Shown here piece after piece: positions 1 to 64,000 of a stretch of 64,000 nucleotides of DNA. This stretch comes from Opitutia bacterium Tous-C4FEB (GTDB lineage Bacteria; Verrucomicrobiota; Verrucomicrobiia; Opitutales; Opitutaceae). The stretch spans positions 186,001 to 250,000 of the forward strand of contig NEVA01000001.1 of NCBI GenBank assembly GCA_002304445.1, read 5' to 3'. The stretch's first letter is position 1. Each line of letters starts with the position of its first letter. A program made the translations under genes and the position numbers. Below the pieces are notes generated by a model that was given only the letters and a program-made list of their open reading frames with translations, was not told the DNA's origin and made no database searches.

Positions 1-442
1 GTTTGAGTTCCTTGGTGTAATCGACGCGCCGCTCGGTGCCGTAGCCGAGATGCCATTTACCGACGAAGCCGGTGGCGTAGCCGTGCTTCTTCAGAAGCGA
101 GGCGATCGTGGGGCGCGTGGTCTCGATGAGGAGCGGGTCGAGGGTGTTGGCGACGCCACCGTGATTGAGCGACGTGCGCCAACAGTAGCGACCGGTCAGA
201 AGCGCATAACGCGTCGGTGTGCAGACGGAGGACGGCGTGTAGGCTTCGGTGAAGCGCCGGCCCTCGCGCGCGAGCCGGTCAAGGTGAGGCGTGCGAATGA
301 GCGCGGAGTCGGCGCCGTAGGCACCGAGACTGCCGTAGCCATAGTCATCGGCGAGGATCACGACGATGTTGGGCGCGGGCGGAGCGGCCATCAGGCCGAG
401 GGCGAAGCAAACAAGGGAGAACGCGGCTAAATTTCGAATCAT
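1..442 (-). CDS. Secreted sulfatase, N-terminal part (cut by window start)
   Basis: This is the first 147 codons of a type I (formylglycine) sulfatase; the rest lies beyond base 1. A signal peptide (about residues 1-20) is followed by the metal-binding start of the fold, NIVVILADDYGYG. The active-site motif CTPTR has Cys74, which a formylglycine-generating enzyme would oxidise. A later GFVGKWHLG segment is typical of arylsulfatase-like members. It should hydrolyse sulfate esters, probably on a glycan, in the periplasm or outside the cell. Its ATG overlaps the stop of the GH71/99-like gene by 4 bases, so it is the last visible gene of a long minus-strand operon. The exact substrate is not readable from this fragment. 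Confidence 0.93.
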   Translation of the reverse strand, partial: MIRNLAAFSLVCFALGLMAAPPAPNIVVILADDYGYGSLGAYGADSALIRTPHLDRLAREGRRFTEAYTPSSVCTPTRYALLTGRYCWRTSLNHGGVANTLDPLLIETTRPTIASLLKKHGYATGFVGKWHLGYGTERRVDYTKELK

Positions 443-1737
443 GGTCGGATGGGAAGCGGGAACGGCAGTTCATCGCCGGCAACGGCGTGTTCGCCGCGGA
501 TAACCTTCCCCGCGAAGCTGGTCAGCCGCAGGTAGTGGTCGCTGGGCAGTCCCTCGTAGGTGACGAATTGCACGCCAGGGCCGGGACCGACGGGCGGGGC
601 GTTCGTCACCTTGAAAACCGCGGTGGCTTCATCGACTTCGTCAAACATCGCCACGTAGAGCATGTCGGCGCCCGCGCGTTTCGCGGCGGTGACCTGCGAC
701 CAAAAAAAGCGGCCTTGGAGACGAGGAATATCGTTGAGCGGCGCCCCGGGCTTCATGTTGTGCCAACTGAAACCGGGGAAAGCGACGGGCAGAAAATCGA
801 TCCGACGCTCACGGCACCACGCGATGTCCGGTTGCCAATAGGTCGTGGCGTGCGTCGCGGCAGTCTCGGGCGTGCGGTAGCGGCCGGGCGTCCACGGGGA
901 AATCACGTCGGCGAGTTGGACCAGTTCGAGCAGCACGGGCTCGGGGACACTGTCGCGGGTTTGCGTGCGCCAGCCACTCGGCACGCCGAGCATGATCGCG
1001 AGTCCCCCGCTCTCTTCGTCGTTTTTCAGGAAGGTGATAATCTTGCGCCAGTCCTCGAGCGACGGCCGGGGTTTATCATCGGATTTGAACCCGCAGCCCC
1101 AGAGCGCGAGGAGCGGTTTGCCCCGATGACGCAAGTAGGCGGGGTCGCTCGTAAGCCGGGTGTCACGGAGCAGTTTCTTCCAATCGTCGATCAGCACGTC
1201 GGCCTGCCCGGGGGCGAGGCTGCTCAGATCATACATGAGCGCGTAAACCCGGCCGTGTTCGCGGGCGCCGGCGCGGACATTTTCCAGCACGGCATTATTG
1301 GCGGCGAGGGAATTGCCGCGCTTAAGGGAGTTGATGAAACGCTGGAGGAATACGCCGTCGATGCCGTGTTCTTCCATCCACGCGAAGTGGCGCACCACCG
1401 TAGGCCGGAGATAGGAGCTGAACACTTCGGCGCGCGTGCCGTCGGCGTGCACGAAGCCGGTCGGAAAACGCTCGGCCGCGGGAAACTCCGAAAGATCCGG
1501 CCACATATCGACGCGGACATTTCCTGGCGCCGGCATCACGTTGCCGCGGGTCCAGTGATTATAGCCGCGTTTGGCGCCGTCACCCTCGGCGTTGAACCAA
1601 CCTTGATAGCCGACCATCACTTTGCCGGTGAGGGTGGAGGAATTGACGGGCAACGTCGGCGGTCCCACGCAGCTCGCGAGCAGGACGGCGACGAGCAGGC
1701 CGGCAGCGACTGACGTTAACTTTCGGATGAGAGTCAT
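439..1737 (-). CDS. GH71/99-like glycoside hydrolase lipoprotein
   Basis: This is a 432-residue protein. The chosen ATG gives a clean lipoprotein signal, MTLIRKLTSVAAGLLVAVLLASC, with lipobox Cys23; upstream in-frame codons read into non-signal sequence. The mature part opens with GKVMVGYQGWFN and continues with YNHW, HFAWMEEHGIDGVFLQRF and a late acidic segment MFDEVDEAT. This layout is that of glycoside hydrolase family 71/99-like proteins, whose GH99 relatives are endo-acting alpha-mannan enzymes. The acidic residues near the C-terminus are candidate catalytic residues (inference). It sits between two sulfatase genes in the same operon, so it probably cleaves the backbone of the glycan they desulfate. 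Substrate unknown. Confidence 0.8.
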   Translation of the reverse strand: MTLIRKLTSVAAGLLVAVLLASCVGPPTLPVNSSTLTGKVMVGYQGWFNAEGDGAKRGYNHWTRGNVMPAPGNVRVDMWPDLSEFPAAERFPTGFVHADGTRAEVFSSYLRPTVVRHFAWMEEHGIDGVFLQRFINSLKRGNSLAANNAVLENVRAGAREHGRVYALMYDLSSLAPGQADVLIDDWKKLLRDTRLTSDPAYLRHRGKPLLALWGCGFKSDDKPRPSLEDWRKIITFLKNDEESGGLAIMLGVPSGWRTQTRDSVPEPVLLELVQLADVISPWTPGRYRTPETAATHATTYWQPDIAWCRERRIDFLPVAFPGFSWHNMKPGAPLNDIPRLQGRFFWSQVTAAKRAGADMLYVAMFDEVDEATAVFKVTNAPPVGPGPGVQFVTYEGLPSDHYLRLTSFAGKVIRGEHAVAGDELPFPLPIRP

Positions 1738-1769
1738 AGCTGGAGAAGGATTATGTGGGAAAACGCGGT

Positions 1770-3182
1770 TCACGGCGACTTCGGTCGCCGTGACTCCGAC
1801 GATGCCTTGATAAACTCGGCGGAAAGCGCGCGCAGACGAGCCACGATTTCGGGGTGGGCGCCGGCCACGTCGTGTTGCTCGCCCGGATCGGCTTGGAGGT
1901 CGAAGAGCGCGCCGGCACGCAGCGGATCGCCGGTATTGAGGCCGGGATATTGACTGGGGTGCGCTTGCCCGACCGGGGCGAGGATCGTGACGCCATCGGG
2001 CGCGCGGGGGTCGACCCACGGCGCGCCGGGCTTGAGGGCGGCGCGCGGTTGGCTGGCCTCGACGTGCAGCTTCCAGCGGGCGCTGCGCACCGTGCGGAGC
2101 GTGGTGCCCTGAAAACCGAAGGTCGCCTCGTGGAGTTGCGCCGATTTTTCGGCGAGCACAGGCCAGAGCGTGCGTCCGTCGATGGCCCGATCGCCGGGGG
2201 GTGTCCCGCCGGCACTCGCCAGCAACGTCGGAAACCAATCGTTCAAAACTGCGGGCGTCGCGAGCGTTTGCCCGGCGGGAATCCGGCCGGGCCAGCGCGC
2301 GATACAAGGGACGCGCAAGCCGCCTTCCGAGGTCATGGCCTTCATGCCGCGCAGGCCGCCGTTGCTGCCGCCGAAGTAGGCGCCGTTGTCACTGGAGAAC
2401 ACGACGAGGGTATTGTCGTCGAGGCCGAGGGCGCGGAGTTTGGCCATGATCTGCTCCACGCTCCAGTCGAGTTCGGCCAGGACATCGCCGTAGAGACCGG
2501 CACCGCTCTTGCCGGCAAATTTTTCCGAGACCGCGAGCGGTTTGTGGGGCATAGCGTGCGCGAGGTAGAGGAAGAACGGCCGTTCGCGATGCGCGGTGAT
2601 GAAGTCGAGCGCCCGCTGCGTGTAACGCTGCGTGAGCGTCGCCTGCACGACGGGATACTCGGCGACGCTCTCCTGTTTGATGAGCTGCACCGGGCGCATG
2701 TCGTTGCTGTAGAGAATACCGTAATAAGAATCGAAGCCTCGGCGGGTGGGCCAAGATTCGACCGTCTTGTGGCCGAGGTGCCACTTGCCGATCATCCCGG
2801 TGGCATAGCCGCGGGGCCGGAGCAATTGCGGGAGGAGAATCTCGTCGGCCGCGAGGGCAAGTTGATCGACGGCCGGTGTCCCGTCGGGCGTGGGGTTGCC
2901 GAGCAGACCGTGGCGCGACGGATAGCGGCCGGTGAGCAGCGACGCTCGAGACGGCGCGCAGTAAGGCGTGGGCGCGTAAAATTGGGTGAAGCGCGCGCCC
3001 TCCGCCGCGAGCCGATCAATGGCCGGGGTGAGACGGAGAGGGCTGCCGTAGCTGCCGAGGTCACCGGAGCCCAGGTCGTCGGCGAGGATGAAAATGATGT
3101 TTGGCGAGCGCGTCGCGGCGGCGGCGGACAGAGCGGTGGCGGCGAAAATCGCCACCACCTGGAGAACGGCAGCAAGTCTCAT
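1770..3182 (-). CDS. Secreted sulfatase (arylsulfatase A type)
   Basis: This 470-residue formylglycine sulfatase has a signal peptide (about residues 1-23), the metal-ligand segment NIIFILADDLGSGDLG, and the active-site motif CAPSR with Cys75 followed by ASLLTGRY. MIGKWHLGHK supplies the conserved Lys/His, and VVFSSDNGAYF the later Asp-Asn metal ligands. Length and motif order are normal for the family. The gene starts inside the stop of the upstream sulfatase (4-base ATGA overlap), indicating translational coupling. The segment LYGDVLAELDWSVEQI is shared in sense with the sulfatase at 20606-22066 (LYGDVMLELDWSVGEI), so these two are close paralogues on opposite strands. Confidence 0.95.
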   Translation of the reverse strand: MRLAAVLQVVAIFAATALSAAAATRSPNIIFILADDLGSGDLGSYGSPLRLTPAIDRLAAEGARFTQFYAPTPYCAPSRASLLTGRYPSRHGLLGNPTPDGTPAVDQLALAADEILLPQLLRPRGYATGMIGKWHLGHKTVESWPTRRGFDSYYGILYSNDMRPVQLIKQESVAEYPVVQATLTQRYTQRALDFITAHRERPFFLYLAHAMPHKPLAVSEKFAGKSGAGLYGDVLAELDWSVEQIMAKLRALGLDDNTLVVFSSDNGAYFGGSNGGLRGMKAMTSEGGLRVPCIARWPGRIPAGQTLATPAVLNDWFPTLLASAGGTPPGDRAIDGRTLWPVLAEKSAQLHEATFGFQGTTLRTVRSARWKLHVEASQPRAALKPGAPWVDPRAPDGVTILAPVGQAHPSQYPGLNTGDPLRAGALFDLQADPGEQHDVAGAHPEIVARLRALSAEFIKASSESRRPKSP

Positions 3183-4579
3183 GGCTCGGTGGCGTTCTTC
3201 TTCTTGCGGTCCGCCTTGGATTTCTTGGCCGCCCCGCCAGGGGCTTTCGAGGTGACGCGCTTGCCCACGCCGTCCATGGGCTCGGCCATCTGGTCGAGCC
3301 AGGTGTCATAGAGCTTCGTCAGCTCGGCGACCTTGGCGGCGTTCTGCGGCGCGAGGTCGGTCGCCTCTGCGGGATCTTTCGCGAGGTTGAAGAGCTCGAC
3401 CTTCGGCTGACTGCGCTGCTGGACGAGTTTCCAGTCGCCGGCGCGGACGGCAAAGCCGCCCGCTTCGCCGCCTTCGCTCCAGTAAAACGTGTCGATATGC
3501 TGCGACGATTTCCCGGTGAGCAGCGGCAGCAGGCTTTTCCCGTCGAGCGGTTTGGCGGTCGGCAACGCGTCGCCAGCGGCCTCCAACGCGGTCGGCAAGA
3601 TGTCGAGGGAGCTGATCGGGGTATCGAGGGTGCGACCGCCTTTGAAGGCCGCCGGCCATGATACGATGAACGGCGTGCGAATGCCGCCCTCGTAGTTTTG
3701 CTGCTTGGCGCCGCGCAGCGGGGTGTTGACCGCGCTCATCGCTTTTGAGCCGCCGTTGTCAGTAAGGAAAACGAGCAGCGTGTTTTCCCAAAGCCCCTCC
3801 TTTTTGAGTGTGTCCACGACCCGCCCCACGCCGAGGTCGAGGTGATGGAGCATCGCCATCAAAATTGCGCGCGCCTCGGTGATTTCGGGAAACTGTTTTT
3901 TGAACCGGGCGATATCGGCGGCGGGGGCCTGCGCGGGGGAGTGGACCGCGTTGTAGGCGAGATGAACATAAAAGGGCTGCGCCTTGTGCTTTTGGATGAA
4001 CGCGACGGTTTCATCGGTGAGCCGAGTGGTGAGGTAGCCTTCGTCTTTGATGGGTTTGCCGTTCCGATACATCGGCGAGCCCTCGATATCGTCGAGCTTG
4101 AGGTAGTCGTGGGCGCCGCGACCGAGGAAACCATACCACTCGTCAAAGCCGCGGCCGACGGGACTCTGCTCGACCGTGAGCCCGAGGTGCCATTTGCCAA
4201 ACGCGCCGCTGACGTAGCCGGCGGGCTTCAGGAATTTCGGAAAAATGGTTTCTGTCTGCGCGATGCCGCGCCCGCCTTCGCCGGCGGTGTAGACGCCCGC
4301 ACGCTGTTGGTAGCGCCCGGTGAGCAGGCCGGCGCGCGTGGGCGAGCAGACGTTCCCGGTGATGTAGGCCTGGGAGAACCAGACGCTCTCGCGCGCGAGC
4401 GCGTCGAGGTGCGGCGTGGAGACCTCTTTCGGGTGCTGAGGGTTAAAGCTGATGTCGGCGTAGCCCTGATCGTCGGTGAGGATGACGACGATGTTGGGCG
4501 GGCGTGGGGCGGAAGCGGCGTGGGTGGCGACGGCGCCAAGCAACGCGGACACTACGGTGAGAAGAACGGGTAGTTTCAT
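3179..4579 (-). CDS. Secreted sulfatase (arylsulfatase type)
   Basis: This 466-residue formylglycine sulfatase has a signal peptide (residues 1 to about 22), NIVVILTDDQGYADI for metal binding, and active-site CSPTR with Cys78. It also has GKWHLGLTVEQSPVGRGFDEWYG and the late VFLTDNGGSKA motif. The C-terminus is lysine-rich (KKSKADRKKKN), a tail also seen on the sulfatases ending at 4591 and 23672. It should act on sulfate esters outside the cytoplasm. It overlaps the next sulfatase by 4 bases and lies 11 bases after the preceding one, so it is inside the operon. The family is certain; the substrate is unknown. Confidence 0.95.
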   Translation of the reverse strand: MKLPVLLTVVSALLGAVATHAASAPRPPNIVVILTDDQGYADISFNPQHPKEVSTPHLDALARESVWFSQAYITGNVCSPTRAGLLTGRYQQRAGVYTAGEGGRGIAQTETIFPKFLKPAGYVSGAFGKWHLGLTVEQSPVGRGFDEWYGFLGRGAHDYLKLDDIEGSPMYRNGKPIKDEGYLTTRLTDETVAFIQKHKAQPFYVHLAYNAVHSPAQAPAADIARFKKQFPEITEARAILMAMLHHLDLGVGRVVDTLKKEGLWENTLLVFLTDNGGSKAMSAVNTPLRGAKQQNYEGGIRTPFIVSWPAAFKGGRTLDTPISSLDILPTALEAAGDALPTAKPLDGKSLLPLLTGKSSQHIDTFYWSEGGEAGGFAVRAGDWKLVQQRSQPKVELFNLAKDPAEATDLAPQNAAKVAELTKLYDTWLDQMAEPMDGVGKRVTSKAPGGAAKKSKADRKKKNATEP

Positions 4580-4590
4580 GAGGATATGGG

Positions 4591-6153
4591 TTACTTGGCG
4601 GATTTGGCTTTTTTCGCTGAGCCGACAGGTTTCGGCTCCCAGCGGAAATTCTCGCCCTCAGTGACGAGGCGCAGCGCATTCGTCTCCGGGCCGGGTGCGA
4701 CGAATTCTTTGGGCGCGCTCTGGCGCAGCTCGGCCATCACGGTGCGATAGCTTTCCTGCGGGGCGAGGTTGTCCCATTCGTTCGGGTCTTTGACGACGTC
4801 GTAGAGTTCCTCGGCGCCGTCGGCGTGGTGAATGTAGCGCCAGCGGTTGTTCACGATCGCGTAGCCGCCGGGCAGCACGTCGCAGAGGAGGACGTTGCGG
4901 TCTTTGGCCTGGGCGGGTTGGCGCAGGACGTTGGCGAGCGACTGGCCTTCGAGGCTGGCGTCGGGGGCGAGGCCGCACAGTTCTACCAACGTGGGGAACG
5001 TGTCGATGGCACTGACGGTCGCGTTGACGTTGGCCCTGCGCGCGATGCCGGGGCCGGCCCAGATGAACGGGATGTTGGCGGTGCGCTCCCAGAGCGAGTG
5101 TTTGCCCCAGTGGCCTTTCTCGCCGTGGTGATAGCCCTGATCGCTCCAAAAAATGACGACGGTGTTGTCGCGGGCAGCGCTGGCGTCGAGGGCGTCGAGC
5201 ACGCGGCCGAGCATCGCGTCGGCATAGGAAATGCAGGCGAGATAGGCGCGGATGACCTCCTTCATCTCGCCGAGTTCGTTCAGCTTGTCGTGGATGGTGG
5301 CCTTGCGGCGGTCGTTGAATTTCTTGATCGCCGGCGGGAGATCGTCGGTGTCTCCATCCTTGGTCGGGGGCAGCTTGATTTCGTCGAGCGGGTAGAGGTC
5401 GTAGTATTTTTGCGGCGCGTAGTTGGGGAAGTGCGGCGCGTAGAGACCGAGCGCGAGGAAGAACGGCTGCGTGTGCGCGCGTTTGAGCACGTTGATCGCC
5501 CACTCGGTCTGCTGCGTATCGGCCATGTCTTTTTCGACTTCATTGGGGAGCGGCGCATACTCCATGAACGTGCGGTCCGTGCCGGCGCGCATCTCGCGGG
5601 TAAACTTGCTGTAAGGCTCCGGCGTCGGGAGTGGCGCGCCGCTGCGCCAGCTGTCAACGGGCCAGCCGGTCTTGCGTTGAGCCGGCGTGCGCGGATTAAA
5701 CTCCGTCCAGCCGCGCAGATCGACGTAGCCCGCCGGATGGTGAAACAACTTGCCCGTGCCGTAGGTCGCGTAGCCGCCCTGCTGGAACGCGACCTGCATC
5801 GGGCGTAGTTCGGGTCGGTCGTGGTGATAGACTTGCGTGGTGTAGGCGCCCGTGGTGGACGGATGCCGCCCGGTGAACAGCGCGGTGCGAGACGGCGCGC
5901 AAAACGTGCCGCAGGCCTGCGCGTTTTGAAACGTCACCCCGCGCGCGGCGAGGCGATCTAAGTTCGGGGTCTTGGCGCGGATGCCGGAATTCAGCGGACC
6001 CACCCAGTCGTTGAGATCATCGGTGGCGAAGAAGATGACGTTGGGCTTGGCAGGTTTGGACGGAGCGGCGGCGTGGGTCGTGAGCGCAGGGATCAGCAGG
6101 GAGGCGACGAGCAACGCCGTTTGAGCCGATTTGGAAGGAGAGATAAAGATCAT
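4591..6153 (-). CDS. Secreted sulfatase (iduronate-2-sulfatase type)
   Basis: This is a 520-residue formylglycine sulfatase of the iduronate-2-sulfatase-like branch. That branch is suggested by FATDDLNDW in place of ADDLGYG and by GTGKLFHHP in place of GKWHLG. The active-site motif is CAPSR with Cys85, then TALFTGRHPST. A signal peptide occupies about residues 1-30. WSDQGYHHGEKGHWGKHSLWER is the typical C-terminal substrate-side segment of this branch. The final residues GSAKKAKSAK are basic. The gene sits 31 bases after the sugar-isomerase-like gene and 11 bases before the next sulfatase, within the operon. 'Iduronate' here is only a family name; the natural substrate could be another sulfated sugar. 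Confidence 0.93.
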   Translation of the reverse strand: MIFISPSKSAQTALLVASLLIPALTTHAAAPSKPAKPNVIFFATDDLNDWVGPLNSGIRAKTPNLDRLAARGVTFQNAQACGTFCAPSRTALFTGRHPSTTGAYTTQVYHHDRPELRPMQVAFQQGGYATYGTGKLFHHPAGYVDLRGWTEFNPRTPAQRKTGWPVDSWRSGAPLPTPEPYSKFTREMRAGTDRTFMEYAPLPNEVEKDMADTQQTEWAINVLKRAHTQPFFLALGLYAPHFPNYAPQKYYDLYPLDEIKLPPTKDGDTDDLPPAIKKFNDRRKATIHDKLNELGEMKEVIRAYLACISYADAMLGRVLDALDASAARDNTVVIFWSDQGYHHGEKGHWGKHSLWERTANIPFIWAGPGIARRANVNATVSAIDTFPTLVELCGLAPDASLEGQSLANVLRQPAQAKDRNVLLCDVLPGGYAIVNNRWRYIHHADGAEELYDVVKDPNEWDNLAPQESYRTVMAELRQSAPKEFVAPGPETNALRLVTEGENFRWEPKPVGSAKKAKSAK

Positions 6154-6184
6154 GAGGAGGACTGAGGCGATGCGCTGGGCGGAT

Positions 6185-7294
6185 TCAGGTGGTTTTCAGC
6201 CCGGCGCCATAACGGCGTGCGAAGGCCACGCTGCGCTCGAACTCGGCGCGCTGGTATTGTCTTTCGAACGCTTTCGCGTCGGTGCCGGCAGGCGGCTTGA
6301 CCAACTCCAGCGGACGGCCGCGGCGACAGAGGGCGAGGAAATCGGCGATGTCGGCGGCGCGAGTATTGGGATAAACCTTCCAATGATCGCGCTGGAGAAA
6401 CGGGATCGGGCGCGGCGAGTTGGAGATGATCTCCAGGTGGAGCGGCGCGGCCGGGCAGTGGCGTTGCATGAGGCCAACGAACGCGGGCACGTCCATGAGG
6501 CCTTCGCCGAGAGCGGTCCATTGGAACGTCGCGCCCTCGGGCGACTCCCAGACCATCCAGTCGCGCACGCTCGTGCAGAGCACGTGGGGCGCGAGCAGTT
6601 CGAGCTGTTTCATAGGATCCTCCATGGCCCAGACCGCGTTGCCCGGGTCGAGCATGACGCCGACGACATCGGTGCCGGCGGCTCGAATGAGTTGGAGTAA
6701 CTCTTCCGAGCGGAGATCGCCCGCGTGATTTTCGACGGCGAATTTCACGCCGGCGTCGAGGGCGCGGCTGCGGACGGCTTTGAGGGTCTTGAGCAGTTCG
6801 GCCAGACGCGCCTCGATGCCTCCGGGAGTGGCCCGATCGGGAAAGGCGCCGATGCGGCAGTTGACCACGGGCGAGCCGAGATCGGTGGCCACGCGCACGC
6901 CGAGAGCGAGCAGGGCCTCCGCGCTACCGTGCTCTTTCGTGAACGTGGTCGAGCCTTCCGCGACGCTACCCACGCCGACGTTGATCCGGAGACCGCGCTC
7001 GGCGGCGGTTTCACGCAGGGCGCGCAAATGGGCGGGTTCGAGACTTTCAAACGGGCGCAGTCCGTTCAAAAGGACGGCGTCGAGTTTTTGCTCGGCGGCG
7101 TAGTCGATCAGTGGGCGGGCCTTCCAACCCATGCCGCGCACCGAGTGGGCGTCGAGGCCGAGGGCGAGCCGAGGGGCCGCGGCGGTCGGTTGCGCAGCGC
7201 GCGAGTTTACGGACGCAGCCGCAGCGGCGACGCCCATGAGTTTGATGAAATCGCGGCGTCGAATCGGAGGCGGTTGAAGAACGATCGGATTCAT
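6185..7294 (-). CDS. Tat-exported sugar phosphate isomerase/epimerase-like TIM-barrel protein
   Basis: This is a 369-residue protein. The N-terminus carries a twin-arginine signal (RRRDFIKLMG, residues 12-21) and an Ala-rich stretch, so it is predicted to be exported folded. The body is the xylose isomerase-like TIM barrel (AP endonuclease 2 family). It has GAFPDR, FAVENHAGD (candidate metal-binding Glu/His), VVGVMLDPGNAVW, and a C-terminal LHLEIISNSP segment. Such proteins are common beside sulfatases and glycosidases in Planctomycetes and Verrucomicrobia and act on free sugars or are of unknown activity. It starts 3 bases after the TonB receptor stop, so the two are co-transcribed. The reaction is not known. 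Confidence 0.8.
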   Translation of the reverse strand: MNPIVLQPPPIRRRDFIKLMGVAAAAASVNSRAAQPTAAAPRLALGLDAHSVRGMGWKARPLIDYAAEQKLDAVLLNGLRPFESLEPAHLRALRETAAERGLRINVGVGSVAEGSTTFTKEHGSAEALLALGVRVATDLGSPVVNCRIGAFPDRATPGGIEARLAELLKTLKAVRSRALDAGVKFAVENHAGDLRSEELLQLIRAAGTDVVGVMLDPGNAVWAMEDPMKQLELLAPHVLCTSVRDWMVWESPEGATFQWTALGEGLMDVPAFVGLMQRHCPAAPLHLEIISNSPRPIPFLQRDHWKVYPNTRAADIADFLALCRRGRPLELVKPPAGTDAKAFERQYQRAEFERSVAFARRYGAGLKTT

Positions 7295-7297
7295 GGG

Positions 7298-10200
7298 TCA
7301 GTAGGCGATGGTGGTGGTGAACCTGACGGAGCGTGGTTCCAGCAGATCAAATCGGCTGTAGGCCACCCCGCGGCCGCCCGGAAGGTTGTAAGGGGGAATG
7401 GCCGAGAATCGCTGCGGCAGGAGACCGTCCTGATTGAACAGATTCGAGACATTTACCTGATACGTGATTGAGCCGCGCATTTTTCCGAGGCCTGCGGGGT
7501 GCCGATAGCGCAGCATGAGATCGGCGACCGAGATCGGGCGGCCCTTGATCTCGGCCGCGCTGGCCGTGCGGCCGATAATGTTGGCCATCTGCCAGCGGTA
7601 GCCGAATCCGGTAGAGAAACCTTTCAAGCGCCCCTCGGTGAAATCGTAAGCCGTGAAGAGATTCATGCGGTGAGGTCGCAGGCCCCAGCGCTGCTCGTTC
7701 TGGCGTTTGTCTTCGTTGATCTCGGAGATCATGTTTCGAATTTCCTCCGCGACCGTAATGTTGTTGGTCGTGTTCAAAGTCGTGAGGTTCGCGGCGGGCG
7801 TGCGGTTCCCGAGTTCGATCCACTTGGCGACGGTGCCACCGGAAGAGAAGGCCGATGGGTTAACGGTGAACGTGCCGTTGGCATTTTGCGTCACGCCCTC
7901 CTTGAGCAGGTTACCCTCGAAGGTGTAGCCATACCACGGAATCGCATCGGCGCCGGATATGTTGGAGCGGATGCGGTCGGTGTAGGAGTAGTTCAGGGTG
8001 AGGCGCCAGTTTGCGGTCAGGTTGGCGACGGCGCTGAACTCGTAGCCTTTCGAGTCCTCGTCGAACTGGTCGGCGTTCACGGTCGGAGTGATGGCGGCCC
8101 GCGTCGCCGTCCATTCGGCGGCAGAGATCGGCCGGCCGGCACCGACGAGCACGCTTCCGAGCGCGTCGGCGATGCGGATGTTGCGGAGGTTGTATTGCGC
8201 GTTGATGCCGCCGCTCTTGGTCTGGCCGGTTTGGCTGGTGGTGAAGGCTACGGCCCGGAGCGAAAGGCGGTTGTCGAGGAGGTTCAGCGCCAAGCCGTAA
8301 TCCTCGCCCTGACCGCGCGTGGGATCGGGGATCGTGCCGTTGGGCAGAACCTTGTTGGTGAACGTGGGCAGGCCGATGTTGCTGGAGCGGTTGCCGAGGA
8401 TGGAGAGCCAGTCGGTGACATGCACCACCACGCCCTGCGAGCGCGTGATTCCCTTGAGGCGGTTGACGGTGGCTTTGGCGGGGTCGCGATCAACCCGCGG
8501 CGTCCGCAGGACGGGATCGGTGGAGTAACCGAAGGAGGTGACGTCGCCTTCGTCCTCGCGGTAGCCCGCCGTGGCGACAAGCCGCCGATTGAAGAAATGG
8601 CTGTGCGCCACGATCAATTTGGAGGCGAGTTCCTGCTCGGCACCGGCGTGGGTCGTGCCGGCGTCGCCGTCGATCCAGCCGACGTCGTAAGTGCGGCCGG
8701 CAGCGGTCACGGTCTTGGGCAACCGGCGCCAATCAGGCGCGATGAACGAGCCCGGGTTTTTCTCATCGAGGTAGGCGCGCTGCAGCACGAGATTGCTGGC
8801 GTTTTGCGGGGCGGCGTTGAACGGCGCTCCCATCAGACCAAACCGACGGGCGTTGTAGAAATCCGTATCGTCGGAGCGCGAATACATGCCGGCGAAACGG
8901 TGCGTGCCCGCCCATTTCCACTTAGGGTCGAAGTCGTAGGACAACGAGACCCGGGATTCGCGGAAAGTGGCGCCATGCAGTTCGTTATACCACGGGGCGT
9001 CGATGTAGAGCCGGCCGGCATAGGGATTCACTGGACCATTGACGCCCAGCGTGCGGTTGACCTCCCCGGCGATCAGCGGCGTGGAGCCCTTGATGAGCGG
9101 ATTTTCGATTCTCACCTCCTGATAGTGGTGCGCCACGTTGAGGGTGAGCCGGGAAGTGATCCGCCAGTCGGCGGTGAGCGTGTAATTCTCCAAGCGGGTA
9201 TCGCGATACATGCCGGGCCCGCCGGAGTTGATTTCGTAGGGCAAAATCGAGGGGTCGTTTAGCGAGAGTTGCACACCGCTGACCCCTGGCGTGCCGTCGG
9301 GCGCACGCACGGCGGGGTTGTTGTAGGAGCCGGTGATGAACGTGCCGCTCGAGTCGAAAAAGGTGCTGTCGTTGTCGATGAAGATAAAGCGACGGGTGGT
9401 GGCGGCCGTGCCCACGTTGCGGGCCGTCACACCCAGCGCGATCTGGGCGGCCGTGGGGTTGGTGTTGTTCGGCGTGAAGGTGACGGCGCCCACTCCCTTG
9501 GCATTGCGGTTGTCGATCCAGGCCAGCGCGCCGTCGAAGGCCGGAAACGGCGCGACCACGGAGCGATGTTCACGGCCGGTTTCGCCGGTGGCGCGAAACG
9601 TGAGGCGATCCGTGGGGGTGAATGTGACCGTCCCGAATAGCCGATCCTTGTCGTAAAACGACGGCTGGCGCCAGCCCCCGTTTTCCTGATGCAAGCCCGC
9701 CACCGCTAGAGCGAGCCTCTGCGGGATAATGACTTGGTTGTGGCGGACCGTGGAGCGATTCGTGCCGTAGTTGCCGAGTTCGTAGCTCAGGCGCCCGCTC
9801 GTGCGCTGCGTGGTCGCAAGGATGGAACTTTGGTTGATGATGCCGCCCGCATCACCCACGCCGAAGAGAATGCTGTTGGGTCCGCGGCTGTCATCGTAAC
9901 GGTCGATGCGATAGCCGTCGTTGACCGTGATACTCTTGAAGTAGTCGATGCCCTGGGCCGAAAGGATGCCGCGCACATTGATGCGCTGGATCACGTTGGC
10001 GCCGCCGAGCATGTTGTTCGCGTTGGGGCCGGAGTTAACGTCCTGGGTGTTGATCTGCGAATTGACGGAGTAATCGATGATTTTTTCGATTTCGTTGAGC
10101 CCGAGATCGTCGAGGAAAGCCCGCGTGAAGACGGAGATCGATGCCGGCGTGTCGCGCAGGCTCGTGTTGAGCCGGCTGCCGGCGAGCGTGTTCTCGGCGC

Positions 10201-10375
10201 GGTAACCTTTGTCGTCGGCAGCGTTGACGGTGAACGGGCTGAGTTCGACGACCGGTTCGACCGCCGGCTCTATCCGTGCAGCGGGAGCCGTCGGCGGCGA
10301 AACCGTTTGTGCGATCAGCTGGGCCAAGGGCAACGTGCAGAGGGCGGACAACAGAACGGGGACTTTTAATTTCAT
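7298..10375 (-). CDS. TonB-dependent outer-membrane receptor
   Basis: This is a 1025-residue receptor. The ATG at 10375 is chosen because it gives a clean signal peptide (MKLKVPVLLSALCTLPLAQLIAQ); the longer upstream reading frame lacks one. After the signal comes VELSPFTVNAADDKGYRAENTLAG, the plug-domain start typical of verrucomicrobial receptors and containing a plausible TonB box. A plug (IEKIIDYSVN..., GVGDAGGIINQ) and a long beta-barrel follow, ending in the aromatic residue Tyr (TTTIAY), the usual outer-membrane beta-barrel signal. It should import oligosaccharides or another large ligand by the energy of TonB. It lies between sulfatase genes, which supports a glycan ligand (inference). 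No SusD-like partner is present. Confidence 0.9.
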   Translation of the reverse strand: MKLKVPVLLSALCTLPLAQLIAQTVSPPTAPAARIEPAVEPVVELSPFTVNAADDKGYRAENTLAGSRLNTSLRDTPASISVFTRAFLDDLGLNEIEKIIDYSVNSQINTQDVNSGPNANNMLGGANVIQRINVRGILSAQGIDYFKSITVNDGYRIDRYDDSRGPNSILFGVGDAGGIINQSSILATTQRTSGRLSYELGNYGTNRSTVRHNQVIIPQRLALAVAGLHQENGGWRQPSFYDKDRLFGTVTFTPTDRLTFRATGETGREHRSVVAPFPAFDGALAWIDNRNAKGVGAVTFTPNNTNPTAAQIALGVTARNVGTAATTRRFIFIDNDSTFFDSSGTFITGSYNNPAVRAPDGTPGVSGVQLSLNDPSILPYEINSGGPGMYRDTRLENYTLTADWRITSRLTLNVAHHYQEVRIENPLIKGSTPLIAGEVNRTLGVNGPVNPYAGRLYIDAPWYNELHGATFRESRVSLSYDFDPKWKWAGTHRFAGMYSRSDDTDFYNARRFGLMGAPFNAAPQNASNLVLQRAYLDEKNPGSFIAPDWRRLPKTVTAAGRTYDVGWIDGDAGTTHAGAEQELASKLIVAHSHFFNRRLVATAGYREDEGDVTSFGYSTDPVLRTPRVDRDPAKATVNRLKGITRSQGVVVHVTDWLSILGNRSSNIGLPTFTNKVLPNGTIPDPTRGQGEDYGLALNLLDNRLSLRAVAFTTSQTGQTKSGGINAQYNLRNIRIADALGSVLVGAGRPISAAEWTATRAAITPTVNADQFDEDSKGYEFSAVANLTANWRLTLNYSYTDRIRSNISGADAIPWYGYTFEGNLLKEGVTQNANGTFTVNPSAFSSGGTVAKWIELGNRTPAANLTTLNTTNNITVAEEIRNMISEINEDKRQNEQRWGLRPHRMNLFTAYDFTEGRLKGFSTGFGYRWQMANIIGRTASAAEIKGRPISVADLMLRYRHPAGLGKMRGSITYQVNVSNLFNQDGLLPQRFSAIPPYNLPGGRGVAYSRFDLLEPRSVRFTTTIAY

Positions 10376-10448
10376 GGGGTTAATGGGGGAAGTTTTTTGC
10401 CGCTCGTTTTTGGGGCCCAACGAACGGAACAGGGGCGAGATGATCTTA

Positions 10449-11963
10449 TCAGGGCGCGGCCACCCGCCTTTGCGCGGCAGCTTGCGAGCGCACGTCGGCG
10501 AGGAGCTTCCGGCCGCGCTGCGCGATGGCGGAAAATTCCGGGGCCTTGGCGAGATTGGTCCATTCCCGCGGATCACCCTCCAAATCATAAAGTTCGTTGA
10601 GCTCGGGCTGGCCCCATTCCGTGTAGCGCCAGCGGTCGAAACGGATCGCCGTGCCGAGGGTCTCGCCGCGCTTCACGACGGTGTAGGCCCACTCTTTGCC
10701 GGGGGCCGAGGCATCGCGAAGCTGCGGCGCGAGCGAGCGGCCTTGGAGATGCGCGGGCGGCTTGACCGAGCACAGCTCCGCGAGCGTGGGAAAGAGATCC
10801 AGCATCTCGACGAGGCCGCGGGCCTGGGAGCCGCGCGTCACGCCCGGCACGCGCACAATCAGGGGAACGCGCGCCGATTCTTCGAAGAGCAGGACTTTCC
10901 CCCACATAAAATGCTCGCCGAGATTGTAGCCGTGGTCGCCAACGAACACGATGATCGTGTTGTCCCATTGCCCGGAGGCACGCACCGCGTCGAGGATGAC
11001 GCCGAGCTGCGCATCGATGAACGAAATGCACGCGTAGTAGGCTTGGGTGAACTCGCGCCGCCGCGCGTCATTTTCCTGTCCGAGCGCAGGGAAGCCGTAG
11101 TCCGTATACTGTTTCGTCGCGGCAATCGCCGGAATGTCGCTCCAGTCATTTTTCGGCGGGTTGACCAGTTTCAGCGAATCGCGCGGATACAGGTCAAAGT
11201 AGCGATCCGGCGCGAGAAACGGGATGTGCGGCTTGTGCAGACCGACCGCGATAAAGAATGGCTTCTCGCCGTGGGCGCGGTCGGTGAGCCACCCGGCGAC
11301 GCGGCGGGCGTTTTTGCCGTCGTCGTGCTGCTCGTCCCGCAAGCCTGTCGGGCCATAGCCGGGTCCGAGACCCTTCACGCCCTGATTGCGCGTTTGGGGT
11401 GCGACCGTGAGCAGATGTTCGCGCCACTTTGGGCGGTTGCCCGGTTTGGTCACCGGCCCGTGCTCAAGTTCGAACTTCTCGCGCGCAACCCGCTCGACCG
11501 CCATCTCGTCATTTTCGAATGCTTCCGCGAGATCCCACGTGTTGCCGCCGGGATTGTCGGTGCGTTTGTGAAAGACCTTGCCCACCGAGGCCGTCCAATA
11601 GCCGGCGTCGCGAAAAATCTGCGGCATCGTTGGGGTGCCGGGGCGGGTTTCGGCCAACGTGACCACGTTGTCCAAGACGCCGGTGCTCTCGGGATACAAC
11701 CCGGTGAGAAACGAGGCGCGCGTCGGCCCGCAGACGGGATATTGGCAATAGGCGCGGCGGAACGTGGTGGCTTCAATGGCGAGCCGGTCGAGCACCGGGG
11801 TCAGCACGCCCTCATAACCGGCCGGCGAAATCCGCGCGCTGAGGTCGTCGCTGATCACAAAGAGCACGTTGGGCCGGCGGGCCGGCGCCGTGCCATCGGC
11901 GGCGGCTACGCTCAACAGGCCGAGCAGAAGGAATGAGGGGATGAAAACGAGAAAGTTGCGCAT
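10449..11963 (-). CDS. Secreted sulfatase (iduronate-2-sulfatase type)
   Basis: This is a 504-residue formylglycine sulfatase. A signal peptide (about residues 1-22) is followed by NVLFVISDDLSARI. The active-site motif is CGPTR (Cys78), then ASFLTGLYPEST. SVGKVFHKRTDNPG is the GKxFH segment of the iduronate-2-sulfatase branch, and VFVGDHGYNLGEHFMWGK the late Asp/His segment. The gene is separated by 203 bases from the upstream small dehydrogenase subunit gene and has a run of nine C on its coding strand (11968-11976) directly before the start codon. No Shine-Dalgarno sequence is visible there. The TonB receptor gene follows upstream in coordinate order (it starts at 10375), transcribed in the same direction. 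Confidence 0.94.
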   Translation of the reverse strand: MRNFLVFIPSFLLLGLLSVAAADGTAPARRPNVLFVISDDLSARISPAGYEGVLTPVLDRLAIEATTFRRAYCQYPVCGPTRASFLTGLYPESTGVLDNVVTLAETRPGTPTMPQIFRDAGYWTASVGKVFHKRTDNPGGNTWDLAEAFENDEMAVERVAREKFELEHGPVTKPGNRPKWREHLLTVAPQTRNQGVKGLGPGYGPTGLRDEQHDDGKNARRVAGWLTDRAHGEKPFFIAVGLHKPHIPFLAPDRYFDLYPRDSLKLVNPPKNDWSDIPAIAATKQYTDYGFPALGQENDARRREFTQAYYACISFIDAQLGVILDAVRASGQWDNTIIVFVGDHGYNLGEHFMWGKVLLFEESARVPLIVRVPGVTRGSQARGLVEMLDLFPTLAELCSVKPPAHLQGRSLAPQLRDASAPGKEWAYTVVKRGETLGTAIRFDRWRYTEWGQPELNELYDLEGDPREWTNLAKAPEFSAIAQRGRKLLADVRSQAAAQRRVAAP

Positions 11964-12166
11964 CGGCGGGGGGGGGTAGCTTCGGACAAAATTGGGGCAG
12001 AGGTGGACCAGTGATGGCTGAGAAAGGGGGCAGAGCCGCGCAGGCGGTGGGGCGAAAGGCTATGCCGCGAAGGAGGCAGGTTTGGACAAAATCTTCCCAA
12101 GAGCGTTTGCGCGCAGAACGGGAGCAGCGTGCGATTGCCGGGCCGGGCGCGCGGACGTTTGAAAGC
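11964..12166. other. Intergenic gap with C9 tract and two GGACAAAAT copies
   Basis: These 203 bases separate the small dehydrogenase subunit gene from the sulfatase on the same strand. They contain no convincing gene. Visible are a run of nine G on the plus strand (11968-11976), a GGACAAAAT word at 11984 and again exactly 100 bases away at 12084. The run of G falls where the ribosome binding site of the sulfatase should be. The gap is long enough to hold a promoter for the sulfatase/TonB receptor part of the cluster, but no standard -35/-10 pair could be assigned. Confidence 0.4.
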
Positions 12167-12826
12167 TCAGGCCAAGCCGAGTTTCGCGAGGACCTCGGGC
12201 GGGGGACCGTCAAATGAGGCCAGCGGGACGTTGGCGACGTAGCCGATGTCTTTCATGCCCTCCGGCGTGGTGTAGAATCCTCCGGCGGTGAGATCGCGGA
12301 AGCGTTTGAAGAATCGCGCGGCGGTTTTGAATTCGGGCTTCGCTTTGGCGACGAGGCAGATGTCTTCACAGAGGGCGTTTTTCTGGCGAAGAATGAGACT
12401 TCCGAAGTCCGATTGAAATCGGCGCTGCGACTCGGCCTCGATCCATGCGAGGCCCTCGACCACGATCTGGCGGTCTTGATCGTGCTCAGGGTAGGGCGCG
12501 CTGATCCACTCGTCGATGAACGCAGGCACGCCAACCGTGGAAGCGGCCGGTGAGATCGAGTCGGCCGGGATGATGGTATCGCAAAGAGCGGTGGCGGTGC
12601 GGAGCTGATCTTCGGTGAAGGTCAACGACCAGAGGTCGCCGGGCTTGTAGGTCTTTTGAAGATCAGGGTCCGTGCCGTAGCCAACGGCCGACGCCGGCGT
12701 GGCGGCGCTGAGAGAATTCTCATCCAAAAGTGCGATCGAGGCGGCGGCCGCGAACATCCACTTGATTGAAGTCCGACGGTCGATACCGGCGGCAGGGCGT
12801 TGGGGGAACGGTTTCATGTCAGACAT
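12167..12826 (-). CDS. Gluconate 2-dehydrogenase subunit 3-like small subunit (Tat-type)
   Basis: This is a 219-residue protein of the gluconate 2-dehydrogenase subunit 3 family. The N-terminus has a twin-arginine-like signal (IDRRTSIKWMF) and an alanine-rich segment. The body has the family pattern LTFTEDQLRTATALCDTIIPADSISPAASTVGVPAFIDEWIS. In known membrane gluconate, sorbitol and fructose dehydrogenases the small subunit carries the Tat signal and takes the flavoprotein across the membrane. The gene overlaps the GMC oxidoreductase stop by 8 bases; a second ATG at 12817, 1 base after that stop, is an equally possible start. No cytochrome c subunit follows. Confident family call; partner substrate unknown. 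Confidence 0.88.
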   Translation of the reverse strand: MSDMKPFPQRPAAGIDRRTSIKWMFAAAASIALLDENSLSAATPASAVGYGTDPDLQKTYKPGDLWSLTFTEDQLRTATALCDTIIPADSISPAASTVGVPAFIDEWISAPYPEHDQDRQIVVEGLAWIEAESQRRFQSDFGSLILRQKNALCEDICLVAKAKPEFKTAARFFKRFRDLTAGGFYTTPEGMKDIGYVANVPLASFDGPPPEVLAKLGLA

Positions 12827-14621
12827 TTCCTTTCTTCATTTCCCCGATCAGGTAGTCGCCCATGCGCCACGCGAGGGCCATGATGGTGAGCGTGGGATTC
12901 TTGTCGGCGTTGGAGCAAAAGGTGGCGCCGTCGCCGAGGAAGAGGTTGGGCACGTCCCAGGTCTGGCCAAAGGAATTGGTCACCGAGGTTTTGGGACTGT
13001 CACCCATGCGGGCGCCGCCGACCTCGTGTTTCACGTTGCCGCCCGGCCGAATGGCCGTGAGCGGATTGGCGGCGGGGGGTTGGCGGACTTTTCCGCCCAT
13101 GGCTTCGATGAGTTGCGCAAATGTTTTCTGGGCATGGGCGACCTGGCGGAGTTCATGGTCGGACCATTGCCAATGAAAGCGCAGGGCCGGCACGCCCCAC
13201 TTGTCTTTCACGACGGGGTCGAGTTCACAGAAACAGTTTTCGTTGGGAATCATTTCGCCCCGGCTCGCGAAGCTCACCGAAGCGCCGTAGTAGCGCCGGG
13301 CATCCTCCTTGAACTGCCGGCCAAAACTGCCGCCGGTGAGATGCTCGAGGTTGGCTCCGGTGGTGACGTTGGGCATCCTTCGGCCGGTGCTGAACTCAAC
13401 GTGGTAGCCGCGGGCGAAATCCAGTTTGCCGGCGAGCTGTTCGCCATAGAGCCACCACGGGATGTAAACGTGCGCGCCGCCCGCGCCGTCTTCATTGTGG
13501 ACCGGCAGATTTTCCAAAAGCGGGATGTGGCCGCCGAGCGCGGCGCCGACGGTGTCCATGATGTATTTCCCCACGACGCCGCTGGAGTTGGCGAGGCCTT
13601 GGGGGAAACGGGCGGACTTGGAGTTGAGGAGAATGCGCACGGAGTCGCAGGAACTCGCGGCGAGCACGACGACGCGGGCGGTGGCGCGGCCCTCGGCACC
13701 GGTTTTCTTGTCGACGTGGATCACGCCGGTGGCCTTGCCGGCGGCGTTGAGCGTGACCTCGCGGACCATCGCATCGGTGAGGATGTCGAGGTTGCCGCTG
13801 GCGAGCGCGGGCGGCAGGTGGACCGTGGTCGATTGGTAGTTGGCCTTGGTGGCGCAGCCGCGACCGCATTCGGTGGCCCAGAAACAGGCGGCCCGGCTCC
13901 GCATCGACTCGGCGAGGAGGCGCTGCGCCTTGGGATTGCCAGGGTGGAGTTTGGCGGGGATGGCGTCGGCGTCTTGGCGGACACTGAGCACGGCGCGGTG
14001 AATCGGCACGACGGGCAGGCCGAGTTTTTTCGCGCGTTGCTGGGCGAGGAGTTCGCCGGCGCGGGCCTTTGGAGGCGGCAGAAGCACGCCGGGGGAAGAG
14101 TCGGGGGTGTTTTCGAGACCCGTGTTCGAGCCGTAGACGCCGACGAGCATTTCGACTTTGTCGTAGTAGGGCGCGACATCGTCGTAGCCGATCGGCCAAT
14201 CGAAGCCGAGTCCGTCGCGGCGGTGCGGCTTGAAATCGTAGGGCCCGTTGCGGAGCGAGATCCGGCCCCAGTGGTTGGTGCGGCCACCCAACATCCGCGC
14301 GCGCCACCACGTGAATTGGCGCGTGGGATCGGCGGAGGCGTTGGTGTAGGGCTCGCCGGGGACCGCCCAGCCGCCGTCCACCGTTGAATCGTAAAAGCCC
14401 ATCGGCTTGTCGGGTGTGTTGGCGGCGCGCAGCGGAGCCTGTCCGTCGGTCTGAAACATCGGCGTCTCCTTCACCGGGTCGTAGTTTCTCCCGGACTCAA
14501 TCATCAGGACTTTCAAGCCCTCCATGGTGAGGGTGTAGGCGGTCTGGCCGCCTGCGGCGCCGGAACCGACGACGATCACGTCGTAGGTGGGCTGAGTTTT
14601 GTCGGACGTAATGATCGGCAT
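12819..14621 (-). CDS. GMC-type FAD oxidoreductase (large subunit)
   Basis: This is a 600-residue flavoprotein. The Rossmann FAD-binding motif DVIVVGSGAAGGQTAYTL lies near residue 13. A Cys-containing segment WATECGRGCATKANY follows in the middle. The C-terminal GMC signature has KHEVGGARMGDSP (candidate catalytic His) and the family ending NPTLTIMALAWRMGDYL. It has no signal peptide of its own, which fits export together with the Tat-type subunit encoded immediately downstream. It likely oxidises a sugar or sugar-alcohol hydroxyl. The start at 14621 is chosen for the FAD motif position; longer frames add unlike sequence. It lies 13 bases after the FecR-LamG gene in the same operon, so its expression is probably tied to that signalling pair. 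Confidence 0.9.
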   Translation of the reverse strand: MPIITSDKTQPTYDVIVVGSGAAGGQTAYTLTMEGLKVLMIESGRNYDPVKETPMFQTDGQAPLRAANTPDKPMGFYDSTVDGGWAVPGEPYTNASADPTRQFTWWRARMLGGRTNHWGRISLRNGPYDFKPHRRDGLGFDWPIGYDDVAPYYDKVEMLVGVYGSNTGLENTPDSSPGVLLPPPKARAGELLAQQRAKKLGLPVVPIHRAVLSVRQDADAIPAKLHPGNPKAQRLLAESMRSRAACFWATECGRGCATKANYQSTTVHLPPALASGNLDILTDAMVREVTLNAAGKATGVIHVDKKTGAEGRATARVVVLAASSCDSVRILLNSKSARFPQGLANSSGVVGKYIMDTVGAALGGHIPLLENLPVHNEDGAGGAHVYIPWWLYGEQLAGKLDFARGYHVEFSTGRRMPNVTTGANLEHLTGGSFGRQFKEDARRYYGASVSFASRGEMIPNENCFCELDPVVKDKWGVPALRFHWQWSDHELRQVAHAQKTFAQLIEAMGGKVRQPPAANPLTAIRPGGNVKHEVGGARMGDSPKTSVTNSFGQTWDVPNLFLGDGATFCSNADKNPTLTIMALAWRMGDYLIGEMKKGNV

Positions 14622-14634
14622 AGTGGGGAGACGG

Positions 14635-16182
14635 TCAGCGCACGGAATCGAACAGGCTGCGAATCTGCGCAGGCGTGAGGGCGCGATGGAACACGGTGAG
14701 TTCGTCCAGCTTGCCGTCCCAGAAACCGGCATTGTTGAGCTCAGGCTCGAGGCCGTCGCCCAGCTTGACGCCGATCCCAAGCGAGGAAGGGGCAATCTGC
14801 GTCAGGCCGTCGCAGGGTGTTGCGGCAACTTCCTCTCCGTTGCGATAAAGGCGCAGCATGGTGCCATCGAGGGTAAAGGCGACAAACTGCCATTCGCCGA
14901 GCGGGAGCGGGACGGAGTCGCGGACACCAATCTCGGCACCGGCTTGGTCGTGCACATGCACCTCGAGACTGCCCTCGTCGTGCCATAGACCAAAATGGAA
15001 CTGGCCCCCTTGGTTTCGCCCGGCGTTTTTCGCCCAATTTTTCGCGATGCTGGCCCAGCGCGGGCGACTCTCCGCCCGCACCCAGGCGCACACGGTGAGG
15101 GCGGCCGCCGGAGCGGTGAGGAAATCCGGGACCACGGCATAGCTGCGGTCAGTCGAGCCGCCGAGGCGCAGGCCAGCGCCGATTTTCCCCGGGGCCGACG
15201 TGCGCTCGCTCGCGCCGCGAATGATCCGGCCGTGGAGATGTTGGACCGAAACGTCGACGAGCTGGGTAGCGTCGGGCGTTATCTTCATCCGGTAATCGGC
15301 AATCGGCTCAAATTGCCGAATCAGATCGCGGTAGCTGCTCCCGGGCTCATCCAGCGTGCGGATGAACAGCTCGGGCTGGAAATCGATCCCGGTGGGCGTG
15401 CGCGTCCGGGTGTCGATCCGGGAAGCGCGGCTTTCGGTGAGCCGGAGCGAGTCTGGCTCACCGTTGTTCTGAATCATGACTTCACCCTTGAAGACGTGAA
15501 CATCGCTGCTCCGGGCGCCGGCACTCACGCCAAACTCGGTGCCGAGATCAACGATCTTGGCGCTGGGAGTTTCGATGGTGAAGCCGATGGCCTGGGCGGG
15601 CACGTTCGCGGTCGCATTGCCCTCGGCGAGCCAGAGCAGGGTCGCGCTGCGGAGATCGAAGCGGGCGGGTGATGCGAGCACGATCACGACGCCACTCGGG
15701 TAGGTCAGCTCCAGCAAACCACCGCGGAGGTGCAGGGCCCCGCCGCGCAAGGTCGAGCCGACGGTGGCGGGGGTAAGGCGTTCATCCGCCAAAAGCTCGG
15801 CGCCGCTGGCATTTGAAATGGTGGCGATGGGACCGCCGTGGGCCGTGGAACCGGTCGGCGCGTATCGCCAGGCGAGGAGCGCGGCCACAATGAAGCACGC
15901 GGCGATGGCGACAAACCGCCAATCGCGCAAAAGCGAAACCCGTCGGCCGGCGTGCCGGGCTTCCGGCGGCACGGGGCAGGCAAAACGGCCGTGCGTCAGT
16001 CGCAACTCGGCGCCGAGCATCGCAAGGGCGGCAAAGGCTTCGCGGGCGGCGACGGATTCGGCGAGGATACTTTCGAGCTCGGCGACCTCGGCGTCGGCGA
16101 GAGCATTGTCGCGTAGTTTCTCCGCGAGCTCGGCGAGCCGATTGAGTTCAACGGCAGAGAGTGAAAGGGACGGGTTGCTCAT
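14635..16182 (-). CDS. FecR-domain membrane protein with C-terminal LamG domain (putative anti-sigma sensor)
   Basis: This is a 515-residue protein. Residues 1-80 are cytoplasmic-like and helical (a long run rich in Ala, Glu and Leu), and residues about 90-107 form one membrane helix. Residues about 120-265 match the FecR fold (LLELTYPSGVVIVLASPARFDL; TPSAKIVDLGTEFGVS; VHVFKGEV). The C-terminal part, about 340-515, is a concanavalin-like LamG domain (LTVCAWVRAE...; WQFVAFTLDGTMLRLYRNGEEV; GKLDELTVFHRALTPAQI). The gene overlaps the sigma-factor stop by 4 bases (ATGA). By analogy with FecI/FecR it should hold or modulate the sigma factor, with the LamG domain outside possibly binding a glycan (inference). 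The start at 16182 is set by that overlap. Confidence 0.85.
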   Translation of the reverse strand: MSNPSLSLSAVELNRLAELAEKLRDNALADAEVAELESILAESVAAREAFAALAMLGAELRLTHGRFACPVPPEARHAGRRVSLLRDWRFVAIAACFIVAALLAWRYAPTGSTAHGGPIATISNASGAELLADERLTPATVGSTLRGGALHLRGGLLELTYPSGVVIVLASPARFDLRSATLLWLAEGNATANVPAQAIGFTIETPSAKIVDLGTEFGVSAGARSSDVHVFKGEVMIQNNGEPDSLRLTESRASRIDTRTRTPTGIDFQPELFIRTLDEPGSSYRDLIRQFEPIADYRMKITPDATQLVDVSVQHLHGRIIRGASERTSAPGKIGAGLRLGGSTDRSYAVVPDFLTAPAAALTVCAWVRAESRPRWASIAKNWAKNAGRNQGGQFHFGLWHDEGSLEVHVHDQAGAEIGVRDSVPLPLGEWQFVAFTLDGTMLRLYRNGEEVAATPCDGLTQIAPSSLGIGVKLGDGLEPELNNAGFWDGKLDELTVFHRALTPAQIRSLFDSVR

Positions 16183-16712
16183 GGCCGGGCCGAGTGGAGC
16201 TTGGCGTTGACGCACCCAACCAGGCGCACGTGGAGACGGGCGAGAGCCTTGTAGACGGCGTGGACGGTGCTGCCGACGTGATCGGCGATTTCGTCCACGT
16301 TCTCACCGGAGTGGTAGCGCCGGCGCACGAGTTCAGAATCGCGCTCCTTCAGCTGGCCGAGGCAGGCGCGGAGAGCTTCGGCGCGATCGGTGGATTCCCA
16401 ACGGGCATCGGCGAGGGATTCCGCAAGCGATTCGATCGTCTCATCACTCAGGCGAGCCTGCGCCCGCTTCTGACGGGCATAATAACTCATGACCTGAAAC
16501 CGCGCGATCCGCAGGGCCCACGCGCCGAAATCGGTGCCGGTCTGAAACTCGCCGAACTTCCGCCACAGCACCAGGCAGGTTTCCTGCATCACGTCATCGG
16601 CATCGGGGCCGCGCGGCACGAGCGAAAAAATCAAACCCGCGATCCGACGTTGGTTTTGCAGCAGCAAACGGGTGAAAACTTCACCGTCGATCAATGTCCG
16701 GGTTACTTGCAT
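16179..16712 (-). CDS. RNA polymerase sigma factor, short sigma-70 (Rhodopirellula/Verrucomicrobium type)
   Basis: This 177-residue extracytoplasmic-function-like sigma factor has region 2 with DADDVMQETCLVLWRKFGEF and FGAWALRIARFQVMSYYARQKR. Region 4 has LKERDSELVRRRYHSGENVDEIADHVGSTVHAVYKALARLHVRL, a helix-turn-helix for -35 recognition. The pattern matches the sigma subfamily found mainly in Planctomycetes and Verrucomicrobia. It lies directly before, and overlaps by 4 bases, the FecR-LamG gene, as in known sigma/anti-sigma pairs. It probably directs transcription of the local oxidoreductase, sulfatase and receptor genes. The promoter it reads is not known. Confidence 0.92.
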   Translation of the reverse strand: MQVTRTLIDGEVFTRLLLQNQRRIAGLIFSLVPRGPDADDVMQETCLVLWRKFGEFQTGTDFGAWALRIARFQVMSYYARQKRAQARLSDETIESLAESLADARWESTDRAEALRACLGQLKERDSELVRRRYHSGENVDEIADHVGSTVHAVYKALARLHVRLVGCVNAKLHSARP

Positions 16713-17091
16713 CGGGCTGGGGTTGCGGGGGGATACCTGCGGAGAAGTAATACCGCCGGGTATCCCGAACTGGACAAAAATCCGCGGGCATTCTCACGCG
16801 TCCGACGTGATCCGCGATCAGCCCGCGTGCCTCGACCGCCACGAGCCCTCGTTTTGAGGACAGAAAGCAGGCTCTTCTTTGGCCGGACGCTGCCGGCCTC
16901 AACCTCGTCTTGGATTGCACCTGATTCGGCGAGGTTAGTCGGCGGGAGGAATTGACGAGGAAACCACGGTAGGGGCAGCGGCTGGAGTGACCAATCACGG
17001 GACGCATGCAAAGATGAATCCCGTTGGCTTGCGTGGGTTGCTCGGTGTCACGCTCGACCGCGCGATCACGGCCGGCGGAGCCCGAACGGGG
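16713..17091. other. Intergenic region upstream of the sigma factor
   Basis: These 379 bases lie between the TonB receptor stop and the sigma-factor start on the same strand. No convincing gene was found in either strand. It should contain the promoter of the sigma/FecR/GMC operon. A GGACAAAAA word at 16772 (reading TTTTTGTCC on the coding strand, 60-69 bases before the sigma start) resembles the pair found before the sulfatase at 11963. No strong terminator with a T run is visible after the receptor gene. Confidence 0.4.
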
Positions 17092-20000
17092 CTAGAATCT
17101 CACACTCGCCGTGAGTTCGTAGGTGCGGGGCTGAACGTAGATCCGTTGCAGGTAGTGCGGCGTGCCGTTGCCGGCATCGACGGCGCTGTTCGGAAAAGTC
17201 TCATCGTGATTCAGGACGTTTCGCACCCGGAATGAAACCAACCAGTTTCTGTTTTTGCCCAGCAGATTGTTTCTCCAAGTGTAGCTGGCGAACGCATCGG
17301 TCACCAAGGACTCGGCGCCTTTGAACGCGTTCTTCACAATGAACGTGCCGGCAACCTCCGGGTAGCCGATCGTGGGCGCATCACGCCAGCGCGCACTGCC
17401 GCCCACCCGCAGACCCTTCAACACCCCCTGATCGAAGCCGTAGCTCCCGACCACGTTCACCAGCCAATTGTTGCCGCGGATCCGGGCGCCACCGATTTGG
17501 GCTTCGTGGTAAGCCAGCCGACGTTCGATCCCTTGGATGTAGGTTCCGATCGTCCGGGTGGCATTGAACGCGGGGTTGGCGATGAGCGACGTGATGGCCG
17601 CGTCACTGCGGAAGGGCAGGACGTATTGTTCATACCAAGGCCGGGTGAATTTGTAGGTGCTGTTCAGCGTCGCATCATTGTAAGAAACGTTCAGCGACAT
17701 CCGCAGTTGTTTGGTCGGATTGAGGGTCGCCTCCAGTTCATAACCCTCCGTCAAATCCGACTCCACGTCCGACCAGAGCTGGTTGCCCGTGTAGTCGGCG
17801 AAACGGGGCGAGCCCGTCACCTTGGCGCCAAAGCCGTTGAGGACCATGCCCTCGAGGTAGCGTTCGACATATCCGTTCTGCCGGGCCATCTCGATGCCGA
17901 TCGCGCCATCCCGCAGCGGGTTTGAGACCCGGTTGAGGGCTTCGTTGTTAAAGTAATTCAGCTTCAGAATCACGCGATCGTCCAAAAAGAACCCGCGGAG
18001 ACCGAGATCATAGCCTTGGCCCTCCTCGTCGGGCAGGGTTTGGCGAAAGATATCATAATTGGTGCCGCCGGCACCCACCGTGTTCGTCGAGGTGTTGGCG
18101 AAAGCATCGAGCCACTTGGTGACTTTGACGACCGCGCCAAAGTTGTAGTTTTTGACCGATGACTTTCTCGCCGGACTGAACGCGCCCTCGCCCCGGTTGC
18201 GAAAAAGCCGGGTGACCGGATCCTGCGCGAACACAAAATTCCTGGAGCTGATTTCGTCTTGGCGCATGCCCGCCGTGAGAATCAACCGACGGGAGAACAG
18301 TTCCCACTGGCCGAGGGCGGCGTAGGATTTGGTATTCTCCGGCGCGTAAACGGGATTGAGGCGGTTCAAGAAACCCGACCTGACCGCAGGAACGACCCCG
18401 CCCGGGATGGCCGGGTTGGCGGCTTGGTTCAGGTCGGATTTGCCAAACTCCAAAGCCGGAAAGTGAACGGGTTGTCCGGGCAGCAAATAGTAGCGCCGGC
18501 GGATCTGATTTTGGGTATCTGCGAGCACGCCGGTCGGCAGGACTGAGAGCGTGGTCATTTCCTCCGGCTGCGAGAAGTAGCTGTCGACGTTTCGGTAATA
18601 ATGAAACGCGACCGCAGTGAGCTTGCCGAGGTCGAAGCCCTTGATGGGCTCGATGCGACTGAGGTCGAATTGTTGGGTGACAGTCGCGCGATACTGTTTC
18701 GTCACCGAGTCGCGTTGCTCCAGCTTGGCATTGCCCTCGACATACGGGACTCCGAAATAGGGATTGAGCGGCTTCGTGGGATCCGGGTTGTTCGACGCCA
18801 ACTGGGTCGGGAGATAGTAGTTGGGGTCGATGAAGACCTCGTAGTCGCCGCGGGTGATCGGCTGCCAGTCTTCGTTGAAGACATCTTCGTAGGCTCCGGC
18901 CAATTCGAAGTAGGTTTTTTCCAAAACCTTCTGCTGCCATGAGCCCGCATACTTGTCGTAGCGGGTGTTAAAGTGCTCCGAAGGTCCGGGCACCATGGTG
19001 CTCAGCGGAAAGTTGACCCCAGGAATCACGGTGCGTGGGGAAATCGAAGTCGAGTTTTGGGTCAGGCCATTCACGAACGCCTCCGAACCCCGTGATTTCG
19101 ATTTCCAATTCTGCACACCCAGCTCCGGCGCGTTCATGATATAGAGGAGATAATTGGCGGTCGAAAACCCCTGAGTGACCCCGGCGCGGACGTTGCGGGC
19201 CGCCGTTTGCGCCGCCCCCGTGCCCGAAGCGACGAGGAAATTGTCGATCCGGTTCGCTTTGTCGAAGTTGCTCAACGGGGAGTTGAGCCAGGCGGAGACG
19301 CTGTCGTAGGCGAGGTAGGCGCGGGGAATCGATTCCTCCAATTCGCCCGTTTCCGCACTCACGTTGAAGGTCGCACCCTTGAAAGGCTCGATGGTCAGAT
19401 TCAGGTAGCCCGAATTGCGGCGAGCATACTGCAAGTCGCGCGGGGTGCGCTGATCGGTGGACACGGCGGCGAAGCGCGCGGCCAACTTTCGCGGAATGAG
19501 GATCTGGTTGATATCCACACTGGCGCGCTTGGAGCCCTCGGAATCGAAACGCAGCTCCAGGCCAAAAGTGTTGGCGTTGAAACGGCCCAGCTTGTTGGTG
19601 GCATCGAGTCCTCCACCGACCGAACCCAAGCCGAAGAGCAGGGAATTGGGCCCCCGGGATTGGGTCACCGACTCGGTGTTGTAGTTGTCCACTTTGATCC
19701 GGCTGGTGAAGAAATTGTTCGTCAGCGAACTGGAGCGGAAGCCACGCACCATAAAGGGCGTGCCCGTGCGCGTGCTGACGCCTTCGGGATCGGAGGAATC
19801 CCCGTTGAAGGCCCGGGTGCTGGGCAAAAACTCCAACGCTTCCTCGTAATTTACCGCGCCAATATCCCGCATGAACTCCTCGGTGAGAACAGAAATAGGA
19901 TTCGCCAGATCGCGGACCTGAGACCTCAGCTGGGTCCCGGAAAGCGTCTCCGAGGCATAGTAACCTTTGTTCGCATCGGTGCTGACGACGAACGGGTTCA

Positions 20001-20118
20001 ATTCGACCGGGGCTTCCTGGGCCACCGAGGCAACGGAGGGCGGGGGTGGCGCGACCGATTGGGCGAGAGCAGTGGCCGCGATCAGGGAAATAGTCAGGGC
20101 AAGGCAGGGATTTTTCAT
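17092..20118 (-). CDS. TonB-dependent outer-membrane receptor
   Basis: This is a 1008-residue receptor. The ATG at 20118 gives a signal peptide (MKNPCLALTISLIAATALAQ). It is followed by VELNPFVVSTDANKGYYASETLSGT, the plug start with a TonB-box-like segment. The plug continues through DIGAVNYEEALEFLPSTRAF, GTPFMVRGFRSSSLTNNFF and GLGSVGGGLDATNK. The remaining residues form the barrel and end with the aromatic Phe (LTASVRF). It should be an energy-driven importer at the outer membrane. It is the most upstream gene of the minus-strand block and precedes the sigma/FecR pair, an arrangement seen in glycan-responsive systems. Ligand unknown. Confidence 0.9.
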   Translation of the reverse strand: MKNPCLALTISLIAATALAQSVAPPPPSVASVAQEAPVELNPFVVSTDANKGYYASETLSGTQLRSQVRDLANPISVLTEEFMRDIGAVNYEEALEFLPSTRAFNGDSSDPEGVSTRTGTPFMVRGFRSSSLTNNFFTSRIKVDNYNTESVTQSRGPNSLLFGLGSVGGGLDATNKLGRFNANTFGLELRFDSEGSKRASVDINQILIPRKLAARFAAVSTDQRTPRDLQYARRNSGYLNLTIEPFKGATFNVSAETGELEESIPRAYLAYDSVSAWLNSPLSNFDKANRIDNFLVASGTGAAQTAARNVRAGVTQGFSTANYLLYIMNAPELGVQNWKSKSRGSEAFVNGLTQNSTSISPRTVIPGVNFPLSTMVPGPSEHFNTRYDKYAGSWQQKVLEKTYFELAGAYEDVFNEDWQPITRGDYEVFIDPNYYLPTQLASNNPDPTKPLNPYFGVPYVEGNAKLEQRDSVTKQYRATVTQQFDLSRIEPIKGFDLGKLTAVAFHYYRNVDSYFSQPEEMTTLSVLPTGVLADTQNQIRRRYYLLPGQPVHFPALEFGKSDLNQAANPAIPGGVVPAVRSGFLNRLNPVYAPENTKSYAALGQWELFSRRLILTAGMRQDEISSRNFVFAQDPVTRLFRNRGEGAFSPARKSSVKNYNFGAVVKVTKWLDAFANTSTNTVGAGGTNYDIFRQTLPDEEGQGYDLGLRGFFLDDRVILKLNYFNNEALNRVSNPLRDGAIGIEMARQNGYVERYLEGMVLNGFGAKVTGSPRFADYTGNQLWSDVESDLTEGYELEATLNPTKQLRMSLNVSYNDATLNSTYKFTRPWYEQYVLPFRSDAAITSLIANPAFNATRTIGTYIQGIERRLAYHEAQIGGARIRGNNWLVNVVGSYGFDQGVLKGLRVGGSARWRDAPTIGYPEVAGTFIVKNAFKGAESLVTDAFASYTWRNNLLGKNRNWLVSFRVRNVLNHDETFPNSAVDAGNGTPHYLQRIYVQPRTYELTASVRF

Positions 20119-20605
20119 TTTTGAACGGGTGAGCGGGGTTAAATACGCGCACCGACTCCGAGAGGCGGCGACGCAATTTCTAACCAGGAGCGAAACGTTC
20201 TTCGTGACCGTTGACCATCTCCCTTTTCGGGCTCGGTGTTCCACTCATACGGTTAGAACCACCCGCGATTGCGGCGCACTTTAGCGGTTCACGACACCCT
20301 CGACGCCATGACAGGCATTGGCCGAGGTCGGAAACGTTGTCTATTTTCGTTCGGCCTTTTGGTCTCGCCCGCGACGCCGGTAGCCGCTGCCCCGAGTTGC
20401 AACTGTTCGGCCGGCCATGAGATCAACGAACCATCTTGCTTTGGTATTCTAGCCGCAATCTTCGCGCCACGCCATCGACGTCGTCTTTTTTCGCCTCTTG
20501 ATTAAATCGAGAACTGACAAACAACGATAAGACCCCTTCGGCCCACCCGCCCCACTCCAAAATATGGCCCCCGCTCGCGCTTTCCCCGCGAAGTAAATCA
20601 ATCCC
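20119..20605. other. Divergent intergenic region between two glycan-use arms
   Basis: These 487 bases separate the minus-strand TonB receptor from the plus-strand sulfatase array. The reading frames crossing it show no family resemblance and no plausible start signals. It must carry promoters for both directions. The stretch at 20495-20545 is locally AT-rich (TTGATTAAATC ... AACAACGATAAGA), the most promoter-like part for the plus-strand genes, but spacing between possible -35 and -10 words is poor. Confidence 0.4.
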
Positions 20606-22066
20606 ATGCACCTCCCGCTCTCCCGCGCTTTTTCGCTCCTTCTCGCCTGCTGTTCATCACTCCTCTTCGCCGCCTCCACTGCCGCCTCGGCCGCAACTCC
20701 CCGTCCACCCAACGTCATCATCATTTTCTGCGACGACCTCGGCTACGGCGACATCGGTCCGTTCGGCGCCAAGGGCTACGCGACGCCGCACCTCGACCGC
20801 CTTGCGCGCGACGGCGCGATGTTCACCGGTTTCCACGTCTCACAACCCGTCTGCTCTGCCTCGCGCGCCGCGCTGCTCACCGGCTGCTACTCCAACCGCC
20901 TCGGCATCCACGGCGCGCTCAGCCCCAACGCCAACCACGGCCTCAACTCCGCCGAGACCACCCTCGCCGAACTTTTCAAATCGCGCGGCTACGCCACCGG
21001 CATGGCGGGCAAGTGGCACCTCGGCCACCACGCCCCGTTTCTCCCGGACCGCCATGGCTTCGACGAATTCCTCGGCATCCCGTACTCCAACGATATGTGG
21101 CCCTACCACCCCGAGGCCAAGCCCGGCACCTATCCGCCGCTCCCGCTGTTCGAAAACGGCCGCGTGATCGACCCCGCCGTCACGCCCGCCGCGATGGACG
21201 ACTTCACCGCCCGCTTCACCGCGCGCGCCGTCTCTTTCATCGAGCGCAACCGCGCCGCGCCATTTTTCTTCTACCTCGCCCACCCCATGCCGCACGTCCC
21301 GCTCGCCGTGAGCGCGCGGTTCAAAGGCAAATCCGGCGCCGGGCTCTACGGCGACGTGATGCTCGAACTCGATTGGTCCGTCGGCGAAATCCTCCGCGCC
21401 CTCGAGACCCACGGGCTCGACCGCGACACGCTCGTGATCTTCACCAGCGACAACGGGCCGTGGCTGAGCTACGGCGACCACGCGGGCAGCGCCGGCCCGT
21501 TCCGCGAGGGCAAGGGCACCGCTTGGGAAGGCGGCACTCGCGTCCCCTGCCTGATGCGCTGGCCCGGAAAAATTCCCGCCGGCCTCCGCAGCGACGCCAC
21601 CTTCATGACCATCGACCTGTTGCCCACGCTCGCCCGCCTGATCGACGCCCCGCTTTCCGCGCTCCCCATCGACGGTCGCGACGTCTGGCCGCTCATCGTC
21701 GGCCGCCCCGGCGCCGTCAATCCTCACGAGGGTTATGCCACCTGGTTCAACCAAAACGAGCTTCAGTCCGTCCTGTCCGCCGACGGCCGCTGGAAACTCG
21801 TCCTCGCCCACCGTTACCGCACCCTTGCCGGCCGACCCGGCGGACGCGACGGCTTGCCGGCGAAATATGAGAACGTCGCCCTCCCCGCGCCCGCGCTCTT
21901 CGAACTCGCCCGCGATCCCGGCGAGACCACCGATGTCGCCGCCGCCCACCCCGAGATCGTTCAACGTCTCCAAGTTTTCGCCGAAAAATGCCGTGCCGAC
22001 CTCGGCGATTCGCTCACCGGCCGCACCGGCACCGGCCTCCGGGAACCCGGCCGGTTCGCCCAGTAA
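20606..22066 (+). CDS. Secreted sulfatase (arylsulfatase A type, CxAxR active site)
   Basis: This 486-residue formylglycine sulfatase has a signal peptide (about residues 1-30), the metal segment NVIIIFCDDLGYGDIG, and active-site motif CSASR with Cys83. The motif has Ala where most family members have Pro; CxAxR is known among sulfatases and is still expected to be modified. Other landmarks are GMAGKWHLGHH, FIERNRAAPFFFYLAHPMPHVPL and IFTSDNGPWLSYGDHAG. It is the first gene of a five-gene plus-strand array; the next start is 22 bases away. Its closest relative in the window appears to be the sulfatase at 1770-3182. Substrate unknown. Confidence 0.95.
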   Translation: MHLPLSRAFSLLLACCSSLLFAASTAASAATPRPPNVIIIFCDDLGYGDIGPFGAKGYATPHLDRLARDGAMFTGFHVSQPVCSASRAALLTGCYSNRLGIHGALSPNANHGLNSAETTLAELFKSRGYATGMAGKWHLGHHAPFLPDRHGFDEFLGIPYSNDMWPYHPEAKPGTYPPLPLFENGRVIDPAVTPAAMDDFTARFTARAVSFIERNRAAPFFFYLAHPMPHVPLAVSARFKGKSGAGLYGDVMLELDWSVGEILRALETHGLDRDTLVIFTSDNGPWLSYGDHAGSAGPFREGKGTAWEGGTRVPCLMRWPGKIPAGLRSDATFMTIDLLPTLARLIDAPLSALPIDGRDVWPLIVGRPGAVNPHEGYATWFNQNELQSVLSADGRWKLVLAHRYRTLAGRPGGRDGLPAKYENVALPAPALFELARDPGETTDVAAAHPEIVQRLQVFAEKCRADLGDSLTGRTGTGLREPGRFAQ

Positions 22067-22088
22067 CTCGACCATCAGTCTTACCCCA

Positions 22089-23672
22089 ATGCATCCGCTC
22101 CCCTTCTTCCGCTTTCTCCCCCTCTCTCTTTCGCTTCTGCTCCCCGTCTCCGCCGCCACCGGAGCCGCCACTCCCGCCGCCTCTACTTCGCCCAACGTCC
22201 TCTTCATCGCCGTCGACGACTTAAACGACTGGATCGGGCCGTTGCGCGGCCACCCGCAGGTCAAGACGCCGCACCTCGATCGCCTCGCCAAGCGCGGCAT
22301 CACGTTCACCAACGCACACTGCGCCGCGCCGCTTTGCAACCCGTCCCGCGCGGCGGTCTTCAGCGGTCACCAACCGTTTCAAACTGGCGTGCTCGCCAAC
22401 GACGAAAAGACGATCCGCTCGGCGCGCCCCGATCTCGTCTTGCTCCCCCGGCACTTTCAAGAGGCCGGCTACCGCACCTTCGGCACCGGCAAACTCCTCC
22501 ATCAAAAAGGCACCGGCCTCTGCGAAACGGAGTTCTACCCCGAGCAGCGCTGGAGCCCCTTCGCCCCCGAAGCCGTGCTCTACACCGCCGAAGAACTGCC
22601 CTCAAAGGGTTCCGCCAATCCGCAGCACCATACTGTCCTCAAGGGCCGGCCTGTTGTTCTTCCGCTCAACCGCATGCCCAGCGACCGTGCCGCCGCTTCC
22701 CGCAACGGAGAGTCCTTCGACTGGGGTCCGGTCGATGTGGATGACGCCGATCTGGGCGACGGCCAAATCGCTGACTGGGCCGTGCAGCATATCCGCACCC
22801 AAGCGAAAACACCCGCGCAGCCTTGGTTTCTTGCCGTCGGTTTTTATCGCCCGCACATCCCGCTCTTTGCTCCGAGAAAATATTTCGATCTCTACGCCGG
22901 CCTCGACATCCAACTCCCCGCCACCAAAGCCGACGACCTCGCCGATCTGAGCGATACCGGCCGCCAGTGGGCCCGCGATCCCGTCACCGCCGGCTCCCAC
23001 GCGTCCGTGGTGAAACATGGCCAATGGAAAGCCGCCGTCACCGCCTACCTCGCGTGTGTCTCGTTCATCGACGCCCAAGTCGGCAAACTCCTCGACGCCC
23101 TCGACGCGAGTCCTGCCGCCGCCAACACCGTGATTGTCTTCTGGGGCGACCACGGCTGGCACCTCGGCGAAAAGGAACACTGGGGTAAATGGACCGGCTG
23201 GCAGCGCTCCACCCGCGTGCCGTTGCTGATCGCGCCTCCGATGAGCGGCGCGACCGCGAACTTCCCCCGCGGCGCTACCTGCGCCGATCCCGTCGGCCTG
23301 ATCGATCTTTACCCCACCTTGATCGACCTGTCCGGCATCGCCGCCCGCCCTGGTCTCGCCGGTGAATCACTCGTGCCCCTCCTAAAAACCCCGACGACCA
23401 CCTCCGGCCGCCACATTCTGACCAGTTTCGACGTCGACAATTTTTCCGTCACCAGCGCCCACTGGCGCTACCTTCGTTACGCCGACGGCAACGAAGAACT
23501 CTACGACTCCGTTAACGACCCGCACGAGTGGACCAACCTCGCCGGCCGCCCGGAGGTGCGTGCGATCCAGCAAGTGATGGCGGCGAAAATTCCGGTCCTT
23601 CCCGCCAGCCCGGCCGACGCTTCCGCTCCACCCGCCAAATCCAGTCGCAAGAAAAAGAACGCCTCACCCTGA
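22089..23672 (+). CDS. Secreted sulfatase (iduronate-2-sulfatase type)
   Basis: This is a 527-residue formylglycine sulfatase. The ATG at 22089 gives a signal peptide MHPLPFFRFLPLSLSLLLPVSAATG; the longer frame runs back into the previous gene. The metal segment is NVLFIAVDDLNDWIG, the active-site motif CNPSR (Cys83), and FGTGKLLHQKG with FWGDHGWHLGEKEHWGKWTGW place it in the iduronate-2-sulfatase-like branch. The C-terminus is basic (KSSRKKKNASP). It follows the previous sulfatase by 22 bases. The signal peptide is strikingly like that of the gene at 24630 (MHPLRFLRHLPFSLSFLL), although the enzymes belong to different branches. Confidence 0.94.
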   Translation: MHPLPFFRFLPLSLSLLLPVSAATGAATPAASTSPNVLFIAVDDLNDWIGPLRGHPQVKTPHLDRLAKRGITFTNAHCAAPLCNPSRAAVFSGHQPFQTGVLANDEKTIRSARPDLVLLPRHFQEAGYRTFGTGKLLHQKGTGLCETEFYPEQRWSPFAPEAVLYTAEELPSKGSANPQHHTVLKGRPVVLPLNRMPSDRAAASRNGESFDWGPVDVDDADLGDGQIADWAVQHIRTQAKTPAQPWFLAVGFYRPHIPLFAPRKYFDLYAGLDIQLPATKADDLADLSDTGRQWARDPVTAGSHASVVKHGQWKAAVTAYLACVSFIDAQVGKLLDALDASPAAANTVIVFWGDHGWHLGEKEHWGKWTGWQRSTRVPLLIAPPMSGATANFPRGATCADPVGLIDLYPTLIDLSGIAARPGLAGESLVPLLKTPTTTSGRHILTSFDVDNFSVTSAHWRYLRYADGNEELYDSVNDPHEWTNLAGRPEVRAIQQVMAAKIPVLPASPADASAPPAKSSRKKKNASP

Positions 23673-23732
23673 GCTAGGCTTTCCTCGCACCGATTTTTTT
23701 CGCCCTCCGCTATCCACCCCGCCTCCTCTCGC

Positions 23733-24605
23733 ATGAAAGCCCGCCTTCTTCTCTCCCTCTCTCTTTCCCTCCTTCTCTCCCTCTCCGCTACGGCTGCCAC
23801 CACGGCGGAGCCAAAGCCGGACCGGCTGACGACCTACAAAACCGTGAACGGACTCGAGCTGAAGTTGCACGTCTTCGAGCCGAAGGGCCACCAGCCGTCG
23901 GACCGGCGGCCCGCTATCGTCTTCTTCTTCGGCGGCGGCTGGACCAGCGGAGAAGCGAAGCAATTCTATCAACAGGCCCGAGCCCTCGCCGATCAGGGAA
24001 TGGTCGCTTTTTCCGCCGACTATCGGGTGAAGAGCCGCAACCAAACCACACCCTTTGAGTGCGTGCTGGACGGCAAGTCGGCGATCCGATGGGTGCGCCA
24101 GCACGCCGCCGCGCTGGGCGTCGATCACGAGCGCATCGCCGCGGCCGGCGGTTCCGCCGGGGGCCACGTCGCCGCCTGCACCGGCTTGGGACTCGGCCTC
24201 GAGGAGCCGGCCGAGAACGCAGAAATCAGCTCCCTGCCCAACGCCCTGATTCTCTTCAACCCCGTGCTCGATACCACGGAGCAGGGTTACGGCGCGAAGA
24301 GCTTCAAGCCCCATCAACAGACCGCTCTCTCGCCCTGTCACCACGTGCGCAAGGGACTCCCGCCGACGATCATTTTTCACGGCACGGCGGACACCACGGT
24401 GCCTTTTGAGAACGCCGAGCGGTTCACCCGGCTCATGACCGCAGCGGGCAACACCTGCGTGCTCGTGCCGTTCGAGGGAAAGGGACACGGCTTCTTTAAC
24501 GGAAAACTCTCCCGCCCCTCAAGCGACGGCGCCGACTACGAAACGACGATGCGACGCACGACCGAATTCCTGACCACGCGCGGCTACATAGCCGCCAAAC
24601 GCTAA
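23733..24605 (+). CDS. Secreted alpha/beta-hydrolase (esterase/lipase-like)
   Basis: This 290-residue hydrolase has a signal peptide MKARLLLSLSLSLLLSLSATAA. The oxyanion segment is IVFFFGGGWTSG, the nucleophile elbow GGSAGGH (Ser), and later HGTADTTVPF (Asp) and FEGKGHGFFN (His) complete the triad. It resembles bifunctional feruloyl/acetyl-esterase-like proteins of carbohydrate-use loci. Placed between sulfatases it may remove acetyl or other acyl groups from the glycan before or during desulfation (inference). It is spaced 60 bases from the previous gene and 24 from the next, so co-transcription is likely. Confidence 0.87.
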   Translation: MKARLLLSLSLSLLLSLSATAATTAEPKPDRLTTYKTVNGLELKLHVFEPKGHQPSDRRPAIVFFFGGGWTSGEAKQFYQQARALADQGMVAFSADYRVKSRNQTTPFECVLDGKSAIRWVRQHAAALGVDHERIAAAGGSAGGHVAACTGLGLGLEEPAENAEISSLPNALILFNPVLDTTEQGYGAKSFKPHQQTALSPCHHVRKGLPPTIIFHGTADTTVPFENAERFTRLMTAAGNTCVLVPFEGKGHGFFNGKLSRPSSDGADYETTMRRTTEFLTTRGYIAAKR

Positions 24606-24629
24606 GGCGTCGTCCCCCCAAATCCTCCC

Positions 24630-26024
24630 ATGCACCCTCTCCGTTTCCTTCGCCATCTCCCCTTCTCTCTTTCCTTCCTGCTTTCCCTCTCTGCGGCCGC
24701 CGCGCCCGCCGCCAAGCCCAACTTCATCGTCATTCTCTCAGACGACCAAAGCTGGGTGGGCACTTCTCAGCGCATGATCCCGGGCAACCCCGAGACAGCC
24801 AGCGACTATTTCCGCACCCCCAACATCGAACGGCTCGCCGCCCAGGGCATGGTATTTTCGAGCGGCTACTCGCCCGCGCCGTTTTGCTGTCCCACGCGGC
24901 GGAGTTTGCAAGTTTCGCAGACGCCCGCGCGGCACGAGTATCAAGCCGACCGCGAAGGCTGGCCCGCCGTCTATCGCCAGCAGTTAAACATCCCGCGTAT
25001 GCTCAAGGCGGCCGATCCTCGCTACCGCACGGCGCACTTCGGCAAATGGGATCATCGCTACGACAAGGTAACGCCCGCCGACCAAGGCTACGATGTGAGC
25101 GACGGCCCGACGGGTAACGCCGACGGCAACGGTCTGGGCAACGGCTCCGGGCCCGGCAGCAAAACCGGCAAGACCTCCGAGCTTCCGGATCCAAAACTGG
25201 TCGACAGCCTCACCGCCCGGGCGGGTGCGTTTCTGGAGGAGCAGGCGCGCGCCGGCCGGCCGTTCTATTTGCAGGTATCGCATTACGCGGTGCACCTCGA
25301 CATCCAACACAGCGCCGCGGCGATGGCGCGGACCGATTCACTCCGGCCGGGAAAAAAGCACAATCTGGCGACCTTCGCCGCGATGACCGACGATCTCGAC
25401 GCGAGCATCGGCCGGCTCATGGAAAAAGTCCGCGCGCTCGGGCTGCTCGAAAACACCTACATCTTTTTTCTCTCCGACAACGGCGGGCGCGGCAGCCTTC
25501 CCGACAGCAAGGATCTTGGGCTCAGTTTGAACCACCCGCTGCGCGGCGCAAAATCAAACCTGTATGAAGGCGGTATCCGCGTGCCCTTCATCGTGGTCGG
25601 GCCCGGCGTGAAGGCCGGCAGCGTGAGCGAGGTGCCCGTCACCGGCCTCGATTTCCTTCCCACCATGGCCGAACTCTCCGGTTACCCGGCCCCGCTGCCC
25701 GCGACCATCGACGGCGGCAGCATGACCTCCGTGTTGCGCAATGCCGGCGCGGGCGAAGTGAAACGCCAACGGCCTTACTTGATCTTCCATCAGGCAGTCG
25801 ACCGCGCCCCGCAGTCCGCCCTGCGCTGGGGCGATTTGAAATTGGTGAAAACCTGGAAGACGGAAAAACTCGAGCTGTTCGACCTCTCGAAAGATCTCGG
25901 CGAAGCCCGCGATCTTTCCGGCACTATGCCGGAAAAAACCAAGGAACTCGACCGGGCCCTCACGACCTTCCTCACCGACGTGAAGGCAACGACCTTGCAG
26001 ACGAAAGCCGGCAAGGAGGAATAA
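24630..26024 (+). CDS. Secreted sulfatase (CCPTR active site)
   Basis: This 464-residue formylglycine sulfatase has signal peptide MHPLRFLRHLPFSLSFLLSLSAAAA and metal segment NFIVILSDDQSWVG. The active-site motif is CCPTR with Cys86 as the residue to be modified and a second Cys at 87. HFGKWDHRYDK replaces the usual GKWHLG; a DGPTGNADGNGLGNGSGPGSKTG stretch (about residues 160-180) is an unusually glycine-rich loop. IFFLSDNGGRGSL holds the late Asp-Asn pair. The array order and short spacing suggest an operon with the genes on both sides. Family certain, substrate unknown. Confidence 0.93.
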   Translation: MHPLRFLRHLPFSLSFLLSLSAAAAPAAKPNFIVILSDDQSWVGTSQRMIPGNPETASDYFRTPNIERLAAQGMVFSSGYSPAPFCCPTRRSLQVSQTPARHEYQADREGWPAVYRQQLNIPRMLKAADPRYRTAHFGKWDHRYDKVTPADQGYDVSDGPTGNADGNGLGNGSGPGSKTGKTSELPDPKLVDSLTARAGAFLEEQARAGRPFYLQVSHYAVHLDIQHSAAAMARTDSLRPGKKHNLATFAAMTDDLDASIGRLMEKVRALGLLENTYIFFLSDNGGRGSLPDSKDLGLSLNHPLRGAKSNLYEGGIRVPFIVVGPGVKAGSVSEVPVTGLDFLPTMAELSGYPAPLPATIDGGSMTSVLRNAGAGEVKRQRPYLIFHQAVDRAPQSALRWGDLKLVKTWKTEKLELFDLSKDLGEARDLSGTMPEKTKELDRALTTFLTDVKATTLQTKAGKEE

Positions 26025-26136
26025 CCTCACCGGGCGCACTCGACTCGGCCTCCCCTCACCGCTGGGGCCTTGGGCTAAATCCGGAGCGCCGCTCATCTCG
26101 TCATCCAACTCCGAATCCAAATTGCTCCACTTCCCG

Positions 26137-27624
26137 ATGAAAATCCCCTTCTCCCCGTCTCTCCTTCTGTCCGTCTCTCTGGCCCTCCTGCTCTCCCTCT
26201 CCGCGACAGCCGCTACCGCGGCCACCAAGCCCAACATTCTCATTCTCTTCGCCGACGATCAGCGCGCCGACACCATCGGCGCCCACGGCAACGCCCACAT
26301 CAAGACGCCCGTCATCGACGGCCTCGTGCGCGACGGCACGAGCTTTCGGCGCAACTACGTGATGGGCGGCAACAGCGGCGCCGTCTGCGTGCCCAGCCGC
26401 GCCATGCTTATGACCGGCAAGACGTGGTTCGCGATGAATACCGCCACCCTCGCCGGCGAGAAACTCCTGCCCGAACTCTTCGGCGAACACGGCTACACCA
26501 CTTTCGGCACCGGCAAATGGCACAACGGCCAGCCCTCGTGGCTCCGCGCGTTCCAAAAGGGCGAGCGCATCATGTTCGGCGGTATGTCGGACCACGAAAA
26601 AGTTCCCGTCCGCGATCTCGGCCCCGACGGCAAACTCACCGAGCAACGCATCGGCGAGAAATTCTCCACCGAACTGTTCGCCGACGCCGCGATCCGCTTC
26701 CTTGAGCAACACGACCCCGCGGCGGGCGCAAAACCGTTCTTCTGTTACGTCGCCTTCACCGCGCCCCATGACCCGCGCCAACCGCCGCCCGGCTTTCCCG
26801 CCGACTACACGTCGCGCCCGCCGCTCCCGCAGAATTTCTTGCCCCAGCTCCCCTTCGACAACGGCGCCATGACCGGCGGCCGCGACGAAAACCTCGGCGC
26901 TTGGCCGCGCACCGAGGCGATGATCCGCGACCAGCTCGCCGAATACTACGCGATGGTCGAACACATGGACGCCCAGATCGGCCGCATCCTCGCCGTGCTC
27001 AAGACCCGCGGACTCGCCGAGAACACGATCATCGTCTACGCCGCTGACAATGGACTCGCCCTCGGCAGCCACGGCCTCCTCGGCAAGCAGAGCGTCTTCG
27101 AGCACTCCATGCGCACTCCCCTCATCATCGCCGGCCCCGGCCTGCCCAAAGGCAAGTCCACCGCCGCCTTCACCTATCTCTTCGATCTCTTTCCCACGCT
27201 CTGCGAACTCGCCGGCGTGCCCGCGCCCGCCGGTGTTTTCGGCGAAAGCCTTCGCCCGCTTTGGGACGGCTCCAAGTCGAGCCTCCGCGACACCGTCTTC
27301 TTGCCTTACATCCAAATCCAACGCGCCGTGCGCGACGAGCGCTGGAAACTCATCCGCTACCCCAAGCTCGGCTTCAGCCAGCTCTTCGACCTGCAAACCG
27401 ATCCCGACGAAACCCGGAGCGTCTACGACGACCCCGCCCACGCCGCCCACATCACGCGCCTCACCGCCGCGATGAAGACCTGGCAGCAAAAAGTCGGCGA
27501 TACTCTCGTCCTGAACACCGGCAGCACCCCGCCCCCAAAGATCGATCTCACCGGCAAAGCCCGCCAAATCGACCAATGGCAGCCAGAGTGGATCGTCAAA
27601 AAATACTTCGCCCCGGCCAAGTAG
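26137..27624 (+). CDS. Secreted sulfatase (CVPSR active site)
   Basis: This is a 495-residue formylglycine sulfatase. The ATG at 26137 is preferred over the TTG at 26122 because it begins a standard signal peptide (MKIPFSPSLLLSVSLALLLSLSATAA). The metal segment NILILFADDQRADTIG is followed by active-site CVPSR (Cys84) and AMLMTGKTWF. FGTGKWHNGQPSWLRAF and YAADNGLALGSHGLLGKQSVFEHSMR follow; the latter is typical of the choline-sulfatase/arylsulfatase branch with a His after the Asn. It is the last gene of the plus-strand sulfatase array; 112 bases separate it from the preceding sulfatase. Confidence 0.94.
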   Translation: MKIPFSPSLLLSVSLALLLSLSATAATAATKPNILILFADDQRADTIGAHGNAHIKTPVIDGLVRDGTSFRRNYVMGGNSGAVCVPSRAMLMTGKTWFAMNTATLAGEKLLPELFGEHGYTTFGTGKWHNGQPSWLRAFQKGERIMFGGMSDHEKVPVRDLGPDGKLTEQRIGEKFSTELFADAAIRFLEQHDPAAGAKPFFCYVAFTAPHDPRQPPPGFPADYTSRPPLPQNFLPQLPFDNGAMTGGRDENLGAWPRTEAMIRDQLAEYYAMVEHMDAQIGRILAVLKTRGLAENTIIVYAADNGLALGSHGLLGKQSVFEHSMRTPLIIAGPGLPKGKSTAAFTYLFDLFPTLCELAGVPAPAGVFGESLRPLWDGSKSSLRDTVFLPYIQIQRAVRDERWKLIRYPKLGFSQLFDLQTDPDETRSVYDDPAHAAHITRLTAAMKTWQQKVGDTLVLNTGSTPPPKIDLTGKARQIDQWQPEWIVKKYFAPAK

Positions 27625-27687
27625 CGCTCCGCTTCACCCGCCGGAGAGGAAATTGGGTCCAACACCAACGCCCTTCGATCAACCGCC

Positions 27688-27812
27688 TGTCATCACGAGA
27701 AGCGCAGCGCCGAAGCACTCCGGCTGGATTGCCTCGGCGCGCTTCGCGCACCTGCCAGTGAACTCATCGGGTTTGTCCTCGCGAGCCCGGCTTGGCGGGC
27801 GCGGCAATCCAG
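27688..27812. repeat. Imperfect palindromic intergenic repeat (REP-like)
   Basis: The segment begins TGTCATCACGAGAAGCGCAG and contains CTGGATTGCC (27724-27733) and its exact inverse GGCAATCCAG (27803-27812), with further GC-rich inverted stretches (AAGCGCAGCGCCGAAGCACTCC against GGATTGCCTCGGCGCGCTTC). It resembles, in degraded form, the widespread 'GTCATTGCGAG...GAAGCAATCC' type of bacterial palindromic repeat. It lies in the 276-base gap before the E1 gene and codes for nothing recognisable. Confidence 0.5.
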
Positions 27813-27900
27813 CTACCAAAACACGGTCACCAAATCCGAGACGGGATAATCTCTCGCTTGCCCGCGCCATGGGCTGGGCTCACGTTCCGGGCCAAAATTC

Positions 27901-29943
27901 ATGTCGTTTCCCACTCTTCCCGCGCTTCTCGCTTCCCGCGACCTACCTCCGGCCGAGCTCGCCCGAGACCCGGCCGCCGCCGTGCTCCGCATCTACGCGT
28001 GGATGCACGTCGCCCGCACCGGCGACAACCGCATCCTCGACCTCTTTCGCCAAGGCTTGATCAAGGGCACGGTCACCGGCGGCCAAGGCAACGAGGGCCT
28101 CATCGTTCCGCTCGCCCTCCTCGCCGACAAGGCCACCGACGTCATCTCGTTTTCGCACCGCGGCTTTGGCGGTCACCTTGTCTGGAGCGGCCATCTCTGC
28201 GACCACCTCAACCAATACTTCGCCAACGCCGCCAGCCCCACGAAAGCCCGCGAGGGTAACATCCACCACGGCGACCCGGCCGCCCGCTCGTTGCCCATGA
28301 TCAGCCACCTCGGCGCCATGCTCAGCAACGTCGCCGGCCTGACCGATTCGCAGCGCCGCCTCGGCCGCCCCGCCGTCGGCTTCGCATTCTTCGGCGACGG
28401 CGGTTCCAGCACCGGCGACATCCACGAGACCCTCAACCTCGCCTCGCTCCTCTCGCTCCCCGTCATCTTCGTCATCGAGAACAACCGCTACGCCTACTCG
28501 ACGCCTACCTCCGAGCAGTTTGCCCCCGACACCGAGCTTTGGCGCCGCGCCGCCGGTTACGGCATGGAAGGCCTCGCCATTGATACCACGATCGACGTCG
28601 CCGCCACCGCGCAGACGCTCGCCGCCGCCATCGAAAAAGTCCGGCAAACCTCGCGCCCGCTCCTCATCGAGGCCCACACGCTGCGCCTCCGCGGCCACGC
28701 CGCCTACGACACCTGCGACTACCTCCTCCCCGGCGAATCCGACGGCTTCTTCGCCCGCGACCCGCTCCCGAAATTCCGCGCCCAACTCGTCGCCACCCAT
28801 GGTGCCGCCCGCCTCGACGCCATCGACGCCGAGCTCAACGCCTGGATCGAAGCCTGCATCACCGTCTCCCTCGCTGTCCCCCGCCCCGCCGCCGACGCCG
28901 CCGCGATGCTCGCCGATGTCTTCGCCCCGGAAAGCGCACCACTTCCCTGGCAGCCCACCCCCGCCGCTCCCGAAAATCTCAACAACGCCCAAGCCATCAA
29001 TCTCGGTCTGCGCAAAATCCTCACCGAGCGCCCCGAGTCGCTCATCCTCGGCCAAGACATCGGCACCTACGGCGGCGCCTTCAAAGTCACCGAAGGTCTG
29101 CTCGCCGCCTTCGGTCGCCCCCGCGTGTTCAACACCCCGCTCGCCGAGAGCGCCTGCACCGGTTACGCCGTCGGCCTCGCGCTCAACGGGCACCGCCCCA
29201 TCGAGGAGTTTCAGTTCTCCGATTTCGTCACCGAGGCCGCCACGCAGATCACACTCAACGCCGCCACCTACCACTTCCGCTCCGGCGCGGCCGTCCCCCT
29301 CGTCTTCCGCCTCCCCACCGGCGGCGGCCTTACCTTCGGCTCCTTCCACTCGCAGGAACTCGACTCCTTCCTCCTAGCGATGCCCGGCCTCAAGGCCCTT
29401 TACCCGAGCACGCCGCAAGACGCCTTCAACGCCTTGCTCGCCGCTTACGAGGACAACAACCCGGTGATCCTCTTCGAGCACAAGGCCCTCTACCGCCGCG
29501 GCAAAGCCCCCGTCGCCTGGGACGCCAACTACCGCGACATCTGGTCGCCGAAAAAACTTCGCACCGGCGATTACGCGACGCTCATCACCTACGGCGACAT
29601 GGTCCACCTCGCCGAGGCCGCCGCCGATTACCTCGCCGCCGAATACGAAGTCACCCTCGACCTCTTCGACCTCCGCGCCCTCGCCCCGCTCCGCCTCGAA
29701 GCCATCGAAGCCTCCCTCCAACGCACCGGCCGCCTCATCGTGTTGCACGAAGGCCGCCGCACCCACGGCTTCGGCGCCGAACTCGTCGCCCGCCTCACCG
29801 AGAAACATTTTCCGTCGCTGAAAGCCGCCCCCCTCCGCATCGCGTCACTCGATCTCCCGGTCCCCTTCGCCCCCGAACTCGAACACGCCTTCCGCCCCAC
29901 CAAAGACAAAATCATCGAGCGCATCACGGAGTGGATGGGGTGA
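27901..29943 (+). CDS. 2-oxoacid dehydrogenase E1, alpha and beta subunits fused
   Basis: This is a 680-residue protein. The first half (residues 1 to about 340) is the E1 alpha fold with the thiamine diphosphate motif GDGGSSTGD at 165 running to ENN near 192. The second half, from about residue 361 (NNAQAINLGLRKIL), is the E1 beta fold with DIGTYGGAF and EEFQFSDFVTEAATQI. It performs the decarboxylating first step of a branched-chain or pyruvate-type 2-oxoacid dehydrogenase complex. The fused form is known in several phyla. E2 and E3 genes are not in the window. It stands alone: 276 bases upstream and 61 bases downstream are free of genes. Substrate class cannot be fixed from the motifs. Confidence 0.9.
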   Translation: MSFPTLPALLASRDLPPAELARDPAAAVLRIYAWMHVARTGDNRILDLFRQGLIKGTVTGGQGNEGLIVPLALLADKATDVISFSHRGFGGHLVWSGHLCDHLNQYFANAASPTKAREGNIHHGDPAARSLPMISHLGAMLSNVAGLTDSQRRLGRPAVGFAFFGDGGSSTGDIHETLNLASLLSLPVIFVIENNRYAYSTPTSEQFAPDTELWRRAAGYGMEGLAIDTTIDVAATAQTLAAAIEKVRQTSRPLLIEAHTLRLRGHAAYDTCDYLLPGESDGFFARDPLPKFRAQLVATHGAARLDAIDAELNAWIEACITVSLAVPRPAADAAAMLADVFAPESAPLPWQPTPAAPENLNNAQAINLGLRKILTERPESLILGQDIGTYGGAFKVTEGLLAAFGRPRVFNTPLAESACTGYAVGLALNGHRPIEEFQFSDFVTEAATQITLNAATYHFRSGAAVPLVFRLPTGGGLTFGSFHSQELDSFLLAMPGLKALYPSTPQDAFNALLAAYEDNNPVILFEHKALYRRGKAPVAWDANYRDIWSPKKLRTGDYATLITYGDMVHLAEAAADYLAAEYEVTLDLFDLRALAPLRLEAIEASLQRTGRLIVLHEGRRTHGFGAELVARLTEKHFPSLKAAPLRIASLDLPVPFAPELEHAFRPTKDKIIERITEWMG

Positions 29944-30004
29944 AGCGGTGATTCTTGGTTAAGGTCTCTCGATCCCAATTCGCCCAAACCCCGAGCCCGC
30001 ACTC

Positions 30005-30523
30005 ATGGCCAAATCCAAAATCCCGGCCCCCGCCCGCTGGTCCCGCATCAAACTCTTCGCCATGGACGTCGACGGCATCCTCACCGACGGCACCGTCCTC
30101 ATCTCCTCCGACGGCACCGAGGCAAAGCGCTTCTCCATCCTCGACGGCCTCGGCCTTGCCCGCCTCCGCGACGCCGGCTTCCCCCTCGCCTGGATCTCCG
30201 GCCGCGCTTCCGGCGCCACCACTGCCCGCGCCACCGAACTCAAAATCCCCCACGTCATCCAAGGCCGCATCGACAAGCTCACCGCCCTCACCGAACTCGC
30301 CGCCTCGCTCGGCCTCCCCCTTTCTGCCTGCGCCTACATGGGCGACGACGTCATCGACGTCCCCGCCCTCCGCGCCGCCGGCCTCGGCATCAGCGTCCCC
30401 GGCGCCATCGCCGAAGCCCGCGCCGCCGCCGACTACATCACGAAACGTCCAGCCGGCCTCGGCGCCGTGCGCGAGGTTTGCGACCACCTGCTCGCAGCTC
30501 GCGGGAACAAACCTCGCCGTTAG
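30005..30523 (+). CDS. kdsC: 3-deoxy-D-manno-octulosonate 8-phosphate phosphatase (KdsC)
   Basis: This 172-residue HAD-family phosphatase carries the nucleophile motif FAMDVDGILTDGT (DxD), then WISGRASG, and the metal motif YMGDDVIDVPAL. Length and the lack of a cap domain fit KdsC, which removes the phosphate from Kdo-8-phosphate in lipopolysaccharide inner-core synthesis. It lies directly before lptC, lptA and lptB, the usual neighbourhood. The arabinose-5-phosphate isomerase of the same pathway is at 50956-51945 rather than adjacent. Confidence 0.92.
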   Translation: MAKSKIPAPARWSRIKLFAMDVDGILTDGTVLISSDGTEAKRFSILDGLGLARLRDAGFPLAWISGRASGATTARATELKIPHVIQGRIDKLTALTELAASLGLPLSACAYMGDDVIDVPALRAAGLGISVPGAIAEARAAADYITKRPAGLGAVREVCDHLLAARGNKPRR

Positions 30524-30553
30524 GCTAACATTCCGCTCCTGTCTGATTCGCCC

Positions 30554-31063
30554 ATGTGCCGTCGCTTTCCCAGCATCCCTCTAGCCCCTGCTCGCTCGAG
30601 GCGGCTTTGGCTCGCGGCTGTCCTTTCTCCCCTGCTCTTCGCCACGACCTTCCTACCCGCCGCCGAGCCTGCGCAAAACGCCGCCCCGGCGGCCCCGCAG
30701 CCGATCGTCGCCAAAAACTGGAGTCTCCCTTTGTTCACCAAAGAAGGTCATCGATCCATGACCTTGCGCGGCACCGAAGCCCGCACCGTCAATCCCACCC
30801 GGATCGACATCACCGATCTCAACATCACGACGTTTGCCGGCGACGCCGCGGCCAAGGTCGAATCGATTTTGCTCTGCCGTGAACTCGCGAGTTTCTACCC
30901 CGATGAAAAACTTGTCCGGGGCACCGCTGAAGTCCGGCTCATGCGCGACGACCTCGAGATCACCGGCGAGCAGTGGATCTACGACCACGGCGCCAAAAAG
31001 GTTTCCATCGCTCGAAACACCCGCATTACGTTCAAAGCTCAGCTGCCCGATCTCCTCAAATGA
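30554..31063 (+). CDS. lptC: LptC-like LPS-transport periplasmic protein
   Basis: This is a 169-residue protein with an N-terminal hydrophobic export segment (about residues 16-37). It is followed by a beta-rich domain: SLPLFTKEGHRSMTLRGTEARTVNPTRIDITDLNITTF, then AEVRLMRDDLEITGEQWIYDHGAKKVSI. The pattern of short strands and its place between kdsC and lptA identify it as the LptC-type bridge component that hands lipopolysaccharide from the inner-membrane transporter to LptA. Sequence conservation in this family is low, so the name rests partly on gene order. Its TGA overlaps the next ATG (ATGA). Confidence 0.75.
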   Translation: MCRRFPSIPLAPARSRRLWLAAVLSPLLFATTFLPAAEPAQNAAPAAPQPIVAKNWSLPLFTKEGHRSMTLRGTEARTVNPTRIDITDLNITTFAGDAAAKVESILLCRELASFYPDEKLVRGTAEVRLMRDDLEITGEQWIYDHGAKKVSIARNTRITFKAQLPDLLK

Positions 31064-31686
31064 CGTTCCGCCCGCTCCTTCTTCTCGTCGCTCTGGGCAG
31101 TCTCACCACGGGCTCCGGGCTCGTACGCGCTCAACCGGCGCCCGAAGCGCCACCCACCGTCATCGAATGCGCCGGGTTGTCCGAAACCATCAGCACTGAC
31201 ACCGAAACGACCGCCATCTTCCGCGATAAAGTCGTGGTCACCGGCAACAATCTTAAGCTCACCTGCGACTACCTCAAGGTCGTCGCTTCGCGCAAAGGCG
31301 ACCCCAAAGCCACCATCGGAAAATATGGCTTTTTCAAAACCCTCGTCGCGTCCGGCAACGTCAGAATCATCCAAGGCGACCGTGAGGCAACCTGCGGTCA
31401 TGCCGAGATTTTTCCCGGTGAAGACCGCGTTGTCCTCAGCCGCTTGAACAAGACCGGCCCATTCCCTTCGATCCGGCTCGTCAACGCCACCACCGGCGTC
31501 GTCGAATACGAGGGCTCGGGGCCGCGCATGATTCTCTACCGCGGCGAACGCAAAGCTTCGATCGAGCCCGAGGACGGGGTGGGCGGCCGCTTTACCCTAC
31601 CCGCAATCAAAGATCTCGGCTTCAATAAAAAGAAGGCCCAGCCCGCCGCCGACCCTGCTCCCGCGGCCTCCCCCAAACAACCGTGA
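31060..31686 (+). CDS. lptA: LptA/OstA-like LPS-transport protein
   Basis: This 208-residue protein has a signal peptide (MTFRPLLLLVALGSLTTGSGLVRA) and then the OstA/LptA jelly-roll repeat pattern: TETTAIFRDKVVVTGNNLKLTCDYLKVV and VASGNVRIIQGDREATCGHAEIF. It should form the periplasmic bridge that carries lipopolysaccharide to the outer membrane. The ATG at 31060 is chosen because it overlaps the lptC stop and gives the signal peptide. The C-terminus is Pro/Ala-rich. The stop overlaps the lptB ATG by one base. Confidence 0.85.
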   Translation: MTFRPLLLLVALGSLTTGSGLVRAQPAPEAPPTVIECAGLSETISTDTETTAIFRDKVVVTGNNLKLTCDYLKVVASRKGDPKATIGKYGFFKTLVASGNVRIIQGDREATCGHAEIFPGEDRVVLSRLNKTGPFPSIRLVNATTGVVEYEGSGPRMILYRGERKASIEPEDGVGGRFTLPAIKDLGFNKKKAQPAADPAPAASPKQP

Positions 31687-32456
31687 TGCCACCGTCCCCC
31701 ATCACTGCTGCCGCTCCGGCAGCCGCACCCGTACGCTCCGAGATTGTCGCCGCCGGTTTGATCAAGACGTTCGGCACCCGCAACGTGGTCGACGGCGTAA
31801 ACCTGCGCATTGGGGCGGGCGAGATCGTCGGGCTGCTCGGCCGCAACGGCGCGGGCAAGACCACCGCATTCTACATGATCGTGGGGTTGGTGCCCGCGAC
31901 CGCCGGGACCATCGCGCTCGACGGCCGTGATCTCACGCGCTTGCCGATGCACCAGCGGGCTCGCCACGGCATCGGCTACCTGCCGCAGGAAGCGTCCGTG
32001 TTTCGGAAACTCACGGTCGAAGAAAATATCTTGGCCATCGTCGAGGTTATCGACGTGCCCCGCGCCGAACGCGCGACCCGCGTCGCCCACCATCTGGCCG
32101 AGCTCTCGTTGTCGCATCTGGCCAAACAAAAAGCCTTCACGCTTTCCGGCGGTGAACGTCGCCGGCTAGAGATCGCCCGCGCCCTCGTCACGCGACCGAA
32201 GTTCCTCCTGATGGATGAGCCCTTCGCCGCGATCGACCCCATTTCCGTCGCCGAGGTGCAAAAGATCATCCTCGAACTCAAGGCGCGGGGCATCGGCATC
32301 ATTATCACCGACCACAACGTCAGAGAAACGCTTCGCATCGTCGACCGCGCCTATCTCTTGGAAAAAGGCAAAGTTCACTTCGAAGGCACAGGAGAAGAAC
32401 TCATCAAGGACGAGCAGGCGCGCAGATTTTATCTGGGCGAAGGGTTTAATCTGTAA
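31686..32456 (+). CDS. lptB: LPS export ABC transporter ATP-binding protein LptB
   Basis: This 256-residue ABC ATPase has Walker A GRNGAGKTT (residues 52-60), signature LSGGERRRLEIARAL, Walker B FLLMDEPFAAIDP and switch His in IITDHNVRETLR. The last motif and YLPQEASVFRKLTVEENI are diagnostic for LptB. It drives extraction of lipopolysaccharide from the inner membrane with LptF and LptG, which are not in the window. An extra Ala/Pro-rich segment of about 17 residues precedes the normal start of the family. ATG at 31686 overlaps the lptA stop; GTG at 31683 is an alternative. Confidence 0.93.
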   Translation: MPPSPITAAAPAAAPVRSEIVAAGLIKTFGTRNVVDGVNLRIGAGEIVGLLGRNGAGKTTAFYMIVGLVPATAGTIALDGRDLTRLPMHQRARHGIGYLPQEASVFRKLTVEENILAIVEVIDVPRAERATRVAHHLAELSLSHLAKQKAFTLSGGERRRLEIARALVTRPKFLLMDEPFAAIDPISVAEVQKIILELKARGIGIIITDHNVRETLRIVDRAYLLEKGKVHFEGTGEELIKDEQARRFYLGEGFNL

Positions 32457-32463
32457 TGCGGTG

Positions 32464-32582
32464 GAAAAGTTGAGAGTTGAGCGCCGAGAGTTGAGCGCAA
32501 AACCTTCCAAAATCTCAATTCGCCGTTTGTCCACCTCCCGATTTCCGGACTCTCAGCGCTCAACGCTCAGCTCTCAACTTTC
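32464..32582. repeat. Inverted repeat built from TTGAGAG/TTGAGCG words
   Basis: Between lptB and hprK the left arm (32464-32499) reads AAAAGTTGAGAGTTGAGCGC followed by CGAGAGTTGAGCGC. The right arm (32550-32582) is its imperfect inverse, ending GCTCAGCTCTCAACTTTCC. The outer 11 bases (AAAGTTGAGAG) pair perfectly. The words TTGAGAG and TTGAGCG also recur in tandem within each arm. No T run follows, so it is not a typical terminator. It reaches to within six bases of the hprK ATG and may affect hprK translation (inference). Confidence 0.65.
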
Positions 32583-32588
32583 CTCCCC

Positions 32589-33593
32589 ATGCAAAAAGCC
32601 ATCCACGGCATCACCGTCGCCCACTTTTTCGAGACCTACCGGGAAAAACTCAAGATGGAGCTCGTCATCGGCGAGGTTGGACTCAGCCGCCTGATTCGTG
32701 AAGGCAGCATCAACCGTCCCGCCCTGGCCCTGACCGGCTTCTTCAAATACTTCGCCAACAAACGCATTCAGGTCCTCGGCGCCGCCGAGATGCATTATCT
32801 CAAGACCCGCTCCCAAAGCGACCAGGTGAAGACGTTCAAAAGAATGGTGGAAGCCGGCGCCCCTTGCATCGTTCTCACGCGCAATTTCAACGCCACCCAC
32901 CCGCTGCTCGAAGTCGCCCGGGAAATGAATTTCCCCGTGCTCCGCACGCCGATGATCACGATGAATTTCATCAATCTCGCGACCTTGTGCGTGGACAACG
33001 AATTCGCTCCGTCGGCCACCGAACACGCCACCACCCTCGATATCAAAGGCGTGGGCGTCATGCTCCGCGGCGATTCCGGCGTCGGCAAATCCGAGTGCGC
33101 TCTGGCGCTCATCGAGCGCGGTCACTCCCTAGTCGCCGACGATCTTACCATCATCAAGCTGCTCGACGAACGTGAGCTCATGTCCTCCAGCCGCGCCCTC
33201 AACCGCGGCTACATGGAGTGCCGCGGCATCGGTATCATCAACATCGCCGAAATGTTCGGCATCAAATCCATCCGGCTCGAAAAGCGCATCGACATGGTGG
33301 TCTCCCTCCGCGAGTGGACTCCCGAAGTGGTCGAAGAGCGCACCGGCCTGGAGGAAAATTATTACGAGATCCTCGGCATGCGCGTCCCGCACGTGGAACT
33401 TTATGTTCGTCCCGGCCGGGACATCGCGAGGCTGGTCGAAGTGGCGGCGCTCACCCAAGCGCTCAAGAAAATGGGCCACGACCCCGCCAAAGACTTCAAC
33501 GACCGGCTGATTGCTTTTATGTCGAAGCAATCCGCCGCCCCGTCCACGAAGCTTAAACCCTCGGAGCGCGAGGAACGCGCCCCAGGCTCTTAG
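32589..33593 (+). CDS. hprK: HPr kinase/phosphorylase
   Basis: This 334-residue bifunctional enzyme phosphorylates and dephosphorylates the serine of HPr. The N-terminal domain (about 1-130) is followed by HATTLDIKGVGVMLRGDSGVGKS, with the P-loop GDSGVGKS at 161-168. The HprK signature MECRGIGIINIAEMFG then follows, and the loop RPGRDIARLVEVAA comes near the C-terminus. Residues after about 315 are a charged, variable tail. The gene follows the lpt genes, as in many Gram-negative bacteria where hprK lies after lptB-rpoN-hpf-ptsN, but the three middle genes are absent here. No HPr gene is in the window. Confidence 0.93.
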   Translation: MQKAIHGITVAHFFETYREKLKMELVIGEVGLSRLIREGSINRPALALTGFFKYFANKRIQVLGAAEMHYLKTRSQSDQVKTFKRMVEAGAPCIVLTRNFNATHPLLEVAREMNFPVLRTPMITMNFINLATLCVDNEFAPSATEHATTLDIKGVGVMLRGDSGVGKSECALALIERGHSLVADDLTIIKLLDERELMSSSRALNRGYMECRGIGIINIAEMFGIKSIRLEKRIDMVVSLREWTPEVVEERTGLEENYYEILGMRVPHVELYVRPGRDIARLVEVAALTQALKKMGHDPAKDFNDRLIAFMSKQSAAPSTKLKPSEREERAPGS

Positions 33594-33956
33594 CCGGCCT
33601 CCTGCGGTTAAGAAACGAAGAAAAGGATTATCTTCGGGCGCGAAAGCCGTGACCGGCCGACGGCATCGCCGCAGTCACGGGGGGGGGATGCGGCGAAGGA
33701 GCGCACGCCACTCCTTGCGAGCTTTGCCGCCCAGCGATCCGCGTATTCCTTGCGCATCGGATCGAGCCTAGCTCGAGCGCGGATTTTGCGGCGGCGGACT
33801 CCGGAGTGGGACATAACTTGGCCCGTCGCTTCACCAATAACGGCTTTTTGCCCTCTGCGGAGAATAACGCCCTTATTCTCCGCATGAAAAGCGGAGATTA
33901 TCCCTTGCCGCGCGAAGCACGCGCGGTAAGTTCACCGCATAAACTGCGGAGATTAA
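33594..33956. other. Intergenic region between hprK and fic
   Basis: This 363-base gap holds no gene that I can support. The first part contains a run of nine G (33679-33687) and GC-rich sequence that may be decayed coding DNA. The last 100 bases are AT-richer and carry the repeat set described separately as a likely fic operator. A change in base composition occurs near 33840, consistent with an acquired segment beginning there. Confidence 0.45.
33856..33956 (+). promoter_or_regulatory. Repeat cluster TGCGGAGAwTAA before fic (likely autoregulatory operator)
   Basis: A perfect 12-base inverted repeat, TGCGGAGAATAA (33856-33867) and TTATTCTCCGCA (33873-33884), is separated by 5 bases. The related word GCGGAGATTA recurs at 33891 and again as TGCGGAGATTAA at 33945-33956, immediately before the fic ATG. 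A second inverted repeat, CTTGCCGCGCG / CGCGCGGTAAG (one mismatch), lies at 33904-33930. Four copies of one word around a start codon suggest binding by a regulator, possibly the winged-helix C-terminus of the Fic protein itself (inference). Confidence 0.6.
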
Positions 33957-35051
33957 ATGTATATCCACGAACGAAAGGACTGGCCGGACTTCACATGGGA
34001 CCATGCCGCCATCACTCCGCAGTTGTGTGACGTGAGGCATACACAGGGGCGCTTGCTCGGAAAGATGGAAGGTTTGGGCTTCCATCTGCGCGAGGAGGCG
34101 ACCTTGGCCACGCTCACGCAGGACGTGATCAAGACGAGCGAGATTGAAGGGCAGACGCTGGATACCCAGCAGGTCCGTTCCTCGATCGCGAGGCGCATGG
34201 GCATCGAGATCGCGGCCCTTCCGCAGATGGATCGCAGCGCCGATGGTATCGTGGAAGTGATGCTGGACGCCACGCGCCATTATCAGAAGCCGCTCGATCA
34301 GGATCGGCTGTTCGGCTGGCATGCGGCACTTTTCCCGACCGGACGCAGTGGCCTGCGGAAAATTACCGTGGGTGGCTGGCGCACCGATGCATCAGGGCCG
34401 ATGCAGGTTGTTTCCGGTGCCCTCGGGCGGGAAAAGATCCATTACGAGGCCCCGCCTCATGACAGGCTCAATGCAGAAATGACCCGGTTTTTGGCGTGGC
34501 TGAACGCCGGCCCTGCAACCGATCCGGTCCTGACCTCCGCGCTCGCACATTTCTGGTTCCTGACGATCCATCCATTTGACGACGGCAACGGGCGCATCGC
34601 CCGCGCCATCGCCGATATGATCCTCGCGCGCTCTGAAAACAGCGCACAGCGCTTCTACAGCATGTCCGCGCAAATCCAGCGTGAACGAAATGCCTATTAC
34701 GACATTCTCGAGGCCAGTCAGCGTGGCGCCCTGAATATCACCGCGTGGCTTGAATGGTATTTTGCCTGCCTCAGGCATGCGATAAACTCATCCCATGAAA
34801 TTCTCGACGCCGTTTTGACGAAGGCGAATTTCTGGAAACGCCACGAGGGAGAGCCGTTCAGCAACCGACAGCGCAATCTCATCAACCGGCTTTTGGACGG
34901 TTTCGATGGCAAGCTGACCTCCTCAAAATGGGCGAATATCGCCAAATGCTCCCCGGATACAGCGCTGCGCGACATCACCGACCTGATGAACCGGAACATT
35001 CTGACCAAGGATGACGCTGGCGGACGCAGCACCGGCTATCACCTGAAATAA
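33957..35051 (+). CDS. Fic-domain AMPylase-like protein with N-terminal inhibitory motif and C-terminal HTH
   Basis: This 364-residue protein has an N-terminal domain of the DUF4172 type (MYIHERKDWPDFTWD). The inhibitory motif TSEIEG is at residues 60-65, fitting (S/T)xxxE(G/N), and the intact Fic active-site motif HPFDDGNGR at 205-213. The C-terminal 80 residues (SKWANIAKCSPDTALRDITDLMNRNIL) look like a winged helix-turn-helix. Fic proteins transfer AMP or other nucleotide groups to protein targets. The Glu64 motif implies self-inhibition. GC content and codon choice are lower than in neighbouring genes, and the gene stands alone beside a tRNA, so recent transfer is plausible. Target unknown. 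Confidence 0.92.
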   Translation: MYIHERKDWPDFTWDHAAITPQLCDVRHTQGRLLGKMEGLGFHLREEATLATLTQDVIKTSEIEGQTLDTQQVRSSIARRMGIEIAALPQMDRSADGIVEVMLDATRHYQKPLDQDRLFGWHAALFPTGRSGLRKITVGGWRTDASGPMQVVSGALGREKIHYEAPPHDRLNAEMTRFLAWLNAGPATDPVLTSALAHFWFLTIHPFDDGNGRIARAIADMILARSENSAQRFYSMSAQIQRERNAYYDILEASQRGALNITAWLEWYFACLRHAINSSHEILDAVLTKANFWKRHEGEPFSNRQRNLINRLLDGFDGKLTSSKWANIAKCSPDTALRDITDLMNRNILTKDDAGGRSTGYHLK

Positions 35052-35247
35052 AACGGCAGCCTGCCCGTTGACCATCGCGCTACTCCACAGGGATGCTCCT
35101 CGCCTGGTTGCCGGCAAAGCTATGGCTCGCCGACTTGGAGAACTCCAGAAGCTTGCCTTTAATTTCTTGCCCGGGAGTTCGCATTACCCAACCACTCGCC
35201 TGCTTTGGCAGGAGCGCAGCTGGCGGATTTGAGGTTCGTCAAAAAAA

Positions 35248-35337
35248 TGGCGGAGAGGGAGGGATTCGAACCCCCGGTTCCCTTTCGGAAACACGCGCTT
35301 TCCAAGCGCGCGCATTCGACCACTCTGCCACCTCTCC
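35248..35337 (-). tRNA. tRNA-Ser (GGA)
   Basis: On the minus strand the sequence starts GGAGAGGTGGCAGAGTGGTC, has the anticodon stem-loop CGCGCTTGGAAAGCGCG with anticodon GGA, a long variable arm (TTTCCGAAAGGGAA), and a T-arm with GGTTCGAATCC. It ends CCTCTCCGCCA. The 7-base acceptor stem pairs fully and CCA is encoded. The long variable arm is typical of serine tRNA. Length is 90 bases including CCA. Confidence 0.97.
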
Positions 35338-35413
35338 GGTGTTCGTTTGAACCGTCAAAAACAGTTCCTCCGATGGACGAAACGCCAAAAGAAAGGCTCC
35401 GCTCACAACCCCG

Positions 35414-36271
35414 TCAACGAGGAACTTGGCTGGGGCGATCCGGGGCCAGTCTCTTTCTCCACGCATCGGGGCTCGCCCGCTCAGCCGTCCGAAAAGCACG
35501 ATAGAAGCTCGAAACATCCTCAAAGCCACACTCGTAACAAATCGAGGTCACCGATCGCCCCGTCTCCCGCAACAATCTCCGCGCGTGCGCCAACCGATGC
35601 GCCCGCACCGTATTGAACCAGGTATCCCCCGCAATCTCGCGAAACAACGTCGTGAATCGCCGTCGGCTCAACCCCAACCTCGCGGCTGCCCCGTCAATCT
35701 GACGCTCCTCAAAAAACGTCCTCTCCAGTTCCCGCACATAGGCGGCCACCCGCGTCCGCGCCAAACCGGCGACCGCCGGCGCCTCAGCCTTCCGCCCGCT
35801 TGCACCGCGCAGCACCAAACCCAACAACTGCCACGCGAGTCCCAAAAGCAGCGCCTCCCCGCCCGCCCGCCGCAGGGTCTGCTCATGCAACATCTGCCGA
35901 AATATCCCTCGGACGTCCGCCGCCCATGTCACATGGGAATACACCCGCGCGCCACCCGGTTCGCGCAGACTGGCGGGCAACACTGCCAGCACCTGCGCCT
36001 GCACGCACACGGCATATAAAGAAAGCGGTCGCGCGTCTTCGATGCGATGCCGGCATCCCGCCGGTACCCAAGCCACCACCCCGGGCTCCAGCGCTTCCCT
36101 CCGCCCTCCCCGCACCAAGGCGCCTTCGCCCGCCAACACCAACAGCACCTTCAAGAAATCATGCGCCGTGTCCTCCATCCGAAACGATCCATCATGCCGA
36201 CTTTCCAAGACAAACACCCCCGCCGCACCAAACCTCACTGCAATGGGTTTACGGGCGAGCGGTTCAAACAT
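35414..36271 (-). CDS. AraC-family transcriptional regulator
   Basis: This is a 285-residue regulator. The N-terminal half is a cupin-like ligand domain (FVLESRHDGSFRMEDTAHDFLKVLLVLAG...; VAWVPAGCRHRIED). The C-terminal 110 residues hold the AraC double helix-turn-helix: DGAAARLGLSRRRFTTLFREIAGDTWFNTVRAHRLAHARRLL and SVTSICYECGFEDVSSFYRAFR. It is divergent from the Rieske oxygenase gene with 99 bases between the starts, so it probably controls that gene. The ATG at 36271 (MFEPLARKP) is chosen; the much longer upstream frame lies antisense over the oxygenase. The ligand is not known. Confidence 0.9.
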   Translation of the reverse strand: MFEPLARKPIAVRFGAAGVFVLESRHDGSFRMEDTAHDFLKVLLVLAGEGALVRGGRREALEPGVVAWVPAGCRHRIEDARPLSLYAVCVQAQVLAVLPASLREPGGARVYSHVTWAADVRGIFRQMLHEQTLRRAGGEALLLGLAWQLLGLVLRGASGRKAEAPAVAGLARTRVAAYVRELERTFFEERQIDGAAARLGLSRRRFTTLFREIAGDTWFNTVRAHRLAHARRLLRETGRSVTSICYECGFEDVSSFYRAFRTAERASPDAWRKRLAPDRPSQVPR

Positions 36272-36370
36272 GATCACACTTTTTGCGCTCGATTGCCCGA
36301 TCTGCCAAGCGCGATTGCCCACGCCGCCACGACTTTCCCCGCCCCGGCCGCTATCTTCGGACCTCGGCCC

Positions 36371-37435
36371 ATGCTTTACGACGAAGACCACGTCCTCCGC
36401 TCGCTCCGCTCTACTTGGCAGCCCGTGGCCAACGCCGCCAGCCTCGCTCCGGGTGCCGTTACCGGCGTCACACTCCTCGAGACCGAGCTCGTTCTCACCC
36501 GCTTCGCCGACGGTCGCCTGCTCGCCGCCGATGTCGCTTGTCCCCATAAAGGAGCCCGTCTCTCGGCCGGCTGCGTCCGCGACGGTGAACTCATGTGCCC
36601 CTACCACGGCTGGCGCTTCGACCGCAACGGTGCATGCCAGTCCATTCCGTCCCTCGTCGAGCCCAACGCCGCCAAGCAGGCGCTCGCCCACCTCCGCACC
36701 TACGCCGTGCAGGAGCGCTACGGCTTCATTTGGGTGCAGCTCGATCCGACTCCCGCCGCCACCGGCATCGTCCCCTCGTTGCCCGAAGTGCCAGAGTTTG
36801 AGGACTCGCGCTGGACCTACGTTGTGGGCCCCTCCATGGCTTTCGAAACCGGTTGGCGCCGCGAGGTCGAAAACTACCTCGACATGACCCACTTTGCCTT
36901 CGCCCACGCCACCACGCTGGGCAAAGCCGCCGACCACCGCCTCCCGCCCATGGACATCAAAGAAATGCCCGACGGCGGCTTTCAGATGGACGCCCCTTTT
37001 CCCGCCCTCACGTCTCCCGCCGAGCCCCCCGGAAAACTTCAAAGCGCCCACCACCGTAGCCAGCGCGGCTACCTCCCCAACTTTACGACCATCCGCCAAA
37101 CCTTCACGGATGGCGACGAGCGCGTTCTCCTCCACGTCCCCTCACCCCGCACGCGCACGAGTTGCAACGTCTTCTGGTCGCTCGCTATTTCTCCCGGCTT
37201 CGACGGTCCGCCACCGGCCATCCAAATCGAATTCGCCGTCCGCGTCCTCGATGAAGACCGCCTCATGTGCGAAAATCAAATTCCCGCCGAGGTTCCCATC
37301 AACCCCGGCCGCGGAGGTTGGGGCGTGCTGGTGATGCCCGGCGACCGGCTCGCCAACACCTTTCAGAAACAACTCCGCCGCTGGCTCACCGCGCACCCCG
37401 CGTCCGCCGCCAACCCGGCTGAAATATCAGCATAA
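36371..37435 (+). CDS. Rieske non-heme iron oxygenase, alpha subunit-like
   Basis: This 354-residue protein has a Rieske [2Fe-2S] site with Cys57/His59 (CPHKGARL) and Cys76/His79 (CPYHGWRF). The mononuclear iron motif is NYLDMTHFAFAH, with Asn168, Asp171, His174 and His179. It should hydroxylate or demethylate an aromatic or other ring substrate using electrons from a reductase. No reductase or ferredoxin gene is adjacent. The ATG at 36371 follows 99 bases of shared promoter with the divergent AraC regulator. Substrate unknown. Confidence 0.9.
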   Translation: MLYDEDHVLRSLRSTWQPVANAASLAPGAVTGVTLLETELVLTRFADGRLLAADVACPHKGARLSAGCVRDGELMCPYHGWRFDRNGACQSIPSLVEPNAAKQALAHLRTYAVQERYGFIWVQLDPTPAATGIVPSLPEVPEFEDSRWTYVVGPSMAFETGWRREVENYLDMTHFAFAHATTLGKAADHRLPPMDIKEMPDGGFQMDAPFPALTSPAEPPGKLQSAHHRSQRGYLPNFTTIRQTFTDGDERVLLHVPSPRTRTSCNVFWSLAISPGFDGPPPAIQIEFAVRVLDEDRLMCENQIPAEVPINPGRGGWGVLVMPGDRLANTFQKQLRRWLTAHPASAANPAEISA

Positions 37436-37519
37436 TCCCGCTCGCCACACCCCGCGTCTGCGCAAACTACTCGTCGTTCTCGTTTCCAACTCCCAACCAC
37501 TTCAACCCCTCCACTTCTT

Positions 37520-38530
37520 ATGGCCAAACCACGCATCCTCACCACCACCGTCGGCTCCTATCCTGTTCCTGACTGGCTCGCCGCACTCCCCTCCGAGCAA
37601 GCCGTCATCGACGCCACCCGTGTCGTATTCGACATCCAGGCCCAAGCCGGCATCGACCTCCCCACCGACGGCGAACTTTACCGTTTCGACGTCAACCACC
37701 CCGACACGAACGGCATGATCGAATATTTTATCCGTCCCATGTCCGGCATCGACGGCCAAGTCGGCCGCTCCATCACCGAGGAATTCTCCCGCCATCACCC
37801 GATGGGCTTCCGCCGCAAGCCCGCCGGTGTGGTCACCGGCCCCCTCGGCGAAGGCTCGCTCAATCTCCTCGCCGATTGCCAACGCGCCGCGTCCGTCGCC
37901 GGCGGTGATTTCAAGTTCACCGTCACGAGCCCCTACATGCTCGCGCGCACGCTCCTCGACCATCACTACGGCAGCTTCGACAAGCTCACCATGGCCCTCG
38001 GCGAAGTCCTCGCCGCCCAGATGCCCGGCCTCCCTGCCAGCTGCGTGCAGGTCGACGAAGCCAACATCCCCGGCAACCCGAAGGACGGTCCCCTCGCCGC
38101 CGCCTCGATGAATCTCGTCCTCGACCGCATCGACAAAAAGACCGAGCGCGCCGTCCATTTCTGCTTCGGTAACTACGGCGGCCAGACCATCCAAAAGGGC
38201 AACTGGAAGGCCCTGCTCGACTTCCTCAACGCCCTCCACACCGACCACCTCGTCCTCGAACTCGCCCACCGCCCCGCCAGCGACCTCGATGCGCTCAAGC
38301 ACATCGACAAGAAAATCGCCCTCGGCGTCGGCGTGATCGACATCAAGGTCAACCACATCGAGACCGCCGACGAAGTCGCCGCGCGCATCGAAGCCGTGGA
38401 GAAAAAAGTCGGCCCCGGTCGCGTGAAGTGGGTCCATCCCGATTGCGGTTTCTGGATGCTCAAGCGCTCCATCGCCGACCGCAAAATGGAAGCCCTCGTC
38501 CGCGGCCGCGACAAATACCTCGGCCTCTAA
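37520..38530 (+). CDS. MetE C-terminal-like methyltransferase (cobalamin-independent methionine synthase family)
   Basis: This 336-residue protein corresponds only to the catalytic C-terminal half of MetE. It begins with RILTTTVGSYPVPDWL and has GIDLPTDGELYRFD. The likely zinc ligands are His and Cys in AVHFCFGNYGG, a Glu in LVLELAHRP, and Cys in VHPDCGFWML. Such short proteins are called MetE-like or epoxyalkane:CoM-transferase-like, and many have no proven role; some transfer methyl from non-folate donors. It is followed by a clear terminator and stands alone. Confidence 0.85.
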   Translation: MAKPRILTTTVGSYPVPDWLAALPSEQAVIDATRVVFDIQAQAGIDLPTDGELYRFDVNHPDTNGMIEYFIRPMSGIDGQVGRSITEEFSRHHPMGFRRKPAGVVTGPLGEGSLNLLADCQRAASVAGGDFKFTVTSPYMLARTLLDHHYGSFDKLTMALGEVLAAQMPGLPASCVQVDEANIPGNPKDGPLAAASMNLVLDRIDKKTERAVHFCFGNYGGQTIQKGNWKALLDFLNALHTDHLVLELAHRPASDLDALKHIDKKIALGVGVIDIKVNHIETADEVAARIEAVEKKVGPGRVKWVHPDCGFWMLKRSIADRKMEALVRGRDKYLGL

Positions 38531-38550
38531 ACGCCTCCGGAGATCCCGTC

Positions 38551-38580
38551 AAAAAAGCCGCACCTCACCGTGCGGCTTTT
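38551..38580 (+). terminator. Rho-independent terminator after the MetE-like gene
   Basis: The stem is AAAAGCCGCAC / GTGCGGCTTTT with a 6-base loop (CTCACC), ending in a T run. It begins about 20 bases after the stop at 38530 and reads on the plus strand; the A/T run on both sides makes it potentially bidirectional. Confidence 0.85.
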
Positions 38581-38644
38581 CATTTCCGTCACTCCGCTAC
38601 GAGGCATCCACTACGGAGTTTTTCGGAGCCGGACCCAACCCCGC

Positions 38645-39025
38645 TCACAACTTCGCCCGCACTTTCAAGCCGGGCACCATTTTAAAGTGTAGATCCGTGG
38701 TTATCACGGTCGCTCCCGCGCCCCGCGCACCCACCGCTATGGCGATGTCCGTAAGCGGCAAAACCTCACCGCGCCTATCCAGCTCCCAAGCCAATTCGGC
38801 CACTTCGCTCCAAAACGCCGGCCCCATCGAAATCTCGATCATCGCCGCAAACAACTGCTCCATCCGCTCGCGCGCTTCCACTGAGACCACCCCGCGCAGC
38901 ACCTCAGCCCGCACCACCCCGCAGGTGATCAGTTCACCCCGCTCAAGATGATCGCCCAACTCGGCAAACAAATCGACCCGATCTCGCAGCCAGCGGATGT
39001 AAACGCACGAATCGACGAAAATCAT
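38645..39025 (-). CDS. vapC: VapC-type PIN-domain ribonuclease toxin
   Basis: This 126-residue PIN-domain protein has the acidic residues of the metal site in MIFVDSCVYIRWL (Asp5), VVRAEVLRG (Glu), and LPLTDIAIAVGARGAGATVITTDLHF (two Asp). VapC toxins cleave RNA, often a tRNA or rRNA loop. The ATG overlaps the antitoxin stop by 4 bases (ATGA), the classical toxin-antitoxin arrangement. Length is normal and all acidic positions are intact, so it is probably active. Confidence 0.92.
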   Translation of the reverse strand: MIFVDSCVYIRWLRDRVDLFAELGDHLERGELITCGVVRAEVLRGVVSVEARERMEQLFAAMIEISMGPAFWSEVAELAWELDRRGEVLPLTDIAIAVGARGAGATVITTDLHFKMVPGLKVRAKL

Positions 39026-39255
39026 GGTCGGTGTGGCTTTTCACGCTGCCGAAGGGCCAACACGTCGTAATCGGGATCAACGACCTGCCCTTCACCGAGA
39101 CCATCGAAAAACGGGCGACTTAGCAGCGACTTCACCCTCGCCGTTCGTTCCGCCTGCGTCAGCGCAAAGTCGATGGCTTCCTTCCTCGTAGTTAACCCGG
39201 TGAGCTTCATCACTCGCTCCAATTTCGCTTCATCGAGATCGATCGTCGTTTTCAT
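39022..39255 (-). CDS. vapB: VapB-type antitoxin
   Basis: This 77-residue protein has the ribbon-helix-helix-like start MKTTIDLDEAKLERVMKLTGLTTRKEAIDFAL typical of the VapB antitoxin group that binds DNA as a dimer. The C-terminal part (FFDGLGEGQVVDPDYDVLALRQRE) would wrap the toxin active site. It is translated together with vapC (4-base overlap). Direct repeats just upstream are a likely operator for autoregulation. Confidence 0.9.
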   Translation of the reverse strand: MKTTIDLDEAKLERVMKLTGLTTRKEAIDFALTQAERTARVKSLLSRPFFDGLGEGQVVDPDYDVLALRQREKPHRP

Positions 39256-39280
39256 ACGACCACCGATATGGGTCCCTCAC

Positions 39281-39301
39281 CCGTATCACAAGCCGTATCA
39301 C
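39281..39301 (-). promoter_or_regulatory. Direct repeat GTGATACGG x2 upstream of vapBC
   Basis: Two identical 9-base words (CCGTATCAC on the plus strand) occur at 39281-39289 and 39293-39301, a 12-base period, 26 to 46 bases before the vapB ATG. Ribbon-helix-helix antitoxins usually bind tandem repeats of this spacing, so this is a good candidate operator (inference). Confidence 0.5.
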
Positions 39302-39318
39302 TAAACTTCCAGTCGCGC

Positions 39319-40560
39319 TCAGCCCACCCGATTCCCAGCCGCCACCACCAGATCTACCGGGTTGCCGCCGATCTCATGCGCCAGCAAGCGCTCATCGCGA
39401 TGCCGCAGCAAAATCAGATCGGCGCGTTGCCCGACCTCGATCGTACCGCGGTCGTTGAACCCCAGTGCCGCCGCCGCGTTCACCGTGGTCGCCGCGATCG
39501 CCTCCGCCACCGTCAGCCCGCTGTATCTGACCGCCAGCGCGATCACGAACGGCATCGCATGAGTCGGCGCCGTCGCCACGCCGTAGTCGCTGGCGAGGGC
39601 CACCAATCCGCCGCTGTCGGCAAAAGCGCCCGCCCGCGCGTAACGTCCACGCCCGTGAAAACTCGCCGCCGGCGCAAACACCCCAAACGTCTCGCTCGCA
39701 GCCAAGGCCACCAAGTCCGCCTTCGACGCGTTTTCCAAGTGATCCACGCTGCGCAGGTGCAGCCGCAGCGCCTCGGTGATCATGCCCGTCGGCGCCGCCG
39801 ACTCCGCACTCACCCGCAGCGGCAGCCCGTGTTTGCCCGCCCGCTCAAACAGCCGCACGCACGCCTCCACCGGCCACGCATCCGCCGCGCACACCGCCTC
39901 GACCGCGATGCCCGGAAACTCATGCCACACCGCCGGCAACAGCTCCCGCACCACCATCCGCGTAAACGCCGCCACCTCCCCGTCCACCGTCTGCCCGAGC
40001 AGCGCCGTCGGCACCACCGTCCCGGGAAATTCCTGCGCCGCCCGTGCGATCGCGTGCAACATCTTCGTCTCGCCTTCGATGGTCAGTCCATAGCCGCTCT
40101 TCACCTCCATCGTCGTGGTGCCGCCGCGGAGCATCGCATCCAATCTCGTCCGCAACCCGGCCGCGAGCTGCTTCCGCGTCGCCTCCTTCACCGCACGCAC
40201 GGTCGCCTGAATTCCACCGCCTTTCTTTAGAATTTCCGCCGACGGCACTCCGCCGAGTTCCTGTTCCCACTCCACGAGCCGATCACCCGCCCAGCACGCA
40301 TGCGTGTGGCAATCGACGAAGCCCGGCATCAGCACCCGCCCGTCCGCCTCGATCACTTCCGCTCCCTCCGGCACCGCCAACTCGGCGCCCACCGCCGCGA
40401 TTTTCCCATCCGCCACGAGCACATCGCCACGCGCGATCACGCCGAGCTCCTTCAACGCCGCTCCGCGCCGCGCTTTTCGGCCGCCGATCAACGTCGTCGC
40501 CCCACCCGGCTCGGGCAGCGCAAGGGACAAAACACGGGCGTGACGGATCATGAGGCTCAT
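39319..40560 (-). CDS. hutI: Imidazolonepropionase-like amidohydrolase
   Basis: This is a 413-residue amidohydrolase of the HutI family, which opens the imidazolone ring in histidine breakdown. Visible are PGFVDCHTHACWAGDR (metal His85 and His87), GGTTTMEVKSGYG, SVDHLENAS, LASDYGVATAPTHAMPF (metal Asp) and the C-terminal AAALGFNDRGTIEVGQRADLILL. The position where HutI proteins normally have a zinc His (xHADE/xHADQ) reads RVSAES, with Ser251. The other hut genes are not near. It may therefore be a divergent relative with another substrate. The ATG at 40560 is chosen; an internal ATG at 40551 is also possible. Confidence 0.82.
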   Translation of the reverse strand: MSLMIRHARVLSLALPEPGGATTLIGGRKARRGAALKELGVIARGDVLVADGKIAAVGAELAVPEGAEVIEADGRVLMPGFVDCHTHACWAGDRLVEWEQELGGVPSAEILKKGGGIQATVRAVKEATRKQLAAGLRTRLDAMLRGGTTTMEVKSGYGLTIEGETKMLHAIARAAQEFPGTVVPTALLGQTVDGEVAAFTRMVVRELLPAVWHEFPGIAVEAVCAADAWPVEACVRLFERAGKHGLPLRVSAESAAPTGMITEALRLHLRSVDHLENASKADLVALAASETFGVFAPAASFHGRGRYARAGAFADSGGLVALASDYGVATAPTHAMPFVIALAVRYSGLTVAEAIAATTVNAAAALGFNDRGTIEVGQRADLILLRHRDERLLAHEIGGNPVDLVVAAGNRVG

Positions 40561-40654
40561 GCGGTGACGCTTCACCGTCTTCACGACCCGCGCAAGCCAC
40601 ACGCCGCAGTTGCCAATTCCGCCCATTCATCACCTATTCCCCCCTCCCTCCCGC

Positions 40655-41110
40655 ATGTCCGCCGATCTCTCCGAACTCTACCAACAGGTCATCCTCGACC
40701 ACAACCGCCGCCCCCGCAACCGCGGCAAGCTGCCCACCGCCAACCGCGTCGCCCACGGCAACAACCCGTCCTGCGGCGACGAATGCAGCGTCTATCTCCA
40801 GCTCGACGGCGACCGCATCACCAACCTTTCCTTCGACGGCTCCGGCTGTGCCATTTCCCAAGCCAGCGCCTCGCTCATGACCACCCAGCTCAAAGGCAAA
40901 ACCGCCGCCGAAACCCAAAAACTCTACGACGAGTTTCACCACATCGTCACCACCGGCGAGGCCCCCGAAGACATCAGCGACCTCGCCGCTTTCGCCGGCG
41001 TGCACACGTTCCCCGCCCGCATCAAATGCGCCACCCTCGGCTGGCACGCCGCACTCAACGCCCTCAAAGGCGACCCGCTCCCCGCCACCACCGAGACGCA
41101 CAAAGACTGA
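40655..41110 (+). CDS. sufU: SufU-type iron-sulfur cluster assembly protein
   Basis: This 151-residue NifU/IscU-like protein has the conserved metal residues Cys40 and Asp42 (NPSCGDEC), Cys65 (GSGCAISQAS) and Cys125 (RIKCATLGW). The start LSELYQQVILDHNRRPRNRG is typical of SufU, which accepts sulfur from SufS via its zinc site. It lies 110 bases before sufS on the same strand. The sufBCD scaffold genes are not in the window. Confidence 0.92.
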   Translation: MSADLSELYQQVILDHNRRPRNRGKLPTANRVAHGNNPSCGDECSVYLQLDGDRITNLSFDGSGCAISQASASLMTTQLKGKTAAETQKLYDEFHHIVTTGEAPEDISDLAAFAGVHTFPARIKCATLGWHAALNALKGDPLPATTETHKD

Positions 41111-41133
41111 TCTGCCATCCGTCATCTTTCTCT

Positions 41134-41198
41134 TTTCTCTTAATCTTTCTCTTTCGTCAGGAAGTCACCGCCACAAACCGGAGAACGATTAAGAGAAA
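41134..41198. repeat. 12-base inverted repeat in the sufU-sufS gap
   Basis: TTTCTCTTAATC (41134-41145) and its exact inverse GATTAAGAGAAA (41187-41198) are separated by 41 bases. The left side lies in a pyrimidine-rich track with TCTTTCTCTT words repeated. The right arm ends 22 bases before the sufS ATG and includes AGAGAAAG, so folding could influence sufS translation (inference). Confidence 0.6.
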
Positions 41199-41220
41199 GA
41201 ATTAGATCAACCAGCCCACC

Positions 41221-42456
41221 ATGTCCGACCTCGCCCGCACCCGCGCCGATTTCCCCATCCTGCACCAGCAGGTCAACGGCAAGCCCCTCGTCTACCTCGA
41301 CAACGGCGCCACATCGCAAAAACCCCGCGCCGTCATCGACGCCCTCGTCCGCTACTACGAGCGCAACAACAGCAACGTCCACCGCGGCCTCCACGCCCTC
41401 TCCATGCGCGCCACCGACGCTTATGAAGGCGCCCGCACCCGCATCGCCAACTTCATCCACGCCGCCGACCCCGCCGAAATCATTTTCACCCGCGGCACCA
41501 CCGAGAGCATCAACATCGTCGCCCGCAGCTGGGCCCACGCGCACCTGAAGCCCGGCGACGTCATTCTCACCACCGAGATGGAGCACCATTCCAGTCTCGT
41601 CCCTTGGCAACAGGCCGCCAAAGCCGCCGGCGCCACCTTAAAATACATCCCTGTGCTCGGCGCCGATGCCGAGGGCGGACTCGACTACGCCGCGCTCGAT
41701 ACGCTGCTCACCCCGGCCGTGAAGCTCTTGGCCTTCACGCATATTTCCAACACCCTCGGCACGATCAACGACGCCGCCGAGCTCTGCCGCCGCGCCCGCG
41801 CCGTCGGGGCCGTCACCTTGATCGACGCCGCCCAGTCCATCGGCCACGCCCCGATCGACGTGCAAAGCCTCGGCTGTGATTTCCTCGTCTTCTCCGGCCA
41901 CAAAATGTGCGGCCCCACCGGCATCGGCGTCCTCTACGGCCGCCGCGCGCTGCTCGACAAACTCGCGCCCGACGAAACCGGCGGCGGCATGGTCGTCACC
42001 GTCACCTACGAAGGCGCGAATTGGAAACCATCGCCCGAGCGCCATGAAGCCGGCACGCCCAACGTCGCCGACGCCATCGCCCTCGGCGCCGCTTGCGACT
42101 ACATCGACGCCATCGGCCGCGAAGCCATCGCAGCGCACGACCACCATCTCGGCGCCGTCGCGATGGAGCAGCTCTCCGCTATCCCCGGCATCCGCATCAT
42201 CGGCCCGCGCCTCGGCCAACCGCGCGCAGGTCTGGTGAGCTTCGCGTTTCCCGATGTGCATGCCCACGACATCGTCACCTTCGCCGACGAAGACGGCCTC
42301 GCATTGCGCGGCGGCCATCACTGCAACCAGCCGTTGATGCGCAAGCTCGGCCTCACGAGCACGACGCGCGCGAGTTTCTATTTCTACAACACCGAGCAGG
42401 AAATCGGCGTCCTCGTCGCCAGCCTCCGCCGCATCCAAAAATTCTTCGCCGGCTAG
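41221..42456 (+). CDS. sufS: Cysteine desulfurase SufS
   Basis: This 411-residue PLP enzyme of the SufS (group II) type releases sulfur from cysteine for Fe-S cluster building. It shows NGATSQKP, SNVHRGLHALS, HISNTLG, the PLP lysine in SGHKMCGPTG (Lys228), and the catalytic Cys368 in RGGHHCNQPLM. Length and motif order are normal. It follows sufU, its usual sulfur acceptor. A terminator lies 34 bases after the stop. Confidence 0.95.
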   Translation: MSDLARTRADFPILHQQVNGKPLVYLDNGATSQKPRAVIDALVRYYERNNSNVHRGLHALSMRATDAYEGARTRIANFIHAADPAEIIFTRGTTESINIVARSWAHAHLKPGDVILTTEMEHHSSLVPWQQAAKAAGATLKYIPVLGADAEGGLDYAALDTLLTPAVKLLAFTHISNTLGTINDAAELCRRARAVGAVTLIDAAQSIGHAPIDVQSLGCDFLVFSGHKMCGPTGIGVLYGRRALLDKLAPDETGGGMVVTVTYEGANWKPSPERHEAGTPNVADAIALGAACDYIDAIGREAIAAHDHHLGAVAMEQLSAIPGIRIIGPRLGQPRAGLVSFAFPDVHAHDIVTFADEDGLALRGGHHCNQPLMRKLGLTSTTRASFYFYNTEQEIGVLVASLRRIQKFFAG

Positions 42457-42490
42457 CCACGCCTTGCCGGTCGACCCCTTCTCCCATTTG

Positions 42491-42516
42491 AGCCGCATCG
42501 ATGTGCGGCTTTTTTT
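42491..42516 (+). terminator. Rho-independent terminator after sufS
   Basis: The stem AGCCGCA / TGCGGCT with a short TCGATG loop is followed by seven T. It lies 34 bases after the sufS stop on the plus strand. Confidence 0.85.
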
Positions 42517-42603
42517 GTGCCTGATTTAGCATCTTTGCCCCATCTCCCGCTCCGCCCCTTCCTGCTCGCCTCCCCTCGCCCCGCCCGCTTTGGCTTTCCT
42601 CCT

Positions 42604-44667
42604 ATGAAACTCCGTCCCCTCCTCTTTATTCTCGCCGCTTGTATCGCGGGCAGCGCCCTGCGCGCCGACGAAGGCATGTGGCTTTTCTCTGCGCCGCCCC
42701 GTGCGCAGATCAAAGCCAAATATGGCTTCGATCTCACCGATGCTTGGCTCGATCACGTCCGTCTTTCCTCCGTCCGCTTCAACAGCGGTGGCTCCGCTTC
42801 CTTCGTCTCCGCCGACGGCCTCGTGATCACCAACCACCACGTCGCCGCCGACTCCCTCCAAAAGATGGGCTCAAAGGAGAAAAACATCCTCCGCGACGGC
42901 TTCTACGCCAAGACCCAGGCCGATGAGATCAAAGCCAACGACCTCGAGGTAAACGTCCTCCAATCCATCGAGGACGTCACCGCCCGCATCAACGCCGCCG
43001 TCCCGGCCAATCTCTCCGGTGCCGACGCCGCCCTCGCCCGCCGCAAGATCATCGCCGAGGTCGAAAAAGAGTCGAAAGATAAAACCGGTCTCCGCAGCGA
43101 TGTCGTTACCCTCTACCAAGGCGGCGCCTATCACCTCTACCGCTTCAAGCGCTACACCGACATCCGTCTCGTCTTCGCCCCAGACCAGCAAATCGCCTTT
43201 TACGGCGGCGATCCCGATAATTTCGAATATCCCCGCTACTGTCTCGATGTGACGTTTTTCCGCGTCTACGAAAACGGCCAGCCCATCAAATCCGCAAACT
43301 TCCTGAAATGGTCGGCCAACGGTGCGGCCGATGGTGAACTCACCTTCGTTTCCGGCCACCCCGGCTCCACCCGGCGTCTGCTCACCATCGCCGAGCTCGA
43401 ATACCTTCGCGACAACCAGGTCCTCTACCAACTCGGCCAGTTGAAACGCGAAGAGGTGCTCCTCAATTCTTGGAGCGGCCGCAGCGGCGAAAACGCCCGC
43501 CGCGCCAAAGATGAACTCTTCGGCATCCAGAACTCGCGCAAAGTTTCCGACGGTCGGATCGCCGCCCTGCAAGACCCCGTCTTCTTCGGCGCCAAAGTCG
43601 CCGCCGAAAAAGCCCTGAAACAAAAACTCGCCGACATGCCCGGCGGTACCGAGGCCCTCGCCGCCTATGACCGCATCGCCGCGGCCCAAAAAGTCATCGC
43701 CGGCCTCGCCCACCGCTCCCGTGCGATCAACAGCCTGAACTCCGATTCGTTCAGCATCGCCAACCGCCTCCTCCGCGCGGGCGACGAACGCCCCAAGCCT
43801 AATGGCGAACGCCTCAGCGAATACGCCGACGCGCGTCGCGAGTCCTTCGAGCAGCAGCTGTTCACCGACAAGCCCATCTACACCGACTTGGAAATTCTCA
43901 CCTTGGCGGACTCGCTCACGATGTTCGTCGCCGACTTGGGCGCCAATGACCCGGTCGTCCTCGCGGTCCTCGCGGGCAAATCACCCCGCGTCCGCGCGGC
44001 CGAATTAATCAACGCGACAAAAGTCCGCGACGTCGCCTTCCGCAAAAAACTTTATGAGGGCGGAGCCGCCGCCGTCGCCGCGGCCAAGGATCCGATGATC
44101 GAGGTCGCCCGCGTCCTCGACCCCGAATCCCGCGCCCTGCGCAAGAGCTTCGAGGCGCAGAACGAAATCAAACAGCAGGCCCAAGCCGTCATCGGCAAAG
44201 CCCGTTTCGCCATCGACGGCACCAACAACTACCCCGACGCCACCTTCACCCTCCGCCTCAGCTATGGCCCGGTGAAAGGCTACGTCGAGAACGGCCAAAA
44301 AATCCCCGCCACCACAAACTTCGCCGGCCTTTACGCCCGCGCCGCCGATCAGGACAACAAGCCACCGTTCGATCTTCCTCCCCAATGGATCGCGAAGAAA
44401 TCGGCCCTCGATCTCACCGTGCCCTTCAACTTCGTGAGCACGGCCGACATCATCGGCGGCAACTCCGGCAGCCCGGTGATCAACCGTGCCGGCGAATTCG
44501 TCGGCATTATCTTTGACGGCAACCTCCAGTCGCTCGCCGGCGACTACGGTTACGACGACATCGAAGCCCGCGCCCTGAGTGTCCACAGCGCCGGCATTCT
44601 CGAGGCGTTGAAGAAGGTTTACGAAGTCCCCGCCCTCGTCGCCGAACTCACAGCGGGCAAACGCTGA
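42604..44667 (+). CDS. S46-family dipeptidyl-peptidase (DPP7/DPP11-like)
   Basis: This is a 687-residue protein with signal peptide MKLRPLLFILAACIAGSALRA. The mature start DEGMWLF is characteristic of S46 peptidases. The catalytic His lies in GLVITNHHVAADS (residue 78 or 79), and the nucleophile Ser in GGNSGSPVINRAGEFVGIIFDGN. These enzymes remove dipeptides from protein N-termini in the periplasm. The residue 18 after the catalytic Ser is Gly, as in DPP7 with hydrophobic preference, whereas DPP11 has Arg there (family knowledge, alignment by eye). The gene lies between two clear terminators and is monocistronic. Confidence 0.9.
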   Translation: MKLRPLLFILAACIAGSALRADEGMWLFSAPPRAQIKAKYGFDLTDAWLDHVRLSSVRFNSGGSASFVSADGLVITNHHVAADSLQKMGSKEKNILRDGFYAKTQADEIKANDLEVNVLQSIEDVTARINAAVPANLSGADAALARRKIIAEVEKESKDKTGLRSDVVTLYQGGAYHLYRFKRYTDIRLVFAPDQQIAFYGGDPDNFEYPRYCLDVTFFRVYENGQPIKSANFLKWSANGAADGELTFVSGHPGSTRRLLTIAELEYLRDNQVLYQLGQLKREEVLLNSWSGRSGENARRAKDELFGIQNSRKVSDGRIAALQDPVFFGAKVAAEKALKQKLADMPGGTEALAAYDRIAAAQKVIAGLAHRSRAINSLNSDSFSIANRLLRAGDERPKPNGERLSEYADARRESFEQQLFTDKPIYTDLEILTLADSLTMFVADLGANDPVVLAVLAGKSPRVRAAELINATKVRDVAFRKKLYEGGAAAVAAAKDPMIEVARVLDPESRALRKSFEAQNEIKQQAQAVIGKARFAIDGTNNYPDATFTLRLSYGPVKGYVENGQKIPATTNFAGLYARAADQDNKPPFDLPPQWIAKKSALDLTVPFNFVSTADIIGGNSGSPVINRAGEFVGIIFDGNLQSLAGDYGYDDIEARALSVHSAGILEALKKVYEVPALVAELTAGKR

Positions 44668-44691
44668 TCCCAACGATCACCGGATTTCTGG

Positions 44692-44718
44692 GGGCGGGTC
44701 TCCAACCCGCCCTTTTTT
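44692..44718 (+). terminator. Rho-independent terminator after the S46 peptidase gene
   Basis: The stem GGGCGGG / CCCGCCC with loop TCTCCAA is followed by six T. It begins 25 bases after the stop codon and also separates this gene from the convergent chrA gene. Confidence 0.85.
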
Positions 44719-44743
44719 GCGCCCGGAGAACGTCTTCCTCTTC

Positions 44744-46024
44744 TCAACCGCTAAGCCCTCGCAGTCCCCACCCCGCCAGCGCCGCCCCGAGCACGATCCA
44801 TCCCAGCCCGATGCGTCCCCAGTGCAGCGCGGCAAACGCGACCACGCCGATCGTCGCAACCAATCCGTCCATTCCAGCCGCCCAACCGTTCGGCCACACC
44901 GCGTGCCAGCCAAACCAGAGCGCGAGATTCAAGATGACGCCCACCACCGCCGCCGTCACCGCCGCCAGCGCCGCGCTCAACCGCACGTTGTCACGCAGCC
45001 GCTCCACGTAGGGCGCCCCCACGAGGATAAATAGAAACGTCGGGACGAACGTCACCCACGTCGTCATCGCCGCGCCGAGCGTAGCCGCCCCCAGCGACGT
45101 CAGCCCGCCGGGATTCGCCCAGCCCGCGAGAAACCCCACGTATTGGAGCACCAAGATCAGCGGCCCCGGCGTCGTCTCCGCGAGCGCCAAACCGTGCAAC
45201 ATCTGCGGCGCCGTTACCCAGCCGTGATTCTCCACGGCCTGCTGCCCCACGTAGGGCAACACCGCGTAAGCCCCGCCAAACGTTACCACCGCCACCTTGC
45301 TGAAAAAAAAACCCAACTGCGCGTAGAGCCCGCTCCAGCCGTGAAAAACTCCCGCCGCCACCACCGGCGCCGCCCAAAGCGCCAGCCCCGCCACCGCGAG
45401 CCGAAGAGTGGACCGCGTTGTCCCTAACGCGGTCTGCGCCCCGCTCGCGTCCAACGGTGCCATCACCTTCAGCCCAAACGCCTCCGGCCAAACCTTTCCA
45501 CCGATAAACCCGGCGGCCAGCGCGCCCAAGACCACCGCCGGAAACGGCACCCGCCCCACCGCCAGCGCGATCAATGCCGCCGCCGCGATGCCCCACGCCA
45601 CCGGAGTCTTGAGGGCCTTGCGACCCACCCGCAGCACCGCCGCCACCACGATCGCGAGCACCACCGCCTTTAGCCCATAAAGAATCCCCGCCACCGCCGG
45701 CACCGTTCCGTAGCTCACATAAATCCAACTCAGTCCCCACAGCGTCAGCGCGCCCGGTAGCACGAACAAAATTCCTGCCGCCAAACCGCCGCGCACCCCG
45801 TGCAGCAGCCAGCCGCAATAGGTCGCGAGCTGGGTCGCTTCCGGCCCGGGCAGCAGCATGCAAAAATTCAGCGCGTGCAGAAACCGCTCCTCCCCGATCC
45901 AGCGTTTCCGTTCCACGAGCTCCCGATGCATGATCGCGATCTGCCCCGCCGGTCCGCCGAAACTGATCCAACCCAGCTTCAGCCAGAACCGCAGCGCCTC
46001 CCGAAAACTCGGATTCTCCCCCAT
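44744..46024 (-). CDS. chrA: Chromate transporter ChrA (two-domain type)
   Basis: This is a 426-residue membrane protein with two homologous CHR halves. The N-half has FWLKLGWISFGGPAGQIAIM and CMLLPGPEATQLATYCG; the C-half has FFSKVAVVTFGGAYAVLPYV and LALAETTPGPLILVLQYVGF. The FGG and PGP motifs are the family signature. About ten to twelve membrane helices are expected. It should export chromate or a related oxyanion; in a sulfatase-rich genome, transport of sulfate-like anions is another possibility (inference). ATG at 46024 is preferred over GTG at 46027. Confidence 0.92.
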   Translation of the reverse strand: MGENPSFREALRFWLKLGWISFGGPAGQIAIMHRELVERKRWIGEERFLHALNFCMLLPGPEATQLATYCGWLLHGVRGGLAAGILFVLPGALTLWGLSWIYVSYGTVPAVAGILYGLKAVVLAIVVAAVLRVGRKALKTPVAWGIAAAALIALAVGRVPFPAVVLGALAAGFIGGKVWPEAFGLKVMAPLDASGAQTALGTTRSTLRLAVAGLALWAAPVVAAGVFHGWSGLYAQLGFFFSKVAVVTFGGAYAVLPYVGQQAVENHGWVTAPQMLHGLALAETTPGPLILVLQYVGFLAGWANPGGLTSLGAATLGAAMTTWVTFVPTFLFILVGAPYVERLRDNVRLSAALAAVTAAVVGVILNLALWFGWHAVWPNGWAAGMDGLVATIGVVAFAALHWGRIGLGWIVLGAALAGWGLRGLSG

Positions 46025-46176
46025 CACGCGAGCACACGCACTTCACCGCGCCGCGCAAACGGCAAAACTCCTCCCGCAAAAAATCGGCCGAATGACTTGC
46101 GCCCACCCCGCGCCGCCTGTTTTTACACCGTCCTCTTCTCCCTCGCCGCCCGGTCTAATCAACTGCTCTCACCGCC

Positions 46177-46740
46177 ATGAAACGTTCCCGCTCTTCCGAG
46201 TCCTTCCTCGAAAAAACCATCTTCGCCAGCCGCTGGCTCCAGGCCCCGCTCTACGTCGGCCTGATCATCGCCCAGTGCGTCTACGTCTACCAGTTCTTCG
46301 TCGAGCTCTGGCACCTCGGCCACATCGCGTTCAGCCCCGCCGGCACGGTCAAGGACCCCAGCACGCTGATCATGCTCAATGTCCTCGGTCTCATCGACGT
46401 CGTCATGATCGCGAATCTCCTCATCATGGTGATCATCGGCGGCTACGAGACCTTCGTCTCCCGCCTCAACCTCGATCAACACCCCGACCAGCCGGAGTGG
46501 CTGAGCCACGTCAACGCCGGCATGTTGAAGGTCAAACTCGCCACCGCCCTCATCAGCATCTCCTCGATCCATCTCCTGAAAACGTTCATCGAGGTCCGCT
46601 CGCCTGAGTTCGCCGCGGCGCCCAACAGTGTCATGTGGCAGGTCATCATCCACTGCGTCTTCGTTTTTTCCGCCATCGCCCTCGCTTACACGGACAAACT
46701 CATGATGTCCTCCGTCAAAGCCGCCTCCGGTCCAAGCTGA
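46177..46740 (+). CDS. UPF0114 (TIGR00645-type) inner-membrane protein
   Basis: This 187-residue protein belongs to the YqhA/UPF0114 family. Characteristic segments are LEKTIFASRWLQAPLYVGLIIAQ, NVLGLIDVVMIANLLIMVIIGGYETFVSRL, and KLATALISISSIHLLKTFI. Three to four membrane helices are visible. Function is unknown in the family. It is divergent from chrA with 152 bases between the starts. Confidence 0.9.
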   Translation: MKRSRSSESFLEKTIFASRWLQAPLYVGLIIAQCVYVYQFFVELWHLGHIAFSPAGTVKDPSTLIMLNVLGLIDVVMIANLLIMVIIGGYETFVSRLNLDQHPDQPEWLSHVNAGMLKVKLATALISISSIHLLKTFIEVRSPEFAAAPNSVMWQVIIHCVFVFSAIALAYTDKLMMSSVKAASGPS

Positions 46741-47215
46741 GCCCAGCCCTCAACCCGCCAAATCGAACGGCCCCCACCCCAAAATCACCAAGCCCAAGAC
46801 GGCTCCACGACCGAGGCGCGTTTTCGAAATCACATCTGCCGCCGGGCCTTACCCGGCGTAAGTTGGCCGTCCTTGACCAATTCCTCCGGAGCCATCCGGC
46901 GATGTGGAGGGTAAATCCACAGTACGATTCCGGCCAAGGAAAGCATGAGCGCTGCGGCGACTCCCCATTCGTCCAATCCTCGCGACGATCTCTCGGCCAG
47001 GATTCCTTGAAACCAAGCGAACGGAGGGTCGATTACGGAAAATCTGAAAGGGGCGAAGGAGTTTAAGCGCCGCACGGAAGCAAGTTGCGTCGAGGCCAAA
47101 ACACCGGGCCACCCAGCGCAAGCCCTGCAATTAACGCGGGTTTTGCGCGCCCGATGGAGCCAAGACAGCCCACGCCACGCTTGCCGCCGCGTGCCTCACG
47201 GCGCACATCTCCCCG
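46741..47215. other. Intergenic region with one possible small gene
   Basis: This 475-base gap lies between the UPF0114 gene and the PH-domain operon. The only frame with protein-like features is the small minus-strand one at 46830-47099, described separately. The rest shows no recognisable gene, tRNA or strong terminator. Confidence 0.4.
46830..47099 (-). CDS. Possible small membrane protein, unknown
   Basis: This 89-residue frame has one clear membrane segment (WGVAAALMLSLAGIVLWIY, about residues 45-63). It is followed by the charged tail PPHRRMAPEELVKDGQLTPGKARRQM, which looks like real protein rather than a GC shadow. The first 40 residues look less convincing and the true start may be internal. 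No family is recognised and there is no operon support. It could also be a chance frame. Confidence 0.3.
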   Translation of the reverse strand: MASTQLASVRRLNSFAPFRFSVIDPPFAWFQGILAERSSRGLDEWGVAAALMLSLAGIVLWIYPPHRRMAPEELVKDGQLTPGKARRQM

Positions 47216-47761
47216 GTGCAACCGTCCAGCGACGACTCCCTCATCTTCGCCCTCGAGCGACCTCACCGTAACCTTTGGACCTACTATTGGGTCACCTGCC
47301 TCGCGGTGCCGCCGCTCCTGCCCGTCACGTTACCGTTTTACTGGTTTCGCTATCACACGATGCGGTACAAGTTCACCGCCGAGGGAATTTCGATGAGTTG
47401 GGGCATTTTGTTTCGCCGCGAGATCATCGTGAATTACGCGCGCATCCAAGACATCCATCTTCGCTCGAATCTGGTCGAGCGTTGGTTTGGCCTCGCCAAG
47501 GTGCTGGTCCAAACCGCCAGCGGCAACGCCTCCGCCGAGCTCACCTTGGAAGGTCTGAAGGAGTTCGAAGCGGTCCGTGATTTTCTCTATTCCAAGATGC
47601 GGGGCGTAAAGGAGCAGCCCTCGACCCCACCCGTTTTGACTGCTGTCGGCTCGGACGCCGAGCTTGCCGCTGCTCTGCGTGAGGTCACCGCCGAACTCCG
47701 CGCCACCCGCCTCGCCCTCGCCCACCGTGCCGGCACCGCGCCGACCCAGCCCGATGCTTGA
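47216..47761 (+). CDS. Bacterial PH-domain (bPH2) membrane protein
   Basis: This is a 181-residue protein. Residues 20-45 (TYYWVTCLAVPPLLPVTLPFYWF) are hydrophobic, followed by the bPH2 pattern YKFTAEGISMSWGILFRREIIVNYARIQDIHLRSNLVERWFGLAKVLVQTAS, as in the YdbS/YdbT family. The start is GTG at 47216; no upstream ATG is in frame. It overlaps the next gene by 8 bases. Such paired proteins sit in the membrane; their role is not settled. Confidence 0.85.
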   Translation: MQPSSDDSLIFALERPHRNLWTYYWVTCLAVPPLLPVTLPFYWFRYHTMRYKFTAEGISMSWGILFRREIIVNYARIQDIHLRSNLVERWFGLAKVLVQTASGNASAELTLEGLKEFEAVRDFLYSKMRGVKEQPSTPPVLTAVGSDAELAAALREVTAELRATRLALAHRAGTAPTQPDA

Positions 47762-48650
47762 TCCGCTTCGCACCCGTCTCCTTGGCTGGTTGCGCGTCCC
47801 GGCTCAACCTCAGCCGCCCGCCGGCGCCCCCGGCTCCACCCGCATTTTTCGCGCCGGCCATCGCTTCTACCAACTGCGCCTCGCCGGTTGGACCGTCGCC
47901 CAACTCGCCACGCTCGCCGGTATTCTTTTCTCACTTTGGTTTTTCCACCGGGCCGAACAACTCGCCCAGGAAATCTCCTCCGCGGCCAACCGGGGCGCGC
48001 CCGCGACACTCACCCCTTCGCCCGAAAATACACCGAAGATCGCCCCGGAAAAGTCGTCGTCCGGCAAACCCCGGCGCGAGCCCAAGGTCTCCGTCGACCT
48101 CGCCCTCAGGAACATCGCCGAACGCACGCCGTGGTGGATGTTTCGCGTCATCACCGTGATCGAAATCATCGCGTTGTCGGGTTTCTTCTTCGTCGCCCTC
48201 ATCACCTATGCGGCCGTCCGCCTCGACTACGAACAGCGCTGGTACATCGTCACCGATCGCAGCCTCCGCCTCCGCAGCGGCATTTGGCAGGTGCAGGAAC
48301 TCACGATGAGCTTCGCCAATCTTCAACAGGTCACCGTCACCCAAGGCCCCCTCCAGCGCCTCCTCGGCTTGGCCAACGTCCACGTCCAAACCGCCGGCGG
48401 TGGCGGTCACCAGCCCAATGAAGAGAATCACGATTCCTTGCACACCGCCGAGTTCCACTGCGTCGAAAACGCCCCGGAAATTCGCGATCTGATCCTTGAT
48501 CGCCTCCGTCTCTTTCGCGCGAGCGGCCTTGGCGATCCCGACGACCACACCGTCGCACCGCCTACCGCGCTCGCCCCCACGACGGCCATCGCGGCCGCCC
48601 GTGAATTGCTCCAAGAAGCCTCCGCCCTACGCCGCACCTTCACCGGCTGA
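47754..48650 (+). CDS. Bacterial PH-domain (bPH2) membrane protein, larger partner
   Basis: This 298-residue protein has two hydrophobic segments (about 48-64 and 130-155). Between them is a Pro/Lys-rich linker, and then a bPH2 domain: RWYIVTDRSLRLRSGIWQVQELTMSFANLQQVTVTQGPLQRLLGLANVHVQTAGGGG. The start at 47754 lies inside the end of the preceding gene, indicating coupled translation. Together the two form a YdbS/YdbT-like pair. The C-terminal 40 residues (TAIAAARELLQEASALRRTF) are helical and resemble the end of the first protein. Confidence 0.85.
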   Translation: MLDPLRTRLLGWLRVPAQPQPPAGAPGSTRIFRAGHRFYQLRLAGWTVAQLATLAGILFSLWFFHRAEQLAQEISSAANRGAPATLTPSPENTPKIAPEKSSSGKPRREPKVSVDLALRNIAERTPWWMFRVITVIEIIALSGFFFVALITYAAVRLDYEQRWYIVTDRSLRLRSGIWQVQELTMSFANLQQVTVTQGPLQRLLGLANVHVQTAGGGGHQPNEENHDSLHTAEFHCVENAPEIRDLILDRLRLFRASGLGDPDDHTVAPPTALAPTTAIAAARELLQEASALRRTFTG

Positions 48651-48837
48651 CGCACCAACCGCCCTCGCCCTTTCGCCATAGCCGAACCCGGCCAGTTACT
48701 TCATCTGGAACGAATCCGCCGGCATTGTCTCCCTTCGCCGCGAGCGCGCTTTCGCCCAAAACGCGCCGACTTATCCCGACCAACCGTAACTCCAATGCTC
48801 CTTGGCGCGGCCGGTCTCCGGTCGACCCGCAACCGCC

Positions 48838-49989
48838 TCACCGCTTCAGCTTCAGCAAGCGCTCGCCGGCTGCGTGCAGCGTGGCGGGTTTCTTCGCGAA
48901 ATTCAGCCGCACGTAACGGTTCTCGCCGTGGGCGAAAAAGCTCGAGCCCGGCACCGGCGCGACGCCGATCTCCTTCGTCATCCAGTGCGCGAATTCCACG
49001 TCGCTCGCGTAGCCGAACGGCGAGATGTCCAACATCACAAAATAGGCGCCCTCAGGCCGCGTGTAGCTGAGCCCGGTCTGGTCGAGGTAGCCGAGCAGCA
49101 CGTCGCGCGACTCGGCGTACTTCGCGGTCAACTCATCGTAGTAACTCGCCGGGAAATTCAGCGCCGTCACCACTGCATGTTGCAACGGCGCCGCCGCGCC
49201 CACCGTGAGAAAATCATGCACCTTCCTCGCCTGCGCGATTACCTCCGGCGCCGCGCGCAGATAGCCGAGCCGCCAACCGGTGATCGAAAAGGTTTTCGAG
49301 AGCGACGAACACATCAACGTGCGCTTTGCCATGCCCGGGAGCGTCGCGAAATACACATGCTGCCGGCCGTCGAAAACGATGTGCTCATACACCTCGTCGG
49401 TGATCACCCACACATCGAACTCCTCCGCCAGCGCCGCGATCTGCAACAACTCTTCACGCGTAAACACGCGGCCGCAGGGATTGGACGGATTACACAGCAC
49501 AAACGCTTTCAGCCCACCCGCAAACGCCCGCCTCAGCTCCGCCGGATCGAAACGGTAATGCGGCGGATTCAGCGGCACGTGCACCGCCTGCGCCCCCGTG
49601 AGGATCGCGTCGGCGTTGTAGTTTTCATAGAACGGCGAGAAGAGCCCAACTTTGTCGCCCGGGTCGCACACGGTCATGAACGCCGCCATCATCGCTTCCG
49701 TCGAGCCGCAGGTGACGACGAGCTCGCGGTCGGCATCGACCGGCACGCCCAACCCGCGGGAGATTTTCGCCCCAAGCGCCGCGCGCAGTTCGGGTGCGCC
49801 CCACGTGACCGCGTATTGGTGGCGGCCGGCGTCCATCGCGTCTTTGCCGGCCTGTACCAGAGCCGCCGGCGGGTCCCAGTCGGGGAAGCCCTGCGACAGA
49901 TTGATCGCACCGTGCCGGGCCGCGACGCGCGACATCTCGCGGATCAAAGATTCCGTGAAGACCGAGGTGCGACGAGACGTGGCGGGCAT
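48838..49989 (-). CDS. Class I/II PLP aminotransferase
   Basis: This 383-residue fold-type I aminotransferase shows INLSQGFPDWDPP, the substrate-side VTCGSTEAMMAA, NPSNPCGRVF, and the PLP lysine in SSLSKTFSITGWRLGY. The C-terminal Arg in YVRLNFAK binds the substrate carboxylate. It is closest in pattern to kynurenine/methionine aminotransferases of the YbdL type. It is 10 bases upstream of nothing else on its own side; the LysM lipoprotein gene ends at 50000 just before its start, so the two may be co-transcribed. Confidence 0.9.
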   Translation of the reverse strand: MPATSRRTSVFTESLIREMSRVAARHGAINLSQGFPDWDPPAALVQAGKDAMDAGRHQYAVTWGAPELRAALGAKISRGLGVPVDADRELVVTCGSTEAMMAAFMTVCDPGDKVGLFSPFYENYNADAILTGAQAVHVPLNPPHYRFDPAELRRAFAGGLKAFVLCNPSNPCGRVFTREELLQIAALAEEFDVWVITDEVYEHIVFDGRQHVYFATLPGMAKRTLMCSSLSKTFSITGWRLGYLRAAPEVIAQARKVHDFLTVGAAAPLQHAVVTALNFPASYYDELTAKYAESRDVLLGYLDQTGLSYTRPEGAYFVMLDISPFGYASDVEFAHWMTKEIGVAPVPGSSFFAHGENRYVRLNFAKKPATLHAAGERLLKLKR

Positions 49990-49999
49990 GGAAAGCCTT

Positions 50000-50878
50000 T
50001 CAAGGAATCCTCAACGCCATGCCCTCTTTGAGCGGCGTCGCGGCACCGGCCGGCAACACATCGCGATTCGCGTCGATCAGCGCCTGCACCCGCGCGTTGG
50101 TCGCCGAGCCGTAGTACTTTTTCGCAATCCCGAAGAGCGAATCCTTCGGCGCCACCGTGTGACGGCGCCCACCTCCGGCCGCCGGTTGCACCGATTTGGT
50201 CCGGGGAACGGTATTGGTCGGCGCGGGTGACAACGACGCTTCCGCCGCCACGTCGACTTCGCGGCCTTCGATCGGCGCGAGACTGATGCGTGACGGCTCA
50301 CCCCCGTCGTTCACCTCCGTCACCGCCGGTTCCCAAGTTGCCGCCGTTGGTGGACGAACACCGGCCGAAAACGTGCCGCCCAATCCGCCGGAGCGCAAAA
50401 CCGAGAGTTCCGCGCGGAGCTGTTCAATTTCACGCTCCAGTCGCTCGCGTTGGTCTCCGCCCTCGATCCGGACCTCGCGGCTGTCGAGCGGCTGATTGGG
50501 CAGCGTCCGGCCAAACTCGCGTTTCGCCGCCTCGATTTGCTGGCGCACGAGCGGCGCCTGCCGGGAGTTGGGCTGTTGTTCGAGGTATTTTCGGAAATGG
50601 TAGATCGCAGCAATCGGATCCTTGATGTGCTGCCGGTAGATCAAACCGGCTTCCAAGTGCGATTCCGGGGCCGATTCCGCCCGGCGCGCGATCACTTTCA
50701 GATAGTTGGCCAACGCCTCCTGCGGCCGTCCCTGCCGCACCAATTGCTGCCCTTCCCGGTAACTGGCATCGTCCACTTCGGCGATCAACACGGAGGTTTC
50801 CCCCGGCCCGCAACCGGCACCCGCCCCGGCAAACACCAGCACTAAGCCGGCGGCGATAAATGGAAAAAACTTGGACAT
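50000..50878 (-). CDS. LysM-domain lipoprotein with TPR-like segment
   Basis: This is a 292-residue protein. The lipobox AGAGC places the lipid on Cys23. Residues about 40-110 form TPR-like helices (YREGQQLVRQGRPQEALANYLKVIARR; AIYHFRKYLEQQPNS). Residues about 125-160 form a short coiled coil (RERLEREIEQLRAELSVL), followed by a Pro/Ala-rich linker. The C-terminal LysM domain begins RRHTVAPKDSLFGIAKKYYGS and should bind peptidoglycan. It is probably anchored in the outer membrane. It is divergent from kdsD. Confidence 0.85.
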   Translation of the reverse strand: MSKFFPFIAAGLVLVFAGAGAGCGPGETSVLIAEVDDASYREGQQLVRQGRPQEALANYLKVIARRAESAPESHLEAGLIYRQHIKDPIAAIYHFRKYLEQQPNSRQAPLVRQQIEAAKREFGRTLPNQPLDSREVRIEGGDQRERLEREIEQLRAELSVLRSGGLGGTFSAGVRPPTAATWEPAVTEVNDGGEPSRISLAPIEGREVDVAAEASLSPAPTNTVPRTKSVQPAAGGGRRHTVAPKDSLFGIAKKYYGSATNARVQALIDANRDVLPAGAATPLKEGMALRIP

Positions 50879-50955
50879 CGGAATCGGTGAAAGGGATTGA
50901 ACGCGTTAAAGCTGGCCGTAAGTTCCGGACTCCGCTCCCGCGATTCAAATCATAA

Positions 50956-51945
50956 ATGGCCATCGCTTCGAAATCCGCCCTCGCCCGTGCGCGCCGTTGC
51001 TTCCGCATCGAGGGTGACGCTCTCGCTGCCACCGCGCGAGGCCTGGACGGGAGTTTTGTCGCGACGGCCCAGGCCGTGGAAGCCACCGTCGCGGCCGGCG
51101 GAAAACTCATTTTTAGCGGAGTCGGAAAATCCGCCCACATCGCCCAGAAGGTCGCCGCCACCTTCAACAGCACGGGCGTCTCCTCCTGTTTTCTCGATTC
51201 AACCCAAGCGCTCCACGGTGACCTCGGTCTGTGCGCCGAGGGCGATCTTGCAATTCTGCTCAGCAACAGCGGTCAGTCCGAAGAGGTTCTCCGTCTCGTC
51301 CCGCTGCTCAAGCGCTTCGGCCTCGGCATCGTGGCCTTCACCGCCCACGCGGATTCCGACCTCGCGCGTGCCGCCGATCACCTGCTGCTTTACCGCGTCC
51401 CCCGCGAAGCGTGCCCGCTCAAGCTCGCCCCGACCGCGAGCACCACGGCCGCGCTCGCCCTCGGCGACGCGCTGGCGATGGTACTGCTCGAATCCCGCGG
51501 CCTCACCCGCGACGACTTCGCCAAATACCATCCCGCCGGAAACCTGGGCCGCGTCCTTCTGCTGCGCGTGAGTGACATCATGCGCACCGCCGACCGCCTG
51601 CCCGTCGCCGTTGAAACCGTCCCGTTGCAGGACGCCATCCTCGCGATGACCAAAGCCAAGAGCGGCAGCATTGCCTTGGTCCATCCCCGCACCCGGCGCT
51701 TGACGGGCATTCTGACGGACGGCGATTTTCGCCGCAGCGCGCTCACCGGTCCGGATTTCCTCAGCCGTCCGGTTTCCGCTTTCATGACCCGCACCCCAAA
51801 AACCATCTCCGCGGACGCCCTAGGCGTCGATGCGTTACGTCTTTTTGAAGCCCATAAAATCGACGATCTAATCGTCACCGACGCCCAGCACCGACCCGTC
51901 GGTCTGATCGACGGCCAAGATTTGCCCAAATTTAAAATCGTGTGA
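50956..51945 (+). CDS. kdsD: D-arabinose 5-phosphate isomerase (KdsD/KpsF type)
   Basis: This 329-residue protein has an SIS domain (KLIFSGVGKSAHIAQKVAATFNSTG; ALHGDLGLCAEGDLAILLSNSGQSEE; residues about 45-185). Two CBS repeats follow (VSDIMRTADRLPVAV; ALVHPRTRRLTGILTDGDFRRS; VSAFMTRTPKTISADAL). It converts ribulose 5-phosphate to arabinose 5-phosphate for Kdo synthesis, the pathway that kdsC at 30005 serves. Its stop overlaps the next GTG by 4 bases. Confidence 0.93.
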   Translation: MAIASKSALARARRCFRIEGDALAATARGLDGSFVATAQAVEATVAAGGKLIFSGVGKSAHIAQKVAATFNSTGVSSCFLDSTQALHGDLGLCAEGDLAILLSNSGQSEEVLRLVPLLKRFGLGIVAFTAHADSDLARAADHLLLYRVPREACPLKLAPTASTTAALALGDALAMVLLESRGLTRDDFAKYHPAGNLGRVLLLRVSDIMRTADRLPVAVETVPLQDAILAMTKAKSGSIALVHPRTRRLTGILTDGDFRRSALTGPDFLSRPVSAFMTRTPKTISADALGVDALRLFEAHKIDDLIVTDAQHRPVGLIDGQDLPKFKIV

Positions 51946-53195
51946 AACCCCCCATCCGCATCGGCATCATCGGTCTCGGCGGTTTCGCCGGCTCCCACCA
52001 CAACGCCGTCGCGCGCCTGGAAGAGCGTGGACACGCCAAGCTTGTTTGCACCTGCGATCCACGGGTGGAATTGTTCGTCAACGAGCGTGAGAAACTGAAT
52101 TTTGTCGCCCGGGGCGTCGGCGTGTTTCCCGACTACCGCTCCATGCTCGCCGCCTGCGGCCGCGATCTCGATCTCGTCGTGATCCCGACGCCGATCAATC
52201 TCCATGCCGAGATGCACGCCGCCGTCACGGCGCTCGGCCTGCCGGCTTATCTTGAGAAGCCTCCCACCTTGGATCACGCCGAGCTTGAGCGCATGATCAC
52301 GGCCGACTCGCGGGCGGGGAAATCATCGCTGGTCGGCTTTAACTTTATCATCGAGAAACAACGTCTCGCCCTCAAGGAGCGCCTCCTCGCGGGCGAATTC
52401 GGCGGATTACGCGGTGCCACGCTGAGCGCTCTGTGGCCCCGTCCGGCGAGTTACTTTCAGCGCAACGACTGGGCCGGGCGTCTCATGATCGCCGACCGCC
52501 CGGTGCTCGACTCCTGCTTCGGCAACGCCATGGCGCACTTCGTCCACAACCTGCTGTTTTGGGCCGGCACCGCCGATCTTTACAGCTGGAGCCAGCTCGC
52601 CGCGGTGCGCGCCGAACTCTATCGCGCCCACACCATCGAAGGCGCCGATACGTTCTTCGTCGAGGCCGACACGACCACATCGGTTAACCTGCGCTTCGCG
52701 CTTTCGCACGCCTGCGCCGGCCCGGCGTCACACAACGAAACCGTGATCTGCGACGACGCGGTGATCCACTACTCCGTCGGGCATCACATCGAACTGCGTT
52801 GGCGAGATGGCCGCGTCGAGCGCACCACCCCGGAGCCGTTCGACGGCCTCGAATGCAACCACCTCGACTACTACCGCTACCTCCGCGGCGAAACGAGCCG
52901 GCCCGCCACCACCCTCGTCGACTCCCGTCCTTTCGTGGCCCTGAACGACCTCGCCCACATCTCAAGCGGCCAGATTGCGACCATTCCCGGCGCGCTGGTC
53001 AGCGGCGTGCGCGACGAGAAAGAGCAGAAGGACTACATCAACGTCGCCGGCATGAACGCGTCGCTCGATTCCTTCCTCGCTCACGGCCGCTGGCCCGGGG
53101 CCCAAGGCTGGAATCATCCGGGCGGCACCGTCACCACCCTCGCCGATCTGCCGCGATTTGAGGCCACCGTTCGCGCGATGGCGCAGGCGAAGTAA
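51942..53195 (+). CDS. Gfo/Idh/MocA-family NAD(P)-dependent oxidoreductase
   Basis: This is a 417-residue protein with the Rossmann motif IRIGIIGLGGFAGSHHNAV near the N-terminus and the family signature YLEKPPTLDHAELERM (EKP). It should oxidise or reduce a sugar or cyclitol. The start is GTG at 51942, overlapping the kdsD stop (GTGA); the coupling suggests a role with sugar-phosphate or cell-envelope sugar metabolism. Substrate unknown. Confidence 0.88.
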   Translation: MKPPIRIGIIGLGGFAGSHHNAVARLEERGHAKLVCTCDPRVELFVNEREKLNFVARGVGVFPDYRSMLAACGRDLDLVVIPTPINLHAEMHAAVTALGLPAYLEKPPTLDHAELERMITADSRAGKSSLVGFNFIIEKQRLALKERLLAGEFGGLRGATLSALWPRPASYFQRNDWAGRLMIADRPVLDSCFGNAMAHFVHNLLFWAGTADLYSWSQLAAVRAELYRAHTIEGADTFFVEADTTTSVNLRFALSHACAGPASHNETVICDDAVIHYSVGHHIELRWRDGRVERTTPEPFDGLECNHLDYYRYLRGETSRPATTLVDSRPFVALNDLAHISSGQIATIPGALVSGVRDEKEQKDYINVAGMNASLDSFLAHGRWPGAQGWNHPGGTVTTLADLPRFEATVRAMAQAK

Positions 53196-53270
53196 GGCCT
53201 CGTTTTCGGTCCGCCCGTCCACCTTCGCCGCCCGCTTTACTCGCGGCGGTTTCTTCGTCTTTTTTTCCCC

Positions 53271-54908
53271 ATGCCCACGCCTGCGTTTTTCTACCAAGAC
53301 CCGCTGCCCCTCGGCCCCGATGAAACGTCCTACCGCCTCCTCACCAAAGATGGCGTCAGCACCACCACGTTTGAAGGCCGCGAGATTCTGAAAGTCGCGC
53401 CCGAGACGCTGGCGTTCCTCGCGCAGCAGGCGTTTCACGACACCAATTTTTTCCTGCGCTCGAAACATGTCGCGCAGGTCGCCGCCATTCTCGACGACCC
53501 GGCCGCCTCGGCCAATGACCGCTACGTCGCACTCACGCTCCTGAAAAACGCCGAGATCGCCGCCCGCGGCATCCTTCCGATGTGCCAAGACACCGGCACC
53601 GCCACCATCGTCGGCAAAAAGGGCCAGCAGGTCTGGACCGGCGCCAACGACGCCGAGTGGCTGAGCCGCGGCGTCTACGACTGCTACACCAAGGAAAATC
53701 TCCGTTACTCCCAAACCGCGCCCCTTGATCTCTGGAAAGAGGTCAATACCGGCACCAACCTTCCGGCGCAGATCGACCTCTATGCCACCGAGGGCGCGAA
53801 GTATGAGTTTCTGTTTGTCGCCAAGGGCGGCGGCTCGGCCAACAAGATGTTCCTCTACCAGGAGACCAAGGCGCTCCTGAATCCGAAGAGCCTCGAAAAA
53901 TTTGTCACCGACAAGCTCCAATACCTCGGCACCAGCGCCTGCCCGCCCTACCACCTCGTCTTCGTCCTCGGCGGCACCAGCGCCGAGGCCTGCCTCAAGG
54001 TCCTCAAGCTCGCCTCCGCCAAATACCTCGACGCCCTCCCCACCACCGGCAACGAGCACGGCCGCGCCTTCCGCGACCTCGAATGGGAAAAAAAGATTTT
54101 GGAGATCGCGCAGAATTCCAAAATCGGCGCCCAGTTCGGCGGCAAGTATTTCGCCCTCGATGTCCGGGTTGTCCGCCTCCCCCGCCACGGCGCGAGTTGC
54201 CCTGTGGGCATGGGGGTCTCCTGCAGCGCCGACCGCAACATCAAGGCCCAGATCACCAAGGACGGCGTCTTTCTAGAAGAGATGGAGACCAACCCCGGCC
54301 GCTTCATCCCTGAGGCCGACCGCCGTTTCAAGGATGATAACATCGTCAAAATCGACCTCCGCCGCCCGATGCCAGAGATCCTCGCGGAGCTCTCCAAGTA
54401 TCCCGTCACCACCCGCGTATCGCTCACCGGCCCAATGATCGTCGCCCGCGACAGCGCGCACGCGAAGCTCCAGGAGCGCATCGATGCCGGCCAAGGCCTG
54501 CCGCAGTATGTCAAAGATCACCCCGTCTACTACGCCGGCCCCGCCAAAACTCCGACCGGCTTCGCCTCCGGTTCATTCGGTCCCACCACCGCCGGCCGCA
54601 TGGACAGCTACGTGAACACCTTCCAATCCCTCGGCGGTTCGATGATCATGCTCGCCAAGGGCAACCGTAGCCAAGCCGTCACCAAATCCTGCAAAGCCCA
54701 CGGCGGTTTTTATCTCGGCAGCATCGGCGGCCCCGCCGCGATTCTCGCGCAGGACAACATCAAGAAGGTCGAAGTACTCGAATACCCCGAGCTCGGTATG
54801 GAAGCGATTTGGAAGATCGAAGTGGAAGACTTCCCCGCCTTCATTCTGGTCGACGACAAGGGCAACGACTTCTTCGTGAACAACTGCGGCATCTGCGTCC
54901 CGGGCTAA
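53271..54908 (+). CDS. Class I fumarate hydratase (iron-sulfur type)
   Basis: This 545-residue enzyme matches the whole length of FumA/FumB-type fumarases. Segments include [17 protein letters not shown] (cluster Cys), [17 protein letters not shown] (Cys), and [23 protein letters not shown] in the C-terminal domain. It interconverts fumarate and malate in the citric acid cycle using a labile [4Fe-4S] cluster. It is monocistronic, convergent with yjbQ 12 bases away. Confidence 0.94.
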
Positions 54909-54920
54909 ATTGCCCGCGGG

Positions 54921-55340
54921 TCACTCGCCGATCACCGTCACGACGACCCTGCGCGTCGGCGCGGCGCGGCGGTGCTCCCACAGAAAAAGCCCCTGCCAAG
55001 TTCCGAGCAACAACCGCCCCTCGCTAAACGGCACCGTCTCGCTCGTGCGCGTCAGCGCCACCTTTATATGGCCCGGCATGTCATCCGGGCCCTCCTGAGT
55101 GTGCTCAAAGCGGGGATCCCCCTCCGGAACCAACAGACCAAACCAAGCCTCGAGATCGCGCCGCGCAGACGGATCGGCGTTCTCCATAATGACGAGACTC
55201 GCGCTCGTATGTTGGCAAAACACCGTCACTACCCCGCGGGTCAATCGGCTACGCTCCAGCACGCCCGCCACCGCTTCGGTGATCTCATGCAGCCCGGTCC
55301 TGCGCGGGCGCAATTCCAACGTATCTTGATACACAGCCAC
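54921..55340 (-). CDS. yjbQ: YjbQ/UPF0047 family protein
   Basis: This 139-residue protein has the UPF0047 pattern. It shows GVVTVFCQHTSASLVIMENADPSARRDLEAWF and DDMPGHIKVALTRTSETVPFSEGRLLLGTWQGLFLWEHR. Family members show weak thiamine phosphate synthase activity and can suppress thiE defects; the natural role is unresolved. Three conserved His positions in these segments suggest a metal site. Confidence 0.92.
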   Translation of the reverse strand: MAVYQDTLELRPRRTGLHEITEAVAGVLERSRLTRGVVTVFCQHTSASLVIMENADPSARRDLEAWFGLLVPEGDPRFEHTQEGPDDMPGHIKVALTRTSETVPFSEGRLLLGTWQGLFLWEHRRAAPTRRVVVTVIGE

Positions 55341-55430
55341 GTCTCAGCCAAACCGCCCCGCCCGCGTCGCACAAGTCTATGGACCCGTTTTTCGCCCGGC
55401 GGCACGGTTACGACCCTGCTCCGCGCCCAC

Positions 55431-55460
55431 AAAAAAGGCCGGGCTGGTTAAGCTCGGCCT
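55431..55460 (-). terminator. Rho-independent terminator for the sigma/anti-sigma operon
   Basis: On the minus strand, CAGGCCGAGC and GCCCGGCC form a stem with one mismatch around loop TTAACCA, followed by six T. It lies 25 bases after the stop at 55485 and ends the sigma/anti-sigma operon. Confidence 0.8.
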
Positions 55461-55484
55461 GCCGTGTCGCGGAATGTTACCGCT

Positions 55485-56345
55485 TCAGAATTTCACCATG
55501 AGGCGATCGCCACCGACGCCCAGCCGGCTGGGGCCGGTTTCGTAGAGCCTCTCATCCGCAATCCGGCTGGCCAAACGTTCGCTGCTCCGGGCCGTTGCCG
55601 TTTTCACACCGACACTTGCCGGCAACGCCGTGCCGAGGTAGCGGGCACGCCGGACATCCGCCGGGGCCTTCATCTGCGCCAAGGGGTCAACCACCGGTTG
55701 ACGCGCGGGCATCGCTCGCGACTCGAAACCGTGCACCGTCGAACCGAGGAACGACCGGCCGCCAAACGGGGACTCGGCGGATTGCACCGCCGCAAAATTG
55801 TTCGCGATCGAGCGCGCCGAGGGACTCGCTTCTCGAACACTGTCGTCGACCCGCCCGGTCAAAACCGCCATCGCCGAGAAGGCTTGGGCTCCCGACTCCG
55901 TGGACATGTCGGCCTCCCGGCTCACGCTCGGCGCCGACTCGCTTGCGACCGCGACAGGTTTGACCTCGCCGCCCACGAACGCGCCTTCAGCCGGCCCGGC
56001 TACTGTCGCAGCCGAACCCGCAGACGATGCCGACGTCTCAAAAACCTCATCACCAAGGACAGGCAGCACGACCCCTTCGGGAGTCACCGTCTGATACTCG
56101 CGCACGCTCAAAAAAGTAATCGCCAACACCGCCGTCGCCCCGAGCGGCAGATGATACCGGGAAAAACCCGCAAATGCCCGCGCCGGCAACGTTCGCCACC
56201 ACGGCCGTTTCACCACCAGCGCCGCGAGCTGCTTTGCACGCAGCTCGCGCTCAAATTGGTTCCAAAACTCTGCCGGCGGGCGTTCGGCTCGCTTCAAACG
56301 CAAAAGGTCTTCCAAGGTCACTGACTTCGGGCGGTCGGACTTCAT
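55485..56345 (-). CDS. Putative membrane anti-sigma factor
   Basis: This is a 286-residue protein. The N-terminus (TLEDLLRLKRAERPPAEFWNQFERELRAKQLAALV) is charged and helical. A membrane segment follows at about 65-80 (HLPLGATAVLAITFLSV). The remaining 200 residues are Ala/Ser/Val-rich and outside the membrane, with no domain that I recognise. The gene starts inside the stop of an ECF-type sigma factor (ATGA), so it is most likely its anti-sigma factor. No zinc-binding HxxxCxxC is present. Function is inferred from position and topology only. Confidence 0.6.
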   Translation of the reverse strand: MKSDRPKSVTLEDLLRLKRAERPPAEFWNQFERELRAKQLAALVVKRPWWRTLPARAFAGFSRYHLPLGATAVLAITFLSVREYQTVTPEGVVLPVLGDEVFETSASSAGSAATVAGPAEGAFVGGEVKPVAVASESAPSVSREADMSTESGAQAFSAMAVLTGRVDDSVREASPSARSIANNFAAVQSAESPFGGRSFLGSTVHGFESRAMPARQPVVDPLAQMKAPADVRRARYLGTALPASVGVKTATARSSERLASRIADERLYETGPSRLGVGGDRLMVKF

Positions 56346-56977
56346 CGGCGCATGTAGGGCTGGAGCTCGGATTGTAGCAGTTGTTTCGCGTAATGGAGCC
56401 GGGAACGCACAGTTCCTACCGAGGAATCCATGATCTCGGCGATCTCTTGGTGGCTCAGGCCATCGATTTCAAATAAAGTTACCACGGTACGATGTCTGGT
56501 AGACAGTTTTTGCAGCGCTTCGTTCAATTTTTCCTGGAGCTCGCGGACATAGGTGTCGCGCTCGGCACCGCTGTTGTCGGTCAGAGCGGCGATGATTTCC
56601 TTCGAAACCGGCTCGTCGGAGTCGATTTTCTCCAGACTGAAAAAGGACCGAAGCCGGTGTTTGCGCAGGTGGCTGAGCGTGGTGTTGACGGCGATTCGGT
56701 AGAGCCAAGTGAAAAAGGACGACTGGCCGCCAAACCGCTGAATCGATTGAAACGCCTTGATGAACGTGTCCTGCGTGAGATCGGCCGCGTCCTCCCGGTT
56801 GGAGGTCATGTGATAGATGATCCCGAGCACCCGTTCCCGATAACGCAGGATCAACCGGTCGAACGCCGCGACGTCTCCCGCCTGCACCAAGTGCACAATC
56901 ACCATGTCGGCATCGGCCTCCTGCGCGCGCTCGGGAGAGGCGACAAGGATTTTAGAGAGGACCTTGGGGGCATCCAT
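56342..56977 (-). CDS. ECF-type RNA polymerase sigma factor (RpoE-like)
   Basis: This is a 211-residue sigma factor. Region 2 has AFDRLILRYRERVLGIIYHMTSNREDAADLTQDTFIKAFQSIQRF and FFTWLYRIAVNTTLSHLRK. Region 4 has LSTRHRTVVTLFEIDGLSHQEIAEIMDSSVGTVRSRLHYAKQLL. It is of the RpoE/SigW kind and belongs to a different group from the one at 16179-16712. It is followed by a likely anti-sigma gene with a 4-base overlap. Target promoters are unknown. Confidence 0.94.
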   Translation of the reverse strand: MDAPKVLSKILVASPERAQEADADMVIVHLVQAGDVAAFDRLILRYRERVLGIIYHMTSNREDAADLTQDTFIKAFQSIQRFGGQSSFFTWLYRIAVNTTLSHLRKHRLRSFFSLEKIDSDEPVSKEIIAALTDNSGAERDTYVRELQEKLNEALQKLSTRHRTVVTLFEIDGLSHQEIAEIMDSSVGTVRSRLHYAKQLLQSELQPYMRR

Positions 56978-57033
56978 GGCGGCGAAGGTAAAACGCGAAC
57001 CGGGTGGCGGGGCAAACGGAAAGTTTCACGCCT

Positions 57034-58821
57034 TCACCCCGGCAGAAGAAAATGAAAATCTGCGCCCGCGCCGGGTTCGCTCGCGCAAGCGATGCTGCCG
57101 CCGTGCGCCACGACGATCTCACGCGCGATCGCGAGACCGAGACCGGCGCCGCTCTTAGCCTGGCCCGGGGCGCGATAAAACCGGTCAAACACCCGCGAGA
57201 CGCTCTCCGCTGGGATGCCCGGCCCCTGATCCCGCACCGAAAATCGCACGAACCCCAGCGGCGCGCTCGTCGCGGCGAGCGCGACCACGCCGCCGGGCGG
57301 AGAGAACTTCGCTGCGTTGGTGAGCAGGTTGATAAACACGTGACGGATGCGGACGGAGTCCACCCTCAATCGGCCGATCCCGGATTCGCACTGCACCTCG
57401 AGTTTCGCGCCGGCCCCCGTGACAAACCCGCGTGCTTCGTCGGCGATCTCCTCCAGCAAGGTCGGCACCGCCACCTCGATCCGGTCGAGCGCGACGGCCC
57501 CGGCCTCAAGGCGCGAGAGGTCGAGGAGGCCGTCGAGGATGCGGAGGAGGCGGTCAGCATCATCGCGCGCGGTCTCAAGCAACTCGCGTTGCGCGGGCGC
57601 GAGCACGCCGACGTTTTCCTCGAGCAGCAGATACACCGCGAGGCGCAGGCTGGTGAGCGGGGTCTTGAGCTCATGGCTCACGGTGCCGGCGAGGTTGGTC
57701 TTCGCATCATCGAGCAGGCGGAACTTGGTGACGTCTTGGAGAATGATGGCCGCGCCCTTGAACTCGGTGACCTTGTCGCCGATCGCGAGGATGCGCGGGA
57801 GATAATGATGCTCCTCGCGCGCGACCCGAAACGTCACGATATGGCGGTAATTCGTCGGCAGGCAGTGATCGCCCGTCGCCATCACCTGCTCGAGCGGCCC
57901 GGTGATGCCGGGCGGAAACGAGGCGGGGAAATCCGGGGACTGCGCGAGGCGCTCGGCCGCGGGATTGCGCACCGCGTGGGTGCCGTCGGCGTCGAGTACG
58001 AACACGGGGTCGGGGGCGGAGCTGAGCGTCGCCTCCATCGTGCGCTGGGTGCGAAGGACCTTGGCGAGAGTCGCCTCGCGGTAGGCGCGCAGCTTGGCCG
58101 ACATCTGGTTGAAGGCGCGCGCGAGTTGGCCGAGTTCGTCGCGCGAACGCTCCGGCACTTCCCGGTCGAGGTCGCCTTCGCCGATCGCCGCAACGGAAGC
58201 CGTCAGCTCCTGCAGCGGCCGCATCAGAAAGGCTGAGAGCCGCCACGCGAGCAGCAGCGAGACCACGAGCGCGACCGCCATGCCGCCCAGCAAGACGTTG
58301 ACGGTGGTCGCGGCGAGTTGCTCGGCGCGCGCCGCCGTCTGCAAGGCCGAGGCATAGTCGCGGCGATTGAGCTCCTCGATGGCCGAGAGCACCCGGTAGA
58401 GCGACGTCTCGCTGCGTTGCAATGAGTCGAGCGAGCCGGGCCCGCCGGCGTTGAGCGAAGCCTCGGCCTGCGCCGCATAGTCCTGGAATACGCGGTCGAG
58501 ATGCTCGACCATCGGCCCCCGGGTGCGAGCGGCCGCGCTGGCGGATTGCGCCATCAGCTCACGGGTAAAGGCCGCCCGCTGCTGTTCAAACGTGCGGCGC
58601 GCGCCGAAGGGATCGCCCCGCTGCGCCCGCGCCGCGGTCGCACTCATGAGCATCGCCGCTTCCCGCATCCGCTGGCTCGCCAAGACCGCGCCGTAATCGG
58701 CGACGAGATCCTCCTGAATGGATCCGGCCAGCTGCCGACTGACCAACACCGCGTAGCCGCCGGTGCCGACGAGCAGCAAAAGAAACGGCAGCAGGCCCAG
58801 ATAGAGACGGGTGCGCAGCAT
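57034..58821 (-). CDS. Membrane sensor histidine kinase (KinB-like)
   Basis: This is a 595-residue kinase. It has an N-terminal membrane helix (about 7-28), a periplasmic helical sensor region (about 30-170) and a second helix (VNVLLGGMAVALVVSLLLAW). A HAMP domain (MRPLQELTASVAAIGEGDLDREVP) and a PAS-like domain (about 275-365) follow. The phospho-acceptor His383 lies in VSHELKTPLTSLR, and the ATPase has NLLTNAAKFS, RDQGPGIP and GAGLGLAIAREIV. The domain order equals KinB of pseudomonads. It lies 15 bases after a response regulator gene that is frameshifted. Confidence 0.92.
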   Translation of the reverse strand: MLRTRLYLGLLPFLLLLVGTGGYAVLVSRQLAGSIQEDLVADYGAVLASQRMREAAMLMSATAARAQRGDPFGARRTFEQQRAAFTRELMAQSASAAARTRGPMVEHLDRVFQDYAAQAEASLNAGGPGSLDSLQRSETSLYRVLSAIEELNRRDYASALQTAARAEQLAATTVNVLLGGMAVALVVSLLLAWRLSAFLMRPLQELTASVAAIGEGDLDREVPERSRDELGQLARAFNQMSAKLRAYREATLAKVLRTQRTMEATLSSAPDPVFVLDADGTHAVRNPAAERLAQSPDFPASFPPGITGPLEQVMATGDHCLPTNYRHIVTFRVAREEHHYLPRILAIGDKVTEFKGAAIILQDVTKFRLLDDAKTNLAGTVSHELKTPLTSLRLAVYLLLEENVGVLAPAQRELLETARDDADRLLRILDGLLDLSRLEAGAVALDRIEVAVPTLLEEIADEARGFVTGAGAKLEVQCESGIGRLRVDSVRIRHVFINLLTNAAKFSPPGGVVALAATSAPLGFVRFSVRDQGPGIPAESVSRVFDRFYRAPGQAKSGAGLGLAIAREIVVAHGGSIACASEPGAGADFHFLLPG

Positions 58822-58836
58822 CGGGAGAAGCCGGGC

Positions 58837-60179
58837 TCAAAGGAAGCCGAGCTTCTGTCGCTTGCGGTAAAGGGTCGCCGGGTCGATGCCAAGGATGCGC
58901 GCCGCTTCGTCGAGATTATGAGCGAGCGCGAGGATGCGGCGGAGGTGCTCGGTCTCGAGCGCGTCGAAGGTCACGCGGGCACCAACCGCCACCGCCGGAT
59001 CGGGTGCGACCCCAAACTGCTCGGGCAAATCGGCAAGCTGGATGGTGTCGCCGGCGGCGAGGATCACGGCGCGTTCCACCACATTGCGCAGCTCGCGCAG
59101 GTTGCCCGGCCAGCCATAAGTACCGAAGGCGGCGACGACCGCCGGCGCATAACCGGTGATTTTCTTCCCCAGGCGCGCCGAAAAATGGCGGCGATAACTC
59201 TCGGCGATTTCGAGCAGATCGCCCGGACGCTCGCGCAGACCGGGCAAGGTGACGGCAATCACGTTGAGGCGATAGAAAAGATCTTCGCGGAAACGCCCGG
59301 CTTTCACCTCCTCGGCGAGATTGCGGTTGGTCGCGGCGATCACGCGCACGTGGGCGCGGCGCGGTGTCGTCTCCCCCACCCGCTCGTATTCGCGCTCCTG
59401 CAGGAGGCGGAGCAACTTGGGCTGGATGGTGAGCGGCAGTTCGCCGATTTCGTCGAGGAACAGGGTGCCACCCGAGGCGGCGGCGACCTTGCCCACGGTG
59501 TCGTTGATCGCGCCGGTGAACGAACCCTTCACATGACCGAAGAGTTCGCTTTCCAGCAGCTCACGGGAAAGCGACGGGCAATTCACCGTGACGAAGGCCG
59601 CGTCGCGCTGGGCGCTGCGGCGATGCAGTTCGCGGGCGAGCAGACTCTTGCCGGTGCCGCTGGGGCCGAGCAGCAAAACACTCGCCGGGCTCTCCGCCGC
59701 CTTGAACGCCACGGCCAACGCCCGCTCCATCACAGGTTCATGCGAATGAAGGGCCAGCGGCGGCGTCTCCGCCGCGAGATCGGTCTCGAGCGCCCGCACG
59801 CGTTGTTGCAGGGCGGCGGTTTTTTCCGCCTTGGCCAGCACGGCGCGGATCTGGTCCGGCGTGAAGGGCTTGGGTACAAAATCGAACGCGCCGAGCCGCA
59901 TCGCCTCGACGGCGGTCGCGATCGTCGCGTAGGCCGTGAACATCACCACGGCCGGCGCCGGTCGGACTTGGAGCAGACGTCCCAAGGTCTCGAGACCGTT
60001 GTCGGCGCCGAGGTCGAGGTCGAGAAACACCACGTCGAACACTTCATCGGCAACAGCCTTTAACGCCCGAGCGGCCGTGCCGGCCTCGGCGGCCGAGTGG
60101 CCGAGTGGCCGGCGGTCTCCAACGCGATGCGCGTGGTTTTGCGGATCGAAGGTTCGTCGTCGACGATGAGGACGCGCAT
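58837..60179 (-). pseudogene. NtrC/AlgB-like sigma-54 response regulator, frameshifted near the N-terminus
   Basis: The start at 60179 encodes MRVLIVDDEPSIRKTTRIALETAGHSA, a normal receiver start with the acidic pocket Asp7-Asp8. A tandem 8-base duplication then shifts the frame and translation would end soon after. In the other frame the protein resumes exactly with AEAGTAARALKAVADEVFDVVFLDLDLG (phospho-acceptor Asp), FVPKPF, and the AAA domain with GPSGTGKS. The sigma-54 loop [15 protein letters not shown] and a C-terminal Fis-like helix-turn-helix (LDEAARILGIDPATLYRKRQKLGFL) follow. Removing one copy gives a 444-residue protein, the normal AlgB length. Either a real mutation or an assembly error. 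Confidence 0.88.
60093..60108. repeat. 8-base tandem duplication causing a frameshift
   Basis: CCGAGTGG occurs twice in direct succession (60093-60100 and 60101-60108). The eight extra bases shift the frame of the response regulator gene; with one copy the reading frame is continuous. Confidence 0.9.
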
Positions 60180-60403
60180 GGGGCGGTGAATCGGTGGTCG
60201 GAATTAAAGAGCCGAGGCCGGGCCGCTCGCGCGACCCGGCTAGGTCCAGCTTCAACTGGGCAGCCGGCCGACAGGGCCCGCACGTTGCCCGAAAAGAGAC
60301 CAAAAACCGGCGAGCCTGTTCCCTCTTCGGTTCGCTCCCCACATTTTTTCTTGTGTCGTGCGACGCGGGCAAACCCTCTAAGCCTGCCCTTTCAAAACCC
60401 GCT

Positions 60404-61624
60404 ATGCCCAATTCCGTCGTCAGCTCCGCTCCTCCCATTCCCGCACCGGCCCCCCGCATCGCCGACCTGGAGATCAAGGACGCCCAACTCATCTTCGGCG
60501 CGATCTGGGCCGATCTCTTGAACGAAGTCGGCCGCGAGAATCTACGTTTCCCCAAGGAGATTATCCTGCTGGGCGGCGCGCCCGGCGCCGGTAAGGGCAC
60601 GAACACCGGCTTCATCGCCCAAGCCCGCGGCCTCACCTGCGAACCGATCGTGATCAGCGCGTTGCTCGATACGCCCGAAGCCAAACGGCTCAAAGACGGC
60701 GGCAACATGGTGGGCGATCGCGAGGTCATCGGACTGCTCCTGCGCCGGCTCCTGCGCCCGGAATTTCGCGACGGCGTCATCCTCGACGGATTTCCCCGCA
60801 CCAAGGTGCAGGTCGAGTGTTTGAAACTCTTGGTCGACCGGATGCACGGCCTGCGCCGCGAATTTTACTCCACGCCGCTCAGCATTCATTTTCGGCAGCC
60901 CACCGTCCATATCATGGTGCTCTTCGTCGACGAGAAGACCTCCGTCGATCGCCAGCTTTACCGCGGCCGCGTGGTCAAGGCGCACAACGAAGAAGTCCGC
61001 CGCACGGGCATCGGCGAACTCCAAGAAGAGCGCGCCACCGATTTCGACCCGGCGCTCGCCCAACGGCGTTACCGGGTGTTTAAGGAGCAAACTTGGGGCG
61101 CCCTCCAGGAGCTCAAAGAACTCTTCCACTACCATTTCGTAAACGCCCAGGGCACCGTCGAGGAGGTGGAGCAGAACATCCGGCACGAGCTCGACTACCA
61201 GAGCACGTTAGAACTCGATCCGCGCACGGTCGACCGGCTCCGCAGTATTCCGGTCGCGAGTGAAATCATCATCCACGCCCGGCAGGAGCTAGTGCGCCGC
61301 CTCGACGGCTACGAACTGGAGCACCCCGACGTCTTCTCCAAGGTGGCCACCTTCATCGAGAAGAAGATGATGCCGATCGTGCTGCGTCACGCCATCTCCG
61401 GCGTGGCGTTGGTCAACGCGGAGGATCCAGCTTTCGACGACCCGCTGGCGTTGGCGATTCTGATCGATGTGTTCTCCGAGCGCGGCTACCACGCGGTCGT
61501 CGATCTGCACCGCATCGAAGTACCCGAGCACTTCGACCTGCAAACCGGAGCGATCCGGTGCCGCGTGAAGAAAGTCTATCGGATCCAAGTGCGATTCCCG
61601 GGCTCGGAAATTCGCCGGGGATAA
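60404..61624 (+). CDS. Nucleoside-monophosphate-kinase-like protein with long C-terminal extension
   Basis: This is a 406-residue protein. The P-loop GAPGAGKGT is at 58-66 and VILDGFPRTKVQVECL (about 126-142) is the adenylate-kinase signature. A LID-like region follows (LYRGRVVKAHNEEVRRTGIGELQEERATDFDPALAQRRYRVFKEQ). Residues about 240-406 have no counterpart in normal adenylate kinases (180-220 residues) and are not recognised. The ATG at 60404 is chosen by the conserved start of the domain; earlier frame codons are unlikely. Substrate base unknown. It is divergent from the response regulator with 224 bases between. Confidence 0.8.
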   Translation: MPNSVVSSAPPIPAPAPRIADLEIKDAQLIFGAIWADLLNEVGRENLRFPKEIILLGGAPGAGKGTNTGFIAQARGLTCEPIVISALLDTPEAKRLKDGGNMVGDREVIGLLLRRLLRPEFRDGVILDGFPRTKVQVECLKLLVDRMHGLRREFYSTPLSIHFRQPTVHIMVLFVDEKTSVDRQLYRGRVVKAHNEEVRRTGIGELQEERATDFDPALAQRRYRVFKEQTWGALQELKELFHYHFVNAQGTVEEVEQNIRHELDYQSTLELDPRTVDRLRSIPVASEIIIHARQELVRRLDGYELEHPDVFSKVATFIEKKMMPIVLRHAISGVALVNAEDPAFDDPLALAILIDVFSERGYHAVVDLHRIEVPEHFDLQTGAIRCRVKKVYRIQVRFPGSEIRRG

Positions 61625-61645
61625 CGCGCTCCGTCCGGCGTCCGA

Positions 61646-62887
61646 TCACTCGTAACGCAAGGCCTCGATCGGATCGAGGGAGGCGGCCTTCCAAGCGGGA
61701 TAGAAGCCGAAACCCACCCCGATCCCGCAGCACACCACGACGCCGGCGGCGGCCCAGCCCCAAGGGAAAACCACGGCGGCCTTGAGCATAATGGCCAGCC
61801 CGTTCCCCGCGCCGACGCCCAAGAGAATACCGACCAAACCGCCGGCCAGCGAGATCGCCACCGACTCGATGAGAAACTGCGTGAGGATGCTGACCTTGCG
61901 GGCACCGATCGCCTTGCGAATCCCGATCTCCTTCGTGCGTTCGGTCACGCTCACCAGCATGATGTTCATAATTCCCACCCCGGCGGCGAGCAGGGCGATC
62001 CCGCTGATCACAAAAGCGCCCGCGCTGATCGCATCGGCCACCTTGGCGAAGGCCGAAATCAGCGAGTCGTTCGAGAGCAGTTCAAAATCATTGTCCTGCT
62101 CCGGCCGCAAACCGCGGACGATGCGCATCGCGGTGATGATCTTGTCGACCGTCTCGTTGTAGCGCTCTTGCGACGGAGCCTGGATCGCGATGTTCACCGT
62201 CCGCCGCGCACCGCCGAAATCGATCACGAACCGGGTGATCGGGATCATGAGCACATCGTCTTGGGACCGGCCGAATGAGGAGCCGCGCTCGGCAAACGTG
62301 CCGATCACCTGATAAGTTTTGCCCAAAATCTTGACCGACTTGCCCAACGGATTCTCCGAGGGGAACAGCTTGGAGACGATCGACTGCCCGATGATAATCA
62401 CCGGGCGGGCCAGATCGGTGTCGGCCTTAGTGAAATTGCGGCCGGTCGCGATGGAATACTGGTTGGCGATGAGAAAATACTCGTCCGTACCGCCGAAGGT
62501 AAGGCCCGGAGTTGTCTTCCGGTTCTCGTAGGTGGCCTGGGCGATGCCGTCGCGGTTGAACAGTTTCAGGCACACCACCTCGGTGTGGCTCTCCAACAGC
62601 TGGACCAACCGCTGCGCGTCGGCCAGAGTGATATCCCGCCGGTTCTCAAAGCGCCGGCGGTTGGAACCGTCGCTGCTGAAGCCCACCGGGGTTTTTCCGA
62701 TCTGGATGATATTCGATCCGAGAAAACTAAGTCCCGACTCGACGGAGTCGCGGAGCGCGGTGACGGCGGTCATCACCCCGATCACGGAAAAAACTCCGAT
62801 CGTGATGCCCAGCATCGTGAGCGACGAACGCAGCTTATTCGCTCCGAGGGAGCCCAAGGCCATGCGCAAAATTTCGGAGATTTTCAT
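61646..62887 (-). CDS. MacB-type ABC transporter permease
   Basis: This 413-residue permease has an N-terminal helix (LRSSLTMLGITIGVFSVIGVM), a large periplasmic MacB-PCD domain (about 45-280), and three C-terminal helices. It has the FtsX-type segment IMNIMLVSVTERTKEIGIRKAIGARK and the C-terminal PAWKAASLDPIEALRYE. MacB-type systems work by mechanotransmission to export peptides, lipids or other substrates. It starts 7 bases after another permease of the same family; the ATPase gene is presumably beyond the window end. Confidence 0.92.
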   Translation of the reverse strand: MKISEILRMALGSLGANKLRSSLTMLGITIGVFSVIGVMTAVTALRDSVESGLSFLGSNIIQIGKTPVGFSSDGSNRRRFENRRDITLADAQRLVQLLESHTEVVCLKLFNRDGIAQATYENRKTTPGLTFGGTDEYFLIANQYSIATGRNFTKADTDLARPVIIIGQSIVSKLFPSENPLGKSVKILGKTYQVIGTFAERGSSFGRSQDDVLMIPITRFVIDFGGARRTVNIAIQAPSQERYNETVDKIITAMRIVRGLRPEQDNDFELLSNDSLISAFAKVADAISAGAFVISGIALLAAGVGIMNIMLVSVTERTKEIGIRKAIGARKVSILTQFLIESVAISLAGGLVGILLGVGAGNGLAIMLKAAVVFPWGWAAAGVVVCCGIGVGFGFYPAWKAASLDPIEALRYE

Positions 62888-62894
62888 GCGCGGA

Positions 62895-64000
62895 TCATTC
62901 GTAACGCAGCGCCACCACCGGGTCCAACCGCGACGCGCCCCACGCCGGCGCAAAGCCCGAAACGATTCCCGTCGCGATCGAAACCGCCATGCTGATGAAC
63001 ACCAGGCTCACCGAAAACTCCACCGGGATCGCCGGCAAGGTCACGCTCACGACCTGCACGAGCGTGTAAGTGAGCGCGAGCCCGGCGATACCGCCGATCA
63101 GACAGATCGACACGGCCTCGATGAGGAACTGCAGCAGAATCGTCCGGCGACGGGCGCCCAAGGCTTTGCGGGTGCCGATCTCCTTGGTGCGTTCCTTTAC
63201 GCTTACAAACGTGATGTTCATGATGCCGATCGCGCCGACAAAAAGCGACAGGCCGGTGATGAAGAGTCCCGCCAAGGCGATTCCCTGCTTGATCGGGTCG
63301 AGCTGCGCTTTGAACGCACCCTGTTCGTTAATGGTGAAATTGTCGCGCTCGCCCGGCAGCTGGCCGCGGACCCGTCGCATGGCACCCGTAAGTTCTTCGC
63401 GGGCATCGGCGACCCGGGTCTTGTCGTTGATCTTTACGCGCAGTTCGGCGCCGCGCCGCACGCTGAAATATTTCCGGAACGCCTCGAGCGGCAAAATCGC
63501 CTGATTGTCGAAGGAGAACAACCCAAGGAACGAGCCTTGCTTCGACACGACTCCGATCACCGTAAACGGATACCCACCGATCAGCACGGTCTCGCCCAGC
63601 GGCGACCGGGTCTGAAAGACCGCCTCCGCGACGTCGAAACCGAGCACGCACACCGGCCGCCCGCTGTTGGCTTCCGTTTCGTTGAATAACCGGCCCTCCG
63701 AAAAATCCGCGCTGATCAGCCGGCCGTATTCTGCGGTCGTGCCGATGGTGAAGACTCCGCTCACTTTGTTCTCCCCGTATTTCACGGAAGTGCTGCGGGA
63801 GGAAACCGGCACGGCAACCTCGAGCAGCGTGTCGGGCGTTTGTTCGATGATCCGGTTCAGTTTATCCGCCTGATCCGGCATAATCACCGGGCGGTTGGCG
63901 TAATTCCACCAGTCCTCAACGCCGCCCCACGGCCATTTCTGCACGTAGAGCACATCGTCGCCGAGCATCGCGAGACTCTTGTTGAACCCCGTGTCGATCC
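62895..64000 (-). CDS. MacB-type ABC transporter permease, C-terminal part (cut by window end)
   Basis: This is at least 368 residues of a second MacB-type permease; the frame stays open to base 64000 (IDTGFNKSLAMLGDDVLYVQKW), so the first helix lies outside. The periplasmic domain is followed by IMNITFVSVKERTKEIGTRKALGARRRT and the ending APAWGASRLDPVVALRYE. The pair with the next gene suggests a two-permease transporter. Confidence 0.92.
   Translation of the reverse strand, partial: IDTGFNKSLAMLGDDVLYVQKWPWGGVEDWWNYANRPVIMPDQADKLNRIIEQTPDTLLEVAVPVSSRSTSVKYGENKVSGVFTIGTTAEYGRLISADFSEGRLFNETEANSGRPVCVLGFDVAEAVFQTRSPLGETVLIGGYPFTVIGVVSKQGSFLGLFSFDNQAILPLEAFRKYFSVRRGAELRVKINDKTRVADAREELTGAMRRVRGQLPGERDNFTINEQGAFKAQLDPIKQGIALAGLFITGLSLFVGAIGIMNITFVSVKERTKEIGTRKALGARRRTILLQFLIEAVSICLIGGIAGLALTYTLVQVVSVTLPAIPVEFSVSLVFISMAVSIATGIVSGFAPAWGASRLDPVVALRYE

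Follow-up and report, generated by a model that had tools for sequence, protein, structure and literature searches.

A sigma factor and a FecR-LamG protein as a candidate glycan-responsive switch of a sulfatase-rich locus in an Opitutia bacterium

Gene Organization of the Locus

The DNA analyzed is a 64-kb window from Opitutia bacterium Tous-C4FEB (GCA_002304445.1, NEVA01000001.1:186,001-250,000), to which all positions refer. Four genes lie head to tail on the minus strand, in the order sigma factor, FecR-LamG protein, GMC oxidoreductase and small Tat subunit. The ATG of FecR-LamG (at 16182) overlaps the sigma stop codon by 4 bases (ATGA), 13 bases lie between the end of FecR-LamG (14635) and the GMC ATG (14621), and the small subunit (12826-12167) overlaps the end of the GMC gene (12819) by 8 bases. 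This order, with its overlaps and spacings, had been described in a first-pass annotation and is confirmed at every coordinate. The same annotation had placed the end of the operon at 12167; the gene run in fact continues with a sulfatase, a receptor, an isomerase-like protein and more sulfatases.

The sigma factor (16179..16712, like all features below on the minus strand) is an ECF sigma factor of the Rhodopirellula/Verrucomicrobium family (TIGR02989), scoring 150.3 bits against the NCBIfam cut-off of 124.55, and also matches Pfam Sigma70_r2 (4e-15). It is the sole gene above the TIGR02989 cut-off genome-wide. The 600-aa product of 12819..14621 is a GMC-family FAD oxidoreductase (Pfam GMC_oxred_N/C), whose nearest solved relatives by sequence, all distant, are an FAD glucose dehydrogenase and the large subunit of fructose dehydrogenase. 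Its partner (12167..12826) is a Gluconate_2-dh3 small subunit (Pfam, 6.3e-24) for which sequence comparison found no solved relative. As the GMC protein begins directly at its FAD domain and the small subunit contains a twin-arginine motif (RRTSIKW), export would go through the partner.

Beyond this pair follow a sulfatase (10449..11963; Pfam, 9.7e-47), a TonB-dependent receptor (7298..10375, the start being chosen by sequence in an ORF that extends to 10588), a xylose-isomerase-like TIM barrel protein (6185..7294; Pfam) that weakly matches a Tat signal, three further sulfatases (4591..6153, 3179..4579 and 1770..3182; Pfam) and a GH99-like protein (439..1713, start assumed; Pfam 7.5e-6, below the curated cut-off). 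A second TonB-dependent receptor is located upstream of the sigma gene (17092..20118). Both receptors yielded a Plug match only, with no STN signaling domain at E<=1, so the upstream one has no detectable N-terminal signaling extension, as the first-pass annotation had noted. In total, the locus holds two receptors, eight sulfatase genes (Pfam; one cut at the window edge), the GH99-like gene and the sigma/FecR-LamG pair. With receptor, degradative enzymes and regulator in one cluster, it is a polysaccharide utilization locus.

Domains and Predicted Fold of the FecR-LamG Protein

The anti-sigma-like FecR-LamG protein (14635..16182, 515 aa) was modeled with a pLDDT of 86.9 and consists of a helical N-terminal domain (10-64), a membrane helix (88-107), a FecR domain (~115-282) and a LamG domain (~283-515). 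The top hydropathy window starts at residue 90, in agreement with the model helix. Having one membrane helix only, the protein should expose its LamG domain to the periplasm, and not to the extracellular space as originally described. Laminin_G_3 scores well above its gathering threshold (4.5e-27, 95.5 against 27.6 bits). The FecR domain (PF04773) is also above threshold (8e-7, 29.8 against 24 bits), and together with its PupR-like fold this places the protein in the FecR family.

Because LamG filled the fold-match list of the whole model, the FecR part was folded on its own. It aligns with residues 111-251 of PupR (Z 16.0, rmsd 2.9, 133 aligned), approximately the first PupR subdomain (110-238). 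A review locates the second subdomain at 250-324 and reports that both are required for binding the signaling domain of the receptor (PMC9249621). This docking subdomain (FecR_C) has no match in FecR-LamG at E<=1 and residues 283-515 are LamG; in the predicted structure, the LamG domain thus occupies the place of the second, receptor-docking subdomain of PupR.

Among solved structures, the LamG fold resembles domain 4 of arabinanase AbnA (Z 21.9), solved with a sugar ligand according to the title of the entry, a Z score that is tied within 1 with binding domains from unrelated proteins. The best profile match is an S-layer protein, the name of which mentions no ligand. LamG folds have many roles. 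From its similarity to domains some of which bind sugar, this LamG domain is a candidate glycan-binding lectin. The N-terminal helices weakly resemble the cytoplasmic domain of MucA (Z 5.8) and ChrR (Z 3.0). The FecR domain has a Gly-Thr dipeptide (Gly214-Thr215) in its G-T-x-F box, like the one at the self-cleavage site that has been reported (PMC9249621). An RseP homologue above the cut-off is present in the genome.

Conservation of the Sigma/FecR Unit

The sigma gene lies upstream of the FecR(-LamG) gene in all 80 named loci of relatives, with receptors at 3/80 and sulfatases at 20/80. In the closest orthologue, L112 (72%), the order is sigma, FecR-LamG, receptor, isomerase and then a sulfatase, and in L114 (61%) it is sulfatase, sigma, FecR-LamG, sulfatase, receptor and sulfatase. 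The receptor at 7298-10375 is 57-59% identical to the one directly after FecR-LamG in L112 and 84-85% to a split receptor in L114, while the isomerase-like protein shares 81% with the gene following the L112 receptor. The GH99-like protein has an 86% relative within a sulfatase run of the L112 genome. By sequence comparison, the two closest orthologues have retained a receptor of the 7298-10375 type and sulfatases as partners. The next ones, L113 (44%) and L115 (39%), have no receptor or sulfatase in the flanks examined; a GH92 gene is found in the L113 flank. A direct partnership between sigma and the upstream receptor (17092-20118) was rejected, since ~25 kb separate the L112 sigma gene from this receptor's 76% relative, both being on one contig of the L112 genome.

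In a few family members, CBM96 (L187) or NPCBM (L138, L154) stands above cut-offs at the place of LamG, which fits carbohydrate binding. Most of the non-LamG members scanned have no recognized carbohydrate module. The number of Gly-Thr dipeptides over the 80 loci is a biased count, since the scan pattern itself contained Gly-Thr.

Candidate Promoter Motif

Two putative promoters share the consensus TGTCCA-N16-GGYATWRC, derived by eye from three sites of which they are two. P1 (16747..16776; TGTCCA-N16-GGTATTAC) precedes the start codon of sigma by 34 bases and P2 (12059..12088; TGTCCA-N16-GGCATAGC) that of the sulfatase at 10449..11963 by 95 bases; both match exactly. In the 3.76-Mb genome, they are the sole sites at 0-1 mismatches. 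As P1 and P2 served to derive the motif, it is only this exclusivity that is informative in their own genome. A reversed-pattern control gave two sites there as well, and no motif occurred at 0-1 mismatches in 20 first-order Markov sequences of 64 kb.

Outside the derivation set, four exact matches were found in two relatives. One precedes a sulfatase (L112:15491), where an 81% relative of the sulfatase at 4591..6153 follows, and another a sulfatase-sigma operon (L114:5861), with a 73% relative of the sulfatase at 10449..11963 directly after it. The third lies ahead of a Tat-signal gene followed by a sulfatase, a receptor and two sulfatases (G333, C116:23032). The fourth (C128:46953) lies behind the relative of the upstream receptor, the next gene being cut by the contig end. 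A site with one mismatch (C128:30546) stands at the head of a sulfatase run. Motif sites and reversed controls numbered 21/0 in G333, 7/3 in G334, 13/2 in G036, 16/3 in G001, 11/2 in G006 and 1/1 in G009; two exact matches lie in G036, a genome without a detected close orthologue of the unit. The further one-mismatch sites, 16 in G333 and six in G334, are mostly without explanation, a subset of them having been inspected.

A motif general to the sigma family was rejected: it stands ahead of only one of 101 other family sigma genes, that of L112 itself, and would therefore at most be specific to this orthologue group. Selectivity is seen with the two-part motif only, the bare TTTTGTCC box not being clearly above chance (4 against 1.75, reached in 13/100 shuffles). 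Taken at the level of DNA signals, these sites suggest that the switch turns on genes for the digestion of sulfated sugars.

Proposed Function and Alternatives

Gene order and its conservation, the domain replacement, the predicted folds and a promoter-like motif confined to the locus in its own genome point to a dedicated switch for a sulfated-polysaccharide utilization locus, formed by the sigma factor and a periplasmic, glycan-sensing FecR-LamG protein. We give this reading a probability of about 0.55. FecR-LamG would be anchored in the inner membrane and hold sigma by its helical domain on the cytoplasmic side. Oligosaccharides would enter the periplasm through the TonB-dependent receptor of the locus and bind LamG, which would change or expose the FecR domain, possibly already nicked at Gly214-Thr215. 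Periplasmic proteases and then RseP would cut the protein and release sigma. The free sigma factor would act at P1 to transcribe its own operon (sigma, FecR-LamG, GMC and small subunit) and at P2 to transcribe that of the sulfatase and receptor. GMC and its small subunit look like an accessory of the locus, probably a lineage-specific passenger pair that may oxidize a sugar product.

The first-pass annotation had coupled sensing to the GMC enzyme, and its 13-base spacing and overlaps do place the GMC gene and its partner in the operon of the sensor. Still, a sensor dedicated to this sugar oxidoreductase is very improbable, as neither GMC nor small subunit occurs at any of the 80 sigma/FecR loci and no sigma gene at any of 22 other GMC loci; a conserved partnership was thus rejected. 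At the ~34% identity level, poor sensitivity does not account for this absence, since the GMC profile recovered all six relatives of that similarity. Close GMC relatives are found elsewhere, beside a receptor and sulfatases without sigma (L067), or beside a pair that resembles a two-component system on sequence inspection (L073). The annotation had itself stated that a linkage restricted to this genome would count against it, and among the loci examined, the four-family linkage is seen in this genome only. The other part of its proposal, sensing independent of a receptor, stays plausible, because a lectin-like module stands at the docking place, no signaling domain was detected in the two neighboring receptors and the sigma/FecR pair is conserved.

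Two other explanations bear on LamG itself. The unit could regulate the sulfatase/receptor locus with a structural or protein-binding LamG, the trigger being another one, e.g., envelope stress or a periplasmic protein. Such a role would suit a fold whose solved matches include protein-binding besides sugar-binding domains, and the several family members without a recognized carbohydrate module at this place. We regard it as unlikely, given that CBM96 or NPCBM takes the place of LamG in other members, and that the partners are conserved in loci devoted to sugar degradation. Less likely again is classical cell-surface signaling, in which the FecR domain would take its signal straight from a neighboring TonB receptor, with LamG in no more than an assisting role. 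The unit has a receptor on each side in this window, one directly follows FecR-LamG in L112, and the classical FecR genes of the same genome adjoin receptors with an STN match in 3/5 cases (one above cut-off). Against it, no STN match was obtained in either of the two neighboring receptors (E<=1) or in the L112 receptor (E<=0.01), and LamG fills the place where FecR_C would be expected.

The preferred reading, a glycan-sensing switch, may extend to a whole class in Verrucomicrobiota and Planctomycetota, which we propose tentatively, at somewhat under even odds: FecR anti-sigma factors acting as glycan sensors of the envelope, with swappable carbohydrate modules in place of the receptor-docking subdomain, each with its own sigma factor and promoter word. 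The modules in this putative class are mostly LamG, and also CBM96 and NPCBM. One genome would then read many glycans in parallel, the class would have evolved independently as the diderm equivalent of clostridial RsgI, and TGTCCA-N16-GGYATWRC would define one sulfatase regulon of that kind.

Sulfatase genes can be very numerous in planctomycetes and verrucomicrobia, and the choice of those to be expressed is poorly understood. In this locus a sensor and a sigma factor are defined and a candidate promoter is at hand, making this question directly testable. If the reading is right, the glycans sensed by a genome could be predicted in part from the C-terminal module types of its sigma-linked FecR proteins, promoter words would predict the responding genes, and a single domain swap would have turned the FecR scaffold from a receptor relay into a direct ligand sensor.

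Comparison with Known Systems

No description of FecR, LamG and an ECF sigma factor together was found in the open literature searched, though work of 2012 and 2020 on planctomycete ECF sigma factors may contain one; for a GMC protein with gluconate 2-dehydrogenase subunit 3 in Verrucomicrobia, the same search returned nothing. The available part of a paper on planctomycete ECF sigma/FecR systems says nothing on LamG (PMC7406223). Tables of another list FecR and LamG as separate genes (PMC10434189), and in the accessible text of a LamG/anti-sigma paper the regulators are separate genes (PMC11216935).

The GMC pair resembles the FAD glucose and fructose dehydrogenases in its large FAD subunit and small twin-arginine partner, its match to the solved enzymes being distant. 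As in FecI-FecR-FecA and PupI-PupR-PupB, the sigma gene adjoins that of a single-pass FecR protein with the FecR-domain fold and the Gly-Thr of the G-T-x-F box (PMC9249621). Receptor-driven FecIRA systems differ by their docking subdomain, replaced here by LamG, and by a receptor signaling domain, found in neither neighboring receptor, although a receptor encoded elsewhere in the genome could supply one. The genome also encodes classical FecR proteins (L107-L110), which share the FecR domain, the upstream sigma gene and the adjacent TonB receptor. Unlike FecR-LamG, they match DUF4880 (4/4 scanned, two above cut-off) and FecR_C (3/4, one above), their receptors include ones with an STN match, and the sigma factors beside them fall below the TIGR02989 cut-off.

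In Clostridium thermocellum, RsgI anti-sigma factors have their own carbohydrate-binding module at the C-terminus (CBM3, PA14 or GH10) and control a polysaccharide-degradation regulon (PMC4711584); the sigma factor is usually autoregulated (PMC6056542) and the pathway includes an RseP step (PMC12203970). The unit described here would work like SigI-RsgI, as an anti-sigma factor with its own C-terminal module, proposed to be of carbohydrate-binding type, and with a regulon for polysaccharide degradation. It is not a member of that system: the sigma family (TIGR02989) and the anti-sigma scaffold (FecR) are different, and Pfam and NCBIfam scans gave no RsgI-named match for FecR-LamG. Since the envelope in these phyla is diderm, the sensor would be periplasmic, unlike that of SigI-RsgI.

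Organization of the locus

The four genes lie in a row on the minus strand: the ECF sigma factor (16712-16179), the FecR-LamG protein (16182-14635), the GMC oxidoreductase (14621-12819) and the small twin-arginine subunit (12826-12167). Sigma and FecR-LamG overlap by 4 bases and GMC and the small subunit by 8, with 13 bases separating FecR-LamG from GMC. The order and spacing described in the first-pass annotation agree with the coordinates, and its domain identities were borne out by family and domain profiles. After a gap of ~200 bases past 12167 follow a sulfatase, a TonB-dependent receptor, an isomerase-like protein and three sulfatases, and the far end of this arm carries a GH99-like protein and one more sulfatase, cut by the window edge. 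A second receptor and divergent sulfatases are found on the other side. The window locus is a sulfatase-rich polysaccharide locus, headed by the four genes. The GC skew changes sign at ~20000, where the coding strand switches from one sulfatase arm to the other. At 56345-57025 (minus strand) lies another ECF sigma gene from this broader family; it scores 83.1 bits, below the TIGR02989 cut-off, and no FecR match adjoins it within the window.

Conservation of the sigma/FecR unit

Relatives were searched in one genome per species (84,980 species), and at least 512 places encode one. The best 80 of these were kept, using a query that included LamG and thus favours LamG members, with flanks of up to 8 kb, shorter on many contigs. 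Among these best 80, a sigma gene lies upstream of FecR in every locus, LamG is recognized by profile in 68, and the fetched flanks hold a sulfatase in 20 and a receptor in three; a 4-base overlap of sigma stop and FecR start is seen in 46 of the 75 pairs that could be judged. A second set of 21 FecR genes combines 19 genes in 18 loci, taken from part of the similarity matches, with one FecR in locus L069 and that of the window. Here, sigma adjoins FecR in 18 (in two of the three others, a contig end interrupts the locus), and LamG is present in 11. Units of sigma and FecR-LamG also occur in gammaproteobacterial records (L137, L139, L142, L148 and L159; Gilvimarinus, Colwellia and uncultured Pseudomonadales), outside the phyla of most of the best 80 loci, and the one in L139 adjoins a sulfatase. 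Relatives are common, with matches to the FecR-LamG profile at E≤1e-25 in 30 of 288 genomes from the phylum, some over the FecR half alone, so the sequence itself is not novel.

Partners of the unit

The first-pass annotation had called for a neighbourhood survey of the linkage of all four families; among the loci examined, this linkage was seen in the source genome alone. Neither the GMC gene nor the small subunit was found in any of the best 80 sigma/FecR loci (of at least 512; same flanks), and no sigma match was found in the 22 fetched loci of GMC relatives, several on short contigs. These loci encode 23 relatives at 66-82% identity, with the small subunit present in 19 loci and a classical FecR in one, ~4 kb upstream, beyond a receptor. 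Locus L067 combines a receptor (59%), GMC (82%), a small subunit (77%) and sulfatases; neither a sigma nor a FecR gene was detected over its 13 kb.

The two closest FecR-LamG relatives among the best 80 of at least 512 places, L112 (72%) and L114 (61%), come from Opitutaceae metagenome assemblies, and no GMC gene was found at either. In L112, the order is sigma, FecR-LamG, a receptor (57-59% to the window receptor at 7298-10375), isomerase (81%) and sulfatase (81%); elsewhere on this contig are a relative of the other window receptor (76%) and a run of sulfatases that includes a GH99-like gene (86%). L114 has the order sulfatase (73%), sigma, FecR-LamG, sulfatase (77%), receptor (84-85%) and sulfatase. 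This receptor (L114:10857-14107) is spread over two reading frames, by assembly error or gene decay. The true partners of the sigma/FecR-LamG unit are the receptor represented in the window by 7298-10375 and the sulfatases. Among more distant relatives, L113 (44%) has a GH92 gene, and the fetched flanks of both L113 and L115 (39%) gave neither a receptor nor a sulfatase match. With no GMC found at L112 and L114, and no sigma or FecR found in the stretch of L067, the GMC and sigma units appear to be independent cassettes brought together in the window.

At L067 and L073 (the latter in the source genome, contig C30), a response-regulator/sensor-like pair, identified from a look at the sequence, stands beside closely related GMC-small subunit or receptor cassettes in place of sigma/FecR, as if regulators had been swapped on one and the same enzyme cassette. 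In L076 (G036 contig C48; L076:9849-14103), two GMC genes flank a single small-subunit gene, and both enzymes may thus share an export partner.

Candidate promoter motif

The motif TGTCCA-N16-GGYATWRC was read by eye from the regions upstream of the window sigma, the window sulfatase and the L112 sigma. Outside this derivation set, exact sites lie at L112:15491, ahead of a sulfatase, and at L114:5861, ahead of the sulfatase-sigma operon. The L112 genome holds two more. C128:46953 follows the receptor relative, an arrangement shared with the window, and the contig ends within the next gene; C116:23032 precedes a Tat-signal gene, behind which come a sulfatase, a receptor and two sulfatases. A site with one mismatch (C128:30546) heads the sulfatase run. 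At 0-1 mismatches, the source genome has two sites, both inside the window locus, against two for the reversed motif. The corresponding counts are 21 and 0 in the L112 genome, 7 and 3 in the L114 genome, and 13/2, 16/3, 11/2 and 1/1 in four other genomes; 20 Markov sequences of 64 kb gave no site. Most of the further one-mismatch sites (16 in the L112 genome, six in the L114 genome) lack an explanation; some represent a sister motif. The argument for a promoter is one from exact matches, four in the L112 genome (one used for derivation) and one in the L114 genome. Against it stand the reversed-motif counts, the unexplained sites and G036, which has two exact sites and in which no close orthologue of the unit was found.

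The sister motif, approximately GTCCA-N10-GACGTKGGTATTAC, has several copies per genome (L276-L283 in G001, L268-L270 in the L112 genome, L272-L275 in the L114 genome); the G001 copies also have common flanks (TCGCTATCGTCCAGAWATCACCAGACGT). No sigma/FecR match was found in the fetched stretches, and the copies may represent promoters recognized by a different sigma, the binding site of a regulator or a short repeated element.

We consider it probable (about 75%) that the window sigma serves the sulfatase-receptor locus.

Predicted structure of FecR-LamG

FecR-LamG was modelled once at full length (pLDDT 86.9, pTM 0.58, 41 sequences) and once as residues 1-287 (pLDDT 87.3, pTM 0.62). The FecR part resembles residues 111-251 of the classical FecR protein PupR (Z 16.0, rmsd 2.9, 133 aligned) and a putative anti-sigma factor of Parabacteroides (Z 15.4); the N-terminal helices show a weak likeness to the MucA cytoplasmic domain (Z 5.8). 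PupR has subdomains 110-238 and 250-324, and binding of the receptor's signalling domain needs both, according to a review (PMC9249621). In the predicted structure, the place of the second would be taken by LamG (283-515). The LamG model matches domain 4 of AbnA (Z 21.9, rmsd 2.8, 199 aligned, 24% identity), solved with a sugar according to its title, with binding domains of unrelated proteins within 1 Z; by profile, its best match is an S-layer protein.

Gly214-Thr215 sits in a G-T-x-F box, and self-cleavage at a Gly-Thr dipeptide is reported for FecR and FoxR (PMC9249621). The box is found in 20 of the 21 FecR genes of the second set (the exception is Gly-Ser) and in all five classical FecR genes of the source genome; the invariance of Gly-Thr in alignment A2 is biased because the scan pattern contained it. 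Twelve of the best 80 loci (of at least 512) have no LamG profile match. Ten of these were scanned: CBM96 is present in one (L187) and NPCBM in two (L138, L154), all over cut-off, with weak LamG in one, weak DUF6401 in two and no module in four. A separate scan of seven non-LamG, non-classical members gave CBM96 below cut-off in two and nothing beyond FecR in five.

Comparison with known systems

The source genome (3.76 Mb, 39 contigs) has five other FecR genes, classical in look. DUF4880 occurs in all four scanned (two over cut-off) and FecR_C in three (one over cut-off), the L107 FecR lying outside the scan; STN, the receptor's N-terminal signalling domain, is found in three of the five adjacent receptors (one over cut-off). 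Their sigma genes score below the TIGR02989 cut-off, and the window sigma is the sole one of this genome above it. Both signalling styles therefore coexist in one genome.

The full mechanism, in which FecR-LamG senses glycans, is slightly favoured. Within the literature searched, the regulon and the direct-sensor reading appear new. FecR-LamG belongs to the FecR family, but two features of receptor-driven signalling, a FecR_C docking subdomain and an STN domain in a neighbouring receptor, were not found at E≤1. It would work like RsgI (PMC4711584) without being a member of the RsgI system.
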